Shown in pieces: positions 1 to 64,000 of a DNA stretch of 64,000 nt (its first letter is position 1; each line of letters opens with the position of its first letter). Origin of the DNA: Prorocentrum cordatum (taxonomy: Eukaryota > Sar > Dinophyceae > Prorocentrales > Prorocentraceae). The DNA lies in assembly GCA_963575745.1 (NCBI GenBank), contig CAUYUJ010020516.1:442936-506935 (forward strand), given 5' to 3'. A program made the position numbers and the translations under genes. The notes beneath the pieces were generated by a model, which was not told the DNA's origin, did not search any database, and saw only the letters and a list, made by a program, of their open reading frames with translations.

Positions 1-67
1 GAAACACTTAAGGACCGCGGAGCCCCTCCCCAACGAAAAGGGTTCCTTCTTCAGGGCCCCGACTGTA
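1..67. mobile_element. F2 element, cut by the window edge
   Basis: The right end only: GGAGCCCCTCCCCAACG, AAAAGGGTTCCTTCTTCAGG, GCCCCGACTGTA. See 8398-8578 for the complete form. Confidence 0.8.
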
Positions 68-1185
68 AGGCCTTGGCCTCAGAAGTCTGGCGCGTCTGGA
101 CAACATGCCATGCGCGAGCGCAGGCCGAGGCCAGGAGCAAATGGGGAAGGGTGCTGCTGCTCTGCCGTTCTGAGCGGCAGGGGTGTCTGGTCGTGACCGT
201 ATCCGGCGCCCCAGGTGAGGAAAGCGTGGCAGCGCATCGGGTTCCCACCCATCCTGCTGCGGCAGGTTCGTGTCGTGGCGACCTCGGCGTTGGTTTCTGA
301 CGCTGAGAGGGTTGATCAACCTTGAACGATCGGCGGCTCTTCGATCGACAGATCGTTCCGTCTTGGACGACTCTGGGCCACTGGCGGCGTTCAACCTTGA
401 CCGCACAAGGCAGATTCGTCACCGCAGCGACACGACGCGAACCTCCCGTAAAGAGATTCAGATGTGCTGACAGGGGCATCGCATCGCCATCGGATTCTCA
501 AATTCTCGGTTTCTGAGGTGAACCTCCCACAGCGCACTCAAACTGCTTGGGGCTCGCAGCTACTGCGCTGCACCCGCACCATGTCCTGACAGCGCTTTCC
601 TCGGGTGTTGCACCAAGGGGGAGCGAGGAAGCCCACCGGAACGCCTGCACACCACCTGAAAACAGAATGCCAGCTGGTTGTCTGCCAGGTTTTCCGCAGT
701 TCCCTACCATCCTCTGGTGTCGGGTCCTCCCTCTGAATGAGCAGCTCCCCGCGTCTCCTCTCCTCTTATCCTCCGTCCTCCTCCGCCCTCGAATTCTTGC
801 CTTTGCCTGCGCGGGGCCACCACGCCACCCCCCCACCCTCGCACGCTTCGTGGCTCCATAAGGAGCTCCACCGAAGGCCCCAATGGCAGCACTCGCATGC
901 GGCTCCCGTCCCACCGCATGTCCATTTCGGCACACCCCTTCCGTGCACTCTCCGTGGCCCTATCTATAGGTACCAACTCCTCCGAGGGCAACGCTTGGCA
1001 TCCGCGAAAGCGAAGGTGATGGTCTGGGTCTTCGTAGGACGCCCCTCCGCCAGACCCCGAGAAAGTGGCGACGCGTTCGACAGCAGCCAGGGGAACGGGT
1101 AGCTTGGGTCTGCCTGGGCCACCACCCCGCTGGATCCCACAGAGGCGTCACTAGGCGGCGCGCCTGAGGGCAAAACGAAAGGGGC

Positions 1186-1340
1186 GGCCTTCTCAGCAGG
1201 CGCGGAAGTCCTCCGGCCTTCTGAGAAGCTTTCTGAGCCTTCCTGTAAGACGCAAAAAACCTATCAGAAGGCGCGAGGGCTTCTGAGAAGTCCCGCCGCC
1301 TTCCGCGAAGGCCTTCCCCTCCTCACTGCGGCCCCTCGCT
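1186..1340. mobile_element. F10-related CTTCTGAGAAG element
   Basis: CCGGCCTTCTGAGAAGC, GAGGGCTTCTGAGAAGTCCC, CCGCCTTCCGCGAAGGCC, then CCCTCGCTCGCCGCCGAG. Relatives are at 9168-9235, 9435-9490 and 22512-22690. Confidence 0.65.
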
Positions 1341-1485
1341 CGCCGCCGAGTCAAGAACTCGAGGGCTGCCGAATGAGGGGGGCGTGGAAAAGGTGCACCT
1401 GTCGTGCACCTTCGGGGCCCCTTAAGTGGGGGAGCATTTTCAGGACCCCCTCCGTGCAGCACTCGATTTCTCCCCCACACTTGAT

Positions 1486-1612
1486 GAGCCTGTTTTCGAC
1501 CACCACCGCCATAAGTTGGAGAGGGGAAGGAGGTGGAGGATGAGGAGGAGAATGGGAGGAGGTGGACCCCTTCCCCCTCGTACTTATGGTGGTGGCGGTG
1601 GAAAACAGGCCC
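1486..1612. repeat. hairpin repeat with GGAGG loop
   Basis: GCCTGTTTTCGACCACCACC then GCCATAAGT faces ACTTATGGTGGTGGCGG then TGGAAAACAGGC, about 29-base arms around a purine-rich loop. A single foldback element; no second copy seen. Confidence 0.7.
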
Positions 1613-2255
1613 GACAACACTCTCAAAACATCCGACCCTGTACCCAGGTGAAGTGTTCTGTTGCCGATCCGTGCTTGATGGCCTCGGGGCCCAAGAACGG
1701 GCCCCGAAGGCCAACGGTGATGACAAGCTCACGGTTCTGAAACAAACGTGGCGACCGCTGCGTCTGGCAGCGCTGTGGAAGCGAGGCTGCCGCCGTGCGG
1801 GCCTGCCCAAAGCTCCAGCCAACCCCGGCGCACCCACCGAGATCATAGGAACGCAGCGACGACCCCGCGCCTGGCGATACACGCGGTAGCGGAGGTGGCA
1901 GCTCGGGCCCGCGCGCAAGACGCACGAGGTTGGACCTCATTAGCTGCAACAGTTGCACAGGGTCACTGTTAGGGGTCTATGTAGGTATCGGGTGCTTTCG
2001 ACCCCGTCCTATTCATTATTCGCGCCAGCGGCCGTGACCTGCCCCGCTTCCTCCGTCTCGCCCCCTCCCTGGTCACGTCACGATTCGCGCCCGCACCGCC
2101 GCCTGGGAAGTAGCACTTCCCAGGCATTCGCAGACGTGACTGGCGCCCATCATGGCGTGACTGGTCCTCTCCCTGCCACCCCCAGTCACGCCCGTTATCG
2201 CCAGGGGATGAACAATTTGCCCTCTTTCGCCCTACAAGCAAGAGGAGACGGCGGG

Positions 2256-2755
2256 GTCGCCGGTGTGGAGAAAGCCGTCGGAATCGATAGTATCCATCGT
2301 TGCCTTCTCGTTGCCGAGGTACCCCTTCATCACATTAGGCCCTCGCAACCACAGCTCGCCAGTAGCACCCGGCTGCGCCTCCACTCCGGTGTCTGGATCA
2401 ACCACCTTCGCCTCCATGTTGGGCACCAGGTACCCGACTGACCCTGGCTTCGCCTTCTCCCTGTCCACCGTGGCCACGGGGGACAGCTCGGTCATGCCGT
2501 AGCCCTGGCGCACGCAGGCCTTGGGGAACTTCTGTCTCAGCTCCTCCGTCAACTCCGGGCCCAGCGGTGCAGCTCCGGAGAAGATGTCCTTGAGGTGGGG
2601 GAAGTCCTTGGAGTCCACCAGCGGCGATTTCGCGAGGAACAGGGCAAGCGGTGGTGCCAGGTACGCATGGGTGACGTTGTAGGCGCTCAAGAGTTTCAGG
2701 TACAGCCCTGGCTCGAAGGCTGGTACGGTAACGATGCGGACCCCGAAGCACATAC
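2256..2755 (-). CDS. ligase exon f (main acyl-binding part)
   Basis: The acceptor is a pyrimidine-rich stretch ending TTCTAG. The exon encodes MCFGVRIVTVPAFEPGLYL, then APPLALFLAKSPLVD, IFSGAAPLGPELTEELRQK, RQGYGMTELSPVA, PGSVGYLVPNMEAKVVD and GATGELWLRGPNVMKGYLG, ending FLHTGD. These are motifs A4 to A7 of the family in the right order. The next expected residues (a GY..E.GY segment and the hinge) are not in the next 2.2 kb, so the gene runs left of the window or the exon was missed. Confidence 0.85.
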
Positions 2756-5700
2756 CTAGAATCAGAGGAAGCTGCATGCAGCCACCAACTTTCGAAGGTC
2801 CGCGGAGATCTCGTGGGTCGGCGCTGGGCCCCATCGGTGGCGCCAGAGACGCCGCCAGGGGGGTCCAGCGCAGACATGAGACGCCCGAGCGGAACTCCGA
2901 AACCTGTCACGGCAATGCAATTTGTTCTTCCTCTTCGAGCACCGAGGTTCATGAGGACAACCATCCCGTAGATGTGGTAGAAGGGCAGCACCGCAATGGC
3001 CGTGTCGGAGGGCCCGTGCGGGGCTCGGCCGTCCAGGAACACGCCCGGCGCGCTGAGCTGCTCCAGGTTGGCGACGATATTCGCGTGGGTGAGCATCGTT
3101 CCTCTGTGGGACCCCGCGCGCGTAACTATATACACCGAGGTGATTCTCGGTGACCTGACACACTGCGTTTTGGCAAGCCATGGCATGAACATAACAACTC
3201 GGACGTCCGTGCGGGTTTCTTCAGCAGGGACCGACCGACCCGGCATTCGTATCGGCCGAAATGTTCGGATAACCAGAACAGGGTTCTGAGAAGTGAAGCC
3301 CGATGTGTCAAAACAAAACGCTCTCAGCAAGACCTGTTCTCAAGAGCAGCGCCCGCTGACCACAAAAAGGCTTCGTGCAGGCCTGCAGGCGCGCCGGGAC
3401 GCCTCGCCACTGCTTGAAACTGGGGGAGCGAGCACCGGCATGAACAGCACAGCTCGCACGCCCGTGCGGCTCTCCCGGAGGAGGAGGAGGAGGGGGAGGA
3501 GGAGGAGGCGGAGGAAAAGGAGGAGGAGGGAGAGGAGGGAGAGGAGGAGGAGGAGGAGGAGGAGGAGGAGAAGGAGGAGGAGGAGGGAGGAGGAGGAGGA
3601 GGGAGAGAGAGGAGGAGGAGGAGGAGGCGGAGGAGGAGGAGGAGGAGGAGGAGGAGGAGGAGGAGGAGGGAGGAGGAGGAGGAGAAGAAAAAGGAGGAGG
3701 AGGAGGAGGCGCTGGACTCCCCCGCCGCCGGGGGGGGGGCTCCGACGCCGCTCCCGAGGCATCTGCGCGGACCTCCAGGTTTGTTTTATGCGTGTGGCAT
3801 GGCTTCTCAACGCCAAAACTCACAGGGCAGCTCTTAATACTTGGGACATTCAAAAGTATAGGATTTTAATACAAGATCAATTTATGCCATAAATGCATGC
3901 ATGAACTCATCGTTGTTTTTAGTACTAACCCCCGGCATTTTTGATACATGATCCGCACGCAGAACAAGTATGAAAACGGCACTGTAAATACACCATAGAA
4001 CAGCCCCAATCAACGGATGATAAAAATGTCGGTAAAGAGATCGACCTGGAGCCTGGGAAACAAAGAACCTGGAACTCACCGAAATCGGCCCAGAACCCAT
4101 GGCCAAAATTCCGGGAACCCGGAACTGGGAGCCCGGGAACCCAGCCGGCCACCAAACTCGGCGGGAAACGTTCGCCAAATCTTTCAATTTCCTCAAGAAC
4201 CCCTTCAGTGCAAGCACTGATAGGGGAATAGACATAATACAGTGGGCATTTTCTTGGCACCCGCTCTGGGCCACCCCCCCATCGTACTCTTGCTCCTGCT
4301 CCTGCCTTCTGCCCCTGGTGGGACACAAAAAGATAACGAGGCTGCCCGTCTGTGGACCGTCCACAGGCTGCGTTCTGACTCGGGTCCAGGAGCGAGCCCA
4401 GGCGTTGCGATGGTGGCCCAGCAAAGGAGACTCCAAAAGGCGAAACGAGAGAAGGGCATCGGCCTTGGAAAATGTTCCTTCTCTGATGCTCTTCTCCCTC
4501 CCCGACATCGTTCCTATGGCCAAGCCCCAGATCCTCGACGTCGTGTTCTTTTGGCGACGTAGACTCCAAGATATCTCGACCCGTGACTGGCGTTTGATCC
4601 CGACGAGTTTTGCCGAAGGTCCTGGGGCCGAATAAGGGCGCCCCAGACTCGGAAAATTGTAAAAACAACCAACAAAAAGCAGCACAAATATTGCCGACGC
4701 GACTCCTTTACGACGCGAGAGAGTCTGGGCCTTCCTCCCCCAGTGCCGCTCCTTTGGACAAGCCCGTTGTGCCGCTGGAGTACGGGAGAACGCACACGTC
4801 CCTGACTGGATCAATGGCTACCGGTGCTGGATCGCCGCCGACGTCGAGAGAACCGAACTCGGCGTAGCCCGTCGGCGCCTTCTCTGCTCGGCCGGCCTCC
4901 TCCTCCCCCATGCTGCCTCTCATCCACAAGCCCTCTCGCGACGTGACAAGATCCCAACGGGCGATTGCTGGCAGATTCCTGCCTCTGCGGGTGACCTCTC
5001 CGCGGCCCCGTGGGCGTCCACAAAAAGAGCCTGGATGAAAAAACAGTCCCGTGGAACAGCAAATGATCGTTCTGGGGACCGTCCTGGAACCACTCGCTCC
5101 ATTCATGCGTCGATGCTGCGTCGAACGTCCAGCGACATGAATTGAACTCGGGTCGAGCTTGAACTGAGCTAGAATTGACCTAGAAACTAAGAAGATCCGA
5201 ACTAGAGCTGGACTAGAGTCCGTCAGGGGAGCCCCCAGAAGGAACGTAAAACCAAGGAAGAATCGAGGCATCTCTGGGCCCATGCTGCTGCGGAGAAGGA
5301 CTACGTTGGGGGTCTGACGCCCCTGCTCCCTCCGTCATCCCCCGCATCGCCGCCTCCTCGGCCGTCACAAATATCCTGCGCATCGGCCTCTTCTTGAGCC
5401 TCACCGCCTCCTCGACCTTCTCCAGGAACGCTGGAGCGGTCACGAGGTACACGGCCTGGCGAGCGTTTTTTTTACTCGGCGCTTCGACATTGGGCGGAAG
5501 GGGGGTGGGGGAGGGGGGGGGGGTCTGGTTCCAGATCTCTGCTTCGTGCGACTGTTTGCAAGAGTGCTGCCTCTGGGGGAGACTCCGCCCGCTCGAAACA
5601 GGCGCCAAAGAACAGCCAGAATCTACTCGATGGGTGGGGTGAGTGAGGGGGGGGTGCGAGGGCCCGCGCCGATCGATAAAGAAAGGATCACCTGCGCGTC

Positions 5701-7903
5701 GGAGAACTGGTGGGCGGCCTCGGAGGCGGTGTACACTGGGTTCAGCGTGGTCACGACGCCCCCCGCCATGATCACGGCGTGGAACGCGACAATATCCGGC
5801 ACCGGCCCAGGCAACGGACGTCGCGCTTGCTTCACAGCGCGGCTCCCCAGAGCCCGCCCAGAGGCCCGAACCCATTGCGTGGGACCGGCTTATTCATCCT
5901 TAGCGGAAGGAAAAATGACATAAGCATAACGACTCGGAGGTCCGCGCGAATTTCTCGGTTCGGCGGACCCCCTCCCTGGCGCGCGGGGCGGCGCCGCCTG
6001 GGTGCAGCGCGGATCCGAGCAATCCGCGCGGACCTCCGAGTTGTTATGTTTATGCCATTGTCTGTTCTCGTACTATGAGTATCGTTTGAGCGATCTCCAT
6101 CCCCAGCGGCGTGGCCTGGGCCCCACTGGCCGATTTACCCCCCCTGGATGGGGATGTGGGCCGTATCCTTCTTGGGTTTCGGGGGGTGCATCCGAACTGG
6201 GGGGGCAATGTGGTGGGGGTCTCGGAGGGGATGGGGCTGGGCATGGGGATGGGTCGAACGATACCAATACCAACCATCCCGAGCCATCTTTGGGCCGCCC
6301 GTGGGGCCCTGTCCGGGGCCCCCAGACGCCCCTAACGCTGCCAACAGAGCGTGCTGTCGCGACCTCTCCGCGGCGCGAGGCCGCCTGGGGCGCCGCGGGC
6401 ACCGAGCGGAGGACCCGCGGGCCCCTCCGAGCTCTCCTGGCGCGAGCGCCTCTCCGCGCACAGGCCTCCGAAGCCCCAGGCCTCGGGGCGCTTCCGGGCG
6501 CCCTCGGGGAGCCCTCCGAGGCCCCCCCCGAAGGAGGCACCTCCGCGAGAGGCCTCCGGGTGGAGGCCGGTGGTGTCCGCCGCCGTGCCGCGGGCACGGA
6601 GCAGGGAGCCCTCCGGCCCCTCGATGCTCTCAAGGCCGGGCATTCGGTCGGCCCTGCCCCCCTGCAGGCAGGTGTTGGAGGGGCACGTGTTGGGGGACAT
6701 GTTCAGCCAATGATCCAAACATATTCCAACATGGTACGAAAAAACATCGAGAAGTCGTCCCCATACTATTGTTTGGCTATGTTGGAATGTTCCTCCTGTG
6801 GAGGGACACGCCCAACCTAAGCCGAGCACCAGGGCGCAAGTGTGCTATCAGATACCAGGGAGGCCCAGGCGCTCTCGGGCTTCCCCCAGGGGCGTCCCCA
6901 GAGCCCGAAGGAGGGGCACGTGGAGTCAGAGAGGCCTCCCAGGGGGCCGAGGCCAGGTGGCAACTTCTGCGAGGTCCTCTTGAGAAGGATGAGAGGCCAG
7001 TAAGCAGTGCTACGTGAGCATAAAACATAATTGAAACCACATGTTGCCAACGAAGCGGGATTGAGCGGGATGAGACTGACATCGGCTTGAGTCTGCCAGT
7101 TTAGGCTTGTCTTCGACCACGGAAATGCCAGCACCGATGCTGAATTGAACCTCCCATGAACTGCATCCTAACAAGAACATGCAAGAGGCATTCGATCCAC
7201 GCACCAGGCACCAGTGGAGGGAGAACCAAAACACTGCATAAACATAAACTGCCGACACGCGGCGCGATGTTCTGGATCGGCGCTGGACCGCTGGATCCCT
7301 CCGGAGGCGGCGGCAGGGGGGGCTCAGCGCCGACCCGCGAAATTCGCGCGGAACTACGAACAATTGCTTATGCCGCTTGGTCTTCGTCAACCTGCCCAGC
7401 GCTACAACAAGTTGTCCATGCCGTGTGTCCTTCTTCGAAAGGCCGAAGGCTTCCAAATACTCGACGCTGTTCGGTGTCCACACCGCCACGGCCCCCGAAG
7501 ACAGAAAACGTTCCCCGAGGTCCGAAAACGGCCCCCGAAGACAGAACCACATTTGAACAACAAACCAGCTCAAGCCCAAGAGCCCCGAACCTGCCCCCTC
7601 TTCCTGCTCGCTGGGCCTTCGGGCCTCCAGCCGGCTAGAACGCTAAAGAAAAACAAAAACGCCAGAAACACAAACTGCTGGAGCGCCGAGAAATGTAGGC
7701 CGATGGCGCTTCCTCGTATGATTATTCTTCTTCTTCTTCTTTGAAAGGCCGTAGGCTTCCGGATACTCGATGCTGTTCGGCATCCACACCGCAACGGCCT
7801 CGCCCTTCCCCAGCCCGGCCTGCTGCAGCCCCCGGGCGGTGCCCCGGATGGCGCGCAGCAGCGCGGCGTAGCTCACTGCTCTGCCGGAGGGGCCGTCGAC
7901 CAC
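2256..7903 (-). CDS. acyl-CoA synthetase / 4-coumarate:CoA ligase-like gene (partial, six exons)
   Basis: Six minus-strand segments read in order as one AMP-dependent synthetase/ligase of the ANL superfamily. Such enzymes adenylate a carboxylic acid with ATP and then form its CoA thioester. The exons are about 7903-7760, 5796-5692, 5455-5329, 4883-4752, 3101-2943 and 2755-2256, roughly 385 residues. Visible motifs are the P-loop-like YSSGTTGLSKG, then TMLTHAN, YHIYG, the substrate-pocket stretch ending GYGMTE, and GELWLRGPNVMKGYLG with FLHTGD. Full-length relatives have about 540-560 residues, so an N-terminal piece (about 40-60 residues) and the C-terminal lid domain with its catalytic Lys are missing. 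Reading phase is kept across four of the five junctions; the first is unclear. The substrate cannot be read from sequence; 4CL-like or peroxisomal fatty acyl-CoA synthetase-like are both possible. Confidence 0.85.
2790..2905. mobile_element. foldback element F1, partial, filling a ligase intron
   Basis: GGTCCGCGGAGATCTCGTGG, GTCGGCGCTGGGCCCC, GGTGGCGCC and CGCCGCCAGGGG show the F1 centre and one arm. The intron between exons e and f is 2942-2756, so this element makes up most of it. Confidence 0.65.
2943..3101 (-). CDS. ligase exon e
   Basis: This encodes TMLTHANIVANLEQL through DTAIAVLPFYHIYGMVVLMN, ending L-G at a GT donor (CTCG followed by GTGCTC). It continues exon d directly (KG then TMLTHAN). 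The acceptor is AGAG followed by GAACG. The YHIYG motif is the usual LPFFHIYG of 4CL-type ligases. Confidence 0.8.
3180..3222. mobile_element. F1 half arm
   Basis: GGCATGAACATAACAACTCGG followed by ACGTCCGTGCGGG is one F1 arm; the other arm is not next to it. It directly abuts an F11 element. Confidence 0.5.
3223..3425. mobile_element. F11 element, in the ligase intron
   Basis: Family of 200-240 bases: GAGCAGGGACCGACCG, TCCCGGCATTCCTATAGG at the left; CCTATAGGACAGCCAAGACGC, GCCACTGCTTGA at the right; inside, AATGTTCTTAGAACC pairs. This copy reads CAGCAGGGACCGACCGACC to CGGGACGCCTCGCCACTGC. Confidence 0.7.
3438..3795. mobile_element. F1 element split by a GGA tract
   Basis: Left arm GGCATGAACAGCACAGCTCG with CCCGTGCGGC, right arm CTGCGCGGACCTCCAGG followed by TTTGTTTTATGC. 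Between them lies a GGA tract of about 240 bases (3477-3716) and a CCGCCGGGGGGGGG patch, in place of the usual GC-rich loop. Confidence 0.6.
3477..3716. repeat. GGA tract
   Basis: About 240 purine bases of imperfect GGA on the plus strand, inside an F1 element within a ligase intron. Reading frames across it are Arg/Glu/Gly or Pro/Ser/Leu runs and not genes. Confidence 0.95.
4027..4232. repeat. F12 dispersed repeat
   Basis: GGTAAAGAGATCGACCTGG, many GGGAACCCGGAA words, CGGCGGGAAACGTTCGCC, CAGTGCAAGCACTGATAGG. About 200 bases inside a ligase intron; second copy at 56476-56690. Confidence 0.75.
4752..4883 (-). CDS. ligase exon d with the ATP-binding SSGTTG motif
   Basis: This encodes GYAEFGSLDVGGDPAPVAI, then DVCVLPYSSGTTGLSKG. 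The Ser/Thr/Gly-rich loop binds the phosphates of ATP in all ANL enzymes and is intact here; Pro, common before KG, is Ser. The acceptor is GAGCAG followed by AGAAGG. The donor is AAAG followed by GAGCGG, again GA. The length of 132 bases fits the phases on both sides. Confidence 0.8.
5329..5455 (-). CDS. ligase exon c
   Basis: This encodes AVYLVTAPAFLEKVEEAVR and on to RRIFVTAEEAAMRGMTE. It matches the region after the SDA.. segment, where family members read the name of the next strand as (V)TTP.L..KV. The acceptor is GCCAG. The 3' junction lies in GAGG followed by GAGCAG, giving a GA 5' splice site. Exon length is 127 bases, leaving phase 1 for the next exon. Confidence 0.7.
5692..5796 (-). 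CDS. ligase exon b
   Basis: This encodes IVAFHAVIMAGGVVTTLNP followed by VYTASEAAHQFSDAQ, the classic helix and NP.YT stretch of ANL enzymes. It ends in CAG followed by GTGATC, a normal GT donor, in phase 0. The 5' limit is uncertain: no AG acceptor lies next to the expected first residue, and the CCGGA word is also found at the end of the previous exon. Confidence 0.7.
5915..6060. mobile_element. foldback element F1, well preserved copy
   Basis: Reference copy of a roughly 150-base family. The arms are CATAAGCATAACGACTCGG, then AGGTCCGCGCG, facing CCGCGCGGACCTCC, then GAGTTGTTATGTTTATGCC. The centre is GGCGGACC, CCTGGCGCGCGGGGC, GGCGCCGCC. It lies in the first intron seen of the ligase gene. 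The family has at least ten full or partial copies in this window; it has no coding capacity and looks like a MITE. Confidence 0.85.
6650..6820. mobile_element. F3 TIR element in the ligase intron
   Basis: Family of 145-175 bases with ends TAGGTCGGGCATGTCCCCC then TACAGG, facing CCTCCTGTAGAGGGACACG then CCCGACTTA. This copy has GGTCGGCCCTGCCCCCC at the left and CCTCCTGTGGAGGGACACG at the right; the interior is AT-rich (TTCCAACATGG). Confidence 0.7.
7236..7374. mobile_element. F1 copy
   Basis: Arms GCATAAACATAAACTGCCG and GAACAATTGCTTATGCC around GGATCGGCGCTGGACC and GGCTCAGCGCCGACCC. It lies inside the first intron of the ligase gene. Confidence 0.75.
7760..7903 (-). CDS. ligase exon a (N-terminal domain)
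   Basis: This encodes VVDGPSGRAVSYAALLRAI and runs to VAVWMPNSIEYP, the usual early N-domain pattern (LIDG.TGR.YTYAEL, then PNSPEY). The acceptor is taken as the AG just before VVDG. The 3' end is placed in a shared CCGGA word before GAAGCC, which would need a GA 5' splice site. No convincing upstream exon was found. Confidence 0.7.
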
Positions 7904-7978
7904 CTTGCGAGGCGCACAAGGACATACTGGCACGATGCGTCCTCCTCGGAGGCGTGCGTCCGACCCAAACATGTAGTT

Positions 7979-8200
7979 GGAGGCCTCCTAAATGGGGTCC
8001 GAGTAGGTGGAGTCGAAGGATCGCGCCGCATCGCCAAATGCATCGCCGATGCATCGGCGATGCATCTCCGACGTCGGCGATGCATCGGCGACGTCCGCGT
8101 GGAGAACATCTAGCTCTGCATCGAGCTGCATCGCCGATGCATCGGCGATGCGGCGCGACTCTCCGACCCCACCTATTCCGACCCCATCTGGGAGGCCTAG
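7979..8200. mobile_element. F5 nested-palindrome element
   Basis: Outer arms GAGGCCTCCTAAATGGGGTC then CGAGTAGGTGG facing CCACCTATTCCGACC then CCATCTGGGAGGCCTAG. The inside is built from the palindromic words GCATCGCCGATGC and GCATCGGCGATGC. All frames read as His/Arg-Arg-Cys repeats, so apparent ORFs here are artefacts. Confidence 0.85.
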
Positions 8201-8397
8201 AATAATACAATCGTCCTGTAGAACATAGTCCTCCGAGCGGTGCGGCCAGAAAGCGCCCGCCAGGAAGCACGCACATCCCATGAGATGCTTCTCAGAGCGG
8301 GCGTCGCCCCTTGGGCGGCGACGCGCAGGCAACATCAATCTGCTGGGGTGGCGCCGACGCCTGGGCGAAGAACCGAAGCCGGCCTCGCGCACGATGC

Positions 8398-8578
8398 TAC
8401 AGTCGGGGCGTTGACCTAAGGAACCCTAAATAAGGAACGAGGTCCCTGTTTTTCCATAGGTTAAACTTTGATTTTCCATCGAAAACATGAGGAAAACCTG
8501 AGATAAGTTGCGAAACGATTAAGGAACACGGAGCCCCTCCCCAACGAAAAGGGTTCCTTCTTCAGGGCCCCGACTGTA
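8398..8578. mobile_element. F2 TIR element, complete copy
   Basis: About 181 bases with terminal inverted repeats TACAGTCGGGGC and GCCCCGACTGTA, and inner parts GTTGACCTAAGGAACCC and AAGGGTTCCTTCTTCAGG. The TA at each outer end could be a target duplication, as in Tc1/mariner-derived MITEs. There is no coding capacity. Confidence 0.85.
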
Positions 8579-8760
8579 TGAGAAACATCTTGGAGGCCTC
8601 GCGCAGCAGCTCGAGACTCGGTGCACGTCGGATCCACGTCGGACTGACGCCGGGTCCACGTCGGATGGCGTCGGACTCCCGTCGGACGTGCGTCGAAGCA
8701 TCGCCGCGCGGACGCTGCCCTATACCTGACGGGCCGGACGTGCGGACTGGACAATGCAAC

Positions 8761-8942
8761 TACAGTCGAGGCGTTGACCTAAGGAACCCCAAAATAAGAA
8801 ACGAGGCCCCTTTTTGCCAATAAGTTCAACCTCGATTTCCCAAGGAAGACCTCAAGAAAACCCGAGGCGAACTTTGAAACAATCAAGGAACACCGAGCCC
8901 CTCCCCAACGAAAAGGGTTCCTTCTTCAGCGCCCCGACTGTA
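8761..8942. mobile_element. F2 TIR element, second complete copy
   Basis: TACAGTCGAGGCGTTGACC at the left and CAGCGCCCCGACTGTA at the right. It has the same orientation and length as the copy 363 bases upstream, with about 10-15 percent difference by eye, so the two are separate old insertions or an old tandem duplication. Confidence 0.85.
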
Positions 8943-9164
8943 CGGCGCGCCGCGCGAGGCCTCCAGGGCTTTCCTCCTAGACGATGGCACAGGGACCCTG
9001 CGCGGTGCCTTACGCGGGCCGCCAGCGTGGCGCGCGGAGGTGGGAACGGAGGCGCTGACGCGCGACCTTGCGCGGGTAGCTGGCGCGCGAATGTCGGCGC
9101 AGTCGACTCCGCATTATTCTGTCGCTCACCTGTCGGCGGCGAGCGAGGGGGGCAAGTGAGATGG

Positions 9165-9240
9165 AGAAAGACTTCTCAGAAGGCGGCGGGACTTCTCAGA
9201 AGCCCTCCCGCCTTCTGAGAGGCTCTTGAATCAGGTTCGG
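9165..9240. mobile_element. F10-related fragment
   Basis: GACTTCTCAGAAGGCGGCGG, GACTTCTCAGAAGCCC, CGCCTTCTGAGAGGC; a short self-complementary piece next to an F3 element. Confidence 0.55.
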
Positions 9241-9280
9241 GGAAGGCTTATAACACCTCTCAGAAGGCCCGCTTACTCTT

Positions 9281-9427
9281 GAGTCGGGCCTGTCCCCCTA
9301 TAGGCGGATTTTCGACGAACAAAAACAAAACTAGAAAACTACACCAAAAATTACAAAACAAATCGTCCCCAGACTATTTCTATACTATTCTTGGATATTC
9401 CTCCTGTAGAGAGACACGCCCGACTCA
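9281..9427. mobile_element. F3 copy
   Basis: GAGTCGGGCCTGTCCCCCTA then TAGGCGGATT at the left; ATTCCTCCTGTAGAGAGACA then CGCCCGACTC at the right; AAAACAAAACTAG interior. Confidence 0.8.
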
Positions 9428-10239
9428 AGCTTACTCCCGAGCCTTCTGAGAAGGCCTTCTCCTTCTCACTTGCCCCCCTCGTTCGCCGCCGAGCCTGGGC
9501 GCAGGAGGGACACTGGACTCGCGCACGACGACGGGGCGACCCGCGCTCTGTCCGTGCAGCCGTCGTGCCACCGAGCGGCACGCCGGAGGCATCGCGGTGG
9601 CCCTCGGTCCGGCGGCGGGCCTCGGCCACGCACGGGCGTATTGACAGGGCCTGCAGCCGAGGAGCGGTCCGAGGAGCAGCACCCCTCCTCTCAGCCCAAG
9701 GTCTCAGCTCAAAGGTGGTCTATACTGATGTCGGCGTCTTGGCTGTGCTGTGCCAGCCCCTGGTCCAGCGAGGGGCTAGAGAGGGGATGGACAAGAACGA
9801 AGCCCCTGGAAGCCAGACTTCTTGATCCGTGCCTTGCACTCTTGGCGTCTAGAGATGGAGGCGGCGGTAGCTGGGAGTATGGATAACACGCCGATGGCCG
9901 AACGACGACGTGGCGACCTGAGGCAGGCAAAATACGTGGAAGAGAGGGCGCTTACTCGTAACCTTGTAAGGGCAGCTTGCGCGCGAATGTCAACACAGTC
10001 GACGAGCTTTCTCTACATCGCCCACCTGTGAATTGGCGAACTTGGACGCCCTCGAGAGTACATAGTCTGTCAAGGTGGACTTCTTGTCAATCTCGACGTC
10101 TGGAATCGATGAACGGATGATCGGCATCGCCAGGTCTGGTGCGGAGCTCGATGCGTATCAAGTACCGCGGCCTCTCGCTAGGGAAGCCTGTAGAGATGCT
10201 CGAGCCAAGCGCACGGAGTTTTAAAGGCGACCCTCTCCT

Positions 10240-10352
10240 CCTGCCCTCCTCCCCCAAACTCCTCCTCCTCCTTCCTCTGCTCCCCTTCCTCCTCCTCCTT
10301 CTCCTCCTCCTCCTCCTCCTCCTCCTCCTCCTCCTCCTCCTCCTCCTCCCCT
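10240..10352. repeat. TCC tract
   Basis: CTCCTCCTCC repeats, ending just before an F1 arm at 10366. Confidence 0.95.
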
Positions 10353-10365
10353 CCCCGTTAAATCT

Positions 10366-10537
10366 GCATGAACAAAACTAACTTTCAGGGGTCCGCGCGG
10401 ATTTGCTGGCTCGGCGCTCGACCCCCCCCCCCCCGGCGCGAGGAGCGCGCCCAGGGCGCCGCTGGAGGCGCGGCCAAGCGAGTCAATGCGGCACCGGCGC
10501 GGACCTTCGGAATATTGTTCACACTGATGCTTCTTCT
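10366..10537. mobile_element. F1 copy
   Basis: GCATGAACAAAACTAAC, GGTCCGCGCGGATTTGC, GGCTCGGCGCTCGACC, a C14 run, GAGGAGCGCGCCCAGGGCG, and GGCGCGGACCTTCGG with a worn right end. It begins directly after a TCC tract. Confidence 0.65.
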
Positions 10538-10548
10538 TCGAAGCATTT

Positions 10549-10703
10549 ACCAGCCTGGAGCATATCCCTATCCCTATGCTGGGCACCTCCTCATCACGAT
10601 GCCAATCGTAGGGATTCCCTTATCTTTTGAGGGCGAATCCCTAAGATTGTCATCGCCTTTTGGCGTGTCAATCTTAGGGATAGGGATACGTTCGAGGCTG
10701 GTA
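10549..10703. mobile_element. F8 TIR element
   Basis: TACCAGCCTGGAGCATATCC, CTATCCCTA at the left and TAGGGATAGGGATACG, TTCGAGGCTGGTA at the right; inside, TTTTGAGGGCGAATCCC and CTTTTGGCGTGTC. About 155 bases. Confidence 0.85.
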
Positions 10704-11249
10704 AAGCATGGAGATGAGAGTAAGGGGAAGATAGGAGGGAAGGGCGGGGACAATGGGATGACGCTGCTGTCCGATGCTCATTATCGTAGCCGCAACCCGC
10801 AAGATCTGGACAACAGCCTGCGGAGATGTCCGCTGCGGTCTCGTCTACTCAGCGGCACTGTTTCAGGAACCGGCGTTCTGAAGTGCTGCTGGTGGAAGGC
10901 CCTCTCCCCAGGCAAATGCCCCATTTGCCCTGAAGGGCCCCGAATGTCACTCGAAGGTGCTGAAACATGGGCCAGAGACAGAGTGTGTCTCAAGGAGGCG
11001 CACGACGAAAGAACAAATGATGGTCACCTATCCCCAGGAAAATGCCTCATTTGCCCTGAAAAGCCCCGAATGTCTACTAGAAAATGCCGAAACATGTGCC
11101 AGACACAGAGAGTGAACCGTACGTGCCCGAGTTAGCGCGGCCGCGGAGGAACGCCCCCGCCGCAGAGGCGCACGACGAAAGAACAAATGGTGGCCACTGT
11201 TACAGAAGTGCTGAACCAGACTAGTGCAGGCTACTATTGGAGGCCTGGA

Positions 11250-11435
11250 AAAGGGCACCAACACCAACCAGGGGGCCCCAGGGAGGTGCTTCCACGGGGG
11301 AAGATGATCCTAGATGTCGGTGTTTGTGGTAGTAATATGTCGGCCACCTGGAAGCTCGAATATTACCACCATCACCGAGATTGGGAGCATCTTCCCTCGG
11401 TGGAGGCACACCGCCGATATCGGTGTTGGTGACAA
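11250..11435. repeat. long inverted repeat
   Basis: GGCACCAACACCAACCAGG, GGTGCTTCCACGGGGGAAGA, GTCGGTGTTTGTGGTAGTAA face TATTACCACCATCACCGAG, CATCTTCCCTCGGTGGAGGC, CGATATCGGTGTTGGTG. It is an imperfect 180-base foldback. Confidence 0.65.
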
Positions 11436-11865
11436 GCTCTAGGCCTCCGATACTAAGCGGAGTCAGGTATCTCAAGCCGTGGATAAACCAGGTCATGCCA
11501 AATTTAGCGGGATGCAACATGAACAGGCTGCACTAGGCGATATGAGACCAGAGTGAGCACAACGGTCGATGACTAGAACAACGTTCCATGAGCTATTTAC
11601 AATCAATCAAGACCACGCGTAGGGACAAGTGCGAAGATTAACCACCCGTGAGCAAATCATATCACCACCACCACCATCACAAGGAGCCAGGGATGGTCCT
11701 CGTCTGCTTTGCGGCGCCGCGATCAGGACATCCCTGAACCCTGTCTCGGTGAGGCATAGCGCGCCTCCTCGTAAAGAAGTGGCTCGCTGGTGGTAGTGGT
11801 GACGTATCTCCTCTGTCCGACAACGCACATACCTGGCCGATCCAGATACTCTTGGCGGCGCGCAC

Positions 11866-11998
11866 AAGGAGGTGGAGGGAGGGGGGGGGGCTTCTTAGAA
11901 GGAGGCTGCTTCTTAGAAGGCGCCAGCCTTACATCTGTAGAGAAGGCCCGCGCCTTCTAAGAAGCTTCTAAGAAGCCCTCCCCCCTCCCCCCACCCCC
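11866..11998. mobile_element. F10 hairpin element (CTTCTTAGAAGG)
   Basis: GGAGGGGGGGGGG, CTTCTTAGAAGGAGGCTGC, TTCTTAGAAGGCGCC facing GCGCCTTCTAAGAAGC, TTCTAAGAAGCC and CCCCTCCCCCC. The two arms pair; GGCCTTACATCTRTA lies in the loop. Confidence 0.8.
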
Positions 11999-12179
11999 CT
12001 CTGCGCATGGTGACAAACTCAATGCCCCGCTCGATCAAGATGGGGCCCCGTGAGACCCGACCCCTTACCCAAGGCGAGCGCTTCGCCAGCGCTGCGACGG
12101 CCCCAAGAAGGCCCCGTGAGGGGGGCCCCAGAGGCTGTATAGCGGGGGAAAACCTCCGCGCGGCCTCCCGAGGCAGCTC

Positions 12180-12385
12180 GTCTTGGGGGCGTCAAAAAGG
12201 GGGTGGTCCAAGAGGTGTGTGTGTGTGTGTGTGTGCGCAAATCATGGCCCAGGGCATGTGCGCGTACCAGAGGGGGCCAGGGAACGCACTGCAACAAGAA
12301 GAGGGGCCATGAAATCCGGGAGACATCGTGGCCCCCGCCACGATATCCCCTCCCCCCCCCTAGTCATCAACCTTGCCGCCCCCGA
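12180..12385. repeat. F13 dispersed repeat
   Basis: GGGGTGGTCCAAGAGG, a GT tract (12213-12232), CAAATCATGGCCCAGGGCAT, AACAAGAAGAGGGGCCATG, GCCCCCGCCACGATATCCCC, CCCCTAGTCATCAACC. Other copies are at 30862-31012 and 56165-56350. Confidence 0.7.
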
Positions 12386-13480
12386 TTGTCTGCGAGGCAT
12401 TGGCACGTCTCCTCCAACGCCTGGTGGGGACGCCTGGGCCCCCGAGGCTGGTGGCCCCTGGGGAGGGAACAAAAACACTCTCCAGGGCCGTCCTGTCTGC
12501 CGCCAGGGTCGTCTGCCGCACGGGTGCCGCACAAGTCCGAAGAGGGAGTCGAGCCCTCAACATGTGCTTGCAGATCGTAGCCTGTCTGGAAGGGCACTCC
12601 TGGGCGCTCCCGAGGCGCCCCGCGCGACTTGTCCAGATTCCCAGGGAGCGTGGCTTGCAATCCAGATCTCCAGACGTCTGCACACGGTCCCCCCCCCCGG
12701 GACGGCTTCTCGTCCCGAGTCGCCCCTCTCGACGGTCCCGGGAGACCCTGGCGAGGCGAGGGCCCCCTGGAGGACGCACCCGTCCAACACCGCCCGTCGC
12801 CGTTCTTCCACGACCCGAGGGGGGTCTGGGGAGGGAGAGGCAGCCTTGTCCTGCTTTGGCGACCTCTTTCAGCCAGCGGCGCATGCTTACGGGGGGACGG
12901 AGGGCTCCACTGCTGGAGAAGCACCAAAGACCTTCGCACGACCGCGACGGAGCAACGCAGCTCACGGGCTCAAGCGAGGTGCGGAGGGAGCAGCGGCAGG
13001 CGGCCGGCGGCGGCGGCGGCAGGGCCGAGCTGCCCGAGCGGGGGCGCCGAGGCGCCTTCGCACGGACTCCGGGGCGGTGGAGGCCTCGGAGGCGGCGTCG
13101 CAGGCCGCGATGCCTCCCCTCTCCTCGCTCCCAGGGCGCGGGGGCGGCGGCGGGGGGGAGGGGGGGGAGGGGCGCGGGGGCGGCGGCGGGGGGGAGGGGG
13201 CCACCTCCCATGGGCCCGGTGTGCTGTGTTTCGCGGCAGCGCCCGGTGAGGGGCCCCGCTGGCGCCCCGCCCCCGCCCCCCTGGTCACTCCTTTCACGGT
13301 TCGCGCTGGCGCCGTCTGGGAATGCCAGGGAAGGAAGGACGGAGAACGCCCGGATGCCATGGAATGGGGAAGCGCGGATCATGTGATTCATACTCAAAAA
13401 ACCTGCGATGGATGATTACGCGCAGCTAGTCGCACCACAGGGGCTTGCTAAGCATTGACAACTGGTTTGCTCCCTCCTCT
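12386..13480. other. gene-free GC-rich stretch
   Basis: All six frames are open for long distances only because the sequence is very GC-rich (GGCGGCGG and GGGGGCGGCGGCGGG runs at 12990-13205). No recognisable protein motif. Confidence 0.5.
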
Positions 13481-13487
13481 CCCCTTC

Positions 13488-13700
13488 ATCGTCCTCCTCC
13501 TCCTCCTGTTCCTTCTCCTCCTCCCCGTCCTCCTCCCCGTCCTCCTCCTCCTCCTCCTCCTCCTCCTCCTCCTCCTGATCCTCCTCCTCGCTCCTATCAC
13601 ATCCCTCTTCCTCCCTCCTTCTTCGTTCTTCCCCCCGTCGTCGTCCTCCTCCTCCTGATTCGCCCTCTCCTTCTCCTCTCATCGTCCTCGTCCCCCTCAT
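13488..13700. repeat. TCC tract, interrupted
   Basis: CTCCTCCTCC with GTCCTCC and TTCTCC interruptions; all long frames here are low-complexity. Confidence 0.95.
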
Positions 13701-13874
13701 TGCATCAGGAATTGCGTCACACAGGGGCGGAAGGAGGGAAGGAACCTGGAGCAGGCGAGGGGGTTCGAGGGAGGCGGGGGCTGGGGCGAATCGGCCAGCT
13801 TGATCACGCTACTGTTGTCGGCCTGCGCTCCAGGAGCCCGAGGGGGACCTCCAGCGTGAACCTTCTGTCTCCTT

Positions 13875-14019
13875 CGGCGGTGGACAAACCACCCTTTAGC
13901 AAACCACCCTTTGGCGAAAACGGCCTGGGACCGAAACCGGACCTGGACCTGCAAAGATGACGGCCGTGACGCCCTCTCGCGAGCCGAAAACGGCCACTTC
14001 GCTCATCGACGTGTCAGGG
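13875..14019. mobile_element. F7 element, right end replaced by F2
   Basis: Family of about 165 bases: GACAGACCTCCCTTTAG at the left, GACGCCCTCTCGCGA in the middle, CGACGTGTCAGGG then GGAGGTCTGTC at the right. This copy (GGTGGACAAACCACCC) stops at GTGTCAGGG where F2 begins. Confidence 0.7.
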
Positions 14020-14199
14020 TACAGTCGGGGCGTTGACCTAAGGAACCCTAAATAAGGAACGGGGCTCCTTTCTCCCATAAAATGAACTTCGATTGTCCAT
14101 GGAAAACCTCAGGAAAACCCGAGGATCACTGTAAAACAACTGAGGAACACGGAGCCCCTCCCGAACGAAAAGGGATCCTTCTTCAGGGCCCCGACTGTA
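14020..14199. mobile_element. F2 TIR element, copy abutting an F7 element
   Basis: TACAGTCGGGGCGTTGACC to CAGGGCCCCGACTGTA. It starts exactly where the F7 element (13875-14019) would continue after CGACGTGTCAGGG, so it probably inserted into F7 and removed or displaced its right end. Confidence 0.8.
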
Positions 14200-15754
14200 A
14201 GAGGCCTATCCACCTCCGACGCCTTCGCTGCGCGGCAAGAGTGCTCCGCTGCGCAGCCGCGTGCGCACACGCCCCGGCTGCCGCAGCAACATCTGCGTGC
14301 ACCACGCGGCCGCACCACGGGGCCCTGGGGCCGGGCAGAGTAGGCACGTGCACCATACGCGGACCACTTTCCAGCCCGACATCTCCAAGATCGCACTGCA
14401 TCCTGTTCCTGGAGGATCCGATTCCGATGGAGAACCCAGCAGCCCAAGGGGCTGGAACACCGCGGTTCGAGTCACGTGCGAAGAGTGCAGAGGCCAGCTG
14501 CTGGATACGCGCGGGGGGGGGCTGGCGTAGTCAGCCGCACGAGGGTCGAACCCTGGGGAGGCACGCGGCCGCATGTGCTCCCAACTCTCGCCCAGGCTGG
14601 CCACGTCGTGCGTACACATGTGTACAACATCGGGGTCAGAGACACTCGGGACAAAGAAGCGTCTTTCCCGCCGGGAGCACACGTAGGACAAGGAGGAGGA
14701 GGATGCGATGAGGACGACGACGGGGCTCTTCTCCCACCGCGGGCCTGGGAGTGCCCAGCCCCCTCACAGGGCACGAGTCGATCACAGAAGTGAAATCAAC
14801 CAAGTCGTTTCGGTCTGCCCCCCCCCCCCCCCCCCATCGCCCCCCTCGTCCTCACTCCCTCCTTCCGTCTTCTGTCCTTGTGCGCAGCGCCTTGCAATAG
14901 AATGAAGAGGACGACGATGACGTGCGGAGGAGCAAGAGGACGACAACCTTGACGAGGGGAAGGCGGACGGAATAACACCGTGTTCTATGAGCAGCAATCC
15001 CCCGCGTTGCGCTTGGGTATCCATCGTTATCCAGAGCAGATTCTAAGTTCCTGGTGCACGCTCTGCCGTAGCAGATCCCATAAACTTGCTGCTGTCCGAG
15101 CTTTCTTCGGCTACTCCTAAGCATTCCCTAACGGCGCTGGCGCGAATCGTGACGTGACCCCCCCCTCTGGTCACGCGCGTGATCGCCAAAGAGTGCAGTT
15201 AACCCGTACAACAAAGACGCGCGATGAGGACGCAAGGGCCTTGGAAGGCCATGCCGACACTTTGCGAGCGGGGCGCGGGAGCGGCCAAGCATGGGCCGAA
15301 GAGGAAGGATGCAACGGCAACCTTGGAAACTGGCTCATGTTTGCAATGCGGGTTGACTGTAAAAAACGTTTTCATGGCGAGCAGGAGGAGCAGGAGGACG
15401 ACGACGCCGACCGACAACGATCCAGCGCCGTTCCCTGACGAGCTCCGAGGGCCCCTCGTTCCCAGGGCAATGGCCCCAAATCTCCGACGGCATGGTTTTT
15501 GATCAGTCCGCGCGCCTCGCCTCCGCTTCGTCGCCTGGGGACTGCCTCTGGTTGGCAGAACGTGAAAGAGATACAGTCGGACCCGGGACAGAAGAGCATC
15601 CTTCAAGAGCCTGAGACCCTGCGCCTACCAAACTGAGGAGCATTCGACGGCGCCCTGCCCCAGGATGTCTGGTAACACCCAACAAACACGAAGAACATCA
15701 GGGTACCCTCACCGAGTCGACCTCGATCCTATGCCTCGGTCCGACTGTAGAAGG
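14200..15754. other. gene-free stretch
   Basis: No family recognised. It has a C17 run (14817-14834) and mixed unique sequence; several frames of 80-200 codons show no protein-like composition. Confidence 0.45.
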
Positions 15755-15885
15755 AAGGGGGAAGGTTTCTTAGTCTTAGAAGAAGGCTGCCTTTCAGAAG
15801 GCGCGGGCTTTACCTATTAAAAAAAGGCCCGCGCCTTCTAAGAAGCACCATCCTTCTAAGAAGCCTTCCCCCCCTCCCCATACCC
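15755..15885. mobile_element. F10 copy
   Basis: GGAAGGTTTCTTAGTC, TTTCAGAAGGCGCGGGC facing CCCGCGCCTTCTAAGAAGC, CCTTCTAAGAAGCC, then CCCCCCCTCCCC. Confidence 0.75.
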
Positions 15886-16092
15886 CCCTCTGCGCGTGGC
15901 TGGCTTGGGCCCCAGGGACACCAGAAATGGATCCAGGACGAGACAGGGGTCGGGTCGGACGAGTGGGGCGGGGGAGGGAGACCTCCCAGAGACGAGCAGG
16001 AGGCGGAGGATTAGCAGGATTCGCAACATTGGCGCAATCAGGCTTCACGAGCGCGACGAAGCCAAAACAGAGGGCAGCCTCCGGCGTCGAGC

Positions 16093-16300
16093 CGCTCCTC
16101 CTCGTCCTCCTCCTCGTCCTCCTCCTCCTCCTCGTCCTCCTCCTCCTCCTCCTCATCCGCATCGCTCCCAATCCCCCTCCTCCCCGTCCCGCCCTCGCCT
16201 CGTCCTCCGGCCTACCCCGCGCGAGGCCGCCGCGCGCAACGGGAGCAACGACGACGACGACGACGACCACGACGACGACGACGACGACGACGACGCGAGC
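16093..16300. repeat. TCC tract followed by GAC tract
   Basis: GCTCCTCCTCGTCCTCC repeats (16093-16152), then GACGACGACGACGACC (16248-16296). Confidence 0.9.
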
Positions 16301-16566
16301 GGGATCGAGCAGGTGAGGGGAAACGTCGGGCAGCGACATCGCGCGCTGTGGGGCGTGAGAAGGGGCCCATGCTTCCCCCCTCTGGGCCTGCCCTCGACTA
16401 TCGTTGCCACTGGCTTCCGGGCCGTATAACTCGGCCCTCCGGCAGCCGCTCCCAGCGACCCCAGGGACGCTCCCGGCGAGGCGCGGCCGCTGGGAGGCAC
16501 CCCGAGGCTGGAAGCCCGCCTAGGGCCGACAGCAGCGCCCGAGCACCTCGAAGACCTAGCGTGCCA

Positions 16567-16694
16567 GCGCTCGGACGTCCACTCCCTGTGTCTGTTCCGA
16601 CTTCAGGCGTGCTTTCTTCACTGCATGATCCAGGATGCTCCGCAGCGGTCCTCGCCGAGGGGAATAAAAAGGCGCACGTCCGAGCGGTGCCAAG
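16567..16694. mobile_element. F6 TIR element, diverged
   Basis: AGCGCTCGGACGTCCACTCC then CTGTGTCTG at the left; AGGCGCACGTCCGAGCGGTG at the right; GGTCCTCGCCGAGG inside. Confidence 0.7.
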
Positions 16695-16904
16695 CCGAGA
16701 ACCTAAAAGAGCATGTTTTGTTTGGACTCTGGCAAATGTACTTGCATGGAGGGGGGAGGGCTGAAACCTGAAGCAAGGCGCACATGATTTGACGTGCGGA
16801 AATCGCGCACGCCGAAAAACACTTGCACTCTCGTATTCGATCGAGAAAACGAAGAGGCATTAGGGGGTGAGTGGACGCCATGCAAATCAACTTACATGGC
16901 TCTG

Positions 16905-17135
16905 AAGAACAGCAGGCTCAATCGGGGATCTGCTGACGCGGGTCAGTCATGCCTTGCAGACTCCTGCAGACCCTGCAAGATCCTGCGCCCAAACCTGGGT
17001 CGACGCGAAGCATCCTGCGAGATCCTGCAGGATCCTGCACCCCAAGCCCGGGTCAACACGACTCTGGCCCTGCAGGATCCTGCAAAAGGTCTGGCGCTCT
17101 GGCTGACCCCCGTGTGCATTGACCCTCGTGTCAAG
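16905..17135. repeat. CCTGCAGGATCC-rich dispersed repeat
   Basis: GGGATCTGCTGACGCGGGTC, several ATCCTGCAGGATCCTGCA words, then GGCTGACCCCCGTGTGC and ATTGACCCTCGTGTC. A shorter relative is at 35665-35910. Confidence 0.65.
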
Positions 17136-17349
17136 GCTCCCGCCATGCCTCAATTACTTCGGCACCGGGCCCCGGAAAGCCGCACCGTTTTCCCACGCTC
17201 GGTTTCCCACCCCGAGTGGCTCTTTGACGGTCCCTGGGCCCAACGCGAAGGCCCCTCAAAATTTGGCGCTCTGGCTGACACCCGGCTCGAGGCTCCCGAC
17301 TCACACCTGAGCGGGAGAGCCCGGCGGCGGCGGCCGGGAGAGCTTGGCG

Positions 17350-17482
17350 GCGCGCAGAAGGGGGTGGAGGGAGGGGGAAGGCTTCTCAGAAGGGGGCTGC
17401 TTCTTCGAAGGCGGCGGCCTTACATCTATACAGAAGGACCGCGCCTTCTAAGAAGCAGGCGTGCTTCTAAGAAACTTCCCCG
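17350..17482. mobile_element. F10 copy
   Basis: GGCTTCTCAGAAGGGGGCTG, TTACATCTATACAGAAGG, GCGCCTTCTAAGAAGC, GTGCTTCTAAGAAAC. Confidence 0.75.
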
Positions 17483-17660
17483 AGACCCGACGAGCCCCCC
17501 GCCTCCGCCGCGGGCGGCCCACGCGCACAGCGGCGAACCCGCGCGGCCCTGGCCGGCGGCCATGGCCGGCGGCCCGGCGGGCTGCGGGCGGCTACGGGGG
17601 GGGTGCGCGCTGGGGCGGGGCGGCGCCTCCCCGCGGGGGCCGGTCGGCGCGCGCGGTGCC

Positions 17661-17790
17661 GTCCTCCTCCTCCTCCTCCTCCTTCTCCTCCTCCTCCTCC
17701 TCCTCCTCCTCCTCCTCCTCCTCCTCCTCCTCCCTTTCCGTCTCCTCCTCCTCCCTTTCCGCCTCCTCCGCCTCCTCCTGGGGTGCGCGG
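17661..17790. repeat. TCC tract
   Basis: CTCCTCCTCC with two CTCCCTTTCCG variants at the end. Confidence 0.95.
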
Positions 17791-17999
17791 CGCGCAGATC
17801 GTTGCGTGCTGTGCGGCGGCAAAGTGGAGCGACGATCCAAGACGGGATGTTCGCGAGAAAGCATGACGACCTCACGCAGGGGCTTACGCGGGCCAGTAGC
17901 GCGGCACGATGAGCTGGAAGCGAGGGCGCTTACGCGCGACCGTACGCGAGCAGCTTGCGCGCCAAATGTCAGCGAAGACGCGCCTGCTTTCTTCTGTCG

Positions 18000-19090
18000 C
18001 TCAATTGAACGACGACCAGAAGGAGCGCGAAATCAAGAACGATCGGCCGCAGAAACGCCTGGGTGCACCAAGGGCGTTCCTCTGGACCCGGACTGCATCT
18101 TGTTTTTCGGCGTCTTCACTGCAAGGGAGAGCGTGCTTGCCCCCAGCCCCCGGCTACCACCGAAAGACACGCACCAGAACCCACTCCAGCGAAGGCTCGA
18201 GCGTGCGCGTGTCTGGCACGCCCGAAATGGGACCGGAAGCATGAGACCTACACCCATCAGCAAAAGTTGCCAAAAGATGTTAGTGACCGCTCTGCTCCAA
18301 GAAAAGACAGCGTCCGCAGCGATTTCCGACACGGAATCACACTCACAGTTGCAGAAGCTGGTGTGGGTCTCCGTCCCCACTCTTTCCGTCGCAACTTCGG
18401 TCCCCCGATCTATGGGTTGTAACAGGGGATATGTCGACCCCTGCCTCAGGCTTCAGTGGTTTCCCGAACGGACCAGAAAGTTTGGGCCCAACCCTGGGAT
18501 ATACGATGGGGGGGCGTCCATCCTCGATGGGGGTGCGTCCGAATAGCCCACCTAGGGTGTATCCCTGGCCCTCCTTTACTGAGCAGCTTCATTCTTCGTC
18601 GAAAAGTCGGGGGTTGGGGGAGAACGAACGCCTGCGAAGTTGGTTGTTCTCGCACCGGGGAGCCAACGTTTCGAGCCCCCGGGTAGAGGCTCCTTCTGAG
18701 AGAGCGAGCTGGGTGGGGTCGCCATCCGCGACGGCTGCAGAGAGCAGCGACCAGTGAGGCGACCACTGGTGGGAACCCGTGCTGCCCAGACCCCTCCCAA
18801 CCCTTCACTCGACCTCCCAAGCGGGAGAGGGGAGGGGAAACGACGGGGAAGAGGGGAGAAAGGAGAAACAGGTGGAGGAAAAAAAAGAAAATCCGCCGAC
18901 CCTGTCGGCGTGTGTGAGGGGCTTGTCTGCTCGAGTCGTCGTCTCCGTCAGTCGTCGTCTCCGTCCTCCCCTTCCCTGCACACTCCTCCTCAAGCTTATC
19001 AGCGAGAGAAAAAACCAGCAAAGACGTAATCGAGTCGAAGAGAAGCCCCTTCCCTATTGATCCCTACCCTGGAAGGGGCGGGGGATCCCA
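18000..19090. other. gene-free stretch
   Basis: Mostly unique sequence with GATGGGGGGGCGTCC and ATCCTCGATGGGGGTGCG words; a piece of it (GTATCCCTGG, GTCGGGGGTTGGGGGAGAA) recurs in altered form at 58035-58110. No gene seen. Confidence 0.45.
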
Positions 19091-19092
19091 GG

Positions 19093-19241
19093 TTACGTCG
19101 GGCACGTCCCCCTACAGGCCGATTTGGGGCGAAAGAATGTTAATATCCCCAAAAATATTTCAGAACAAATCACACAACCGTCTCCAGGCTACGTTTTTTA
19201 CTCTTTTTGAGTTTTCCTCCTGGAAGGGAGCAGCCCCGACT
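19093..19241. mobile_element. F3 copy, worn
   Basis: ACGTCGGGCACGTCCCCCTA then CAGGCCGATT at the left; TTTTCCTCCTGGAAGGGAGC then AGCCCCGACTT at the right. Confidence 0.65.
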
Positions 19242-19261
19242 TCATCCCAGGAGGGGAGGTC

Positions 19262-19548
19262 AGATACCCATCCCACCCCCTCTGGGGGCCCCGGGGGCCT
19301 CACAGAGCACCGAGACGGGCCAGGAGTGCCCCTAAGAGGCCCCCGAGACGGTCCGAGGGGGCCCCCAATCGCCAAACGACCTGTCCGAAAAAACGCCTTC
19401 TCGCCCTCCAGGCTGCCCAGGACGCCCCCGAGACGGTCCGAGAGGGTCCCCGATCGCCAGACGACCTGTCCGAAGACGCCTTCTCGCCCTCCAGACTGCC
19501 CGGGACGCCCCCAAGACGCCCCCAGGACTGCCCCTGGACACGCTGCCC
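19262..19548. repeat. CCCCCAAGACG-type degenerate repeat
   Basis: Variants of CCCCGAGACGGTCCGA and CGCCCCCAAGACGCC repeated every 15-20 bases, with two copies of a 75-base unit (CGACCTGTCCGAA, CGCCTTCTCGCCCTCC). Confidence 0.75.
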
Positions 19549-19549
19549 G

Positions 19550-20454
19550 ATGCGGCCTCCTCCCGAGAGAAGGCTGAGGGCGGACGCCCACAGCCTGCGC
19601 GAGCTTCCCAGGCCAAGTCCCGTAGCGAAGGCGCACCCTGGACACAGCGGGATACAGCCAAAAACCCTGATAAGGACGCGCGGTAAGGACGCAAGACCCT
19701 TGGGAGCCGAAGTTGGGATTTTTGGGGCGGCGGACGACGAACAGCTCAAGGACGCAAGAGCAAGGAAGAGCAAGGACGCAAGGGTACCCTGAGCAAAGTC
19801 GCGCGTCCTTACTAGGATTTTTGACTGTACTGGGGGCCGTTTTGGCTTTCTTGCAGATTGCCAGCCGCTTGCTGGCAGCCTCAACAGCGACGCCGTGCTG
19901 TCGAACGACGACCTGCTGCCCATTTTCGCCCGGGTGACCGAGGAACTCTTTGAATCGGTGGAGGGCGGCTGGTGCCGCCGTGGCGCGGCTCTGATTGTAT
20001 CCAGTGGCACTGGCGGTGCTGGAACGAAATAGCAGACCACCTTGCGAATCACACAGTGAATGCAGAGAAGTCGTGGAATCAACGATTCGAGCCTCCCTGC
20101 GGTTGGGTTGATGCGGAAAACATGAACTTTCTCATCCCGCGGACGGGGGCACCCGCGCTGACAGGTGCCGGCGTGAAACAGTGAAGCCCGCGCATGTGTG
20201 AATGGAACGTAGGTAATCTTCCCGCTCGGCCACGCGGGCTGATTTTTCACCTCTCCTATCTCGCCTATCACTGCAGAGGCGATTGCTCTCGAGGATGCTT
20301 TGAACTTCTTGCACGGACTTGTACACGCACCCAGCGTAGAATTATGTTTTTTACTACGCTCGCTGGTTAAAGAGCACTCCCGAGAGGACCCCAAGAGGCA
20401 CAAATGCATTGATTTCCCCCTGCTTTTTTGGGGGGGGCGTTCTCGCCTTTTCCA
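19550..20454. other. gene-free stretch
   Basis: AAGGACGCAAGA words at 19670-19790; otherwise no recognisable gene or repeat. Confidence 0.45.
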
Positions 20455-20880
20455 CTTCCCGCCGCCCCAAGACCGCACAAGAGGCCCCCGAGATCGCCCC
20501 AAGACGGCCCAAGAGGCCCCCAAGAGGACCCCAAAACAACCCAAGAGGACCCCAAGACAGCCCAAGAGGCCTCCAAGACAGCCCCAAGATGCCTCCAAGA
20601 GGACCCAAAAACAACCCAAGAGGACCCCAAGATCGCCCCAAGACGGCCCAAGAGGCCTCCAAGAGGACCCCAAGACAGCCCCAAACGCCTCCAAAACGAC
20701 CCAAGAGGCCCCCAAGACGGCTCCAAGAGCGTGCCCAGACAGGGGGCCCGAGCGGACATCTCGAACCCTCGACCCGAAGAGGCTCCCAAGAGGCTCCCAA
20801 GAGGCCTTCAAGAGGCGCCCCAGGGGCCCCGAAATTCCTCCCCAGAGGCCCCCGAGAGACTTCCGAAGAGACCTCAAAAA
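20455..20880. repeat. CCCAAGAGGCC degenerate repeat block
   Basis: CCCAAGAGGACCCC and GACGGCCCAAGAGGCC units, then the fixed module GGGGGCCCGAGCGGACATC. Preceded by GGCGTTCTCGCC. Confidence 0.85.
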
Positions 20881-21924
20881 TCATATTGTTCCCGTCCAAC
20901 GTAAGGACCGCATCCCAGAAATAATGTCGAGCACCCCGAAAAGTGTCGAAAGCGTGTCGAAACAATGTCGAGACAGTGTCTCCCAGGGCCCGGCACGTGA
21001 AAACCCTTGATTTTCGGTACTTGTTTGGGCGCTCGAAATTCTTCCTGGTGGTCAAAGCTAAAAGTATGTTGGAGCATCATAACCCAAGAAGCATCCCTGA
21101 GGCCTCTGGCCCACGTCAGCGTCGTCGTAGTTGCCGCCGCCGTCGTTGGCGTCGTCGTCGTCGTCTCCCTTCAGGGTCGGCGGCACCGGCCGTAAGACCT
21201 TCGTAATCACGATCGAGGAATTGAGGTATCATCAAGATGTACAGGAGGGCGAGAGATGAGGATGCCATTCGCATTCCGCTTGGATTCGTCGGGTGATAGC
21301 TTCGAGCGCCCCCGAAGGCCACCGTCGACATCGGAACCGCTTCGGGCATCAGATTCGGCTCCTGGCTAGAGCAAGTGCTTCTAGTGGTCCCTGGTGGCCC
21401 CTGGAACCCAAAAGCCCCACGGAAATCCCCCAAAACTATGCCCCTCGATGCACGAAGAGGGCTGGAGGAACAATCACGGAATGTCCTAGGTTGAAGCTCG
21501 CTGAGGGGCAGCGAACGCGATCTGCGATTCTGGGGCGACGGGGGAGAGGGCAATGCTTTTGTAGGGCAAGAGCAAGCATGAGCAGCCCAATCGTCGGCAA
21601 GAGCAGACCTGAAATCAGAGCTTCTCGCGAAGGGCGGCTGGAAGGCTTGTTGTGGACCGATCCAGCGCGCCAGGCCGAGCGTACGGGGATCTGGCCCTGG
21701 AAACAGCGCTGCCCCCCCCCAGCGACCTTCAAGTCCCACGAAGTCCCCCAAAAGCCCCACGAAGTCCCCCAAAACTAGTATGTCCCTCGATGCACGAAGA
21801 GGGCTGGAGGAACAATCACGGCATGCCCTGGGGAGCATCGAGCCCCTCCCAGACCGAGCGCGGCCCCTGGTCTCGACGGTGCCCCTCCCTCCCCCCTCCC
21901 CCGCCTGGACACCCCCGACGCCCC
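20881..21924. other. gene-free stretch
   Basis: Contains two related 60-base pieces (around 21440-21480 and 21780-21820) with ATGCACGAAGAGGGCTGGAG and GAACAATCACGG, a local direct duplication. No gene seen. Confidence 0.45.
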
Positions 21925-22126
21925 AGGAGGCTTCGTCGATGGGGTCCGACTGGATGGGGCCGGAGGACCGCACCGCCTCGGCGATGCCTCGGCGATGCCT
22001 CGGCGATGCCTCGGCGCCGTCGGCGTGGAAAAGGCCGGGCTCCGCATCGAGCCGCTTCGGCGATGCGTCGGCGATGCGGCGGCATCCTCCGACCCCGTCC
22101 ACTCCGACCCCATCTGGGAGGCCTAG
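21925..22126. mobile_element. F5 copy
   Basis: AGGAGGCTTCGTCGATGGGG then TCCGACTGG to CCGACCCCATCTGGGAGG; inside, GGCGATGCCTC is repeated four times in tandem. Confidence 0.8.
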
Positions 22127-22349
22127 AGACACCCTCGGGGCCCTCTGAGGGCGTCCTTCGGGGCCCCCTGCCCTCATGGCGGCCGTGGCGGCACGAAGAG
22201 CAGCGGGCAGCCGCGGGGCCGGCCTCCTCGCAGAAGTGGAAGGCGGCCGCCAGGGCGAAGAGGCTCGAGACCCTGCGCGGGCGCGGGGGGGGAGGCGTCC
22301 CCCGAGGCCGCCCGGGGGACCTCCCGCGCGGGGGCCACCCCTCCACTCG

Positions 22350-22473
22350 CCATCGCTCGGACGTCCATTCCCTGTGTTTTGTTTGGGTTTCGTGCGTGGT
22401 TGTTACGCCAAATGATCAAGGATGCTCCTCGATGGTCCTCGCCGAGAAAAAATGCACACGTCCGAGCGATGCC
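22350..22473. mobile_element. F6 TIR element
   Basis: About 124 bases with ends CATCGCTCGGACGTCC and CACGTCCGAGCGATG, and CCCTGTGTTTTGTTTGGG, ATGATCAAGGATGCTCC inside. No coding capacity. Confidence 0.8.
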
Positions 22474-22511
22474 AGGTCCATGGGCAGCTTGGCGGACCGC
22501 TGGGGGCGGAA

Positions 22512-22690
22512 GTGAGAAGGAGCAGACTTCCTCAAAAGGCTCGGCAGTCCCCGGGGCCTTCTCAGAAGTTTTCCAAGCCTCCCCCGAAGACACAGAACAC
22601 TTCCCGCGGAAGACCAGAGGGCTTCTGAGAAGTCCCGCCGCCTTCCGCGAAGGCCTCCTGCTTCTCGCTTCCCCCCTGGCTCGCCGCCGA
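22512..22690. mobile_element. F10-related CTTCTGAGAAG element
   Basis: GGCCTTCTCAGAAGTTTTCC, AGGGCTTCTGAGAAGTCCC, GCCGCCTTCCGCGAAGGCC, CCCCTGGCTCGCCGCCG. Close to 1186-1340 in content and order. Confidence 0.65.
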
Positions 22691-23929
22691 AGAGAGGACC
22701 GAGAGCGAGGTCCTCGACACCAAAGCGTCGGGGGCCTCGAGTCTCGAGCCTAGAGCCTCGACTCACGCCGAGGCAGACGACGTCTGACGCTGGGCTCCAC
22801 GAATCGACTCTGGGCCCACGGGGTCCCCCATCACGGGCGGCGAACGTATCCGCATCCGCGCCCTCGCGGTCTGGACTCCGGTGTGCAATGCCGCGGATGC
22901 GCGGTCGCACGCGTGGGTTCCGCACCGGGGGCATCCGCAGAACAGCGCCCCGCAACTGCTTGATCCGCAGGGTTGCGGCCCAGGGGCCCAGCCCGCGAGG
23001 CCGCGGATACTGACACGTCTTTCGCCTACGTGGGATGGGGGGGCGGCCTGCTGGAAAATCCATCGACGCGACGTGCGCGTGAGACTTCGCTGGCGGCGCG
23101 CGGCGACGGACATGCCCCCTCCCCTGGCGCCTGGCATGCGCGACTGCCGGCGCCGCCGAGCTGGCTGCGCTGCGAGGCGGCCGAATCCGCAAGACTGGAG
23201 GCTCCCGAGGGCACCGCCGCCCGAGCACGCCACGCCTTGCAGGAGGGGTGGGGGGCCGAGCAGGAATGCCACTGGGCCGTCTGGGCGCAGGCGGTCTGGC
23301 GGAGCCTCTCCTCCAGAGTCTTTTTTCTTTGCCCCTCGGGGAAGAGCCTTTTCCCGCTCAACGCTGCCCCCCACTGGAGTGTCTGGACGGAGAGGGGTAG
23401 GGCATGGTCGCGTCTGAGGTGGCCCTAGGTCCGCAGATTGCCCAGGGTGGCATGTAGCAGTGAGTGTTCCAAGAGGGCACAAAACTGTTCGATGTGGCCA
23501 CGGCTCCTTTCAGTGATACCCCCGAGAGGCCGCAATCATGCAAAACGTGCATTTCATATTTTTGCACCTTCTCGACGTTGTCTTTCTGGATTTGCTTCTG
23601 GGAAACATGGCCCCACAATGACCCACGAGGGCACCCCTCAGGGATCCGAATGCCAAATAGAGCGCCCAAATAAAGGCTTCCAAACAATTTTCCGGACACA
23701 AGAAGGGCATGGTAATCAGCCCGCCGCTTTTTAGGCCGCTCTCCTCCCTTGTTCTAAAAAATGGAGAGGGTTCTCACACTACCCTTCCCATGCCATTTCG
23801 CCTGGGAGTTGTTTTTCGATGGGCTGGTGGTGGACAAAACATTTGGAGATGGTGGCACGAGACAGTGCGGAAGCAGATGCAACAAATAAGTACCCAAGGC
23901 AGATGAACAGAATGAGGATAATAATGATG
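22691..23929. other. gene-free stretch
   Basis: Unique GC-rich sequence; no recognisable gene, repeat or RNA. Confidence 0.45.
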
Positions 23930-24270
23930 AGACCACGAGGCGTGCGAAATGTGTTGGGAAATGGGCAAGGCGGCATGCGAACCGTGCCACTGGGGTCTTC
24001 GGTGAAGCTTCCCATGAAGCCACGGTGCGTATGAGTTGTGTGCCCAAATGGACGGGGTGATGCACAACGAAATCTGTCATTTGGGCCTTCGGTCAAATTC
24101 CGGGGCCGCGAACCGTGTGAGGAGTGTGCCGAGATGGGCGGAGCGACATCCTGCCCTCGCTGCCACTGCGACTTCGGTGGGGCTCCCGATCGGGCGGCGG
24201 CGAGTGTAAGGGGTGTGCAAAATGGGCGGGAAGACGCCATGCGGACTTTGCCATTTGAGCTGAGGGAGAG
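23930..24270. repeat. degenerate tandem repeat, period about 87 bases
   Basis: Four units of the type GCATGCGAACCGTGCCACT, GGGGTCTTCGGTGAAGC, GTGTGCCCAAATGGGCGG. An inverted single unit is visible at 845-960 (GGAGCTCCACCGAAGGCCCC). Confidence 0.7.
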
Positions 24271-24346
24271 CCGGTGGGTCGGGCTGGGCACTGGACATAC
24301 ACCCACAGGCATCCAACATGCCCCTGACCTGCAACCAAAATTGGCG

Positions 24347-24478
24347 CCGCGCACAAGGGGGTGGAGGGAGGGGGGAGGGCTTCTTAGAAGGAGGCTGCTT
24401 CTTAGAAGGCGCCGGCCTTACATCTATAGACAAGGCCCGCGCCTTTTAAGAAGCAGGGGTGCTTCTAAGAAGCCCGGG
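24347..24478. mobile_element. F10 copy
   Basis: GCTTCTTAGAAGGAGGCTGC, CGGCCTTACATCTATAG, GCGCCTTTTAAGAAGC, GTGCTTCTAAGAAGC. Like the other copies it begins after CGCCGCGCACAAGGGGGTGG. Confidence 0.8.
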
Positions 24479-24479
24479 A

Positions 24480-25425
24480 TGGGCCACCACGACTCTTGCT
24501 GTTCACTTATTTCTTGGGGGGCTACTGGCGCTACTACCATCAGGGCTGCTTCCCCAGGGAATGCTTGAACTGCGGCGTGAACTTGCCTTGGGTCAGACCC
24601 AGGGCGCAGCAGCACGTGCGCGCAAGGCGGCGGCAGCGGCGCGGCGGCGGCGGGGCGGGGCGGCCCGAAGCTCGTCAGCGACAGGCTCGCCACCCAGCCG
24701 CCCCTGGGGCGCTCTCTTTCCGCGCGGCTGTTCCGCTCAACTGTCCGCAGGCAGCACCCATACACTATCACCATGCGTGGTCGGGGTCATCCAAGGCCCT
24801 GGCACGGTGTGTACGCCCTCCTCGCCGAGGCCAGGAGGGTAATTATGTACAGCATGCGCGGGTCCAATGTGGCCATGGCGAGGGAGGGTGTTCATGTACA
24901 GATGAGTATGCAAATCATGTGCTCGTACGGTCACAGACGGTCAATCCGAACTCACACCAACTATCGCACACTGCTCTGCTCTACCGACACACAAACAACG
25001 TATGAAACCAAACAATGGTCACCCGTACCTTTGGTCTCCCCAATATCAGAAGACGCGCGCGTGGGAAACCCTTGATTCACGAGGTATTTCCGCTATGCAA
25101 TTTCTGATAGCGCTCGCTGCCACGTTGGCATCCGACATGTCGAAGCAACACATGAATTAAAATTCTCACCGCACTGCTTCGAATACGGGAGGAACCGTGG
25201 AACGAATGGAAACTTCATGCATGGCTCCATTGCATGCGCTTCGGTTCAGGGAACAAACAGTTTTCTATGGTTCGACATGTTGGGGCAACGTATCACAGCC
25301 CCACAACCGCTAGCCGCCCTGGGGGCACAAGGCGGTGAGCTGTTCTGCCGCACTGCTGTCTATAATGTCAGTTGTGCGTGTCTGTTCGTGTTGTGCGTGT
25401 TTGTGCGCGCGTGTGCTTGTATTTG
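24480..25425. other. gene-free stretch
   Basis: A 169-codon plus frame (24496-25005) exists but has Arg-rich, shadow-like composition and no known motif. No repeat family recognised. Confidence 0.4.
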
Positions 25426-25656
25426 AGCAGGGACCGACCGTCCCGGCATTCCTATAGTGCTACCACGAAATGTTCTTAGAACCCAAACATGTTCTAAACA
25501 CAAAAGCAATGTTCTTAGAACATAAACTCGGTGTGATACAACAAGACAATCTCAACCAGAAATGTTCTAAGGACACTTCGTGGACACCACAAGAGGTTCT
25601 TAGAACATTGTCTGGTGGGGCTATCGGCGAGCCAGGACGCTTCGCCATTGCTTGAT
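25426..25656. mobile_element. F11 element
   Basis: GAGCAGGGACCGACCGTCCC to AGCCAGGACGCTTCGCCATT and GCTTGA, with four ATGTTCTTAGAAC-type palindromes inside. A GT/GC tract follows immediately. Confidence 0.8.
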
Positions 25657-25800
25657 GTATGTGTGTGCGCGCGTGCGTGTATGTTGAGTTGTGTTTGTTG
25701 TTGTTGTGTGTGCGTGTCAGTTGTGCGAGTATGTTCGTGTTGTGTGTGTGCGCGCGTGTGCTTGTATGTGTGTGTGTGCGCGCGCGTGTGTTCGACGCGG
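25655..25800. repeat. GT/GC alternating tract
   Basis: GTGTGTGCGCGCGTGCG, GTTGTTGTTGTGTGTGCG, GTGTGTGTGCGCGCG: alternating purine-pyrimidine, a candidate for left-handed (Z) DNA. The short frames over it are Val/Cys runs. Confidence 0.9.
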
Positions 25801-26084
25801 CGCTTCTCCGCACTCTCTGGGCTTTGGGGAGGCAGGCCCTCGTGGCCAACGGCCGGCCGCCGCTCGAGGCGGCAGGACGGTCGCGCGCCGCGTGGGGGCC
25901 GGGCAACGCTCCCGAGCGAGACCAGCCCCTCGGCACTGTCGCCACGCCCCGACGCGGCGGGGAAGGCCCAAAAATCGGATCGAAAGGCCAGCTCAGCTCG
26001 GCGATCGAGACGAGTCGGATCGGCGGAAATCGGCAGCCGAGTCGGCAGAAATCGAATCGGCGGACATCGGCAGGTTAGTACGCC

Positions 26085-26430
26085 TCCAATAGGGAGACGG
26101 AGCCCAAATCGGAATCCGAAGTCGAGTCGAATCGGAATCGGAAGCCATCGAAATCGAATCGGAGGGATCGAAACGAGCCCTGACGCGGCGAAGCGACGGC
26201 GACGCTTCAGGAACCCATTTTTTCCACTCTTCGCGACCACGCCCGAGCCCGGCCCCGCCGCCCCCCCTTCTGTTGCAGCCTCGGGGGACCTTGTCTGTCC
26301 CGTCGCGGCCCTATCCGCGTCGAATCCGTGTCGAATCCGTGTCGGACTCGTCGGATCCGTGTCGAAACCGTGTCGAATCCGCGTCGGATTCACGCCAAAT
26401 CCGCGCCGAGTCCGCATCGAGCCCGCGTCG
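26085..26430. repeat. GAATCGG / GTCGAATCC degenerate tandem repeat
   Basis: AATCGGAATCGGAAGCC followed by GTGTCGAATCCGTGTCG units of about 11-16 bases. A similar patch is at 30325-30510 (GAATCGAAACCGAATCC). Confidence 0.8.
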
Positions 26431-26756
26431 GGTACAAAAAAAGAAACCAATTTTGGAGACAGGTGAGGCCCCCCGAAGATGCAACGTACCCCCCTTCTCC
26501 TCCCAACGCCCGGGTCGCGAAACGATTCACGCTGGTGCCGTCTGGGAGGGAGCCCTTCCGGAGCCATCCTGGACGGCCCCCCGCGCGGAGGCGTGGCTTC
26601 GGCCCACTCGCCACCCGCCGCCCGCCCCTCCCGGCCTGCGCGGCATCGCCGGGGAATAAAGAAATGGCCTCGAGGCTGATGGCCCTCTGGGTGCCCGCCT
26701 CCGATGAGGACGGGGGAGGGGGGCCTGGACGGTTTGCCCCGGGGCCGTATGCGACC

Positions 26757-27102
26757 CGAAGAAGGGGAGGAGGATAAGGAGGTGGAGGAGGGGGAGGGGG
26801 AGGAGGAGATGGAGGAGGAGGAAGAGAAGGGAGCAGAAGGAGGAGGAGGAGGAGGAGAAGAAGGAGGTAGATGAGGAGGAGGAGGAGGAGGAGGAGGAGG
26901 AGGAGGAGGAGGCAGAGGAGGCAGAGGAGAGAGGAGAGAGAGAAGAGGGAGAGAGGAGAGAGAGAGAGGAGGAGGAGGAGAGGAGGAGGGAGGAGGAGGA
27001 GGGAGGAGGAGGAGGAGGAGGAGGAGGAGGAGGAGGAAGAAGAAGGGGAGGAGGGAGGAGGCGGAGGAGGAGGAGGGAGGAGGGAGGAGAGAGGAGGAGG
27101 AC
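26757..27102. repeat. GGA tract flanked by GCGACCC / TGTCGCC
   Basis: About 345 bases of GGA, GGGA and GAGA. It is preceded by TATGCGACCCGAAG and followed by ACGTGTCGCCGAAGCCC, TTCGGAGAAACCC. The same flanks occur around the 28.3-28.9 kb tract. Confidence 0.9.
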
Positions 27103-27452
27103 GTGTCGCCGAAGCCCTTCGGAGAAACCCTCCAGGGGGGGGGCAACAGAACTCGGGGCCTTCACGCCGCAGCATTGCCGCTGGCCGGGGGCGAGGAGTC
27201 GCCCGTCTTCCCGAGGAGCAGATTCACCACCTACCAGACCACCCCAACCCAACCCGAAGACCCGAATTTCGGGTTTGGGGTGGGTGGGTACAGGCTTCAT
27301 GCGTGTGTTTGTTCCATGTTCCCTGACCCCCCCCCCACTACTGGACACGGAGAGCAAGTCGAGGCCTTCGGGTTGGGTTGGGGTGGCTTGGTGGGCGGTA
27401 ACATCGGGCCTCGCGCGAGAAGGGGCATCGCGACCCCACGCCGCGGCTTACG

Positions 27453-27610
27453 CTTAGATCAGGCATGTCCTCTTACAGGCGGATGTTGGGCGAAATGTGT
27501 AATAACTACCTGGACAAAGTTCACTATTCTTGAATGTAGTAGAAAACTCGTCCCTATACCATTTTTTACTATTTGGGAATACTCCTCCTGTGGAGGGACA
27601 TGCCCGACTG
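27453..27610. mobile_element. F3 copy
   Basis: TTAGATCAGGCATGTCCTCT then TACAGGCGG at the left; CTCCTCCTGTGGAGGGACAT then GCCCGACTG at the right. Confidence 0.75.
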
Positions 27611-27748
27611 CGCCAGGCTGCCGAGCGCGGCGCGCCGCAATGGAATCGAGGGCGCTCATGCGCGACCTTCTGCGGGTGGCTTCCACGCGAATGTCGACAC
27701 GGTTAAGCCCGTTGTCCTGCGTTGGCCACGTCACCAAGCGCTTACTTA

Positions 27749-27922
27749 GAGGCCTCCTAGATGGGGTTCGAGTAGATGGGGTCGAAAGATCGCGCCGCAT
27801 CGCCGAGGCATCGGCCACGTCGGCGTGGGGAAACATGGGCTCCACATCGAGCCGCATCGTCGATGCATCGGCGATGCGGCGCGATCCACCCCAGCTACTC
27901 GGACCACATCCAGGAGGCCTAG
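27749..27922. mobile_element. F5 copy
   Basis: AGAGGCCTCCTAGATGGGGT to GACCACATCCAGGAGGCCTA with GCATCGCCGAGGCATCGGCC inside. Confidence 0.8.
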
Positions 27923-28047
27923 ATTTCTTGGCATGGTCCGCGCGCCCACTCGGGGCAGTGCAGCCTGACGTGCGAGGCCCGCCTCATAAGAGCCCCGCCG
28001 CCTGTGAGCGGGTGTGGGGCGCGTGGCTTTTGCAAACAAAAGCTGAC

Positions 28048-28214
28048 TACAGTCGGGCCGCTGAAATGAGGAACGCCAAAGCGAACGAAGCCCCTTTTCG
28101 GCGCCAGAAGCGCCTGCGTGCACGAGGAGGGTGAGCAGAACAGCCATGGAAGGACCTTAAGAACCTCGAGCCCCTTCGGAACCCAAATGGTTCCTTGATT
28201 CAGCGATTTGACTG
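28048..28214. mobile_element. F2-like element, diverged
   Basis: TACAGTCGGGCCGCTGAAAT at the left, and GAACCTCGAGCCCCTTCGG, then GGTTCCTTGATTCAGCG, ATTTGACTGT at the right. It is clearly related to F2 but with altered ends. Confidence 0.6.
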
Positions 28215-28305
28215 TTTCCCCCCCGCAGTGCACGGTTTGACTGATTCAGCGATTCGAGCTCCTCCTGCCCCCGCAGTGCACGGTTTCCCCCCGTGGCGTA
28301 GGCGA

Positions 28306-28910
28306 CCCGAGGAGGAGGAGGAGGGGGAGGAGAAGGAGGAGGCGGAGGAGGAGGAGGAGCAGGAGAAGATGGAGGAGGGGGAGAGGGAGGAGAAGATGGA
28401 GGAGGAGGAGGAGGAAGAGGAGGAGGAGGAGGAGGAGGAGGAGGAGGAAGAGGAGAGGAGGAGGAGGAGGAGGAAGAGGAGGAGGAGGAGGAGGAGGAGA
28501 GAGGAGGAGGAGGAAGAGCAGGAGGAGGAGGAAGAGGAGGAGGAGGAGGGGGAGGAGGAGGAGGAGGAGGAGGAGGAGGAGGAGGAGGAGGAGGAGGAGG
28601 AGGAGGAGGAGGAGGAGGAGGAGGTGTGGGAGGAGGAGGAGGGAGGAGGAGGAGGAGGAGGCGGAGGAGGAGGAGGAGGAGGAGGAGGAGGAGGAGGAGA
28701 AGGAAGGAGGAGGAGGAGGAGGAGGAGGAGGAAGAGGAGGAGGAGGAGGAGGAGGAGGAGGAGGAGGAGGAGGAGGAGGAGGAGGAGGAGGAGGGAGGAG
28801 GAGGAGGAGGAGGAGGAGGAGGAGGAGGAGGAGGAGGGAGGAGGAGGAGGGAAGAGGAGGAGGAGGAGGAGGAGGAGGAGGAGGAGGAGGAGTAGGAGCA
28901 GGAGGAGGAC
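28306..28910. repeat. 600-base GGA tract flanked by TAGGCGACCC / GGGTCGCCTA
   Basis: The longest purine tract of the window. Its flanks TAGGCGACCC (28298-28307) and GGGTCGCCTA (28911-28920) are exact inverted repeats. After it come AAGCCCTCCGGAGGAACCC, matching the right flank of the 26.8 kb tract. Confidence 0.95.
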
Positions 28911-29326
28911 GGGTCGCCTAAGCCCTCCGGAGGAACCCGCCACCCCGCAGGTCCCCCGCAGGTCCCCCGCAGACCTCCGGAGCTCCCTAGAAGGCAGAGC
29001 GCAAGTCCGGCAGCCTCCTGCCGCCCGAGTGGCAGGGCCCTGTGGGGTGCTCGTCTGTGAAGGGGGCGCGTCCCGCTGTGGGAAGGTAGGGAGCCCACAA
29101 AAGGACGTACGCGCCCAGCTATGTACATGAACACGGCCCCTCGATTCGCGAGACCGGCCGCAATACACGAACATTTGCGCAATGCGTACTCTCGAAACCA
29201 GCATGGATTCATGTACGTGTACGTCCTTCTTTCGCTCCTGAGAAGGGAGTGCTTGCGGGGACTCCTACGAGGGGGACGGGAGGGACGGGAGGGTGCGTCG
29301 CACCATCGGTGACCCATCCTGGGTTT

Positions 29327-29930
29327 TCTCTCCTCCTCCTCCTCCTCCTCCTCCTCCTCCTCCGTTTTGCGTTGGGCAATGGCCAGCTTGCTTAAGCCGT
29401 CGCGTCTTCGTCCACCTGCCATTCCTCCTCCTCCTCCTCCTCCACCTCCTCCTCCAACTCCACTTCCTCCTCCTCCTCCACCTCCTCCTCGAGGAGAAGG
29501 AAGGGCATAAGCAGACACTGTTGGAGGTCCGCGCGGACCTCCCACAAATGATGTTTACGCCTCTCTTTCTTCTTCGACCTCCGCCGCCGCCTCCTTCTCC
29601 TCCTCCTTCTCCTCCTCCTTCTCCTCCTCCTCCGCCTCCGCCGCCTCCTCCTTCCTCCTCTTCACTTCCTCGACTTTCCTCCATCCCCCTCTTGCTCCTC
29701 CTCCTTCACTTCCGCCTCCTCCCTCTCGTTACCCCCTCCCTTCACTTCCTTCGCCTCCTCCACCTCCTCCTCTTCATCCTCCTCCGCCGCCTCCTTCGCC
29801 TCCTCAACCTCCTCCTCTTCCTCCTCCTCCTCCGCCTCCTCCTCCCTCTCCTCCTGCCTCTCATTTATTTCCTTCGCCTCCTCCGCCTCTGCCTCTTCCT
29901 CATCCTCCTCCGCCGCCTCCTCTTCCGACC
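29327..29930. repeat. TCC-rich region interrupted by an F1 element
   Basis: Imperfect TCC, with CTTCGCCTCC and CGCCGCC variants; the minimal F1 copy (29504-29561) sits in it. The apparent plus-strand frame is a Leu/Pro run. Confidence 0.95.
29504..29561. mobile_element. minimal F1 copy without a loop
   Basis: GGCATAAGCAGACACTGTTGG, then AGGTCCGCGCGGACCT, then CCCACAAATGATGTTTACGCC. Only the two arms are left, forming an almost uninterrupted palindrome inside a long TCC-rich region. Confidence 0.75.
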
Positions 29931-30109
29931 TTAGTCCTGTTTTTCCTACACCGCCCAAAGAGCGCCATGCCTCATGGCCACCTTGTAGCCCTCCCCGACG
30001 TCGTAGGCCTCCTCGCTGCCGCGTCCGCTGGGACCAGCCTGACGCCGCGCGAGCGTGGCCGACGATGGCGGAGAGGACAAGGAAGGCGTGTAAGACTCGA
30101 GCTTAGCGT

Positions 30110-30259
30110 TAGGTCGGGCATGTCCCCCTACAGGCAGACGTTGGAGGAACAATAAAAATAGCCAACACATGATCAAACATTGCCAAACAGATGAACAACT
30201 CGTCCCCATACTATGTTTATTATTGAATATCCCCACTGTTGAGGGACAGGCCCGACTTA
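30110..30259. mobile_element. F3 copy
   Basis: TAGGTCGGGCATGTCCCCCT then ACAGGCAG at the left; CCCACTGTTGAGGGACAGG then CCCGACTTA at the right. TA occurs at both outer ends. Confidence 0.8.
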
Positions 30260-30324
30260 CGCTGAGGTTGGTGGACTCGAGCTGGACTGACCACGGCAAA
30301 TCATCATCGAACAAGGAAATCGGG

Positions 30325-30510
30325 CAGAATCGAGACGTGCGTCGGATCGGGCCACATCGGCACGGAATCGAAACCGAATCCGAATCAGATCGGCTGCGCT
30401 AGGATGCACAACACCACCATGCGAACATCGGCCCGCATCGGCTCGCCAAAACACCGACATCGAATCGGATCAAGCCGGTTGAGCTCGACATCGAATCGGA
30501 TCGACTGAGT
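30325..30510. repeat. ATCGG-type degenerate repeat
   Basis: GGATCGGGCCACATCGGC, GACATCGAATCGGATC words with 10-20 base spacing. Confidence 0.65.
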
Positions 30511-30861
30511 CGCCAGACAAATTGTATGACCTGGTCTGAGATGTGGCGCAACTTCCCGCCGCAGACAGATCACGAGAGCTGGGCAGTCAAAATTCGTGCT
30601 GGGACCGTCAAGGAGGCGGCTGCGAACTCCTCGTCTGGCAAACCCGAGTCTCACGCTTCCTCGAGGGAGGGCTTCTGTAATCTGCTGCGGCTGCTTCATG
30701 GGGGCCAAACTACACCCCGCAACGCGGCGCTACCGCGAAGGCGCAAGTTGCATGGTGCACGCATGGCTGGACGGGATTTTGTTAACCTCTGCGGCAACAT
30801 GCTCCCAATCAGCAGAACCACGGCTCAGCGGCGTCCCAGAGTGGGCGCCCTGGAGCGGGTT

Positions 30862-31012
30862 TGCAAATCATGGCCCGACGTGCGCGGCCTGGGGGGGCCA
30901 ATGGAAACGTTGCAAGAAAGAAAGGGGAACATAACATCTGGGAGATATCATGGACCCGGGCATGACATCCATATCCAACCCCCGCTGGTCATCACCACCC
31001 CTTGAGCGCCCC
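30862..31012. repeat. F13 copy, worn
   Basis: GCAAATCATGGCCCGACGTG, GGGAGATATCATGGACC, GGGCATGACATCCATATCC, CGCTGGTCATCACCACCCC. Confidence 0.6.
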
Positions 31013-31355
31013 CACACATGTAAAAGAATGGGCCACTGGCAATCAGAACAGTCTGCAAATAAACGGAGATGGCTGGTTTAAGACAGAAGCTTTGGATTGA
31101 ACCTAAGGTGCGTGGTACACGTGCCTCAGGCTTGGCATAACCCGCACCAATCAGATCGCACCTGGGCCACACCAGGATGACCTAAGCAGAATCACAGCCC
31201 GGAGAACTTGTTCGTACACGCCAGTCCTGGTATGGGCCTGCGGGTCAGGCAGAGGCTGTCGGGCGGTTGGCAATGGAGGGTGACCTAGATAGGGGTGAAT
31301 AGGTTCCTAAAAGGCCAGTTTTCTAGCCCCTTTCTAGATAGAGGAGGAAACAACA

Positions 31356-31521
31356 GCATAAACATAAACTTTGGGATGTCCGCGCGGCTTTCTTGGATCT
31401 GGGTTGGAACCCCCTCCCTGGCACGCGGAGCGCGCCAGGGGCGGCGCCGGATGCGCCGCCAGGGGGCCCCAGCACGGATTCAAGAAATCCGCGCGCAGCG
31501 CCAACAGTTTATGTTTATGGC
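31356..31521. mobile_element. F1 copy
   Basis: Arms GCATAAACATAAACTTTGGG and AACAGTTTATGTTTATGGC; centre CCTCCCTGGCACGCGGAGCG, then CGCCAGGGGCGGCGCC. Close to the family consensus. Confidence 0.8.
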
Positions 31522-31591
31522 GTGTTTGTCCTTCTTCGACTTTCGTGACACCCCTGCTGGGCCACCTCCCATTACCACCCACCCGACTGTT

Positions 31592-31832
31592 GAGCAGAGA
31601 CCGGCCGTCCTGGCTTTCCTATAGGCCTACCACGATATGTTCTTCGAACCCCAAAGTATTCCAACAACGAAAACAATGTTCTTATAGCATGAACCCGATG
31701 TGTCAAAGCAAGACAGATTCCCAGCCAGAAATGTTCCAAGGACATTCCGCGCAGACCATAACAAGGTTCTTAGTTAGTGCATTCTTTGGTGGGCCTATAG
31801 GACAGCCAAGACGCGTCACCACTGCTCGAGAC
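31592..31832. mobile_element. F11 element
   Basis: GAGCAGAGACCGGCCGTCCT, CCTATAGGCCTACCACG to GGGCCTATAGGACAGCC and GTCACCACTGCTCGA. CCTATAGG occurs near both ends. Confidence 0.8.
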
Positions 31833-32002
31833 TGGCAGGGGATGGCGCCGGGCAGCCGTGGCGGCAAAGGCGTCCCCCCTTCCTTCGGCGAGCCCCTGCT
31901 GCTGGGACGAGCCGCCACCGCGCCCCAAGGCACGGAGCCGCCGGGTCCCTTGGAGAGAGCCCTCTCGCAACCACCCACGACCGTCAGGTCGGTCGTGGCC
32001 CC

Positions 32003-32124
32003 CTACATTGAACTTCGATTGTCCATGGGAAACCTCAAGAAAACCCGAGGATCACTGTAAAACAACTAAGGAACACGGAGCCCCTCCCGAACGAAAAAGG
32101 TTCCTTCTTCAGGGCCCCGACTAT
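32003..32124. mobile_element. F2 element, left end missing
   Basis: It begins within the element (TTGAACTTCGATTGTCCATG) and ends AGGGCCCCGACTATA. The first 60 bases, including the left TIR, are absent. Confidence 0.75.
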
Positions 32125-32329
32125 ACCAACCCAAGCACGGTCGCGGAACGGGCCGAAGGCTACTGCACCCCTCGCCTCCCGTGCTCGTGGCACAGTAGCG
32201 CACGGCGTGGGAAACTTTCGAGTGGCGCTGGCTCTTTCGCACGGTTCCCAATGGGGTCTCGGCCCAACCCGCGGGCCACCCGAAGAGACCCGAGAGTCCT
32301 CCATCAATCCAAAACGGCCAGTACGACCC

Positions 32330-32895
32330 AAGCTGCTCGGCCAGACGGCCCCGCGGTGCCTCCCAGATGGTCAAGACGGCCCCAAGAGAGCCCACTAGGG
32401 TCACAAGACGCACCCAAGACGGCCCGAGATGCACCCAAGACGGCATGAGATGGCCCCGTGATGGCCAAAGAAGCCCCCAAGAGGCTATCAGAGGCCTGCA
32501 AGAGGTCCTCCAAGACGGCCCGAAGAGACTGACTGAATTTTCCGTTGGTGTTTGAATGCGCTTCTGCTCCGCCTTTTGGACTTCCGACGGCCCAAGACAG
32601 CCCACGAGGCCCCAAACAGCGTCCCCGCAGCATCCAAGACATGGCAAATGACTGCCTATGCCCAAGACACCTCCCAGGCGCACAAGACGGCCTCCAAGAC
32701 CGCCCTGAACCACACCCAGAAGGCCCCGAGGCCACCAAGACTGCATCTGACGGCGTCAGACGGGCCAGGAACGCCCTCAAAGAGGCCCAAGAAGCCCCCA
32801 GCGACCCCCAAGAAGTCCAAGGAGGTCCCCAAGAGGCCTCCGAGGGCCCCCCCGGAAGGCTCTCAGCAGGTCCCAAGAGTGTCGGCACGAACGCT
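32330..32895. repeat. CCCAAGA degenerate repeat block
   Basis: GACGGCCCAAGAGAGCCC and similar; contains GGACTTCCGACGGCCC, the shared module start. Confidence 0.8.
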
Positions 32896-32897
32896 GA

Positions 32898-32972
32898 CCC
32901 TCCTCCTCCTCCTCCGCCTCCTCCTCCTCCTCACCCTCTTCCTGCCCCTCCTACTAATGCTCTCCCTCCTCT
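32898..32972. repeat. TCC tract
   Basis: CTCCTCCTCCTCC, CGCCTCCTCC followed by CTCTTCCTGCCCC. Confidence 0.9.
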
Positions 32973-33280
32973 TCCCTCAAGTGGTCCCCGAAGGGCTTCC
33001 ACTGCGGCTCGGGGAACACGTAGTCCAACAGCTAGCCTCTCCAGGCGTTGGCCACAACGTTCAGCCGCATCGGCGCTGCCAACAGGCAGAGAGCGGCTGT
33101 GACTCGCAGTAGGCGTCTTCGATATCTTCCTCGTCGGCCTCCTTTCTATTTCTCTCTCGGGCCTTCCCCCAATGGGGGTCCACGGCGGCTGGGGAGCACA
33201 CCGCCAAGCAGCTTGGCGAGCCGTCGGCCCCACGCTTGGCCGTATGGGCGTTGGCGATCCCTCTGGCACTGCCCAAGGAT

Positions 33281-33436
33281 TACCAGCCTGGAGCATATCC
33301 CCATCCCTATGCTGGGCATCTCCTCATCACGATGCCAATTTTAGGGATTCCCTTATTTTTTGAGGGCGCATCCCTAAGATTGTCATCGCCTTTTGGCGTG
33401 TCAATCTTAGGAATAGGGATAAGTTCGAGGCTGGTA
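33281..33436. mobile_element. F8 TIR element
   Basis: TACCAGCCTGGAGCATATCC to GATAAGTTCGAGGCTGGTA; more than 90 percent identical to 10549-10703 by eye. Confidence 0.85.
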
Positions 33437-33673
33437 AAAAGACCCTGCGAGCCATCCCAAGATAGAGACCGTCCCGGGCCCCGCGCCCCCGGGCCCCTTG
33501 GCTCGGAGCCTCGGGGCCCGTGGCGACCGCGCCGGCACAGTCAGCTGGGGGGGGGGATCTCACGGGGGAGCCCCGACCCTCAATCGAACCCCGATCCCCG
33601 ACCGATGCTCGATCTGCATCGAGGTCGGCTCCAGTAACACGGAGCGAGGCGAAGCTCGTCCGCCCAGGGAAAT

Positions 33674-33835
33674 GAAGGGGCCCTGGGACACACAAATAAA
33701 TACACACAAATAGAACTATTCCCAATATTTTCCAATATTTTCTGGGTTTTTGCCTTCCCCCCCACTTCCCATATTTTCCCATATTTTCTTGGGAATCGAC
33801 GATTCATTGTGTCTGTGTGTTTTGTTCCCTCCTGA
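33674..33835. mobile_element. F4 element
   Basis: Family of about 160 bases: GAAGGGGCCCTGGGACACAC, AAATAAATACACACAAATA, two CCCATATTTTCC blocks, CGACGATTAATTGTGTC, TGTGTGTTTT and CCCTCCTGA. The repeated CATATTTTC block makes the middle quasi-symmetric. No coding capacity. Confidence 0.8.
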
Positions 33836-33837
33836 GG

Positions 33838-33945
33838 AAAGAAGGGCCCAAGGCGGCCCAAGACGGCACCACGACGGCACAGGAGGCCCCCAAGACCAAA
33901 GAGAAGGCCCAAGACATCTCGGGACGGCCCCAAGAAGGGGGAACA
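33838..33945. repeat. short CCCAAGA block
   Basis: GGGCCCAAGGCGGCCCAAG, GAGGCCCCCAAGACC. Confidence 0.7.
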
Positions 33946-34554
33946 CGACGTGATCTCCAGAGCCCTGAGCAAATTCTGCGCGTTGCATAAAAGTACGCCC
34001 AGAGGTGAAGTTCGAAAACGTCTGACAAAAACCGAAAAAACATCCACCTGGATTTGTTTGGAAAATATGGATAAACACGTTTGAACAAATACAACGGGAT
34101 TTGGATGTGCGAAACAAATCTTACACGGTTTGAAAAAAGTGCTCCCGGATTTGAGGTTCGGAGTGAGTTTTTCAATGAAAACAGGTTGAACAAATCTGGA
34201 AATAAGATTCGTACTTTCCCCTACTTTTACAACACTTCCATGTTTCATCTGTCTCATACTCGTACTTCCGCTGGCGATTTGATTCCACACCTCTGGCATA
34301 CTTTGAATATCCCGCGCCTGGTCACGATGTTGTTTGCCCTGGCGACGTAGCACTAGATACGCCGCCTCCTTGTGCTTGCAACGGGTGCATGGCGTCCCGA
34401 GTATTCGAATGCTGGCACGGTGCCGGAATTCGCCAAGAGCAAATCTGTTCGTCGCAACCGCGGCCTGCCAAAGGGGTGCCTGGCGCGCCGAATTTTGCAA
34501 GCCCCGCCCGGAAGGTCCCCGTGGGCTTTGGCCAGTCCCGCCGGCCGCCTGGAA

Positions 34555-35015
34555 AAGAACGCTCCCGACGGCTTTCCAGTCCAAGATAGCCCCAATAGGG
34601 CCTCTGTCGCGATTGAATAGGTCCAGGATGGCCTCACTGGGCAACAAGACGGCTCAAGGTGCCTCATGGAGGGCCCGACACTGCACAAAGACAACCCAGT
34701 ATATGATCAAGACGGTCCAAAGAGTCCGCAAAGATGTTCCAAGAAGGCTCCAACAGGTCTCCCAGGAGTGCCTGTCTAGGAACAAATCATGGATGTTCCT
34801 TGCATTCGTGTGATCACCTTCGGCTCTCTCCCTCGTCGGTCTTGAGAGCGTCCGAAAGGGCCCTAGAGGCCTTTAAGAATTCTCCAAGACGTTCGAAAAA
34901 TGCGATCAAAAAGATCTCAAGGTCTCATTAGGTCCAAGATGGCCAAAGAGGGCTCAAGGAGGCACCCGATGAGGCCCCTAAGGACAGATTGCCCCAAGAT
35001 CGCCCCCAAAACAGC
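34555..35015. repeat. diffuse CCAAGA block
   Basis: GTCCAAGATAGCCCC, GACGGTCCAAAGAG, GTCCAAGATGGCC spaced 20-40 bases. Confidence 0.6.
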
Positions 35016-35303
35016 CCTTCCCCAGCGCGTCCACCGTTTCCCCAGACACGCGGTCCACAGGCACGCGGCCGCACTTCCGCGCGACGCTTCACCGCACGGG
35101 CGCCTCCAGCAGACATGAGGCGGCGGTGACTCGCCGATGGCGCCTTGCAGAACAATAGACAGCACGTGAACATCGCTGTGGCGGTGCTGCGCGGGCGGGC
35201 CTGCCCTCTCCTCCAGCACTCGTGCGTCGTCCTGTCGACGGGCGGGCGTCGACGACTCCACGAGAGAGAAGAGACCCACGGCGGCGAGCTCTTGTTTGGG
35301 CGC

Positions 35304-35524
35304 CCGAGTTATCCGGGGTAACTCGGGTCCGGGGTAAGTCGGGTTTGGATTCCCGAAAAAGGACCCGAGTTAGCCCTGACCCGAGTTACCCCTGATGATG
35401 TGGGGCTCTGGACGCCCGAATTATCCGGTGTAACTCGGGTCCGGGGTAACTCGGGTTCGGATTCCCGAAAACCGAACCCGAGTGATCCCTGACCCGAATT
35501 ACCCCTGATGATTCGGGGCTCTGA
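35304..35524. repeat. F9 palindromic array (two units)
   Basis: Two tandem units of about 110 bases made of CCGAGTTATCCGGGGTAACT, CGGGTCCGGGGTAA, GGATTCCCGAAAA, CCTGACCCGAGTTACCCC, TGATGATGTGGGGCTCT. GAGTTA..CC / GG..TAACTC words make each unit self-complementary. Confidence 0.8.
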
Positions 35525-35664
35525 CTTGTGGTGACGGCGTCGGCTCTGGCTTCCGACACCGAGCGAGCGGCTAAGCCTTGAACCATCCCGTGTCTCCCCC
35601 ACCCCCCCCTACCAAACCCATGTGCCCAACGTATGCGGACCCAAGCAAGCAAATGTTACCGATG

Positions 35665-35910
35665 TTCGGGGATCTGCCAACCCGGGTCAGTCAGACCCGG
35701 GTAAGCAGGACACCAGACACCTGCACTGCGTAAAAACCAAAAAAAAAACTGAAGCGCAGGGCTTTGCAAACCCCGGTCAGCCAACAAGCGCGGTTGCCTC
35801 GCGGCCACGAGCGGCTCGCTGACCCGAGTCAGCCAAAAACGGTCTTCGCAGGATCCTGCAGGATCCGGTGCCCTGGCTGACCCCCGATTGCATTGACCCC
35901 CGTCTCCTGG
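35665..35910. repeat. CCTGCAGGATCC-rich dispersed repeat
   Basis: GGGGATCTGCCAACCCGGGT, CAGTCAGACCCGGGT, GCAGGATCCTGCAGGATCC, GGCTGACCCCCGATTGC and ATTGACCCCCGTCTCC; the same outer words as 16905-17135. Confidence 0.65.
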
Positions 35911-36819
35911 GGTCCGAGATGTCGCGCCGTGGGTCCTTCCGTGGGTGCCTGGGGCGGACGAGCTCCCCGAGCGTCCAGCCCTGAAGGCCCGCGTCAGCGC
36001 CAGCCGCTGCGCGTCGAGGAATAGCGGGCCCGCCATGACTTGCTCGATCGGGCTGGACCCGCTGCAGGGTGTGACAACAAATCTCGCCTGCTTACCCCCC
36101 GCCCCCCTCACCATCCCACACCAATTCCTGCTGCTTCTGTTTGTCTTCGCCCTCGTCCTTCCACAACCTCCCGCTCGCCTTTCTGCTCATCCTCCTGCTC
36201 ACCCACACACCTCCTCTTCCTATGTACGCAGATCCCGCTCTCTGATAGCGCATAACACGACACGATGGGGTCTATTGGTTAGAGCTCCAGGTCGGCCATG
36301 ACACGCGTCCGCCGATCAGAAAACAAATCAGCGCGATGGGAAGGGATGGGATGGAGGGGTAGGATGTCACGTTTGGCGCGAGCATGATGCCTACCTAGCT
36401 TGCCTACCACCCTTTGTCTACCACTCGCCTCCACACATCCGACGTCAAATGCTATCTGTGGCATGGACGCACGGATCTCTACGCAGCAGCCTGGGACCGG
36501 CTTGCTATCCCGTGTGTGTGTGATTGTTTGTTCCATGGCCTGGAGCGGGCAGCGGGCTGCCCCATAGAATTACGCACTGGTTGCCTCGTCTGGGCGCCAG
36601 GGGCCTGGGCCCACGAGGGCCAACCAACACTGCGACATCAACGCCCTGGCCTGTCATGGAACGCGTTCCGACCAGGGCGTGGAAGGGAACGTCCAGCAGT
36701 GGCCTTGGCGCCCCGTTGGCGGCAGCCGCCCCGTCCCTGCCCGTGGGCGCCTCGGGGGCGCCCGCAGAGCCTGCACCACATCGCTTGCACCAGCCGAGGC
36801 TGTCATCCCATGTGATGAT

Positions 36820-37095
36820 GCATTGCACTGCGCGCTCCACATAGCTTCCATCACACAGATTGTCGGACGTAGCTGGCATCAGGTTTCACGGCCTGCTCTG
36901 CACCACGTAGGTCGCGCCGCATAGCTTGCACCGCACTGGTTGCACCACAGATTGCGCCACAGGGCGCGCACCACACGCATCGCAACGCATAAATTGCACC
37001 ACCGAACTTGCAACACGCAATTTTCACCCCGTTCATTGTGTTCCACTGCTCACACCACATAATCTACACCACAAAGCATGTGTCACACCGCGTTC
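36820..37095. repeat. GCACCAC-type degenerate repeat
   Basis: GCTTGCACCGCACTGG, TTGCACCACAGATTGCGCC, ACTTGCAACACGCAA; weak period of about 15-20 bases. Confidence 0.6.
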
Positions 37096-37114
37096 GCACA
37101 TTGAATAGGCATAC

Positions 37115-37265
37115 CGTTTTTTCTCTCTCTCTCTCTCTCAGTATGTCTCTACATGTCCCTATATATTTATACACATATGAAGACACCAACATACATCGGT
37201 CTACACATACCTACATATATATATATATATATATCTACATATGTAAATATATGTGTATACTGCAC
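37115..37265. repeat. CT and TA microsatellites
   Basis: CTCTCTCTCTCTCTC (37121-37140), TATATATATATATATAT (37217-37234) and TACACATATG words. Confidence 0.9.
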
Positions 37266-37442
37266 CATGCGGAGAAAATGCATCGCGCAGAATACCACAC
37301 ATAGGTTACACATCGAGTGCACTAGCGTACTGATTGACAGGTCTACGCATGCTCACGCGCAGATGGTCTCCTTTCTATACATGCATGTGCACTATTTGAA
37401 GGCTCGTTTCGCTTCAAATCTTGGTTATGCGTCCAGGCACTG

Positions 37443-37912
37443 TTATGGAATACCGAGGAACTCATCGGAGCGGAAAGATAATGACCAGGAGGCGGGTGTG
37501 GGCAACGGGCCGGGCCGGATGGAACTCACAGGCACGTTCACGCCATGGGAGGAATGCATGGTTGCGATGGGGGCAAATGTGATGGCCTCGATGCTGGGGG
37601 TGAGCCCTGACATAAACAGGGAGACGGTTATGATAAAGGGGTACGCACAAATAATATGATACCCCATATTTTCCCATATTTTCCGGGGAGTCGACGATTA
37701 ATTGTGTGTGTATCTTTCCCTCCTCAGTGTAGGCCATGAGGCAGCCGACGAATGCCCAGGTTCGCGCAAGACAACCCGTCCAGCATGCGCGGGGGGCCCT
37801 CGGCCAGAACCCAGCCTCCTGAAGAAGAACCACACGACTGTGGCCAGCATGAGAAGCAGTCCAACCAAGACAGACCCCCCATTTGAGTGCAAACTGATGC
37901 GACGAACGCTTT
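37443..37912 (-). other. possible exons of a membrane protein
   Basis: Two minus-strand pieces contain hydrophobic stretches: SVLVGLLLMLATVVWFFFRR (about 37870-37805), a typical single membrane helix followed by Arg, and YPFIITVSLFMSGLTPSIEA with ITFAPIATMHSSHGVNVPV (about 37640-37530). The second overlaps the edge of a MITE-like repeat. No family recognised and no splice sites confirmed, so this may be chance. Confidence 0.2.
37637..37727. mobile_element. F4 element, right part
   Basis: GATACCCCATATTTTCCC to GTCGACGATTAATTGTG and TTTCCCTCCTCAG. The left end with GGGACACACAAATA is lost apart from ACGCACAAATAA. Confidence 0.7.
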
Positions 37913-37914
37913 CA

Positions 37915-38015
37915 GACACTCCTCCCCCTCCCCCTCCCCCGCCCCCTCCTCCCCCTCCTCCCCCTCGTCCCCCTCCTCCTCCTCCTCCTCCTTCTCCTCC
38001 TCCTCCTCCTCCACA
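37915..38015. repeat. CCCCTCC / TCC tract
   Basis: CTCCCCCTCCCCC then CTCCTCCTCC, between a possible membrane-protein exon and an F4 element. Confidence 0.95.
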
Positions 38016-38136
38016 ACCTGCACAGCGAAACATGCAGTTGCCCCAAATGGGCGCCCCCCCCCCTCTGCCACGAGGACAGGGCGAGATGGCCGTCCTCCAC
38101 CGCCGGCCCGCCAGCGAGGGCTGCAGGCCCCGTTTG

Positions 38137-38298
38137 GAGGGGCCCTGGGACATGCAAATAAATACACACAAATAAAATGATTCCCCATATTTTACCATAT
38201 TTTGTGGGTTTCTGTCTTCCCATCCAATTCCCATATTTTCCTATATTTTCTTGGGGATCGACGATTAATTGTGTCTGTGTGTTTTTGTCCCCTCCTGA
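38137..38298. mobile_element. F4 element
   Basis: GAGGGGCCCTGGGACATGC, AATAAATACACACAAATAAA to GACGATTAATTGTGTCTG and TCCCCTCCTGA. Confidence 0.8.
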
Positions 38299-38309
38299 CC
38301 GTTTCTGAA

Positions 38310-39268
38310 ACGATCTTCCACCCAATCGCGATCGAGTGCTCCAGGGCTTCTCGAGCTTCGCGGCGATCCAATGACCAAATTCGCCCCAACGATCCCACGT
38401 GGAAGGATGAGCAGGTCCTTCTGCGGACCGCTGCGCCCAAGGAAAAAACATCGAACTTGCCGGCCTAGATCTTGCGGGGGTCCGCCTCTGGGAGCGGAGT
38501 AAGTGCACATGTCGCTGCACGTTCGTGGATCGCATGACCCAGTAGTACCCTGCCAAACACTTCTTGCTGCGCTTTCCACGCGTCCTTGCGCGAAGTACCA
38601 GCAGCCATCGCAGTCGCCAGTTTTGGCTGCAAGAGCCTCTGCTGAACCTTGTCGAAGGAGCCCGTCGAGCTGACCAGGGCCACAGTGGCGGGGCATTGGG
38701 TAGCGAAGGTCCGCCTCAGAAACGCCGTCGCCTCCGCCTGCGCCGGACTCGTGGAATCGGGATCGCCCCAGGGCGTTGAAGCTAAGATCTTCCATCGGCG
38801 GTGGACAAACCTCCCTTTAGTAGACCTTCCCTGAGTGAAAACGGTCTGGGACCGAAACCGACGGACCTGGACCCGCAATAATGACGGCCGCGACGCCCTC
38901 TCGCGAGCCGAAAACGGCCAGTTCCTTAATCGACGTGTCAGGGCAGGAGGTCTATCCACCCCCGATTCCAGAGTAAGGGTTGCTGCCTCCACGGCGGCCA
39001 ACCAGCGCAGCGGTGGAGCCGTCGGAAGAGCCCCTGGGCCACAGCCAAACACTTGACCTCGTCGATTTTCGCGTCGAATCTTGTTTCCATATCCGCACGC
39101 GTTGTGCCCGCGCGTATCATGATGATTCCCTCCATCTCGTTGGTCTTACTAGAGACTGTCGACGGTGCGGTCGATAGCTCGGTCCGCCGCCCGGGCCAGA
39201 AGGTTCTCGAGGTCAGTGGCGTTCATTGGTTCGACGGGTCCCGCCGTGCGCGAGACCTTCGGAGGCAT
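38310..39268 (-). pseudogene. scattered coding remnants or small exons of an unknown protein
   Basis: Several minus-strand pieces read like protein: a 39-codon ATG frame (39268-39149: MPPKVSRTAGPVEPMNATDL, ENLLARAADRAIDRTVDSL, stop TAG); a second (from 39135: MEGIIMIRAGTTRADMETRF, DAKIDEVKCLAVAQGL) in another frame; a third (about 38765-38465: FLRRTFATQCPATVALVSST, KVQQRLLQPKLATAMAAG, GRVLLGHAIHERAA); and a fourth (about 38450-38310: STWDRWGEFGHWIAAKLEKP). A MITE (38797-38966) separates the second and third. The first two have coiled-coil-like heptads. No family recognised; a LINE ORF1-like or host gene origin is possible. Confidence 0.35.
38797..38966. mobile_element. F7 element
   Basis: GGCGGTGGACAAACCTCCC to GACGTGTCAGGGCAGG and AGGTCTATCCACCCCCG. 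It lies between two of the coding remnants of 38310-39268. Confidence 0.75.
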
Positions 39269-39356
39269 TCCTTCGTCAGATCCATGCACGTCTGCGTCGC
39301 CCGCACACTGGACGGAACTGGTGCCAGTCCCAAAAGTGCCGCTTGAGACAAACTGG

Positions 39357-39416
39357 CGAAGGGGAGGAGGATGAGGAGGAGAAAGAGGAGGAAGACAAGG
39401 AGGAGAAGCAGGAAGG
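39357..39416. repeat. short GGA tract
   Basis: GAGGAGGATGAGGAGG, AAAGAGGAGGAAG. Confidence 0.9.
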
Positions 39417-40023
39417 CCGACACAAACTGAAACTCACGCCTACAGCGGCCAGGACCTTTTCGAGGTCACCCGCAACGGCCCATTGTGTTCGTGCTCTCCT
39501 AAAAAAGCTGGAGGACACAGGCGCCCAAGACTGCCGCCGCCAAGCCCACGGTGGCCACGAGGGGGCCAGCGTGAATCCGGCAGCACCGGGACAGGCACTG
39601 ATACCCAGAGAAACAAGTCTACTGCAGTGGTAAGAGAGCCCTTCAAGCGACCAATCCTTGATGCGCCCACGGCTTAATGGAACTTGGCTGTACTACTGCA
39701 ACGTGCAACGTCGCCAGGCTGCACTACGAGATACAGTCTTGTGAAGGTTGCGAGCAGTGATGGCGACGGCGGTGCCCCCGAAGGCACGAGGGCGCGTAAG
39801 GATGAGGGGCGGGCCCCTGGCGGAACGCGTGAGCGTACCTGGGGCGCCCGCTGGCGTCCGTCTGTGACTGGCTGGACGATTCCGCGTCTTGGACACAGAA
39901 ACGTATACATTCAACAGCTATTCTCCAGGCGTCGCTTGCCCTTGGGGTATTTCATCGTCCTTCTAAGGAACTGGGTTCGTGCGCAGCCCCGGCGGCCTCG
40001 CGCACGTGCGTCTTCGCACATTT
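39417..40023. other. gene-free stretch left of the retroelement
   Basis: A short minus piece (about 39490-39430, TQWAVAGDLEKVLAAVGVSF) looks protein-like and may belong with the remnants at 38310-39268; otherwise nothing recognised. Confidence 0.35.
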
Positions 40024-40123
40024 TGCTTTGTATATATACACATATGTATATGTAGCATATGCATACACGTATATATGTATATCATATCTGCGTATAGATA
40101 TGTATGTATGTATACATATATAC
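40024..40123. repeat. TATAC/ATGTA microsatellite at the left flank of the retroelement
   Basis: Alternating TATATAC, ATATGTA and GTATGTATGTA words run up to the B2 edge. The same kind of sequence continues at 47391-47460 beyond A1, so the element probably sits inside one such tract. Confidence 0.8.
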
Positions 40124-40367
40124 ATATGCTACTCTCACCTGTTTTTGTGCACTCCGCCAGGGAGCTTGTCAGGCCAGGACCTCTGGGGGCTACTCAGGGG
40201 TTAACCCAGGAGTTGGGAGAGGTCCCGTCCCATCAGCGGCCACCAAGGGCCTCCCAACCCGCCTGGCACAGCCGTGGCGCTTAAGCACCCGCGCTGCGTC
40301 CCAGACGCGCTGGGCCCTTGCCCCGCCGGGAGGTTAAACGTCACCAACCCCTGACCCCCTAGCTCTC
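40124..40367 (-). repeat. split direct repeat B2 (element 3' end)
   Basis: Outer copy of the 244-base B repeat. Its outer edge (ATATGC) joins a TATAC/ATGTA microsatellite at 40030-40123. The 79 bases between it and A2 have no full match elsewhere, but CTGGCAAAA and CTGTCT words recall the inner borders of B1 and A1. Confidence 0.9.
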
Positions 40368-40446
40368 GTCCTGGCAAAAACTCGCGCGGAGGCAGGCACG
40401 GCCACGCGCGAGACGGTAGCAATGCTGCCCCCTGTCTGTGGGTGGG

Positions 40447-40548
40447 CCAACACAGCTACGGAAGATGGATGAAACTCACGCTATCCATCAACGGCGTCGC
40501 GCACGCTCAGGTGGACTCCGCATAGGTTTCCTTGGAAGGTTCATATAT
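40447..40548 (-). repeat. split direct repeat A2
   Basis: Second copy of the 102-base A repeat, same orientation as A1. It shares the last four bases (ATAT, 40545-40548) with the start of B1, so the two repeats abut as in a recombined circle junction. Confidence 0.9.
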
Positions 40549-40788
40549 GCTACTCTCACCTGTTTTTGTGCACTCCGCCAGGGAGCTTGTCAGGCCAGGA
40601 CCTCTGGGGGCTACTCAGGGGTTAACCCAGGAGTTGGGAGAGGTCCCGTCCCATCAGCGGCCACCAAGGGCCTCCCAACCCGCCTGGCACAGCCGTGGCG
40701 CTTAAGCACCCGCGCTGCGTCCCAGACGCGCTGGGCCCTTGCCCCGCCGGGAGGTTAAACGTCACCAACCCCTGACCCCCTAGCTCTC
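40545..40788 (-). repeat. split direct repeat B1
   Basis: 244 bases starting ATATGCTACTCTCACC and ending CCCCCTAGCTCTC on the plus strand, matching 40124-40367 with no difference seen. It is the internal copy, next to the recombinase remnant. The plus strand of both copies has a short open frame (from TGFVHSARELVR); coding is not proven. Confidence 0.9.
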
Positions 40789-40984
40789 TCCACGGTCCCT
40801 ACCCTGGCAAAAGCCGCTCCTTCTTGCTACTTATGCCCTCCACCTTGGTGTAATGACATGAGGGAAGAAAGGTGGAGGATGGGCGGGACAAACAGACAGG
40901 CAGCTCAAAGCAAGAACAGTCCATCTCGCCTCTGCTCGCAGGCATGTGCGAGCAGGTTGCAGCGCCTCCGCTGCGCGGGCGAGA

Positions 40985-41420
40985 GATTTAATTCAGTGGC
41001 TTCGGCGACGGCATCATGGACGTAAAAGCGGGCCGTGCGCGCCGATGCCATCTGCCTCGGAGCAGCGTCTGCTCATGGAGCTGTGGCTGCGGAAGTCGGC
41101 GGAGGCGCCTCCTGACGCCAGCTGTAAAGAGTGAGCTTGGCATCTTGCAGCTCCAGCAGCTCACGTACGCGGCCGAAAGTGGCATGAAACTGCTTGGCTC
41201 CATCTCGAGGCACCAGTCTTGTCCGTGCGCCTGAGCCTTTGCTCTGGCAAGGAGGGTGACCGCTACACCGCTCCGCACGAGCACGAACTGACGGGCACCA
41301 GTTTAATGCTGGCTCTTGGTGCTGCACAGCTGCAGCACGGTCATTTGGCGGACTGGATACAGCTGTACATCAGACCACGCGAGCGAGGTCAACTCCCTTG
41401 CCGGAGGTAAGCGTCGTAGC
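40985..41420 (-). pseudogene. tyrosine recombinase catalytic domain, frameshifted
   Basis: Directly after the long frame ends, other minus frames carry recombinase signatures in the right order. They are ARELTSLAWSDVQL (about 41400-41360, the first catalytic Arg box R.xEL..L.W.DV), LTLYSWRQ (about 41135-41110, the HxxR/SxRRGGAS region), SGGASADFRSHSS in the neighbouring frame, and LLRGRWHRRARP with TSMMPSPKPLN (about 41065-40988, the GRW box; a neighbouring frame reads FYVHDAVAEA, holding the likely nucleophile Tyr). At least three frame changes are needed to read them together, so the recombinase is broken in this copy unless frameshifting or assembly errors explain it. The call rests on motifs, not on an alignment. 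Confidence 0.6.
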
Positions 41421-44400
41421 CTGCTGCCAGCACCGCCGCAGCGCCACGCTGGCCCACGGCCGCCAATGCACCTGCGAACGCTGCTGTAGGACTGATCGGC
41501 AGCGCGCGCCCAGCTGACTCCAGGCGCTGCCGTTTGGCCAGCGCCCGCTGTCCCACAGGTGCCCTCGCACGGGCGGGAAAGCGTGCATGATGCCTGGAAT
41601 TGCATTATTAAGTTCAACTAGAGATTCTCCGCTCAGCCAACGGCTCCCGATGAAGGCGGCCACGCCAGCGTCGACCTGAGCGGGCGTCTGCGGCTGCCGG
41701 TGCTCCTGAATCCAGAAAACAACGACCTCCTCGACCGCCGCACGATGCCGCCGCAGGGTGAGCGGCGTGTCCAACGCCCCCTCGGCGGCTGGGACCTCGC
41801 TGCAGCTCGTTGCGCCATCGCCTGGGCCGTGACCCGGCTCACCTTTGCTGGTGCTTGCGCTGCCCGCTTGCCAGGGGCGGCTCTCCTGGCTCTCGCCGGC
41901 GGCAGCACTGGCAGCGGGGCAGCGGCGGCCGAAGCCCCAGCGGGGCGGCGTGTCGGCGGGCATGTCGACGGTGTCGCAGTACTGGTACAGCGGGTACCTG
42001 GCCGTCGCGTGGAGCAGGGAGTTGAGCTGGCGGAGCGCGGGCTGCAAAGCCCTCACGCTCGATCTGCCCTTGGTGCTGACTGCCGTGAACGGTTGGGCAT
42101 CCAGAAAGGGCAGGCAGCGGCAGCGGTGGCTCTCACCTGCTCGGCACCTCCAACGTGCTCCAGCCACCGCAGCCTCCAGCTCCAGCGCTGAGATGTGCCC
42201 GGGCCGCTGCCAGCGCAAGCCTGGCTGCTGGAAATCGGGGAACACGTTCCAGCTCGCCTCAGGCACGGGCAGTTGGCCCCGCTGACGCCTCGCGTCCCAG
42301 ATGAGGCTGCCGTCCCCGTAGTTGTCGACCTGGTAGCGGTAGCTGTCGGCAGCCCAGCGCCCCGCGGCCAGCACCGAGGCGCAGTCGGGGCCCACGGGCC
42401 GGAACGGCGGGTGGCGTCCCGGGATCGGCCTCGTGAAACACGGGAGGTCCGCCTCTGGGTCCAGCGTCGACCAGCCCTCCAAGACCGAGGTATTCAGTGG
42501 GAGCCTCTCCACCACAAGCAAAACCTCGAAGCTCGCGGCCTCCCTCACGCCCTTGGTCTCGTCAGTGACGTCGGACGCCGTGAACGCCGTGACGGGCCAC
42601 GAGCACCAGTACAGGCGCGGCCGCTTGACGTGGGCGTGACACCTGGGCCCGAGGAACACGGGCGTGACACCCAGCGCCCTGGAGAACTCCGCCCTCGACT
42701 CCAGGGTCATGCTGGACACGTTCTCGACAAACACCACGGAGCGCTCAGGACAGGCAACCTCCGCTGCCTGCGTCAGCTCGGGGACCGTGAAGAAGAGCTT
42801 CGGCCTCGACCCCTCTAGGTCGGTCCCCGCGACATTGATGCTTGCAAGATCTTGGCTCGGGCTTCCCGCGCTCAAGACGACCCGGTCGGCGTCCCGCGCG
42901 TAACCCTTCAGCATCTCCGTGAACCGCACCGTGTCGACGGCCTCGACGTTGCCAAGCTTGGTCACGCCCGCCAAACGGCGACGCACCAGTCGCCAGGCAG
43001 CGGGCTCAACCTCGCACCTGACGGGGGCGATCATGTCGATCGGGAGTCTGGAGGCCCCCACCGCGGCCCCAGCACCGCCTGCGTAGAGCTCGATGAGAAC
43101 GAAGCGAGGGCGCCACCGCGCACCACGCACAGGAGCCGCAACTGCACCAGGCCGCAAAGTCACTGCTAAAGCTCCTCCCCTCGCGCAGGCAACGCCCTGC
43201 GCCGAGAGCCCAGCCGTGTGGCAGATGTCCCCAGCGCGCTCACTGGCATCGGTCGCGATGTCACAAATGACGATCTTTGCGCGCAGGTCGGTGTATGCCA
43301 GCGGCAGCGCCTTCGCGAAGCCCAAGAGCTCGTCGCACATTCCAAGGGGATCAGCCTGCGGTCGCGCCCAGCACCCAGCAGCCCCCACGCTGTTGAGGAA
43401 CCCCATAGAAGGCCTCCTGAACTCCGCTGCCCTGACGCACCTGCCCCGGACCATGAGCATGCCCTGCGTCGAGAGGCCCTGTCTGCCCATGCCGCACAGG
43501 ATGAGCGCGAGCGTCCGGTGCAGCTTCTCGGCCGTGACTCCGACCTGGCCGACGGCCCCGTCAAGACCTGCGCCCAACTGCACCAGGACCAGCGCGCGGC
43601 GCTTGACCTTGCCGGGGGCGTCGCTGGTCCCCGAGCCGCCGTAGGCGGCCCTCTGCTTCTCCGGGGCGCAGCTCACCGTGCCGATGAGCTCCGCGACCAA
43701 CGCGCTGGGCACCCCCTCGCCATGGTCCCAGTCGTCGATGCAGTACTGGACCCACTGCTGCTCGAGCTCCTTCGACCTGGTCGGATGTTGGCGGTCCCTG
43801 TGCCACTCGAGATCCGCAGGGAACCCTGAAGCGAGGGGGCGAGCGCCGCCCCCGAGGCGCCTGTGGCAGTGCTGAAACTCCGCGTCCGCTATGATCCAGC
43901 CCAGCGGGAAGACGAGCAGCGCGAGGTGTGTCTTCCCTGGACCCGGCACACCGATGAGCTCGTTTGGGATCGCCTCTGCGAGGGCCACGTGTGGCTGCCA
44001 AGCCTCGGGCAGCTCGCAGCCGTAGAAAGCGGAGGCCAGGTCATCTGAGGACCCGAGCAGCATGTGCCCCTCTGGGAGCGGGACGGCGACCCCCGAGGGC
44101 GATGCACTTAGGGTCCCAATGCCGTCCTCCATGATGCGCTGGTAGCTGTCGGCCGAGACCATGTTGATGATCAGGCGCTGGGCGCACGCCTGGCCGGGTG
44201 ACCGCGTGCCGCCCTGGGCGACCCTGAACGCCCCAGCGAGCACCCTGCGGCTCCCGACCTTGAAGATGCGGTCGTCGGCGATCGGCGCAGCCAGCCCCAG
44301 CTTGACAAGCTTGGTCCCGATGCGGTACCACTCCTGCTTGGACGTGACCTGGATCGCCGCTTGCGGGACCTCGGCAGGCGACTCATCCCGAGGGAGCAAA

Positions 44401-47132
44401 GCCAGCGTGGGGCCGGCACGCCCGGCGCCCGCCTGAGCGTCCGCGAGGTCGACCGCCTTGACCGATGCGGGGTCGCCCTGCGCGGGGAGGCCTGGCATGT
44501 TGCCTGCAAGCGAGAGCGGCGGGGCGCGGGACATCACCTTGCCCCCGTGGGAGACGGTCTTCGACGCGATGACCTGGTCCCAGTCCGGGAGCTCGAACGC
44601 TGCGGCAGGATCCTGAACGAAGTTCGCACACCCCTCCTGCACAATGCCGAGCGCACTGGCCAGACCTGCCGTGGGCCGCACTGCGGCGTCGGTTGGACAA
44701 CGCATGTGCCCCATGTACGAGTAGTTCAGGCTGAAGTCCACGAGCAGGGCCCGCCCCTGCGCCGTCGCGGCGTCCACCTCGCAGGTCTCCGACAACTGCT
44801 GGTGCAAGTACCAGGCGGCACGGTGCCTCTCGAAGAGTGGGGCGTCGGGCAACGGTGACGGCAACACCTCGCGCAGCCGCGCGAAGCTGGCCGTGGGGTC
44901 TGGCGAAGTGCACATCTCGCAACCATACCGCCCGATCGCCCCTGGCAAACCGTGCACCGCCTCGTGGACCGCGAGAGGGAGCCTGAACTTGGAGCTGACA
45001 CCTGTGCCCACCTCGGCTGGCATCTGGCGCCACCGCCGCGGCTGCGAGCTGCCGCGCAGCTGCCGCTCAGGCGGGCAAAGGGCAGGCGGAGGCGTGCGCG
45101 AGGCCGCGGCCTCCGCAGCGTCAGTCCTCACGCCTAAACCCGGGCTGTCCTGCGAGCAGCGCTTGTGCCGCGGCTCTTCCCCGTCTTGCCTTCGCCGCGG
45201 CTCTTGGCAGACGGCGGCCTCCCCATGCGCGCCTTCCACGCCGCCTGGGTCTCGCCCTCGCGCCTCGGGTGGGCCGCCTTGTGCTGCGAGAAGCCCCGGC
45301 CCGTAGCCGCGTCCGCTGGTGGCACGCGGGCGGCGGCAGCTGCGTCGAGGTCCCCCTTGAAGTCGCTCAGGAGCTGGTCCGACCGCGTGGGACTGCAGCT
45401 GGTCCTCCGCGCTGCTGGCGGCTTCTTCCCGGCGCGGAGAGCTGCGGGAACGTCGCCTGGGACTCGTTCGGGAAGGATCCTCATCGCCTTGGCCGATCCT
45501 GAAACTGGCGTCCCGGGAGCAGAGGGGCCGGCGGCGCGCCTCCGCGCGCCCATGGCCTGCAGGTGCCGTCCTTTGCAGCAACGGAGGCGGCTCCCGGCCA
45601 GGCCCCCAGCCTGGCCTGCGGTCTGCAAGTCGCTGGCGGAGTTTGGCGACCTTCAGCTCCCGGGCCTCGACCTTCTCGGCAGCGTTCTCCTCGCCCAGAG
45701 AGGTGCCTGACGGAAGCTGTTCCTGCGAGTCCAGCGTGAGCCATCGCGCCGATTGCCAGTTCCCGTCGCGGATGCCCATCGACCGCGCCTTGAACCTCAG
45801 CATGACCAGATCCGCAGTCTTGATGACCTTCCTGCGCACGATGCCGTCGAGCGCCAGCCCTGGCGGGCGGAGGACCCGCCCCTCGACTGCCCCCAGCGTC
45901 CGCGGCGGGTGAGCAACGAAGAGCACCGTGTACAGGAACTGTGTGACACCTGGGGCCAGCAGGTCGGCCTCGCCTGCGGACAACTGCTGAGTGAACTGGC
46001 TGCACAGGTGGCCAAGCCCATTCACGAGGAGAGCGGCGGGCCGCTGTCGAGCGATCCAGCCGAACAAGTCGCGCTTGCAGCTCACGCCCTGGTAGTGGTC
46101 GCAGCCCCCAAGGCGCTCTGTGACGCTCTCCACGCCGTCCTCCACGTCGTCGTCGTCGCGGTCCAGGAGTGCCGTGGTCACGGCCGATGCTGGCCTGCTC
46201 CTCCTCCTCGAGGCGCCAGTGCGCGCTGGGGCAGCAGCGGCGGCTCGGTCAGCAACCTCCTGTGCCAGGCGCTCGCCTATGGCTCCTGCCGGACGCGCAG
46301 CGTTCTTGGGCGTGCCCTGCCTCGGCACATCACGAGCTGCCCTGCCCTCCAGCCGCGCCAGCCGCGCCTCGAGCGCGGGGTCCTCGGCGGTCTCCTCGAG
46401 CCCGGCGATCTCCTGGTCGAGCGGGCCCGCCTCTCCTGGACCGCCCGGGGTCTGGGTGCCCTTCACCTCGCGGGCGCACATGTGCGGGGGCCCGCGAGGC
46501 TTCTCCTCGACTTTGTTGCCCCATCCCCGAGCGGCCAGCCGCCGAGCTCTCCAGGCAATGGCTCGGCCGCGGGCGAGGCGGTCCGCACAGGCGCCCCAGG
46601 AACCGCTGCTAGGCAGATGAGCTTCGCCCGCTCGCGGGCCACGCCGCCGTGGCCCATCACCTGCCACATGTCCAAGTGCTCGACCACAGCACCAGCTGGA
46701 GCGACCGTCCCGCACTTGTTGGCGCTGCACCTGCAGAGGTGGAAGACCGTGGCCGCGCGATGTGCGCCCCGCTGCCCGCAGGAGGCTGCCTACCATGAGA
46801 AGTACGTGTCGCTGGCGCCCACCTGCCGGGCCTTGATGAATCTGCCGATGGTGTCCGCCTGGTAGGCGACCTCGACCTCGAGCATCTCGACGCCCTGCGG
46901 CGCCGCTGGGTCGTCCTAGACCCGCGCCAGGACCCGTGCCCCAGCCCTCGGCGGCAGCCCCGCCACCAGCTCGCCGTTCAGCGCCGCGTCGAGCCAGGCT
47001 CCACTCGAAGAGGGCCAGCCGCCGGCAGCTGGGGCTGCCCGCTCCATCGGGCTCCTCGCCAGCAACTAAGCGGGAGAGGGGCGACCCGCGCCCGGGATCC
47101 TCGTCTCCCAGCCAGGTCTTCGCTCCCCTCAA
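41370..47132 (-). CDS. RT - RNase H-like - C5-methyltransferase - recombinase polyprotein
   Basis: A 1920-codon open frame; counted from codon 1 (a TTG, so not a proven start) it stays open upstream to a TGA near 47218 with no clear ATG. RT spans about residues 925-1200: motif A DLASAFYGCELP (1031-1042), FPLGW, and CIDD (1131-1134), where the usual aromatic residue is Cys. An RNase H-like patch is CDIATDASERAGD (1290-1302). A C5-cytosine methyltransferase domain spans about 1343-1525: motif I ELYAGGAG (1348-1355), motif IV GSPSQ (1423-1427) with Ser for the catalytic Cys, ENV (1470-1472), and RPRLYW (1504-1509). Residues 1790-1880 resemble the core-binding domain of tyrosine recombinases. Residues 1-240 and about 505-690 look like out-of-frame readings, so the frame is a composite kept open by high GC. 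Confidence 0.8.
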   Translation of the reverse strand: MRGAKTWLGDEDPGRGSPLSRLVAGEEPDGAGSPSCRRLALFEWSLARRGAERRAGGGAAAEGWGTGPGAGLGRPSGAAGRRDARGRGRLPGGHHRQIHQGPAGGRQRHVLLMVGSLLRAAGRTSRGHGLPPLQVQRQQVRDGRSSWCCGRALGHVAGDGPRRRGPRAGEAHLPSSGSWGACADRLARGRAIAWRARRLAARGWGNKVEEKPRGPPHMCAREVKGTQTPGGPGEAGPLDQEIAGLEETAEDPALEARLARLEGRAARDVPRQGTPKNAARPAGAIGERLAQEVADRAAAAAPARTGASRRRSRPASAVTTALLDRDDDDVEDGVESVTERLGGCDHYQGVSCKRDLFGWIARQRPAALLVNGLGHLCSQFTQQLSAGEADLLAPGVTQFLYTVLFVAHPPRTLGAVEGRVLRPPGLALDGIVRRKVIKTADLVMLRFKARSMGIRDGNWQSARWLTLDSQEQLPSGTSLGEENAAEKVEARELKVAKLRQRLADRRPGWGPGREPPPLLQRTAPAGHGRAEARRRPLCSRDASFRIGQGDEDPSRTSPRRRSRSSPRREEAASSAEDQLQSHAVGPAPERLQGGPRRSCRRPRATSGRGYGPGLLAAQGGPPEARGRDPGGVEGAHGEAAVCQEPRRRQDGEEPRHKRCSQDSPGLGVRTDAAEAAASRTPPPALCPPERQLRGSSQPRRWRQMPAEVGTGVSSKFRLPLAVHEAVHGLPGAIGRYGCEMCTSPDPTASFARLREVLPSPLPDAPLFERHRAAWYLHQQLSETCEVDAATAQGRALLVDFSLNYSYMGHMRCPTDAAVRPTAGLASALGIVQEGCANFVQDPAAAFELPDWDQVIASKTVSHGGKVMSRAPPLSLAGNMPGLPAQGDPASVKAVDLADAQAGAGRAGPTLALLPRDESPAEVPQAAIQVTSKQEWYRIGTKLVKLGLAAPIADDRIFKVGSRRVLAGAFRVAQGGTRSPGQACAQRLIINMVSADSYQRIMEDGIGTLSASPSGVAVPLPEGHMLLGSSDDLASAFYGCELPEAWQPHVALAEAIPNELIGVPGPGKTHLALLVFPLGWIIADAEFQHCHRRLGGGARPLASGFPADLEWHRDRQHPTRSKELEQQWVQYCIDDWDHGEGVPSALVAELIGTVSCAPEKQRAAYGGSGTSDAPGKVKRRALVLVQLGAGLDGAVGQVGVTAEKLHRTLALILCGMGRQGLSTQGMLMVRGRCVRAAEFRRPSMGFLNSVGAAGCWARPQADPLGMCDELLGFAKALPLAYTDLRAKIVICDIATDASERAGDICHTAGLSAQGVACARGGALAVTLRPGAVAAPVRGARWRPRFVLIELYAGGAGAAVGASRLPIDMIAPVRCEVEPAAWRLVRRRLAGVTKLGNVEAVDTVRFTEMLKGYARDADRVVLSAGSPSQDLASINVAGTDLEGSRPKLFFTVPELTQAAEVACPERSVVFVENVSSMTLESRAEFSRALGVTPVFLGPRCHAHVKRPRLYWCSWPVTAFTASDVTDETKGVREAASFEVLLVVERLPLNTSVLEGWSTLDPEADLPCFTRPIPGRHPPFRPVGPDCASVLAAGRWAADSYRYQVDNYGDGSLIWDARRQRGQLPVPEASWNVFPDFQQPGLRWQRPGHISALELEAAVAGARWRCRAGESHRCRCLPFLDAQPFTAVSTKGRSSVRALQPALRQLNSLLHATARYPLYQYCDTVDMPADTPPRWGFGRRCPAASAAAGESQESRPWQAGSASTSKGEPGHGPGDGATSCSEVPAAEGALDTPLTLRRHRAAVEEVVVFWIQEHRQPQTPAQVDAGVAAFIGSRWLSGESLVELNNAIPGIMHAFPPVRGHLWDSGRWPNGSAWSQLGARCRSVLQQRSQVHWRPWASVALRRCWQQATTLTSGKGVDLARVV
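42558..43106 (-). other. C5-cytosine methyltransferase domain inside the retroelement ORF
   Basis: FVLIELYAGGAG is the AdoMet-binding motif I (DLFAGxGG type). About 70 residues on comes VVLSAGSPSQDLASINVAG, aligned with the catalytic loop G.PCQ..S..G; then LEGSRPKLFF (family GxRSxLF), VVFVENVSSM (the ENV motif IV/VI Glu) and KRPRLYW (the QxRxR-like motif VIII). Spacing and order fit the DNMT catalytic half. A single T to A change (TGC to AGC, codon at 42857-42855) would explain the loss of Cys. The target-recognition part after motif VIII is short or not recognisable. Confidence 0.8.
43533..44360 (-). other. reverse transcriptase domain of the retroelement
   Basis: Recognisable landmarks are RLIINMVSADSYQRIM, DLASAFYGCELPEAW (metal-binding Asp of motif A), LLVFPLGWIIADAEFQ (motif B region) and QYCIDDWDHG (motif C). 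The form, with DL..AFY and FPLGW, resembles RTs common in dinoflagellate hypothetical proteins. The Tyr-x-Asp-Asp box reads Cys-Ile-Asp-Asp; whether this is native to the family or a mutation cannot be told here. Confidence 0.75.
45134..45628 (-). other. likely true reading frame of the hinge region
   Basis: In this overlapping frame the sequence reads SDQLLSDFKGDLDAAAAARVP, then GRGFSQHKAAHPRREGETQ, AAWKARMGRPPSAKSRGEGK and SRGTSAARR, with Lys/Ser/Arg composition typical of a linker in dinoflagellate retroelement proteins. The long frame over the same bases is an Arg/Gly/Pro jumble. This suggests a pair of compensating frame changes at about 45630 and 45130. Confidence 0.4.
46463..46885 (-). 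pseudogene. retroelement N-terminal segment in another frame, with an internal stop
   Basis: Beside the long frame, an overlapping minus frame reads more like protein: MLEVEVAYQADTIGRFIKAR, YFSW, a TAG stop (46792-46790), FHLCRCSANKCGTVAPA, then VVEHLDMWQVMGHGGVARE and KLICLA. The C.C....C spacing may be part of a zinc-binding site. The long frame over the same bases is Arg/Gly-rich and protein-unlike. A frame change back to the long frame is likely near 46480-46520, before KVEEKPRGPPHM. It could be a gag-like N-terminus; no family recognised. Confidence 0.45.
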
Positions 47133-47288
47133 CCCGCCAAGGCTGCCAGCGAGGCTGATCAGAATCAGTCGTCGGAGCGTGGCCCTGCAAGCGGCCGCGC
47201 GAGCGCGGCAGTCTGACAGTAGTCAGAGTGGCTCGGCAGCGGCCACAGACGGGCGGCACCGCCCGGTGACTCCGCTGCCTGTCTCAAA

Positions 47289-47390
47289 CCAACACAGCTA
47301 CGGAAGATGGATGAAACTCACGCTATCCATCAACGGCGTCGCGCACGCTCAGGTGGACTCCGCATAGGTTTCCTTGGAAGGTTCATATAT
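47289..47390 (-). repeat. split direct repeat A1 (element 5' end)
   Basis: 102 bases matching 40447-40548 with no difference seen. On the plus strand it starts CCAACACAGCTACGG and ends GGAAGGTTCATATAT. It lies about 70 bases upstream of the first in-frame stop before the long frame, and borders a TATAC microsatellite outside. Confidence 0.9.
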
Positions 47391-47465
47391 ATACATATCT
47401 ACATATATACATATCTGTATATGTATACATGTATGTATGTATATGTATGTATGTGTGTGTGTTGT
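47391..47465. repeat. TATAC/GTATG microsatellite at the right flank of the retroelement
   Basis: ATACATATCTACATATA and TGTATGTATGTATATG words ending in GTGTGTGTGT, the presumed continuation of the tract at 40024-40123. Confidence 0.8.
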
Positions 47466-47519
47466 TTTTGTGCGTGGGCCCAGCGGCCCAGTTCCCGTCC
47501 GTCGCCGAAGCCCCGCTGC

Positions 47520-47960
47520 GCATCCCCCCCTGCATTGCGAACGCCTTGCGCTTCAATCGCACTGCGTTGCATTGCAATCGCACTGCATCGCATCGCTTTG
47601 CATTGCGGTGCAATCGCTTTGCAGTCGCATGTCACTTCAGTCGCATTGCATTGCATTGCATTGCATTGCATTGCATTGCATTGCATTGCAATCGCGTGGC
47701 ATTGCTTTTCGAGAATGTGCATTGCTTTGCTTTGTGTTACCTTGCCTTGCTTTGCATCGTATTTCGTTGCGTCGGATTGCTTCGCATTGTCTGGCATTCC
47801 GTTGCATGGCATTGTGTTGGGTTGCCTTGCTTTGCGCTGCTTTGCACTGCGTTGCATTGCGTTGCCTTGCTTTGCGTTGCATCATTCTGCATTTCTATGC
47901 ATTCATTTGCATCACACAGATTGGACCACCTACGTTGCACCACATTGATTGCACGAATTA
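47520..47960. repeat. TTGCA / TTTGC pentamer-type satellite
   Basis: Eleven tandem GCATT units at about 47642-47695, surrounded by degenerate TTGCATCGC, TTGCCTTGC and TTTGCGTTGC words. The long frames (repeating Met-Gln-Cys-Asn-Ala) are artefacts of the repeat. Confidence 0.9.
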
Positions 47961-48279
47961 AGTTGCGCCGCGTAGATTGCGAGACATCACTGTTTTCGGT
48001 CCACGCTGGCTAACATGTATATATATGTGTGTGTGTATGGATGTCGATGCTCAGATCGAGTACGCATAGGTTTCTGCATACACAAAATCACAAATATACT
48101 AGGACGTCGCACGCGCGCTTCGCACGCGCGCGTAAGTTCTATCCGCGCCCGAAGAAATTCGCATCGCAAAAGGGCCTCAATGTCGATAACGTTTGGCTGT
48201 TCGGAGGTATTGTCGAATCGCTTCCAGGCCACCTCCAGCCGTCTTTGGGCCGTCCTGCAGCCTCGTGGACACATGCTGG

Positions 48280-48615
48280 AGATGCAGTATTGGGGGTGAT
48301 TTGGGGAAGCTTCAAGCCGTATTGAAAGCCTCCTGGGCAATATTTGCAATCTTTTTGGGCCGGCGGGGTAGGTTAGGGGGTCGTTTGGGTTGTATTGAGA
48401 CCCGCTTTGGGCTTCCTAAGGCTGTACTGTAGCCGCCTTGGGCTAGATTGGGCCGTCTTGGGGGCTCTCTTGAATCTCTTGGGCCGCACCCCTCTGGGGG
48501 CTATCCTGGGCAGTCTCGAGCCCCTGCGGGAGCACTCTTGAGACCCTCTTGGGCCGTCTTGGGCCCACATTGGGCCCCTCCTCAGGCCTTTGCCTGTCTG
48601 GGGGCTTGAAGCCCG
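48280..48615. repeat. CCCAAGA block, opposite orientation
   Basis: TTGGGCCGTCTTGGGGGC, CTCTTGGGCCGTCTTGG; the reverse complement of the other blocks. Confidence 0.8.
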
Positions 48616-48884
48616 TCGTGGGCGCCCTGGGGAACGGGAAGGCATGTCCGTCGGCCCCCTGTCTGAGCCTCCAGGCTGCGAGGATGCGATGTCCTGCACC
48701 CTGCCTGCATTGCTTCCAGTTTTCGGTTGCCAGCGTTACAATTTTACGTTTTGCTTCCTGCTGTAATTTGTTGCCGTCCGCGCAGGGGGGGGGGCCGAAA
48801 ACCAGCATGGCCACCAAGCCCGAATAGCGTTGCCTGAATTGGTTGGTGGGCCTGGGACGTGCCAAGACGTATGCGAGCTTCGCG

Positions 48885-49275
48885 CCCCCGAAACAATAGT
48901 TCTTGGTAGATTGCGCCAGATTCGGGCTCCCGGGGCCAGAACCCCTCGCACATTATACAAACTTTGGGGGAACCGACGCGAAAATCATTTGAATTGCACA
49001 AGATCTCGCTTTCTCGAGGCCACACTCCATCCTAAATTGCTCCAAGTTCGCGCCCCCGACCGAACCCAGAATTCATCGTCAAGTTACTCCAAGTCCGCGC
49101 TCCTGGAGCCAAAATCCTCTGTAGTAAAGTGCGCCGGGTTCGTGCTCCTGGGGCCAGAACACTTTCCAAAGTGCGCCAGATTCGTGCTCCTGACGCTGGA
49201 ATCTCCACTGGAGTGCGCCCGATTCGCGCTCCCGAGTCCAGAATCCTTCGAGAATTGCGCCCGCTTCGCGTGCAA
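48885..49275. repeat. tandem repeat, period about 54 bases
   Basis: Seven or eight units with the core GCGCCAGATTCGTGCTCC, GGGGCCAGAA, separated by variable AT-rich parts (e.g. CACTTTCCAAAGT). Confidence 0.8.
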
Positions 49276-49702
49276 TTTTTAGACAAACGGGCGGCTCTGC
49301 GATCTCTCTGCCACCGCGCTGGCCTCAGGAAGGCCGCTGCCGAGACCCACCTCGTGCAAGTAGTCCTCCTTCGGAATACCATGTGGGACCTGCTCTAGAG
49401 CAAGAATATAACGTAGACGGATCTACCGTTCTCCGACCTCACTACGCCTAACGCAGCGGCCGGGTTGTCTACACGTGTAACTACTCCGAACGCGTCTATG
49501 TACGCAACGTTGCCCAGTGTACCTATAGAAGTGCGTGTATGGCTAGAACGTGAGAACGGTATTTGGCATAGGCCCAAGATACCTCTGGACCGGATACAGA
49601 AAAACCATCCTTCAAGAACATGAGACCCTCCCCCGGCCCAAACACCCAGAACAACCCTCCCCAGGATGCGCAACCACATCCCAACACACACGCATAACAT
49701 TA

Positions 49703-49934
49703 GAGGCCTCCTGAATGTGGTCCGAGTAGATGGGGTCGGAGGATCTCGACGCATCGCCGATACATCGGCGACAAAAGAACTGGCGCCGTAGGCGATGCAT
49801 CGGCGACGTCGGCGTGGAGAAAAATTGGCCCCACATCGAGCCGCATCGCCGATGCATCGCCGATGCATCGCCGATGCGGCGCGATCCTCCGACCCCACCT
49901 ACTAGTCTACTCCGACCCCATATGGGAAGCATAG
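49703..49934. mobile_element. F5 copy
   Basis: AGAGGCCTCCTGAATGTGGT to TCCGACCCCATATGGGAAGC; the centre has three tandem GCATCGCCGAT words. Confidence 0.8.
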
Positions 49935-49991
49935 AAACATCAGGGCACCCTGCCCGAACCGACCTCGATCTTACTACGGGAACGAAAACTG

Positions 49992-50152
49992 GCATAAACA
50001 GAAACACTCGGAGGTCCGCGCGGATTCCTTGGATCCGCGCTGGACACCCCTCCCTGGCGCGCGGAGCGCGACAGGGGCGGCGCCGCCAGATGACCCCAGC
50101 GCAGATCCGAGCAATCCGCGCGGACCTTCGAGCTCTTATGTTTTTGTCATTG
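49992..50152. mobile_element. F1 copy
   Basis: Arms GGCATAAACAGAAACACTCGG and TTCGAGCTCTTATGTTTTTG; inner arms AGGTCCGCGCGGATTCC and CAATCCGCGCGGACC; centre CCCTGGCGCGCGGAGCGCG. Confidence 0.8.
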
Positions 50153-50168
50153 TTCGTTCCCCTTATAT

Positions 50169-50328
50169 GAAGGGGCCCCAGGACACACAAACAAATACAC
50201 ACAAACAAAAATATGCCCCATATTTTCCATATTTTCTGGGTTTCTGTCTTCCCCACCACTTCCCATATTTCCCCACATTTTCTGGGAGTCGACGATTGAT
50301 TGTGTCTGTGTGTTTCTCTCCCTCCTGA
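50169..50328. mobile_element. F4 element
   Basis: GAAGGGGCCCCAGGACACAC to GTCGACGATTGATTGTG and CTCCCTCCTGA; it starts about 17 bases after an F1 element. Confidence 0.8.
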
Positions 50329-50521
50329 TTATATGCCTCGGTCCGACCGTAGACCCTCTCGCGGCACGTGGGCGGGAGGGGGGGTCCGGGCACCCGCCTC
50401 GACCAGCCCCGGGAAACGCGGCGAGGGGCGGCGGCAGAGCGGAGCGCGCCGCGGCCGGGGGGCGTGCCGCTCCTGGAGTTGGAGTACGTGGCGATCTTCA
50501 CAGAGGAGCAGACCGATGGCA

Positions 50522-50960
50522 TAGGCATGAACTTCCGGAGGTCCGCGCGAAGTTCACAGGTCTCCTCCTCCTCCTCCTCCTCCTCCTTCCCTTCCCCCTC
50601 CTCCTCCCCCTCCTCCTCCTCCTCCTCCTCCTTCTCCTCCTCCTCCTCCTCCCTCTCCTCCTCCTCCTCCTCCTCCTCCTCCTCCTCCTCCTCCTCCTCC
50701 TCCTCCTCCTCCTCCTCAGGAGCCCTCCGACGATTGATGCTCCTGAATCGGTGGGTGGCGGGGGCAGGGGTTCGGGCTTCGCCACGCGTTCGACGGAGAG
50801 TCCGAGCCGTACCCCCGCCGCCCATCACTTTGCCTGTGTCGTTGATCGGCGAGGGCCGGGTTCGGACTTCAGGGCCGATTATTTGGATCGGCGCTGGGCC
50901 CCCCCTTTCCGGCGCGCGGAGCGCGCAAGGGGCAGCGCCAGAGGCGCCGCCAGCGCCAAC
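50522..50960. mobile_element. F1 element broken up by a TCC tract (probable)
   Basis: A left arm (GGCATGAACTTCCGGAGG, TCCGCGCG) is followed by the TCC tract 50560-50718 and other sequence. The F1 centre (GGATCGGCGCTGGGCCC, CGCGCGGAGCGCGC, GGCGCCGCC) appears at 50890-50955. A right arm is not visible. Confidence 0.45.
50560..50718. repeat. TCC tract
   Basis: TCTCCTCCTCCTCC with CCTTCCCCCTCC variants, placed after an F1 arm (50522-50560). Confidence 0.95.
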
Positions 50961-51699
50961 CAAAGCCGGGCGTTCCCTTATGAGGGGGGCGATGACTGGG
51001 GGCGGCGGTGGATGCCTGCACCTTTCGCCCCCCTTGGGCCCCATGAGGGGGCCCCTTACCAGGGCCTCTCTGGTGGATAAGAGGCGGACGCTTCGCCGCC
51101 CCCCCTCTCCCATCATCGCTGCCCCCCCCCTTACGCACCGCCAGACTGAGAAATGCGCGCGGCCCTCTGGCAGCTTATGCCTACGCCACGGTCTGCTCCT
51201 CGACTTCATGCCCACGTAGCCGGCGAGGATCTGCGCGGCCCAGCGCGGGCGCGGAGGCCGACCCTCGGCCGGCAAATCTGGCAACGGCGACGCATGGGCG
51301 CAGCGCCCGCCCTGGTGGGCGCCGAGGTATACGGTCGGCGTTGGAAGGATAGCGTACAACATCGATCTCCGAAGCTGAGCACGCTGTCGCTTTGAGGCGA
51401 TCCCCCCGCGAGGGCCCCTTCTGTACACGATCCCCCTGTTGGGGCTTCTCCGGTGCACTCTATACCCAAAAAGGGTGATAGCGTGCGATGAGCGGGCCAG
51501 CGACGCCACATCGCACGCTCTTTCCGACGCCGACCGCAGGCCCCGAGCTCGGACCCAGACCTCCAACGGCATGATCTTTCCAATTGGGGCGGCAGACCTG
51601 GGCCCAGCAAAGTTTCCTCCCGGAAGGTCGGTGATGTGCACTGAGGGCTTGTGCCAATCCCCAGCCAGGCGGCGCACTGACGGACGGCCTACCCTCTCC
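50961..51699. other. gene-free stretch
   Basis: Unique GC-rich sequence containing the 5S-like piece; no protein motif seen. Confidence 0.45.
51326..51395 (+). ncRNA. 5S rRNA-like fragment (possible pseudogene or 5S-derived SINE)
   Basis: TATACGGTC (51328 on) and, 33 bases later, GATCTCCGAAGCTGAGCA (51364-51381) recall eukaryotic 5S rRNA, where TACGGCC near the start and GATCTC.GAAG.TAAGCA (the box A/C control region) are about 36 bases apart. The 3' half of 5S is not recognisable downstream. At best it is a degenerate or 5S-headed element. Confidence 0.3.
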
Positions 51700-51843
51700 C
51701 CCCTCCTCCGCCCGCCCCCCCCTCCCCCTCCCCCTCCCCCCTCCTCGCCCCCCCTCCCCCCTCCTTCCCCCCCCCTCCCCCCCTCCCCTCTCCCCCTCCT
51801 TCCCCCCTCCCCTCCTCTCCTCCTCCCCCTCCTCCTCCTCCAC
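51700..51843. repeat. C-rich polypyrimidine tract
   Basis: CCCCTCCCCC, CTCCTTCCCCCC and CTCCTCCCC, different from the plain TCC tracts. Confidence 0.95.
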
Positions 51844-52019
51844 GTGACGGCCCGAGGTCGGGACCTTTGGGGCAGCACATCGAAGTTACCCAGGGACGTA
51901 CCCAGATCTGTCTACACATAGGACAGCCATAAGCAGGAATTGCTGAGCTAATAAAAACGCTGCCACCCTTGACGTTCCGCAAGAGGATCTTTGACAACGC
52001 TGAATGGTCCAAATCGCGC

Positions 52020-54172
52020 AAGGACCCTTGCAATCCACACAAGAAGCGGCAAGACACGGGCTGGCCCTCCCAAGCAATCACGAGCGTGAACACTATGGCA
52101 TATCGCAGCCGCCCACCCCCGGGACGGCGAGGTCTTGATCTGATCAGCGTACGACGTCGCTGCGACGGGCCTCCCAGAAGCTCAACAAAGTGGCGACGGC
52201 TTCGCAGATCGAAAACCCCCAGGGATGGCGAGATGTCGACGTGATGCGCGTAAGACGTCACTGCCCTGGCCCTCCCGGGGGTTCACGCAAGTGGCGACAC
52301 ATTCGCAGATCGCAAGCCCCCAGGGACGGCGAGGTCTCGATCTGATCCGAATACCGTGGCGACTGTTTCGCCGATCGCCCCCCCCATGGACGGCGAGGTC
52401 TCGATCTGATCCGCGAACGACGTCACTGCGCTGGCCCTGCCAAGCCCTCACGGCAGTGGCGACCCGCGCCGCCCATCGCAGCCCACCACGGACGGCGAGG
52501 TCTCAATCCGATGCGTGTAGGACGTCACTGCGATGCCAGCCTCCCAGGGATGGCGAGGTCTCGATCTGATGCGCGTGAGATGTTACTGCGCCTGCCCTCC
52601 CAGGAGCGCACGCACAGGGCCACGGCTTCGCAGATCGCAGCCCCCCACGGACAACACACGTTCGATCTCACCTGCGTAGTACGCAACTGCGCCGGCTGCG
52701 GAAGGAGCTCACGACCGTGGCGACTACTTCGCACAATGCAGCCCGCCAGGAACGGCGTGGTCTCGAACTGATCTGCGCACGACGTCACTGCGCTGGCCCT
52801 CCCAGGAGCTTGCGAACGTGGCGACGGCTCCGTCAACGGCAGCCCCGAAGGGACGGCGCGGTCTGGATCAGCTCTGCGAAAAGCGTCACTGCGATGGCTT
52901 CCACAGGAGCTCACGAACGTGGCGACGGCTTGGCAAATCGAAGCAGCGCAGGGGCTGCGAGGTCTCAATCTGCTCTGCGTAGGACGTCACTACGCTGGGC
53001 CTCCCAGGAGCTCACAAAAAATGTAGAGAACGATTCGCAGATGGCAACCCCTCTCCCAGGAGCTCACGCACGTGGCGACGGTTTCGCTCGCAGCCCTCCA
53101 AGGGCGGTAATACCTCGATCTGATCTGTGCATGACACCTTTCCGCTGGACCTTGCCGGAGCTCGCGAAAGTGACGACGGTGCTGCAGATCACAGCCACCC
53201 AGGGGCGGCGACGGCTCGATCCTACCTGCGCAAGACGCCAAAGGAAGTGCCACCATGTTTGCGAGTCGATGCCCCCCAGGGGCGGCGAAGTCTTCATGTG
53301 ATGCGCGCAGGACACCACTCACCTGGCCCTCCCACGAGAACGCGCAAGGGGTGACGGCTTCGCAGGTCGCACCCCCCCCCCTTGGGACGGGCAGACGCCA
53401 TCCGGTCTGCGCAAGACGTCACTGCGCTGGCCCTGCCAAGCCCTCACGGCAGTGGCGACCCGTGCCGCCCACCGCAGCCCCCCACGGACGGCGAGGTCTC
53501 GACCTGGCGCGCATGAGGCGCCGCTCCGCTGGCCCTCGCAGGGGCTCACGAACGTGGCGATGGTTTCGCAGATCGCAGACCCCACAAGGACAGCGAGGTC
53601 TCGATGTGATGCGCGTGAGACGTCACTGCGCTGGCCCTCCTAGAGATCGCAGCCCCCCACGGACGGCGAAGTCTCGGTCCCATCTGCGTAAGACGTCACT
53701 GCGCTGGCCCTGCCAAACACTCACGGAAGTGGCGACCGTGTCGCACATCGCAGCCCCCCAGGGACGGCGAACTGTCCACCTGATGCGCGTAGGACGCCAC
53801 TTCGCTAGCTCTCCCAGGAGAACACGAAAGTGGTGACGGTTTCGCAGGTCGAAGACCCCCTGGGACGGCAAGTTCTCCATCTGATCTGCGTAAGGCGTCA
53901 CTGCACTGGCCCTCCCAGGAGCTCACGGAAGTGGCGACGTTCTCGCAGATCTAAAACCCCCCCAGGGACGGCGAAATGTCGACCTGTTGCGCGTAAGACA
54001 TCAGTGCGCTGGCCCTCCCAGGGGCTCACTATAGTGGCGATAATTTCGCAGATCGCAGCCTCCCAGGGACGGTGAGGTCTCGATCTGATCCAAATACGTC
54101 CTCGTTGCGCTGGCCCTCCCAGGAGTTCACCAACGTGGCGACAGTTTCGCAGGTCGCAGCCCCCCAGGCAGC
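52020..54172. repeat. satellite array, period about 100 bases
   Basis: About 20-22 units with the order CAGCCCCCCAGGGACGGCG, AGGTCTCGATCTGATGCGC, GTAAGACGTCACTGCGC, TGGCCCTCCCAGGAGC, TCACGAACGTGGCGACGG, TTCGCAGATCG. GACGTCACTGC recurs at about 52255, 52419, 52521, 52781, 52982 and so on; some units are short (58-65 bases). Frames read as a roughly 34-residue repeat but with many breaks, so coding is unlikely. Confidence 0.9.
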
Positions 54173-54216
54173 GCGAGCAGAGGGGGGGAGAGCAGGGACG
54201 AGGAGACGGACAAGGT

Positions 54217-54378
54217 TAGGTCGGGCATGTCCTCCTACAGACATGTTCTCGACGAACAATAAAACATTGTTAAAACAACTACTAGAAACATGCTCAAACA
54301 CATGAAACACAAATCTTCCCCAGACTATGTTTTAACTATGGTTGAATATTCCTCCTGTAGAGGGACACGCCCCACTTA
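54217..54378. mobile_element. F3 copy
   Basis: TAGGTCGGGCATGTCCTCC then TACAGACATG at the left; CCTCCTGTAGAGGGACACG then CCCCACTTA at the right; AAAACATTGTTAAAAC interior. It directly follows the 52.0-54.2 kb satellite. Confidence 0.8.
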
Positions 54379-54825
54379 AGGATAAGGGAGGAGGAGACGC
54401 GCGAGCGCTTCTGTTCAAAACGAAGCCCCAACCACAGAAGGGTTGGGGAAATTCGCATCTCCGGATGTCTGGGGATCTGCGCGGCCCGCCACGAGCGCGG
54501 AGAGGCCCTAAGGCGAAGCCAAGACAAGTCGGACCAGGATGAACCGGGGGATGTGTGAGATCCGGCGACTCTGGGCGCGTCGTGCGCCGCTGCCTTTTCG
54601 ATGATCCTCAGATCGTGTGTTAGCCCCAACGTGTGTTTGTCCATCGAGGTCCTTCAATACGACGCAGGCGATGCAATGATCTACTGGTTGGGTTGGTTGG
54701 GCTGAAGGGGGTCACACACACATTGGGCTAACACGTCCTGAGGATCATCGAACTTTCCAGAGCGCTCAAAAACGCTTGGGGAGCGTTCTGGAACGCTCTG
54801 GAGCGATTTATCCCGGCCCTACCCA

Positions 54826-55312
54826 TCGGTCGGAAGAAGTAGGTAGGAACATGAAAGAGGAAGGCGGTGAAAAAGATTGGGCCTCCGCGCGCCCCCTGAG
54901 GAGAACGGTAACGGTGAAGCCACTGGATCATTGAAGTAGGAAGGCTCTTGAGGTACATTGGAACCTGGGAATCCAAATGATACCTACTTTCAAAGACCGA
55001 TATGTACACAGCAAAATCAGCCCACAGAAAAACCATCGCAAGAAGCCCAACCATTACAATGGCCGAAATTTCTGTCGCGAGGGCCGCTCTTGATTGCTTC
55101 GCGGCTGCCAGCGAAGAAACTCAGGGTAAGTACCCACCGGTCGGAAGAAGTGGGTAGACACATGAAGTAGGAAGGCGTTGAAAGTAGATTGGGCTCCGCC
55201 CGCCCCATGAGGAGGACAGAAAAGGTGAAGCCACTCGATCATTGAAGTAGGAAGGCACCCAAAGAAGATTGGAATATGGAAATCCAAACATACCTACTTT
55301 CAACGACCGATG
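54826..55312. repeat. two direct copies of a 180-base unit, 304 bases apart
   Basis: Units 54826-55000 and 55130-55312: CGGTCGGAAGAAGTRGGTAG, GAAGCCACTSGATCATTG, AAGTAGGAAGGC, TACCTACTTTCAA, GACCGAT. CATCGGTCG/CGACCGATG at the unit ends are inverted repeats. Confidence 0.8.
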
Positions 55313-55695
55313 GGTACCATGGACCAGGCGGTTTCTCGAGAACTCGCGCAAGGCATCTCAGCGTCAAGACACTCAGGGTATCCTGCCAGCTGCGGATTCA
55401 TCGCGACCGCTGCAATCCTTCACTCCGAACACAAGCCAAAGAAGACTAATGTAGCCTGGCAAATCGTATGGTGTTCCTGAGAATAGGCTCACACTCCAGA
55501 CCCCGGACATCATGATGTTTTCACGACCTCGACCCACAAGGCTCTGGACCCCTTTCCCCGGACCCAGTTTGCCATCCTGAATCGTTTTCGGACGGTCCCG
55601 AGGCGCGGTGAAGGCCCCCGGAGGCCAGCAGTAGTGAACACATCGCCCGTCGTGTTTTTGTTCATGGCTCGAGGGGACCTGGGGCTGTTTTGCCT

Positions 55696-55857
55696 TAGGT
55701 CGGGCATGTCCTCCCACAGGCGGATCTTGCGCGAAAAATCAAAAGTATACGCAAAACAAATCTCAAGACATAGCCAAAAGATGTTCCAAAAATAGTAGCC
55801 AAATCATGTTTGGATTATTTTTGACCATTCCTCCTGTAGAGGGACACGCCCGACTTA
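55696..55857. mobile_element. F3 copy
   Basis: TAGGTCGGGCATGTCCTCCC then ACAGGCGG at the left; CCTCCTGTAGAGGGACACG then CCCGACTTA at the right. An F4 element starts 4 bases after it. Confidence 0.85.
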
Positions 55858-55860
55858 ACT

Positions 55861-56020
55861 GAAGGGGCCCTGGGACACACAAGTAAATACACACAAATAA
55901 AAGGATCCCCCATATTTTTCCATATGTTCTGGGATTTTGGCTTCCTCCCCACTTCCCATATTTTCCTATATTTTCCTGGGGGTCGACGATTAATTGTCTG
56001 TGTGATTTTTCCCCTCCTGA
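55861..56020. mobile_element. F4 element
   Basis: GAAGGGGCCCTGGGACACAC to GGTCGACGATTAATTGTC and TTCCCCTCCTGA, next to an F3 element. Confidence 0.8.
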
Positions 56021-56164
56021 TTAACTGTAGCCCCGCCCGACGAATTTCGATCCACCGATCGCTCGATATCCAGGTCGCCCGGCGGCCCAGCGCCACCGCG
56101 AGAGGGGCTCTCTCTCCCACGGCAGATCCATGCTCGGGGACTTCTGGTGCAGAAGAACTATCGG

Positions 56165-56350
56165 GAGCGGCCAAGAGGGGGGTGTCCAAGAGGGGGGGGT
56201 GCAAATCATGACCGGCGGCATGTGCGCGGCCCAGCGGGGGGGCCAGGGACGTAGTGAAACAAGAAGAGGCGCCATGAGATATGGGGAAATATCATGCCCC
56301 CCGCCATGATATCCACCCCCCCTAGTCATCACCCCCCTCTTTTCCGCCCC
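56165..56350. repeat. F13 copy
   Basis: GTCCAAGAGGGGGGGGTGC, AAATCATGACCGGCGGCATG, AACAAGAAGAGGCGCCATG, CCGCCATGATATCCACC, CCCTAGTCATCACCC; no GT tract here. Confidence 0.7.
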
Positions 56351-56392
56351 CGAAACTAGCGCTCTCCTGCCACCTGCTGCACTGACTGGTGC

Positions 56393-56792
56393 TAGATCGG
56401 GCATGTCCCACGGCGGGATTTTGGACAACAAAAAAAGAATTCGAACTACACCAAACAAAAACAACCAATAGATGGTTTGAAATGGGATCGATAAAGAGAT
56501 CGGTAAGGAGATCCGGGAACCCGGGAACCTGGGAACCCGAACCCATCGGGATCGGCCTGGGACCAATAACCAAACACCCGGGAACCCGGAACCGGGAACC
56601 CAGGAACAAGGCCGGCTACCACAATCGGCGGGAAACTTTCGCAACATCTGTCAGTTTCTGCTAGGACACCTTCAATGCAAGCACTGATCGGACAAAATGT
56701 TCAAAACATATCAAAAATGCTAAAAAAACGTCCCCCGAGTATGGTTTGACTATTTTTGAAGATCCCTCCTATAGAGGGACTGATCCGACTTA
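56393..56792. mobile_element. F3 element enlarged by a nested F12 repeat
   Basis: The ends TAGATCGGGCATGTCCC and CCTCCTATAGAGGGAC, then TGATCCGACTTA are about 400 bases apart instead of about 160. The extra DNA is the F12 repeat (56476-56690), so F12 moved into this copy. Confidence 0.7.
56476..56690. repeat. F12 dispersed repeat, nested in an F3 element
   Basis: GGTAAGGAGATCCGGGAACC to CAATCGGCGGGAAACTTTCG and CAATGCAAGCACTGATCGG; about 75-80 percent like 4027-4232 by eye. Confidence 0.75.
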
Positions 56793-56828
56793 AGCCTAAC
56801 GTGTTGCTCCTGGCAAATTCGAAAAAAA

Positions 56829-56989
56829 TGGCATACAGATCAAACGCAAAATCCGCGCGGATTTCGTGGATCGGCGCTGGACCCCCTGGCAGCGCCTCAG
56901 GCGCCGTCCCAAGCGCGTAGCGCGCGCCAGGGATGAGATCCAGCGCCGATCCACGGAATATTCGCGGACATCCGAGTTGTTTGTTTCGC
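56829..56989. mobile_element. F1 copy with inverted centre
   Basis: AAATCCGCGCGGATTTCG, GGATCGGCGCTGGACCCCC, CAAGCGCGTAGCGCGCG, then CAGCGCCGATCCACGG and ATTCGCGGACATCCGAG. The GGCAGCGCCTCAGGCGCCG block is on the other side of the centre compared with the copy at 31356. Confidence 0.75.
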
Positions 56990-57060
56990 TCCCCAGCTCC
57001 TAGCCCAAATCTTTCCGCCCCCACTTCGACCGCACTGGTCCACCGCCTGCCGGCCTTCGG

Positions 57061-57228
57061 GAATGGACAGACCCCCCTTTAGTAAAAACGTGGTTTAGTG
57101 AAAACGACCTCGGGCCCAAATCTGGCGGGCGCAAGCCTGGAAAATAACGGCCACGACGCCCTCTCGAGGACCGACAACGGACAATTCACTAATCGACGTG
57201 TCACTGTTGGGGGTTCTGTCCGCCCCCG
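57061..57228. mobile_element. F7 element
   Basis: GAATGGACAGACCCCCC, GTGAAAACGACCTCGGG, CTAATCGACGTGTCACTG and GGTTCTGTCCGCCCCCG. A 190-base F9 array starts about 10 bases after it. Confidence 0.8.
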
Positions 57229-57238
57229 AGGCCCATCT

Positions 57239-57430
57239 TGGGCGCCCGAGTTATCCGGGGTAACTCGGGTCCGGGGTAACTCGGGTTCAAAGGAACCCGA
57301 ATTAGCCCTGACCCGAATTACCCCTGATGATGTGGGGCTCTCGGGTCCGGGGTAAGTCGGGTTCGGATTCCCGAAAAACGAACCCGAGTTTGCCCTGACC
57401 CGACTTACCCCTGATGATTCGGGGCTCTGA
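57239..57430. repeat. F9 palindromic array (two units)
   Basis: GGCGCCCGAGTTATCCGGGG to CCCCTGATGATTCGGGGCTC, the same units as 35304-35524. The first unit lacks the TTCCCGAAAA stretch. Confidence 0.8.
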
Positions 57431-57663
57431 CTATCGGCGATCGAGGGACACCGTGTGGCCCGCACACGAGGCCACTCCGGCGGAAAGCCACTCTTCATGT
57501 GCCGTCGACACACACACACACACAACTGTCCCGTGGGCGGCGCGGCGGAGGCGCTGCGCACCAGCGCGGGGCGACTCGGGGCAGCCGCAGGGCAACTCGG
57601 CCGGCGGTCGAGACGGGGGGCAGCTGCACAGGGCGGGGCGGCCGCAGAGGACGGGAGGAGTCG

Positions 57664-57832
57664 GGGATGGACAGACCTCCCTTTAGTAAGACGTGGTTTA
57701 GTGAAAACGACCTGAGGCCCGAACCTGGCGGGTGCAGGCCTGGAAAACAACGGCCACGGTGCCCTCTCGAGAACCGCAAACGGACAATTCACTAATCGAC
57801 GTGTCACTGTTGGGGGTTCTGTCCACCCCCGA
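57664..57832. mobile_element. F7 element
   Basis: GGATGGACAGACCTCCC to CGACGTGTCACTGTTGG and GTTCTGTCCACCCCCG; very like the copy at 57061. Confidence 0.8.
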
Positions 57833-58734
57833 AGGAGGTGGAGGGCACTCTCTCGGGCGTCAAAGGATGCCATCCCGAGCGCGCCGGCGCGGCCAGCAGC
57901 GGTAGCGGGGGGCCGTGGCAGCAGCGGGGCCGCGGCGTCGGCGCGTGCAGTCGACACAAGAAAGGAGGGGCCTCCGCCCAGGCGAGTGCCCGCCGGCGAC
58001 CATTCTCGATAGGGGTGCGTCTGGAGAGGCCCCTTGGGGTGTATCCCAGGGTTACCCCCCTGTTCTGAGCAGCCTCAGCTTCCGTCGGGAAGTCGGGGGC
58101 TGGGGGAGAAGGATAGCCTGCGAGGAGAGAGCCCTCGCCTCCTCTTCGAGGCCAGGTGGCTTCCGAGTGCCCACTCGGGCCTCGGCCCTTCGGGACGATT
58201 CGAGCACTCTCAGAACGCTCTCGGCGAGGCGCAGCTGCTGGAAGGTATCCCGAGGCTGGAAAGCCGCCATGAGACGACGGGAACGCCCAAAGACCACGAG
58301 CCTCGAACGCCCTCCACGACCAAGCCAGGATGCCACGCCAGGATGGGCGATGCCTGGGACAGAGGATCAGGTACCCCGGCAAAATGTGGCACCACCCAGA
58401 GTGGACAGACACTTAGAGAGCATCGCTTTTAAATCTCCCGTCTGGTTTCCACCCCCCTCCCCCGACCTCAATGTTGGGTGCGGTCTGGGCCTGTCGAAAC
58501 AACTCGGTGGTGCAACATTTTGTCGGGAGCCCGCGAGAGGACTCTTCATGGAGAACGGACGGATGTCCGTTGAAATTCGCTGGCCCAACGGGCCAGAGCT
58601 AAGATCTCCGGTGACTGGTTCAGGGCTTTCTAGCTCGCGCGCGCGGGGCCGCTCTTGGGAGTCTCAAGCCGAAACGTATCCTGGCAAGGTTCAATCAGAG
58701 ATGGTTTTGCTCATGGGCGCCGCCCTCGGGGCCC
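57833..58734. other. gene-free stretch
   Basis: ACATTTTGTCGGG and CAAAATGTGGCACC words (about 58380 and 58515) are inverted relative to each other about 130 bases apart, suggesting another foldback piece. No gene seen. Confidence 0.4.
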
Positions 58735-59330
58735 GCAGTGAACGCCCCAAGAACAGCCAAGAGACCCCCAAGAGGCCCTCAAGATGGTCCAAGAGGCGTC
58801 TGGGACACTAGAAGATCGCTCCAAGACGCCCAAGGTGGCCCTCAGACGGCCCAATAAACCTCAAGAGAACTCCTTCATAGGACCCCTTCTCGCGATTGCG
58901 GCTTCCCGATGCTCAAAGACGGCCTAAGAGGCCTGCAAGATCGCCCCGAAACGGCCCAAGAGGCCTCCTGGAGGGCCCCAAGACGGCCCAAGAGAGCTCA
59001 AAACGGCTCAAGAAGCCTCCAAAAATCTGCCCAAGAGGCCACGATGACGGCTCCAAGAAGGAACCCAGACGGGGGACCCGAACGGACATTTCGAGCACTC
59101 GGCCCCAAGAAAACCCCCAGGAGGCCCCAGGGGGACCCCAAGAGGCCCCCTAGAGGCTCCCAATAGGCCAAAAGAGGCCGCCGAGAGGCCCCCAGGACAC
59201 CCCAAGAGACCCCAAAGAGACTCCCAAAGGGCTCCCAACATGCTCGCGAGAGTCCCGAGAACTGCCCTCCAGAAGCCCCCGAGAGCGCTCCGAGAAGACC
59301 CCAAGAAACATCCCTGAGGACTCTGACCCA
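58735..59330. repeat. CCCAAGA block with fixed module
   Basis: AACGCCCCAAGAACAGCC to CGGGGGACCCGAACGGACAT (about 59070), then GAGGCCCCCAGGACACC; the same order as 20455-20880. Confidence 0.8.
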
Positions 59331-59597
59331 CAACCTAGCCATCTCGGTAACCAGTACAGGCCAGAACCCTGACGGCAAGCACCAAATCAACTACTTCACC
59401 TCCATGCCTGTTGTCGCCACGCCTCCAGAACAGAAGTCTAGCAACACCACATGGACCACGAACGCGCGGGCAAACGCCAACAATGGCACAGTACGGACCG
59501 GCGGGATGAGCGAATCGATCAAATGCACATGTCAAAGTGCGGCAGTAGGGACCAACCGTCCCAGCATCCCTATAGGCCTGCCACGACATGCTGTTCC

Positions 59598-59766
59598 GGG
59601 GATGGACAGACCTCCCTTCAGTAAAACGTAGTTTAGTGAAAACGACCTCGGGCCCAAACCTGGCGGGCGCAAGCCTGGAAAATGACGGCCGCGACGCCTT
59701 CCCGCGAACCGAAAACGGACAATTCGCTAATCGACGTGTCAGGGTAGGAGGTCTGTCAACCTCCGA
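59598..59766. mobile_element. F7 element
   Basis: GGATGGACAGACCTCCC to GTGTCAGGGTAGGAGG and TCTGTCAACCTCCGAG; here both GACAGACCTCC and GGAGGTCTGTC are intact, defining the terminal inverted repeat. Confidence 0.85.
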
Positions 59767-59837
59767 GTATGTTCTACTTTGCCACCGTGACTCCAGGCAC
59801 GGAGTGGGCGTGTCCTCGGGTCCCTTGCCTGATCCTC

Positions 59838-59896
59838 TAAGCTGGGGGGCCACATGCGAACCCTACCCCTCGGTTCGCATGTGGCCCCCTAGCTTA
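59838..59896. repeat. short hairpin next to the large palindrome
   Basis: AAGCTGGGGGGCCACATGC pairs with the reverse complement ending CCCCCTAGCTT, around CCCTACCCCTCGG. It repeats the motif at the core of the large palindrome, so the palindrome core and this hairpin are related. Confidence 0.75.
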
Positions 59897-59901
59897 GACC
59901 G

Positions 59902-60745
59902 AGGCGTGCGGAGTGAGGCTCAGAGGATCAGGCAGGGGACCCGAGGGTGGGGCGCGATGCGTCGGAGCGTCCAGGATGGTCTCGGCGACCAGGCAACAAT
60001 CACTGATGCTGCTTGGGGGCGTCCAGGATGGTCTCGGGGCGTCCAGGATGGTCTGGGCCCGTGTTGGCCTCCCGAATGGGGGAGATACTGGCCCCTCCCC
60101 CATGATTGATTTGATCGATCTCCTCCAAAATTGCCCCACTGCTAAATGTTCCCAAAAGTACCCCAGGAGGCGCCCACTCCGTGCCCGGAGGCACGGCGGC
60201 GGAGTAGAACAGACTTCTGTTCTGGCAGCATGTCGTGGCAGGCCTATAGGGATGCTGGGAGGGCCAGCCCCTACTGCCAGACAGGGGGCCACATGCGAAC
60301 CCTACCCCTACCCTCCCCCTCAGAAATCGTGGGGGGTAGGGGTAGGGTTCGCATGTGGCCCCCTGTCTGGCAGTAGGGGCTGGCCCTCCCAGCATCCCTA
60401 TAGGCCTGCCACGACATGCTGCCAGAACAGAAGTCTGTTCTACTCCGCCGCCGTGCCTCCGGGCACGGAGTGGGCGCCTCCTGGGGTACTTTTGGGAACA
60501 TTTAGCAGTGGGGCAATTTTGGAGGAGATCGATCAAATCAATCATGGGGGAGGGGCCAGTATCTCCCCCATTCGGGAGGCCAACACGGGCCCAGACCATC
60601 CTGGACGCCCCGAGACCATCCTGGACGCCCCCAAGCAGCATCAGTGATTGTTGCCTGGTCGCCGAGACCATCCTGGACGCTCCGACGCATCGCGCCCCAC
60701 CCTCGGGTCCCCTGCCTGATCCTCTGAGCCTCACTCCGCACGCCT
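59902..60745. repeat. 844-base near-perfect palindrome
   Basis: Two arms of about 412 bases (59902-60313 and 60334-60745) are inverted copies around a loop of about 20 bases centred at 60323.5. Both strands therefore encode the same 244-residue open frame except at the centre, and I saw no mismatch in the arms. Each arm includes smaller nested inverted repeats (around CAGACTTCTGTTCTG and the CACATGCGAACC / GGTTCGCATGTG pair near the centre). The outer flanks are not part of the palindrome. Confidence 0.9.
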
Positions 60746-60870
60746 TGGGAGCTCACTTCGCTCGGCTCACTTCGCTCGGAAGCTCCCGAGCGAAGTGAAC
60801 CCCACCCTCCCCCTCGGAAATCGTGGGGGGGGGGGGGTAGGGGTAGGGTTCGCATGTGGCCCCCCTACCG
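60746..60870. repeat. snap-back sequence right of the large palindrome
   Basis: GAGCTCACTTCGCTCGG and TTCGCTCGGAAGCTCCC face CCGAGCGAAGTGA, then the CCCTCGGAAATCGTGGGG and GGGTTCGCATGTGGCC words of the palindrome core occur again. It is a partial extra copy of the core. Confidence 0.6.
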
Positions 60871-60894
60871 GAGGCACGGAGTGGGCGTGCCCTG

Positions 60895-60969
60895 CCTCTC
60901 CTCCTCCTCCTCCTCCTCCTCCTCCTCCTCCTCCTCCTCCTCCTCCTCCTCCTCCTCCTCCTCCTCCCC
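60895..60969. repeat. pure TCC tract
   Basis: About 24 perfect CTC/CCT units. Its flanks (GAGTGGGCGTGCCCTG and CCTCGGGCCCCC) match 59806-59835, where only GTCC stands between them. Confidence 0.95.
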
Positions 60970-61160
60970 TCGGGCCCCCTCGCCTGCTCCTCTGAGCCTC
61001 ACGCCACACGCCCCGCTCCCCGAGGACCCCCGCACGCCTCCCAGCAGGGCTTGACGCGCGTGCCCCCCCCCCTTGGGGCTTCTCGCGTGCCCCCCGTGGG
61101 CCCCCCCCCCGCCTCTCGCCGCGCGACGTTTTGCTCGGGCCCGAGAGGGCCCCGAGCTGG

Positions 61161-61284
61161 CCATCGCTCGGACGTCCATTCCCTGTGTTTTTTTCGGTTT
61201 CGTGCGTGGTTGTTTCGCCAAATGATCGAGGATGCTCCTCGATGGTCCTCGCCGAAGGAAAAATGCACACGTCCGAGCGATGCC
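61161..61284. mobile_element. F6 TIR element
   Basis: Same ends and length as 22350-22473 (CATCGCTCGGACGTCC, CACGTCCGAGCGATG), differing at only a few places by eye, so probably a recent copy. Confidence 0.85.
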
Positions 61285-61359
61285 AAGCGAGACGGAGCCT
61301 CGAGGGGCCTCCCAAGAGAGTCCCTCAGCGACTCTCTCCTTAAGTGTTTGAGAGCTTTT

Positions 61360-61765
61360 TGCGTTCTCGCCGCTTCGGCTTCCCGGCGCTCCCAGACGGC
61401 CCCAGGGGCCCCCAAGACCGCCCCAAGACGGCCAAAGAGGCATCCAAGAGGGCCCGAAAAGGGCCCAAGAGGGCCCCAAGACGGCCCAAGAGGCGGCGAA
61501 ACGGTCCAAGAGGCCCCAAGACGGCCTCCAAAGGGGCCCAAGAGAGGGAGCACGAACCGAAACTCCAAGCCTTCCGCCCCAAGATGCCCCCAGGCGGCCC
61601 CAATAGGCCCCCAAGAGGCCCCCAAGAGGCCCCACGAGGCCCCCACGAGGCCCCCAAGAGGCTCCACAAGGTCCCAGAGAGGCCCCCAAACAGAACAGCC
61701 CCCAAAGAGGCGTCCAAACTGCCTCCAAGAGACCCCCTAGAGGCCCCCCCGAGATCTCAACGAAC
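61360..61765. repeat. CCCAAGA block
   Basis: CGTTCTCGCCGCTTCGGCT, CCAAGACGGCCAAAGAGGC, CCCCCAAGAGGCCCC. Starts about 75 bases after an F6 element. Confidence 0.8.
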
Positions 61766-61974
61766 ATCCAGGTTGGCTGCATATCCACAGTCCAAGCACG
61801 GTAGCATGATGAAGGCCATTAGATAACAAAAATTATCCCGGCAAAGCAACCTAACAGCGATGTGTAGAAGCATATCTGAAAGCATTCCCCTTAAGATTCA
61901 GATGAGAATCCAGTTGTAGAGTTCTGCTGTTCTCGCAGTCGTAGTCGCATTCGCGATGACAGTCGCAGTGGCAA

Positions 61975-62320
61975 CGGCAGTCGCAGTCACAGCCTCAGCC
62001 TCAGCCTGCCTCAGCCTCAGCCTCCGCCTGCCTCAGCCTCAGCCTGCCTCAGCCTCAGCCTCAGCCTGCTTCATCCTCAGCATCAGTCTGCCTTCAGCTT
62101 CGGCCTCAGCCTCAGACTGCCTCAACCTCAGCCTGCATCAGCCTCAGCCTCAGCCTCAGCCTGCCTCAGCATCAGCCTGCCTCAGCTTCAGCCTCAGCCT
62201 CAGCCTGCCTCTGCCTCAGCCTCAGCCTGCTTCAGCCTCAGCCTCAGTCTGCCGTCAGCCTCGGCCTCAGCCTCAGCCTGCCTCAGCCTCAGCCTGCATC
62301 AGCCTCAGCCTCAGCACGAA
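61975..62320. repeat. CTCAGC hexamer minisatellite
   Basis: CAGCCTCAGCCTGCCTCAG repeats with AGCATCAG and CTTCAG variants over 345 bases; also TCGCAGTCGCAG words at 61937-61985. Confidence 0.95.
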
Positions 62321-62599
62321 GCAACCCAGCTAGAAGGACAAAGCGCTGAATGTACACCGATGTGTTCGACGACTGCGTATGTAATGATGTGACGATATAC
62401 AGACTGAGCCCTTCGTGAATGTCTACATGTTTTTCTGACGCCTACAAACGGCGCTGACGTGTGTGTGAAAAGTGTCCGCGCAGCAAAAGCCGGCGAAGCG
62501 TGCAGACAGCCAGCTGCAAAAGGTTGCGAGCGGCTCTTGGAAGACGTTTACGGAACGGAGCTACGGTGTCTGAAAACAATGGCATCGAAGCGAAGAGCC
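62321..62599. other. AT-richer unique stretch between minisatellites
   Basis: Nothing recognised; it is less GC-rich than its surroundings. Confidence 0.4.
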
Positions 62600-62870
62600 T
62601 CGGAGCCCTGCAGCCTGAGAAACACCGCAGGAACTCGCATACTGAAAAGGAATGCATTGCAAACCGCACGTTGCGAACCCTGCAGGCTGAGAAGCACCGC
62701 AGGATGTCGCATGCTGAAAAGCACTTGTACTGCAGAGCGCAGGCTGCGAAACCTGCAGGCTGAGAAGCACCGCAGGAACTCGCATGCTTTCGAACACTAC
62801 TGCTCGAGACCGCAGCTGGAGAGCGGCAGACCGCAGGCTGAGAAGCACCGCGGGCAGAGAGACTTGCAAA
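62600..62870. repeat. minisatellite, period about 75 bases, beside the 62.87-64.0 kb gene
   Basis: Four units built on GCAGGCTGAGAAGCACCG followed by CAGGAACTCGCATGC or CAGGATGTCGCATGC. The same 18-base word lies in the neighbouring coding region at 63435-63452. Confidence 0.85.
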
Positions 62871-62872
62871 AC

Positions 62873-64000
62873 TCAGATGTCCTGATCGTCTTGGAGGAAG
62901 TCACGCCAGTCCGGCGGCTGCCAAGAATCGATGATGCGCCTGGAGCCACCGCCCGTGCTGCCGCCGATGTCCAGGTAGTCGCCATCGCCCCTGAACAGAC
63001 GGCCGTGCCCGCACGCCAGAATCGCTTGGTTGCGGATTTGAAGCAGCGCTCCGCTCTCAAACATCTGCAACACGTCCTGCTGCCTGCGCGTGAAGTTCGG
63101 CTTTGCCTGGCCAGCCTGGGCAGACAGATATAGGGAAAGCCGCTCCCCCTCGTTGTAGCGCGCGATGGCCTCGGCCTTCTGGTGGTGCAGCCGGCGCCGC
63201 TGTTGCCGCAGAGCTTCCTCGGGAACTGCTGCATCACGGCCCTCACTGTGATCAGCTTGCAACGCTTGCGTTAACCAATCAACGTCGAAGCGCCCTGAGA
63301 AGGCCAGCACCTCCCAGATCTGTTTAGTACCGGCCACACGTTGCAAATGGCGATGCCACCGCTTACGCTTCTGGTCTTTCACAAACTTGGCGACGCTACC
63401 CAGACCTGCACCCTTGGCCTGGCCACCTTTTCCCGCAGGCTGAGAAGCACCGTGAGAACCTTTCTTACCGCCTGGCCCTTTGTTCGGACCCTGCGGAACC
63501 GCATGGCCCCCTTGTGGCGCAGACTTGCCTTTCGCTTTTCCCTTTTCGATATCCCGTTCCTGAAGCGCACGCTGCTGCCGCGACTGCTCGTACTGGTCGC
63601 GAGCTACTCTGACCAATTCCTGGCGCTCAGGCTCCGTGAGAACGTAGCGCATGTCGTCGATGTTCTTGCTCCGCAGAAAGTCATGTCGAAGCTTAAGGAC
63701 AGAGAGAATGGCTCGGCCAGTCTCCTCCTGAGACGCAAAGGCCGTGTCATATTCCGAGCCAGGCTGAGGAGCGCCAGCTGGATCAGTGTCCGCTGGCTCC
63801 GTGGACTTCCTCTTTTTGAAAAGCAAGAGACTGAGATGATGGAGGACTTTCGGATCGTACTCCTCGTCGTACCTGTCGTCCCAAAGCTTCCTCAGCTCCC
63901 TGTGCAAGTCGTCCGCGCGATTCTGAACGACATCCTCGACGTAGTCGGGATCACCCGGTGAAGTCGGTGAAAGCGGAGGAGCAGAACTCGGCGACCGATC
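62873..64000 (-). CDS. unknown Lys/Gly-rich hinged protein (3' part, runs off the window)
   Basis: The frame is open from the window edge to a TGA at about 62873, some 375 codons; the true start is outside. No family recognised. Visible order: an acidic/aromatic region (LRKLWDDRYDEEYDPKVLHH), LLLFKKRKS, helices with YVLTEPERQELVRVARDQYE, a low-complexity basic hinge (GKAKGKSAPQGG, then GGKKGSHGASQPAGKGGQA), then a globular-looking part with KRKRWHRHLQRVAGTKQIWE, VLAFSGRFDVDWLTQALQAD and NFTRRQQDVLQMFESGALL. It ends PDWRDFLQDDQDI. Good codon-level composition and no shadow-like bias support real coding. It could be a host gene or a first ORF of a retroelement; nothing nearby decides. Confidence 0.65.
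   Translation of the reverse strand, partial: DRSPSSAPPLSPTSPGDPDYVEDVVQNRADDLHRELRKLWDDRYDEEYDPKVLHHLSLLLFKKRKSTEPADTDPAGAPQPGSEYDTAFASQEETGRAILSVLKLRHDFLRSKNIDDMRYVLTEPERQELVRVARDQYEQSRQQRALQERDIEKGKAKGKSAPQGGHAVPQGPNKGPGGKKGSHGASQPAGKGGQAKGAGLGSVAKFVKDQKRKRWHRHLQRVAGTKQIWEVLAFSGRFDVDWLTQALQADHSEGRDAAVPEEALRQQRRRLHHQKAEAIARYNEGERLSLYLSAQAGQAKPNFTRRQQDVLQMFESGALLQIRNQAILACGHGRLFRGDGDYLDIGGSTGGGSRRIIDSWQPPDWRDFLQDDQDI

Follow-up and report, generated by a model that had tools for sequence, protein, structure and literature searches.

What kind of mobile element lies between positions 47390 and 40124 of the window (the whole 64,000-nucleotide stretch of DNA that was analysed), and can it methylate its own DNA? 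A sequence-only reading had taken these 7267 bases, which run right to left on the minus strand, for a tyrosine-recombinase retroelement with split direct repeats in which a C5-cytosine methyltransferase acts on the element's own DNA copy. Our analysis points to a tyrosine-recombinase retrotransposon of DIRS order from Prorocentrum, akin to the SymbioDIRS-Dnmt3 elements, and to a copy of it that inserted recently and is dead at the protein level; we give this reading a probability of about 0.83.

Read along the minus strand, the element consists of A1 (102 bases), a coding remnant, B1 (244 bases), A2 (102 bases) and B2 (244 bases) (Table 1). The order A1-ORF-B1-A2-B2 had been proposed before and holds to the last base, A1 being 100% identical to A2 and B1 to B2 (346 of 346 bases), and a chance origin of 102 plus 244 exact repeat bases is not a serious option. 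The overlap between B1 and A2 is exactly 4 bases, ATAT, and the same ATAT starts A1 and finishes B2, so the internal block reads as an end-to-end joint with a single core. A 4-base target duplication alone would give the same look at the ends but would leave the single core of the internal block unexplained, and an origin of the repeats by unrelated local duplication was rejected because both the joint and the order fit split repeats. These PAT/Toc3-like or Ngaro-like ends are those of the window copy, the one copy compared, and TA-rich microsatellite DNA flanks the element on both sides. A blastn search at E 1e-3 showed no further copy of any element part elsewhere in the window, and Rfam and tRNA scans of the window gave no matches. 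CpG observed/expected was 0.92 in the element vs 0.87 outside it, with no depletion.

Table 1. Features of the element, with positions in the window.
Feature	Position	Strand	Remark
Repeat A1, left element end	47289..47390	minus	102 nt, 100% identical to A2; starts ATAT
N-terminal coding remnant (gag-like position)	46487..47053	minus	frame -1, out of frame with the 1950-aa ORF
RT core motifs	43725..44048	minus	SDDLASAFYG (44019-44048), LVFPLGWI (43893-43916), YCIDDWD (43725-43745)
RNase H-like first half	43230..43256	minus	ATDASERAG, catalytic-Asp position
DNMT3-type C5-methyltransferase remnant	42258..43100	minus	C-terminal motif IX-X part deleted
Methyltransferase motif I	43065-43088	minus	
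Methyltransferase motif IV	42849-42866	minus	GSPSQD
Codon AGC (Ser)	42855..42857	minus	catalytic Cys position of motif IV
Methyltransferase ENV	42708-42728	minus	
Methyltransferase PRLYWCSW	42597-42620	minus	
Deletion junctions	42219..42258	minus	at about 42258 and about 42219, relative to P0004-P0006
RNase H-like second half	41940..42200	minus	GHISALELE, LPFLDAQPF, MPADTPPR
Tyrosine recombinase remnant	40947..41768	minus	relatives match in frames -3, -2, -1, -3
Repeat B1, internal	40545..40788	minus	244 nt, 100% identical to B2
ATAT common to B1 end and A2 start	40545..40548	minus	presumed circle junction/crossover core
Repeat A2, internal	40447..40548	minus	102 nt, 100% identical to A1
Repeat B2, right element end	40124..40367	minus	244 nt, 100% identical to B1; finishes ATAT

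The window holds other repeats as well. A perfect inverted repeat at 59899-60748 (two 418-base arms, 100% complementary, with 14 bases between them) is either a very young palindrome or a fold-back artefact of sequencing or assembly. Five dispersed copies of one block (6738-6820, 9346-9428, 54297-54379, 55776-55858 and 56711-56793), with a conserved ATTCCTCCTGTAGAGGGACACGCCC-like core at the end, possibly represent a short non-autonomous repeat. Degenerate arrays with a unit of about 101 bases occupy 52115-54168, and long purine/pyrimidine triplet arrays (GGA/GAG, TCC/CCT/CTC) lie at 3477-3709, 17662-17779, 26766-27101, 28309-28909, 29578-29926 and 50562-50717.

A protein search with ORF residues 850-1700 returned 16 proteins at E up to 0.001, 13 of them (P0001-P0005, P0007-P0013 and P0015) labelled Prorocentrum cordatum, with P0001 98% identical over the whole of residues 850-1700. 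The host is P. cordatum or a near relative. The G+C content of the window ranges from 53 to 70% in 2-kb steps; for P. cordatum, the value in what appears to be the G+C column of a table in PMC11453091 is 59.7. The most distant match, P0016, led to 658 further relatives, the best 120 of which include gene names of Symbiodinium kawagutii (Skav...), one of the species for which passages of de Mendoza et al. (PMC5890265) describe SymbioDIRS-Dnmt3, and from their domain content we infer that the Skav... relatives are the same elements. In what follows, the set of relatives outside Prorocentrum combines the top-scoring 120 of these 658 with the top-scoring 120 of the 533 matches to a second query.

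The coding remnant is not the intact polyprotein that its 1950-aa ORF might suggest, a candidate rejected because the frames switch relative to the relatives, which match the window successively in frames -1, -3, -1, -3, -2, -1 and -3. When read in its own frame, the ORF is matched by P0004 at about 1500 of its 1950 codons; the remaining codons, chiefly the first 245 or so and those of the recombinase, are open only through chance of frame. Part of the frame changes may be real ORF borders or introns of the gene models, but three fall within the recombinase, a domain that runs through unbroken in several relatives. The N-terminal remnant is matched in frame -1 by P0001, P0002, P0004, P0005, P0011 and P0012, and no zinc knuckle was noticed in it by eye. 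In gene model P0004, a ubiquitin-family domain (residues 125-190, E 1.9e-9) is joined to the element N-terminus, which is probably an artefact of gene prediction, though it may be a captured host gene.

Profile searches matched the RT, methyltransferase and recombinase in the relatives and gave no family for the window ORF itself, where Pfam returned one unrelated sub-threshold match and NCBIfam none. RVT_1 matched weakly in 17 of 55 relatives chosen by hand from 255 (best E 0.0028, the sole score shown lying below the Pfam cut-off), DNA_methylase matched 36 of the same 55, and Phage_integrase, the commonest Pfam match of the recombinase pieces, matched 4 of 6 (best E 0.0049, with the score shown again below the cut-off). 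No adenine methylase, endonuclease or DDE integrase family occurred in the Pfam tables for the window ORF and the relatives. The six recombinase pieces, from P0004, P0005, P0008, P0009, P0012 and P0013, share a conserved pattern (RTGE in 6/6, SWRR in 6/6 and RGRW in the 5/5 that reach it) followed by Tyr in 4/5, with C in P0009; the roles of the RTGE, SWRR, RGRW and Y residues are those of tyrosine recombinases in general. Searched as a profile against PDB, the recombinase gave no matches, and its pieces gave no NCBIfam family. The recombinase looked for in the relatives is present. The RT catalytic Asp is kept in 239 of 240 aligned relatives outside the Prorocentrum set, and a poor fit of RTs to Pfam is mentioned for Symbiodinium DIRS elements in the text of de Mendoza et al. 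2018 (PMC5890265).

The methyltransferase is of the DNMT3 type, and the sequence-only reading was right to see a retroelement that combines a tyrosine recombinase, split direct repeats and a C5-cytosine methyltransferase. Compared alone with solved structures, the window ORF found DNMT3A/B/C in 24 of the 25 matches listed (best E 0.027), and a profile of 78 relatives, hand-chosen from 135 with visibly broken close relatives omitted, matched DNMT3A at 1.9e-27, a second stretch covering the C-terminal motif IX-X part. With DNMT3A as its best match, this enzyme is C5-type and not the N6-adenine (Dam-like) methyltransferase of strict DIRS/PAT elements. The same profile matched 32 stretches at 5 loci in viral contigs, in the methyltransferase part only (residues 589-771), and viral contigs scanned with the window protein gave 3 pattern matches and no relatives.

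Motif IV of the window copy reads PSQ, not PCQ. Of the 189 relatives outside the Prorocentrum set that align at the catalytic position, 188 have Cys there, and the 14 close relatives (the 13 labelled P. cordatum and the unlabelled P0006) show Cys in 7, Ser in 2, Arg in 2 and Asp in 1, with 2 gapped; this is an unfair contrast, as the outside set favours intact copies and the close set keeps broken matches. The Arg or Asp found in the Prorocentrum proteins P0008, P0011 and P0015 apparently reflects losses separate from the Ser of the window copy. With Ser in place of the catalytic Cys and the motif IX-X part deleted, the window copy should be unable to methylate its own DNA, and the earlier proposal of self-methylation fails for this copy.

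The domain order RT, RNase H, methyltransferase, recombinase had also been proposed, and it survives for the RT, methyltransferase and recombinase; the RNase H-like motifs, however, flank the methyltransferase on both sides. The first Asp motif (DAS...GG) precedes it, and the Glu (HIN.LE), the third Asp (LTDS/LDAQ) and the last Asp (NPAD.PSR) follow. When 240 relatives outside the Prorocentrum set were aligned to P0014, these four residues were kept in 228/230, 155/155, 154/154 and 152/153, respectively, the remainder being without an aligned residue. The patterns of the first Asp, the Glu and the last Asp are all present in 126 of 135 relatives, and in these 126 the spacing from Asp to Glu is 388-487 (median 476) and that from Glu to last Asp is 76 in every case. 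Since an ordinary RNase H has about 40-60 residues between the first Asp and the Glu, some 400 or more residues, the size of a methyltransferase, appear to be inserted, and by its motifs the methyltransferase would sit inside the RNase H, with the first catalytic Asp ahead of it and the Glu behind. The identity of the RNase H rests on motifs, spacing and conservation: the joined halves gave no RNase H profile match in Pfam or PDB, weak unrelated ones only (DUF4037, with 2/12 members and best E 0.016, or a nanobody at E 0.68), and against one E. coli RNase HI hhalign returned a probability of 0.3% and HMMER no meaningful alignment.

No uninterrupted RNase H, as expected of DNMT-free relatives, was found among the best 120 of 533 matches to a query of about 517 aa, so that longer proteins were excluded from this search. 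Both the Asp and the Glu pattern occur in 34 of these 120, with a gap of 400-483 residues in 33/34; one extra chance match each in P0199 and P0250 gave gaps of 254 and 93, and P0172, where the patterns come in reversed order, was set aside as a chance match. The other 86 lack one or both patterns, many of these proteins being shortened. The nesting is shared by both dinoflagellate groups, which suggests a single capture before the groups parted; it could also stem from horizontal transfer or from two captures of one DNMT3 common to dinoflagellates. Median identity between the groups is 30% for the RT, 33% for the methyltransferase and 36% for the RNase H, and the methyltransferases score a median of 81 bits between groups vs 61 and 53 bits to a DNMT3A segment (5 close relatives, including the unlabelled P0006, compared with up to 150 others).

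The window copy is protein-dead, with the PSQ, the deletions and the frameshifted recombinase, yet its insertion appears young. It has lost about 73 aa from the end of the methyltransferase and about 55 aa from the RNase H region. P0001 carries the same Ser, the same two deletions and the same out-of-frame recombinase tail; P0002 also has the Ser and the first deletion. P0003-P0006 agree with one another at 561 columns. The window copy departs from them at 155 of these, by 93 substitutions and 62 gaps, and P0001 has 148 of the 155 as well; of the two, the window copy alone is changed at 3 columns and P0001 alone at 3, all of them unchanged in P0002. The 93 substitutions amount to 18.6% of the 499 ungapped columns, the same figure as for P0001, compared with 11.3%, 10.2% and 11.1% in the controls P0002, P0010 and P0011. 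The more distant P0014 is changed at 39.2%, yet all eight of its catalytic positions hold the expected residue, so the fraction of changed sites alone is no proof of decay; the lesions are. Because the window copy is 77-79% identical to P0003/P0004 and 57-60% to P0005/P0006, most of the changes should come from its own line.

Between the repeat copies, on the other hand, not one of 346 bases differs, which puts the upper 95% limit on divergence at about 0.9%. From the lesions shared with P0001 and the identical repeats, the damage most likely predates the insertion; old damage in a young insertion means that the template was probably already dead and that the proteins came from elsewhere, the window copy probably being mobilised in trans by proteins of intact relatives. 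Alternatively, the same element could have been inserted intact and decayed in place, its repeats remaining identical through gene conversion or a low mutation rate. P0001 could then be an allele or a segmental copy of the same insertion, and gene conversion could by itself yield the repeat identity, but changes at 93/499 conserved sites, two deletions and several frame changes would have to accumulate beside repeats that decay in place would be expected to mark too, and we consider this course of events unlikely.

The case for a novel retroelement type, with a C5-methyltransferase that stands in for the N6-adenine methyltransferase of DIRS elements and acts on its own copy, draws on a domain content that fits the description. 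It is very improbable, since the methyltransferase lies by motifs inside the RNase H and not after it, the enzyme of the window copy is broken, and SymbioDIRS-Dnmt3, which precedes it as a C5-methyltransferase in a tyrosine-recombinase element, is already published (PMC5890265). Passages of that paper (de Mendoza et al. 2018), which the sequence-only reading itself had cited, describe DIRS elements with A-coding-B-A-B repeats, a Dnmt3 domain in Pol and a recombinase; two of the Dnmt3 domains give CG methylation in yeast, methylation of the cDNA is proposed, and two domain orders within Pol are mentioned, which may include the RNase H-nested one. The element shares with SymbioDIRS-Dnmt3 the repeats, a Dnmt3-type domain in one Pol with the RT, the tyrosine recombinase and a dinoflagellate host. 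It differs in that the host is Prorocentrum and not Symbiodinium, with a median identity of 30-36% between the groups, and in that the window copy, with PSQ in motif IV, is dead. The recombinase of SymbioDIRS-Dnmt3 is in a separate ORF, whereas that of the window copy is frameshifted, and Pol and recombinase form a single protein in several P. cordatum gene models, possibly through predicted splicing. This kind of element is therefore already known, from coral symbionts, and what goes beyond the passages of PMC5890265 is the RNase H nesting indicated by the motifs, a Prorocentrum host with the same nesting and the dead copy.

Other known systems agree in part. PAT/Toc3-like DIRS elements, as passages of PMC4157794 present them, also have split direct repeats with the internal ones downstream of the recombinase, a methyltransferase and, as judged here by eye, no zinc finger; Ngaro elements have the same arrangement of repeats but are without a methyltransferase (PMC4157794), unlike the DNMT3-type domain here. 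DIRS elements elsewhere are credited with an adenine methyltransferase in the text of PMC5890265, in contrast to a DNMT3-type C5 enzyme nested in the RNase H. No description of a Prorocentrum host or of RNase H nesting for such elements was found in the literature outside subscription papers, as far as its passages go: PMC12344493 and PMC9998398 cite the 2018 work, with Prorocentrum absent from the main text, and PMC10449503, according to which cytosine methyltransferases are enriched about 11-fold in the P. cordatum nuclear fraction, cites it too, such an element being absent from its passages. For retrotransposon methylases in general, an antiviral role is suggested in passages of PMC6338049.

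That a LINE or Gypsy/LTR element captured a DNMT and lies next to unrelated local duplications is hardly credible, for although passages of PMC5890265 describe SymbioLINE-Dnmt and KnitGypsy-Dnmt3 as DNMT-carrying retroelements with LINE and Gypsy machinery, the latter said to carry DIRS-like repeats, here the recombinase occurs in the same relatives, the Pfam tables hold no endonuclease or DDE integrase family, and the ATAT joint binds A and B into one scheme.

Under our preferred reading of a dead copy of a DIRS-order element, relatives with intact motifs encode the RT, an RNase H interrupted by the DNMT3-type methyltransferase and the tyrosine recombinase, and the element RNA would be copied into DNA. 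Following the circle model of the element cycle, the internal B1-A2 block, an exact joint of the ends with one ATAT core, would guide closure of a putative circle, which the recombinase would then cross into an ATAT of TA-rich host DNA. The methyltransferase, beside the RT and RNase H in one polyprotein, might methylate the new copy. As the genes for the methyltransferase, RNase H and recombinase were most likely broken before the insertion, these functions would have been supplied in trans by intact relatives.

A broader reading, to which we assign even odds, joins these strands: a DNMT3 would have been captured once inside the RNase H, in the gap between Asp and Glu, before the Prorocentrum and Symbiodinium element lineages parted, placing RNA removal and cDNA methylation in one folded unit, and Prorocentrum lineages without the catalytic Cys (Ser, Arg or Asp) would have kept spreading, methylation being dispensable in cis or supplied in trans. 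The RNase H interior thereby becomes a precise candidate capture point for DNMT3, open to structural testing. DNMT-carrying tyrosine-recombinase retrotransposons now reach beyond Symbiodinium, to a bloom-forming dinoflagellate, and the natural set of elements with and without the catalytic Cys offers a handle on what the element methyltransferase is for.
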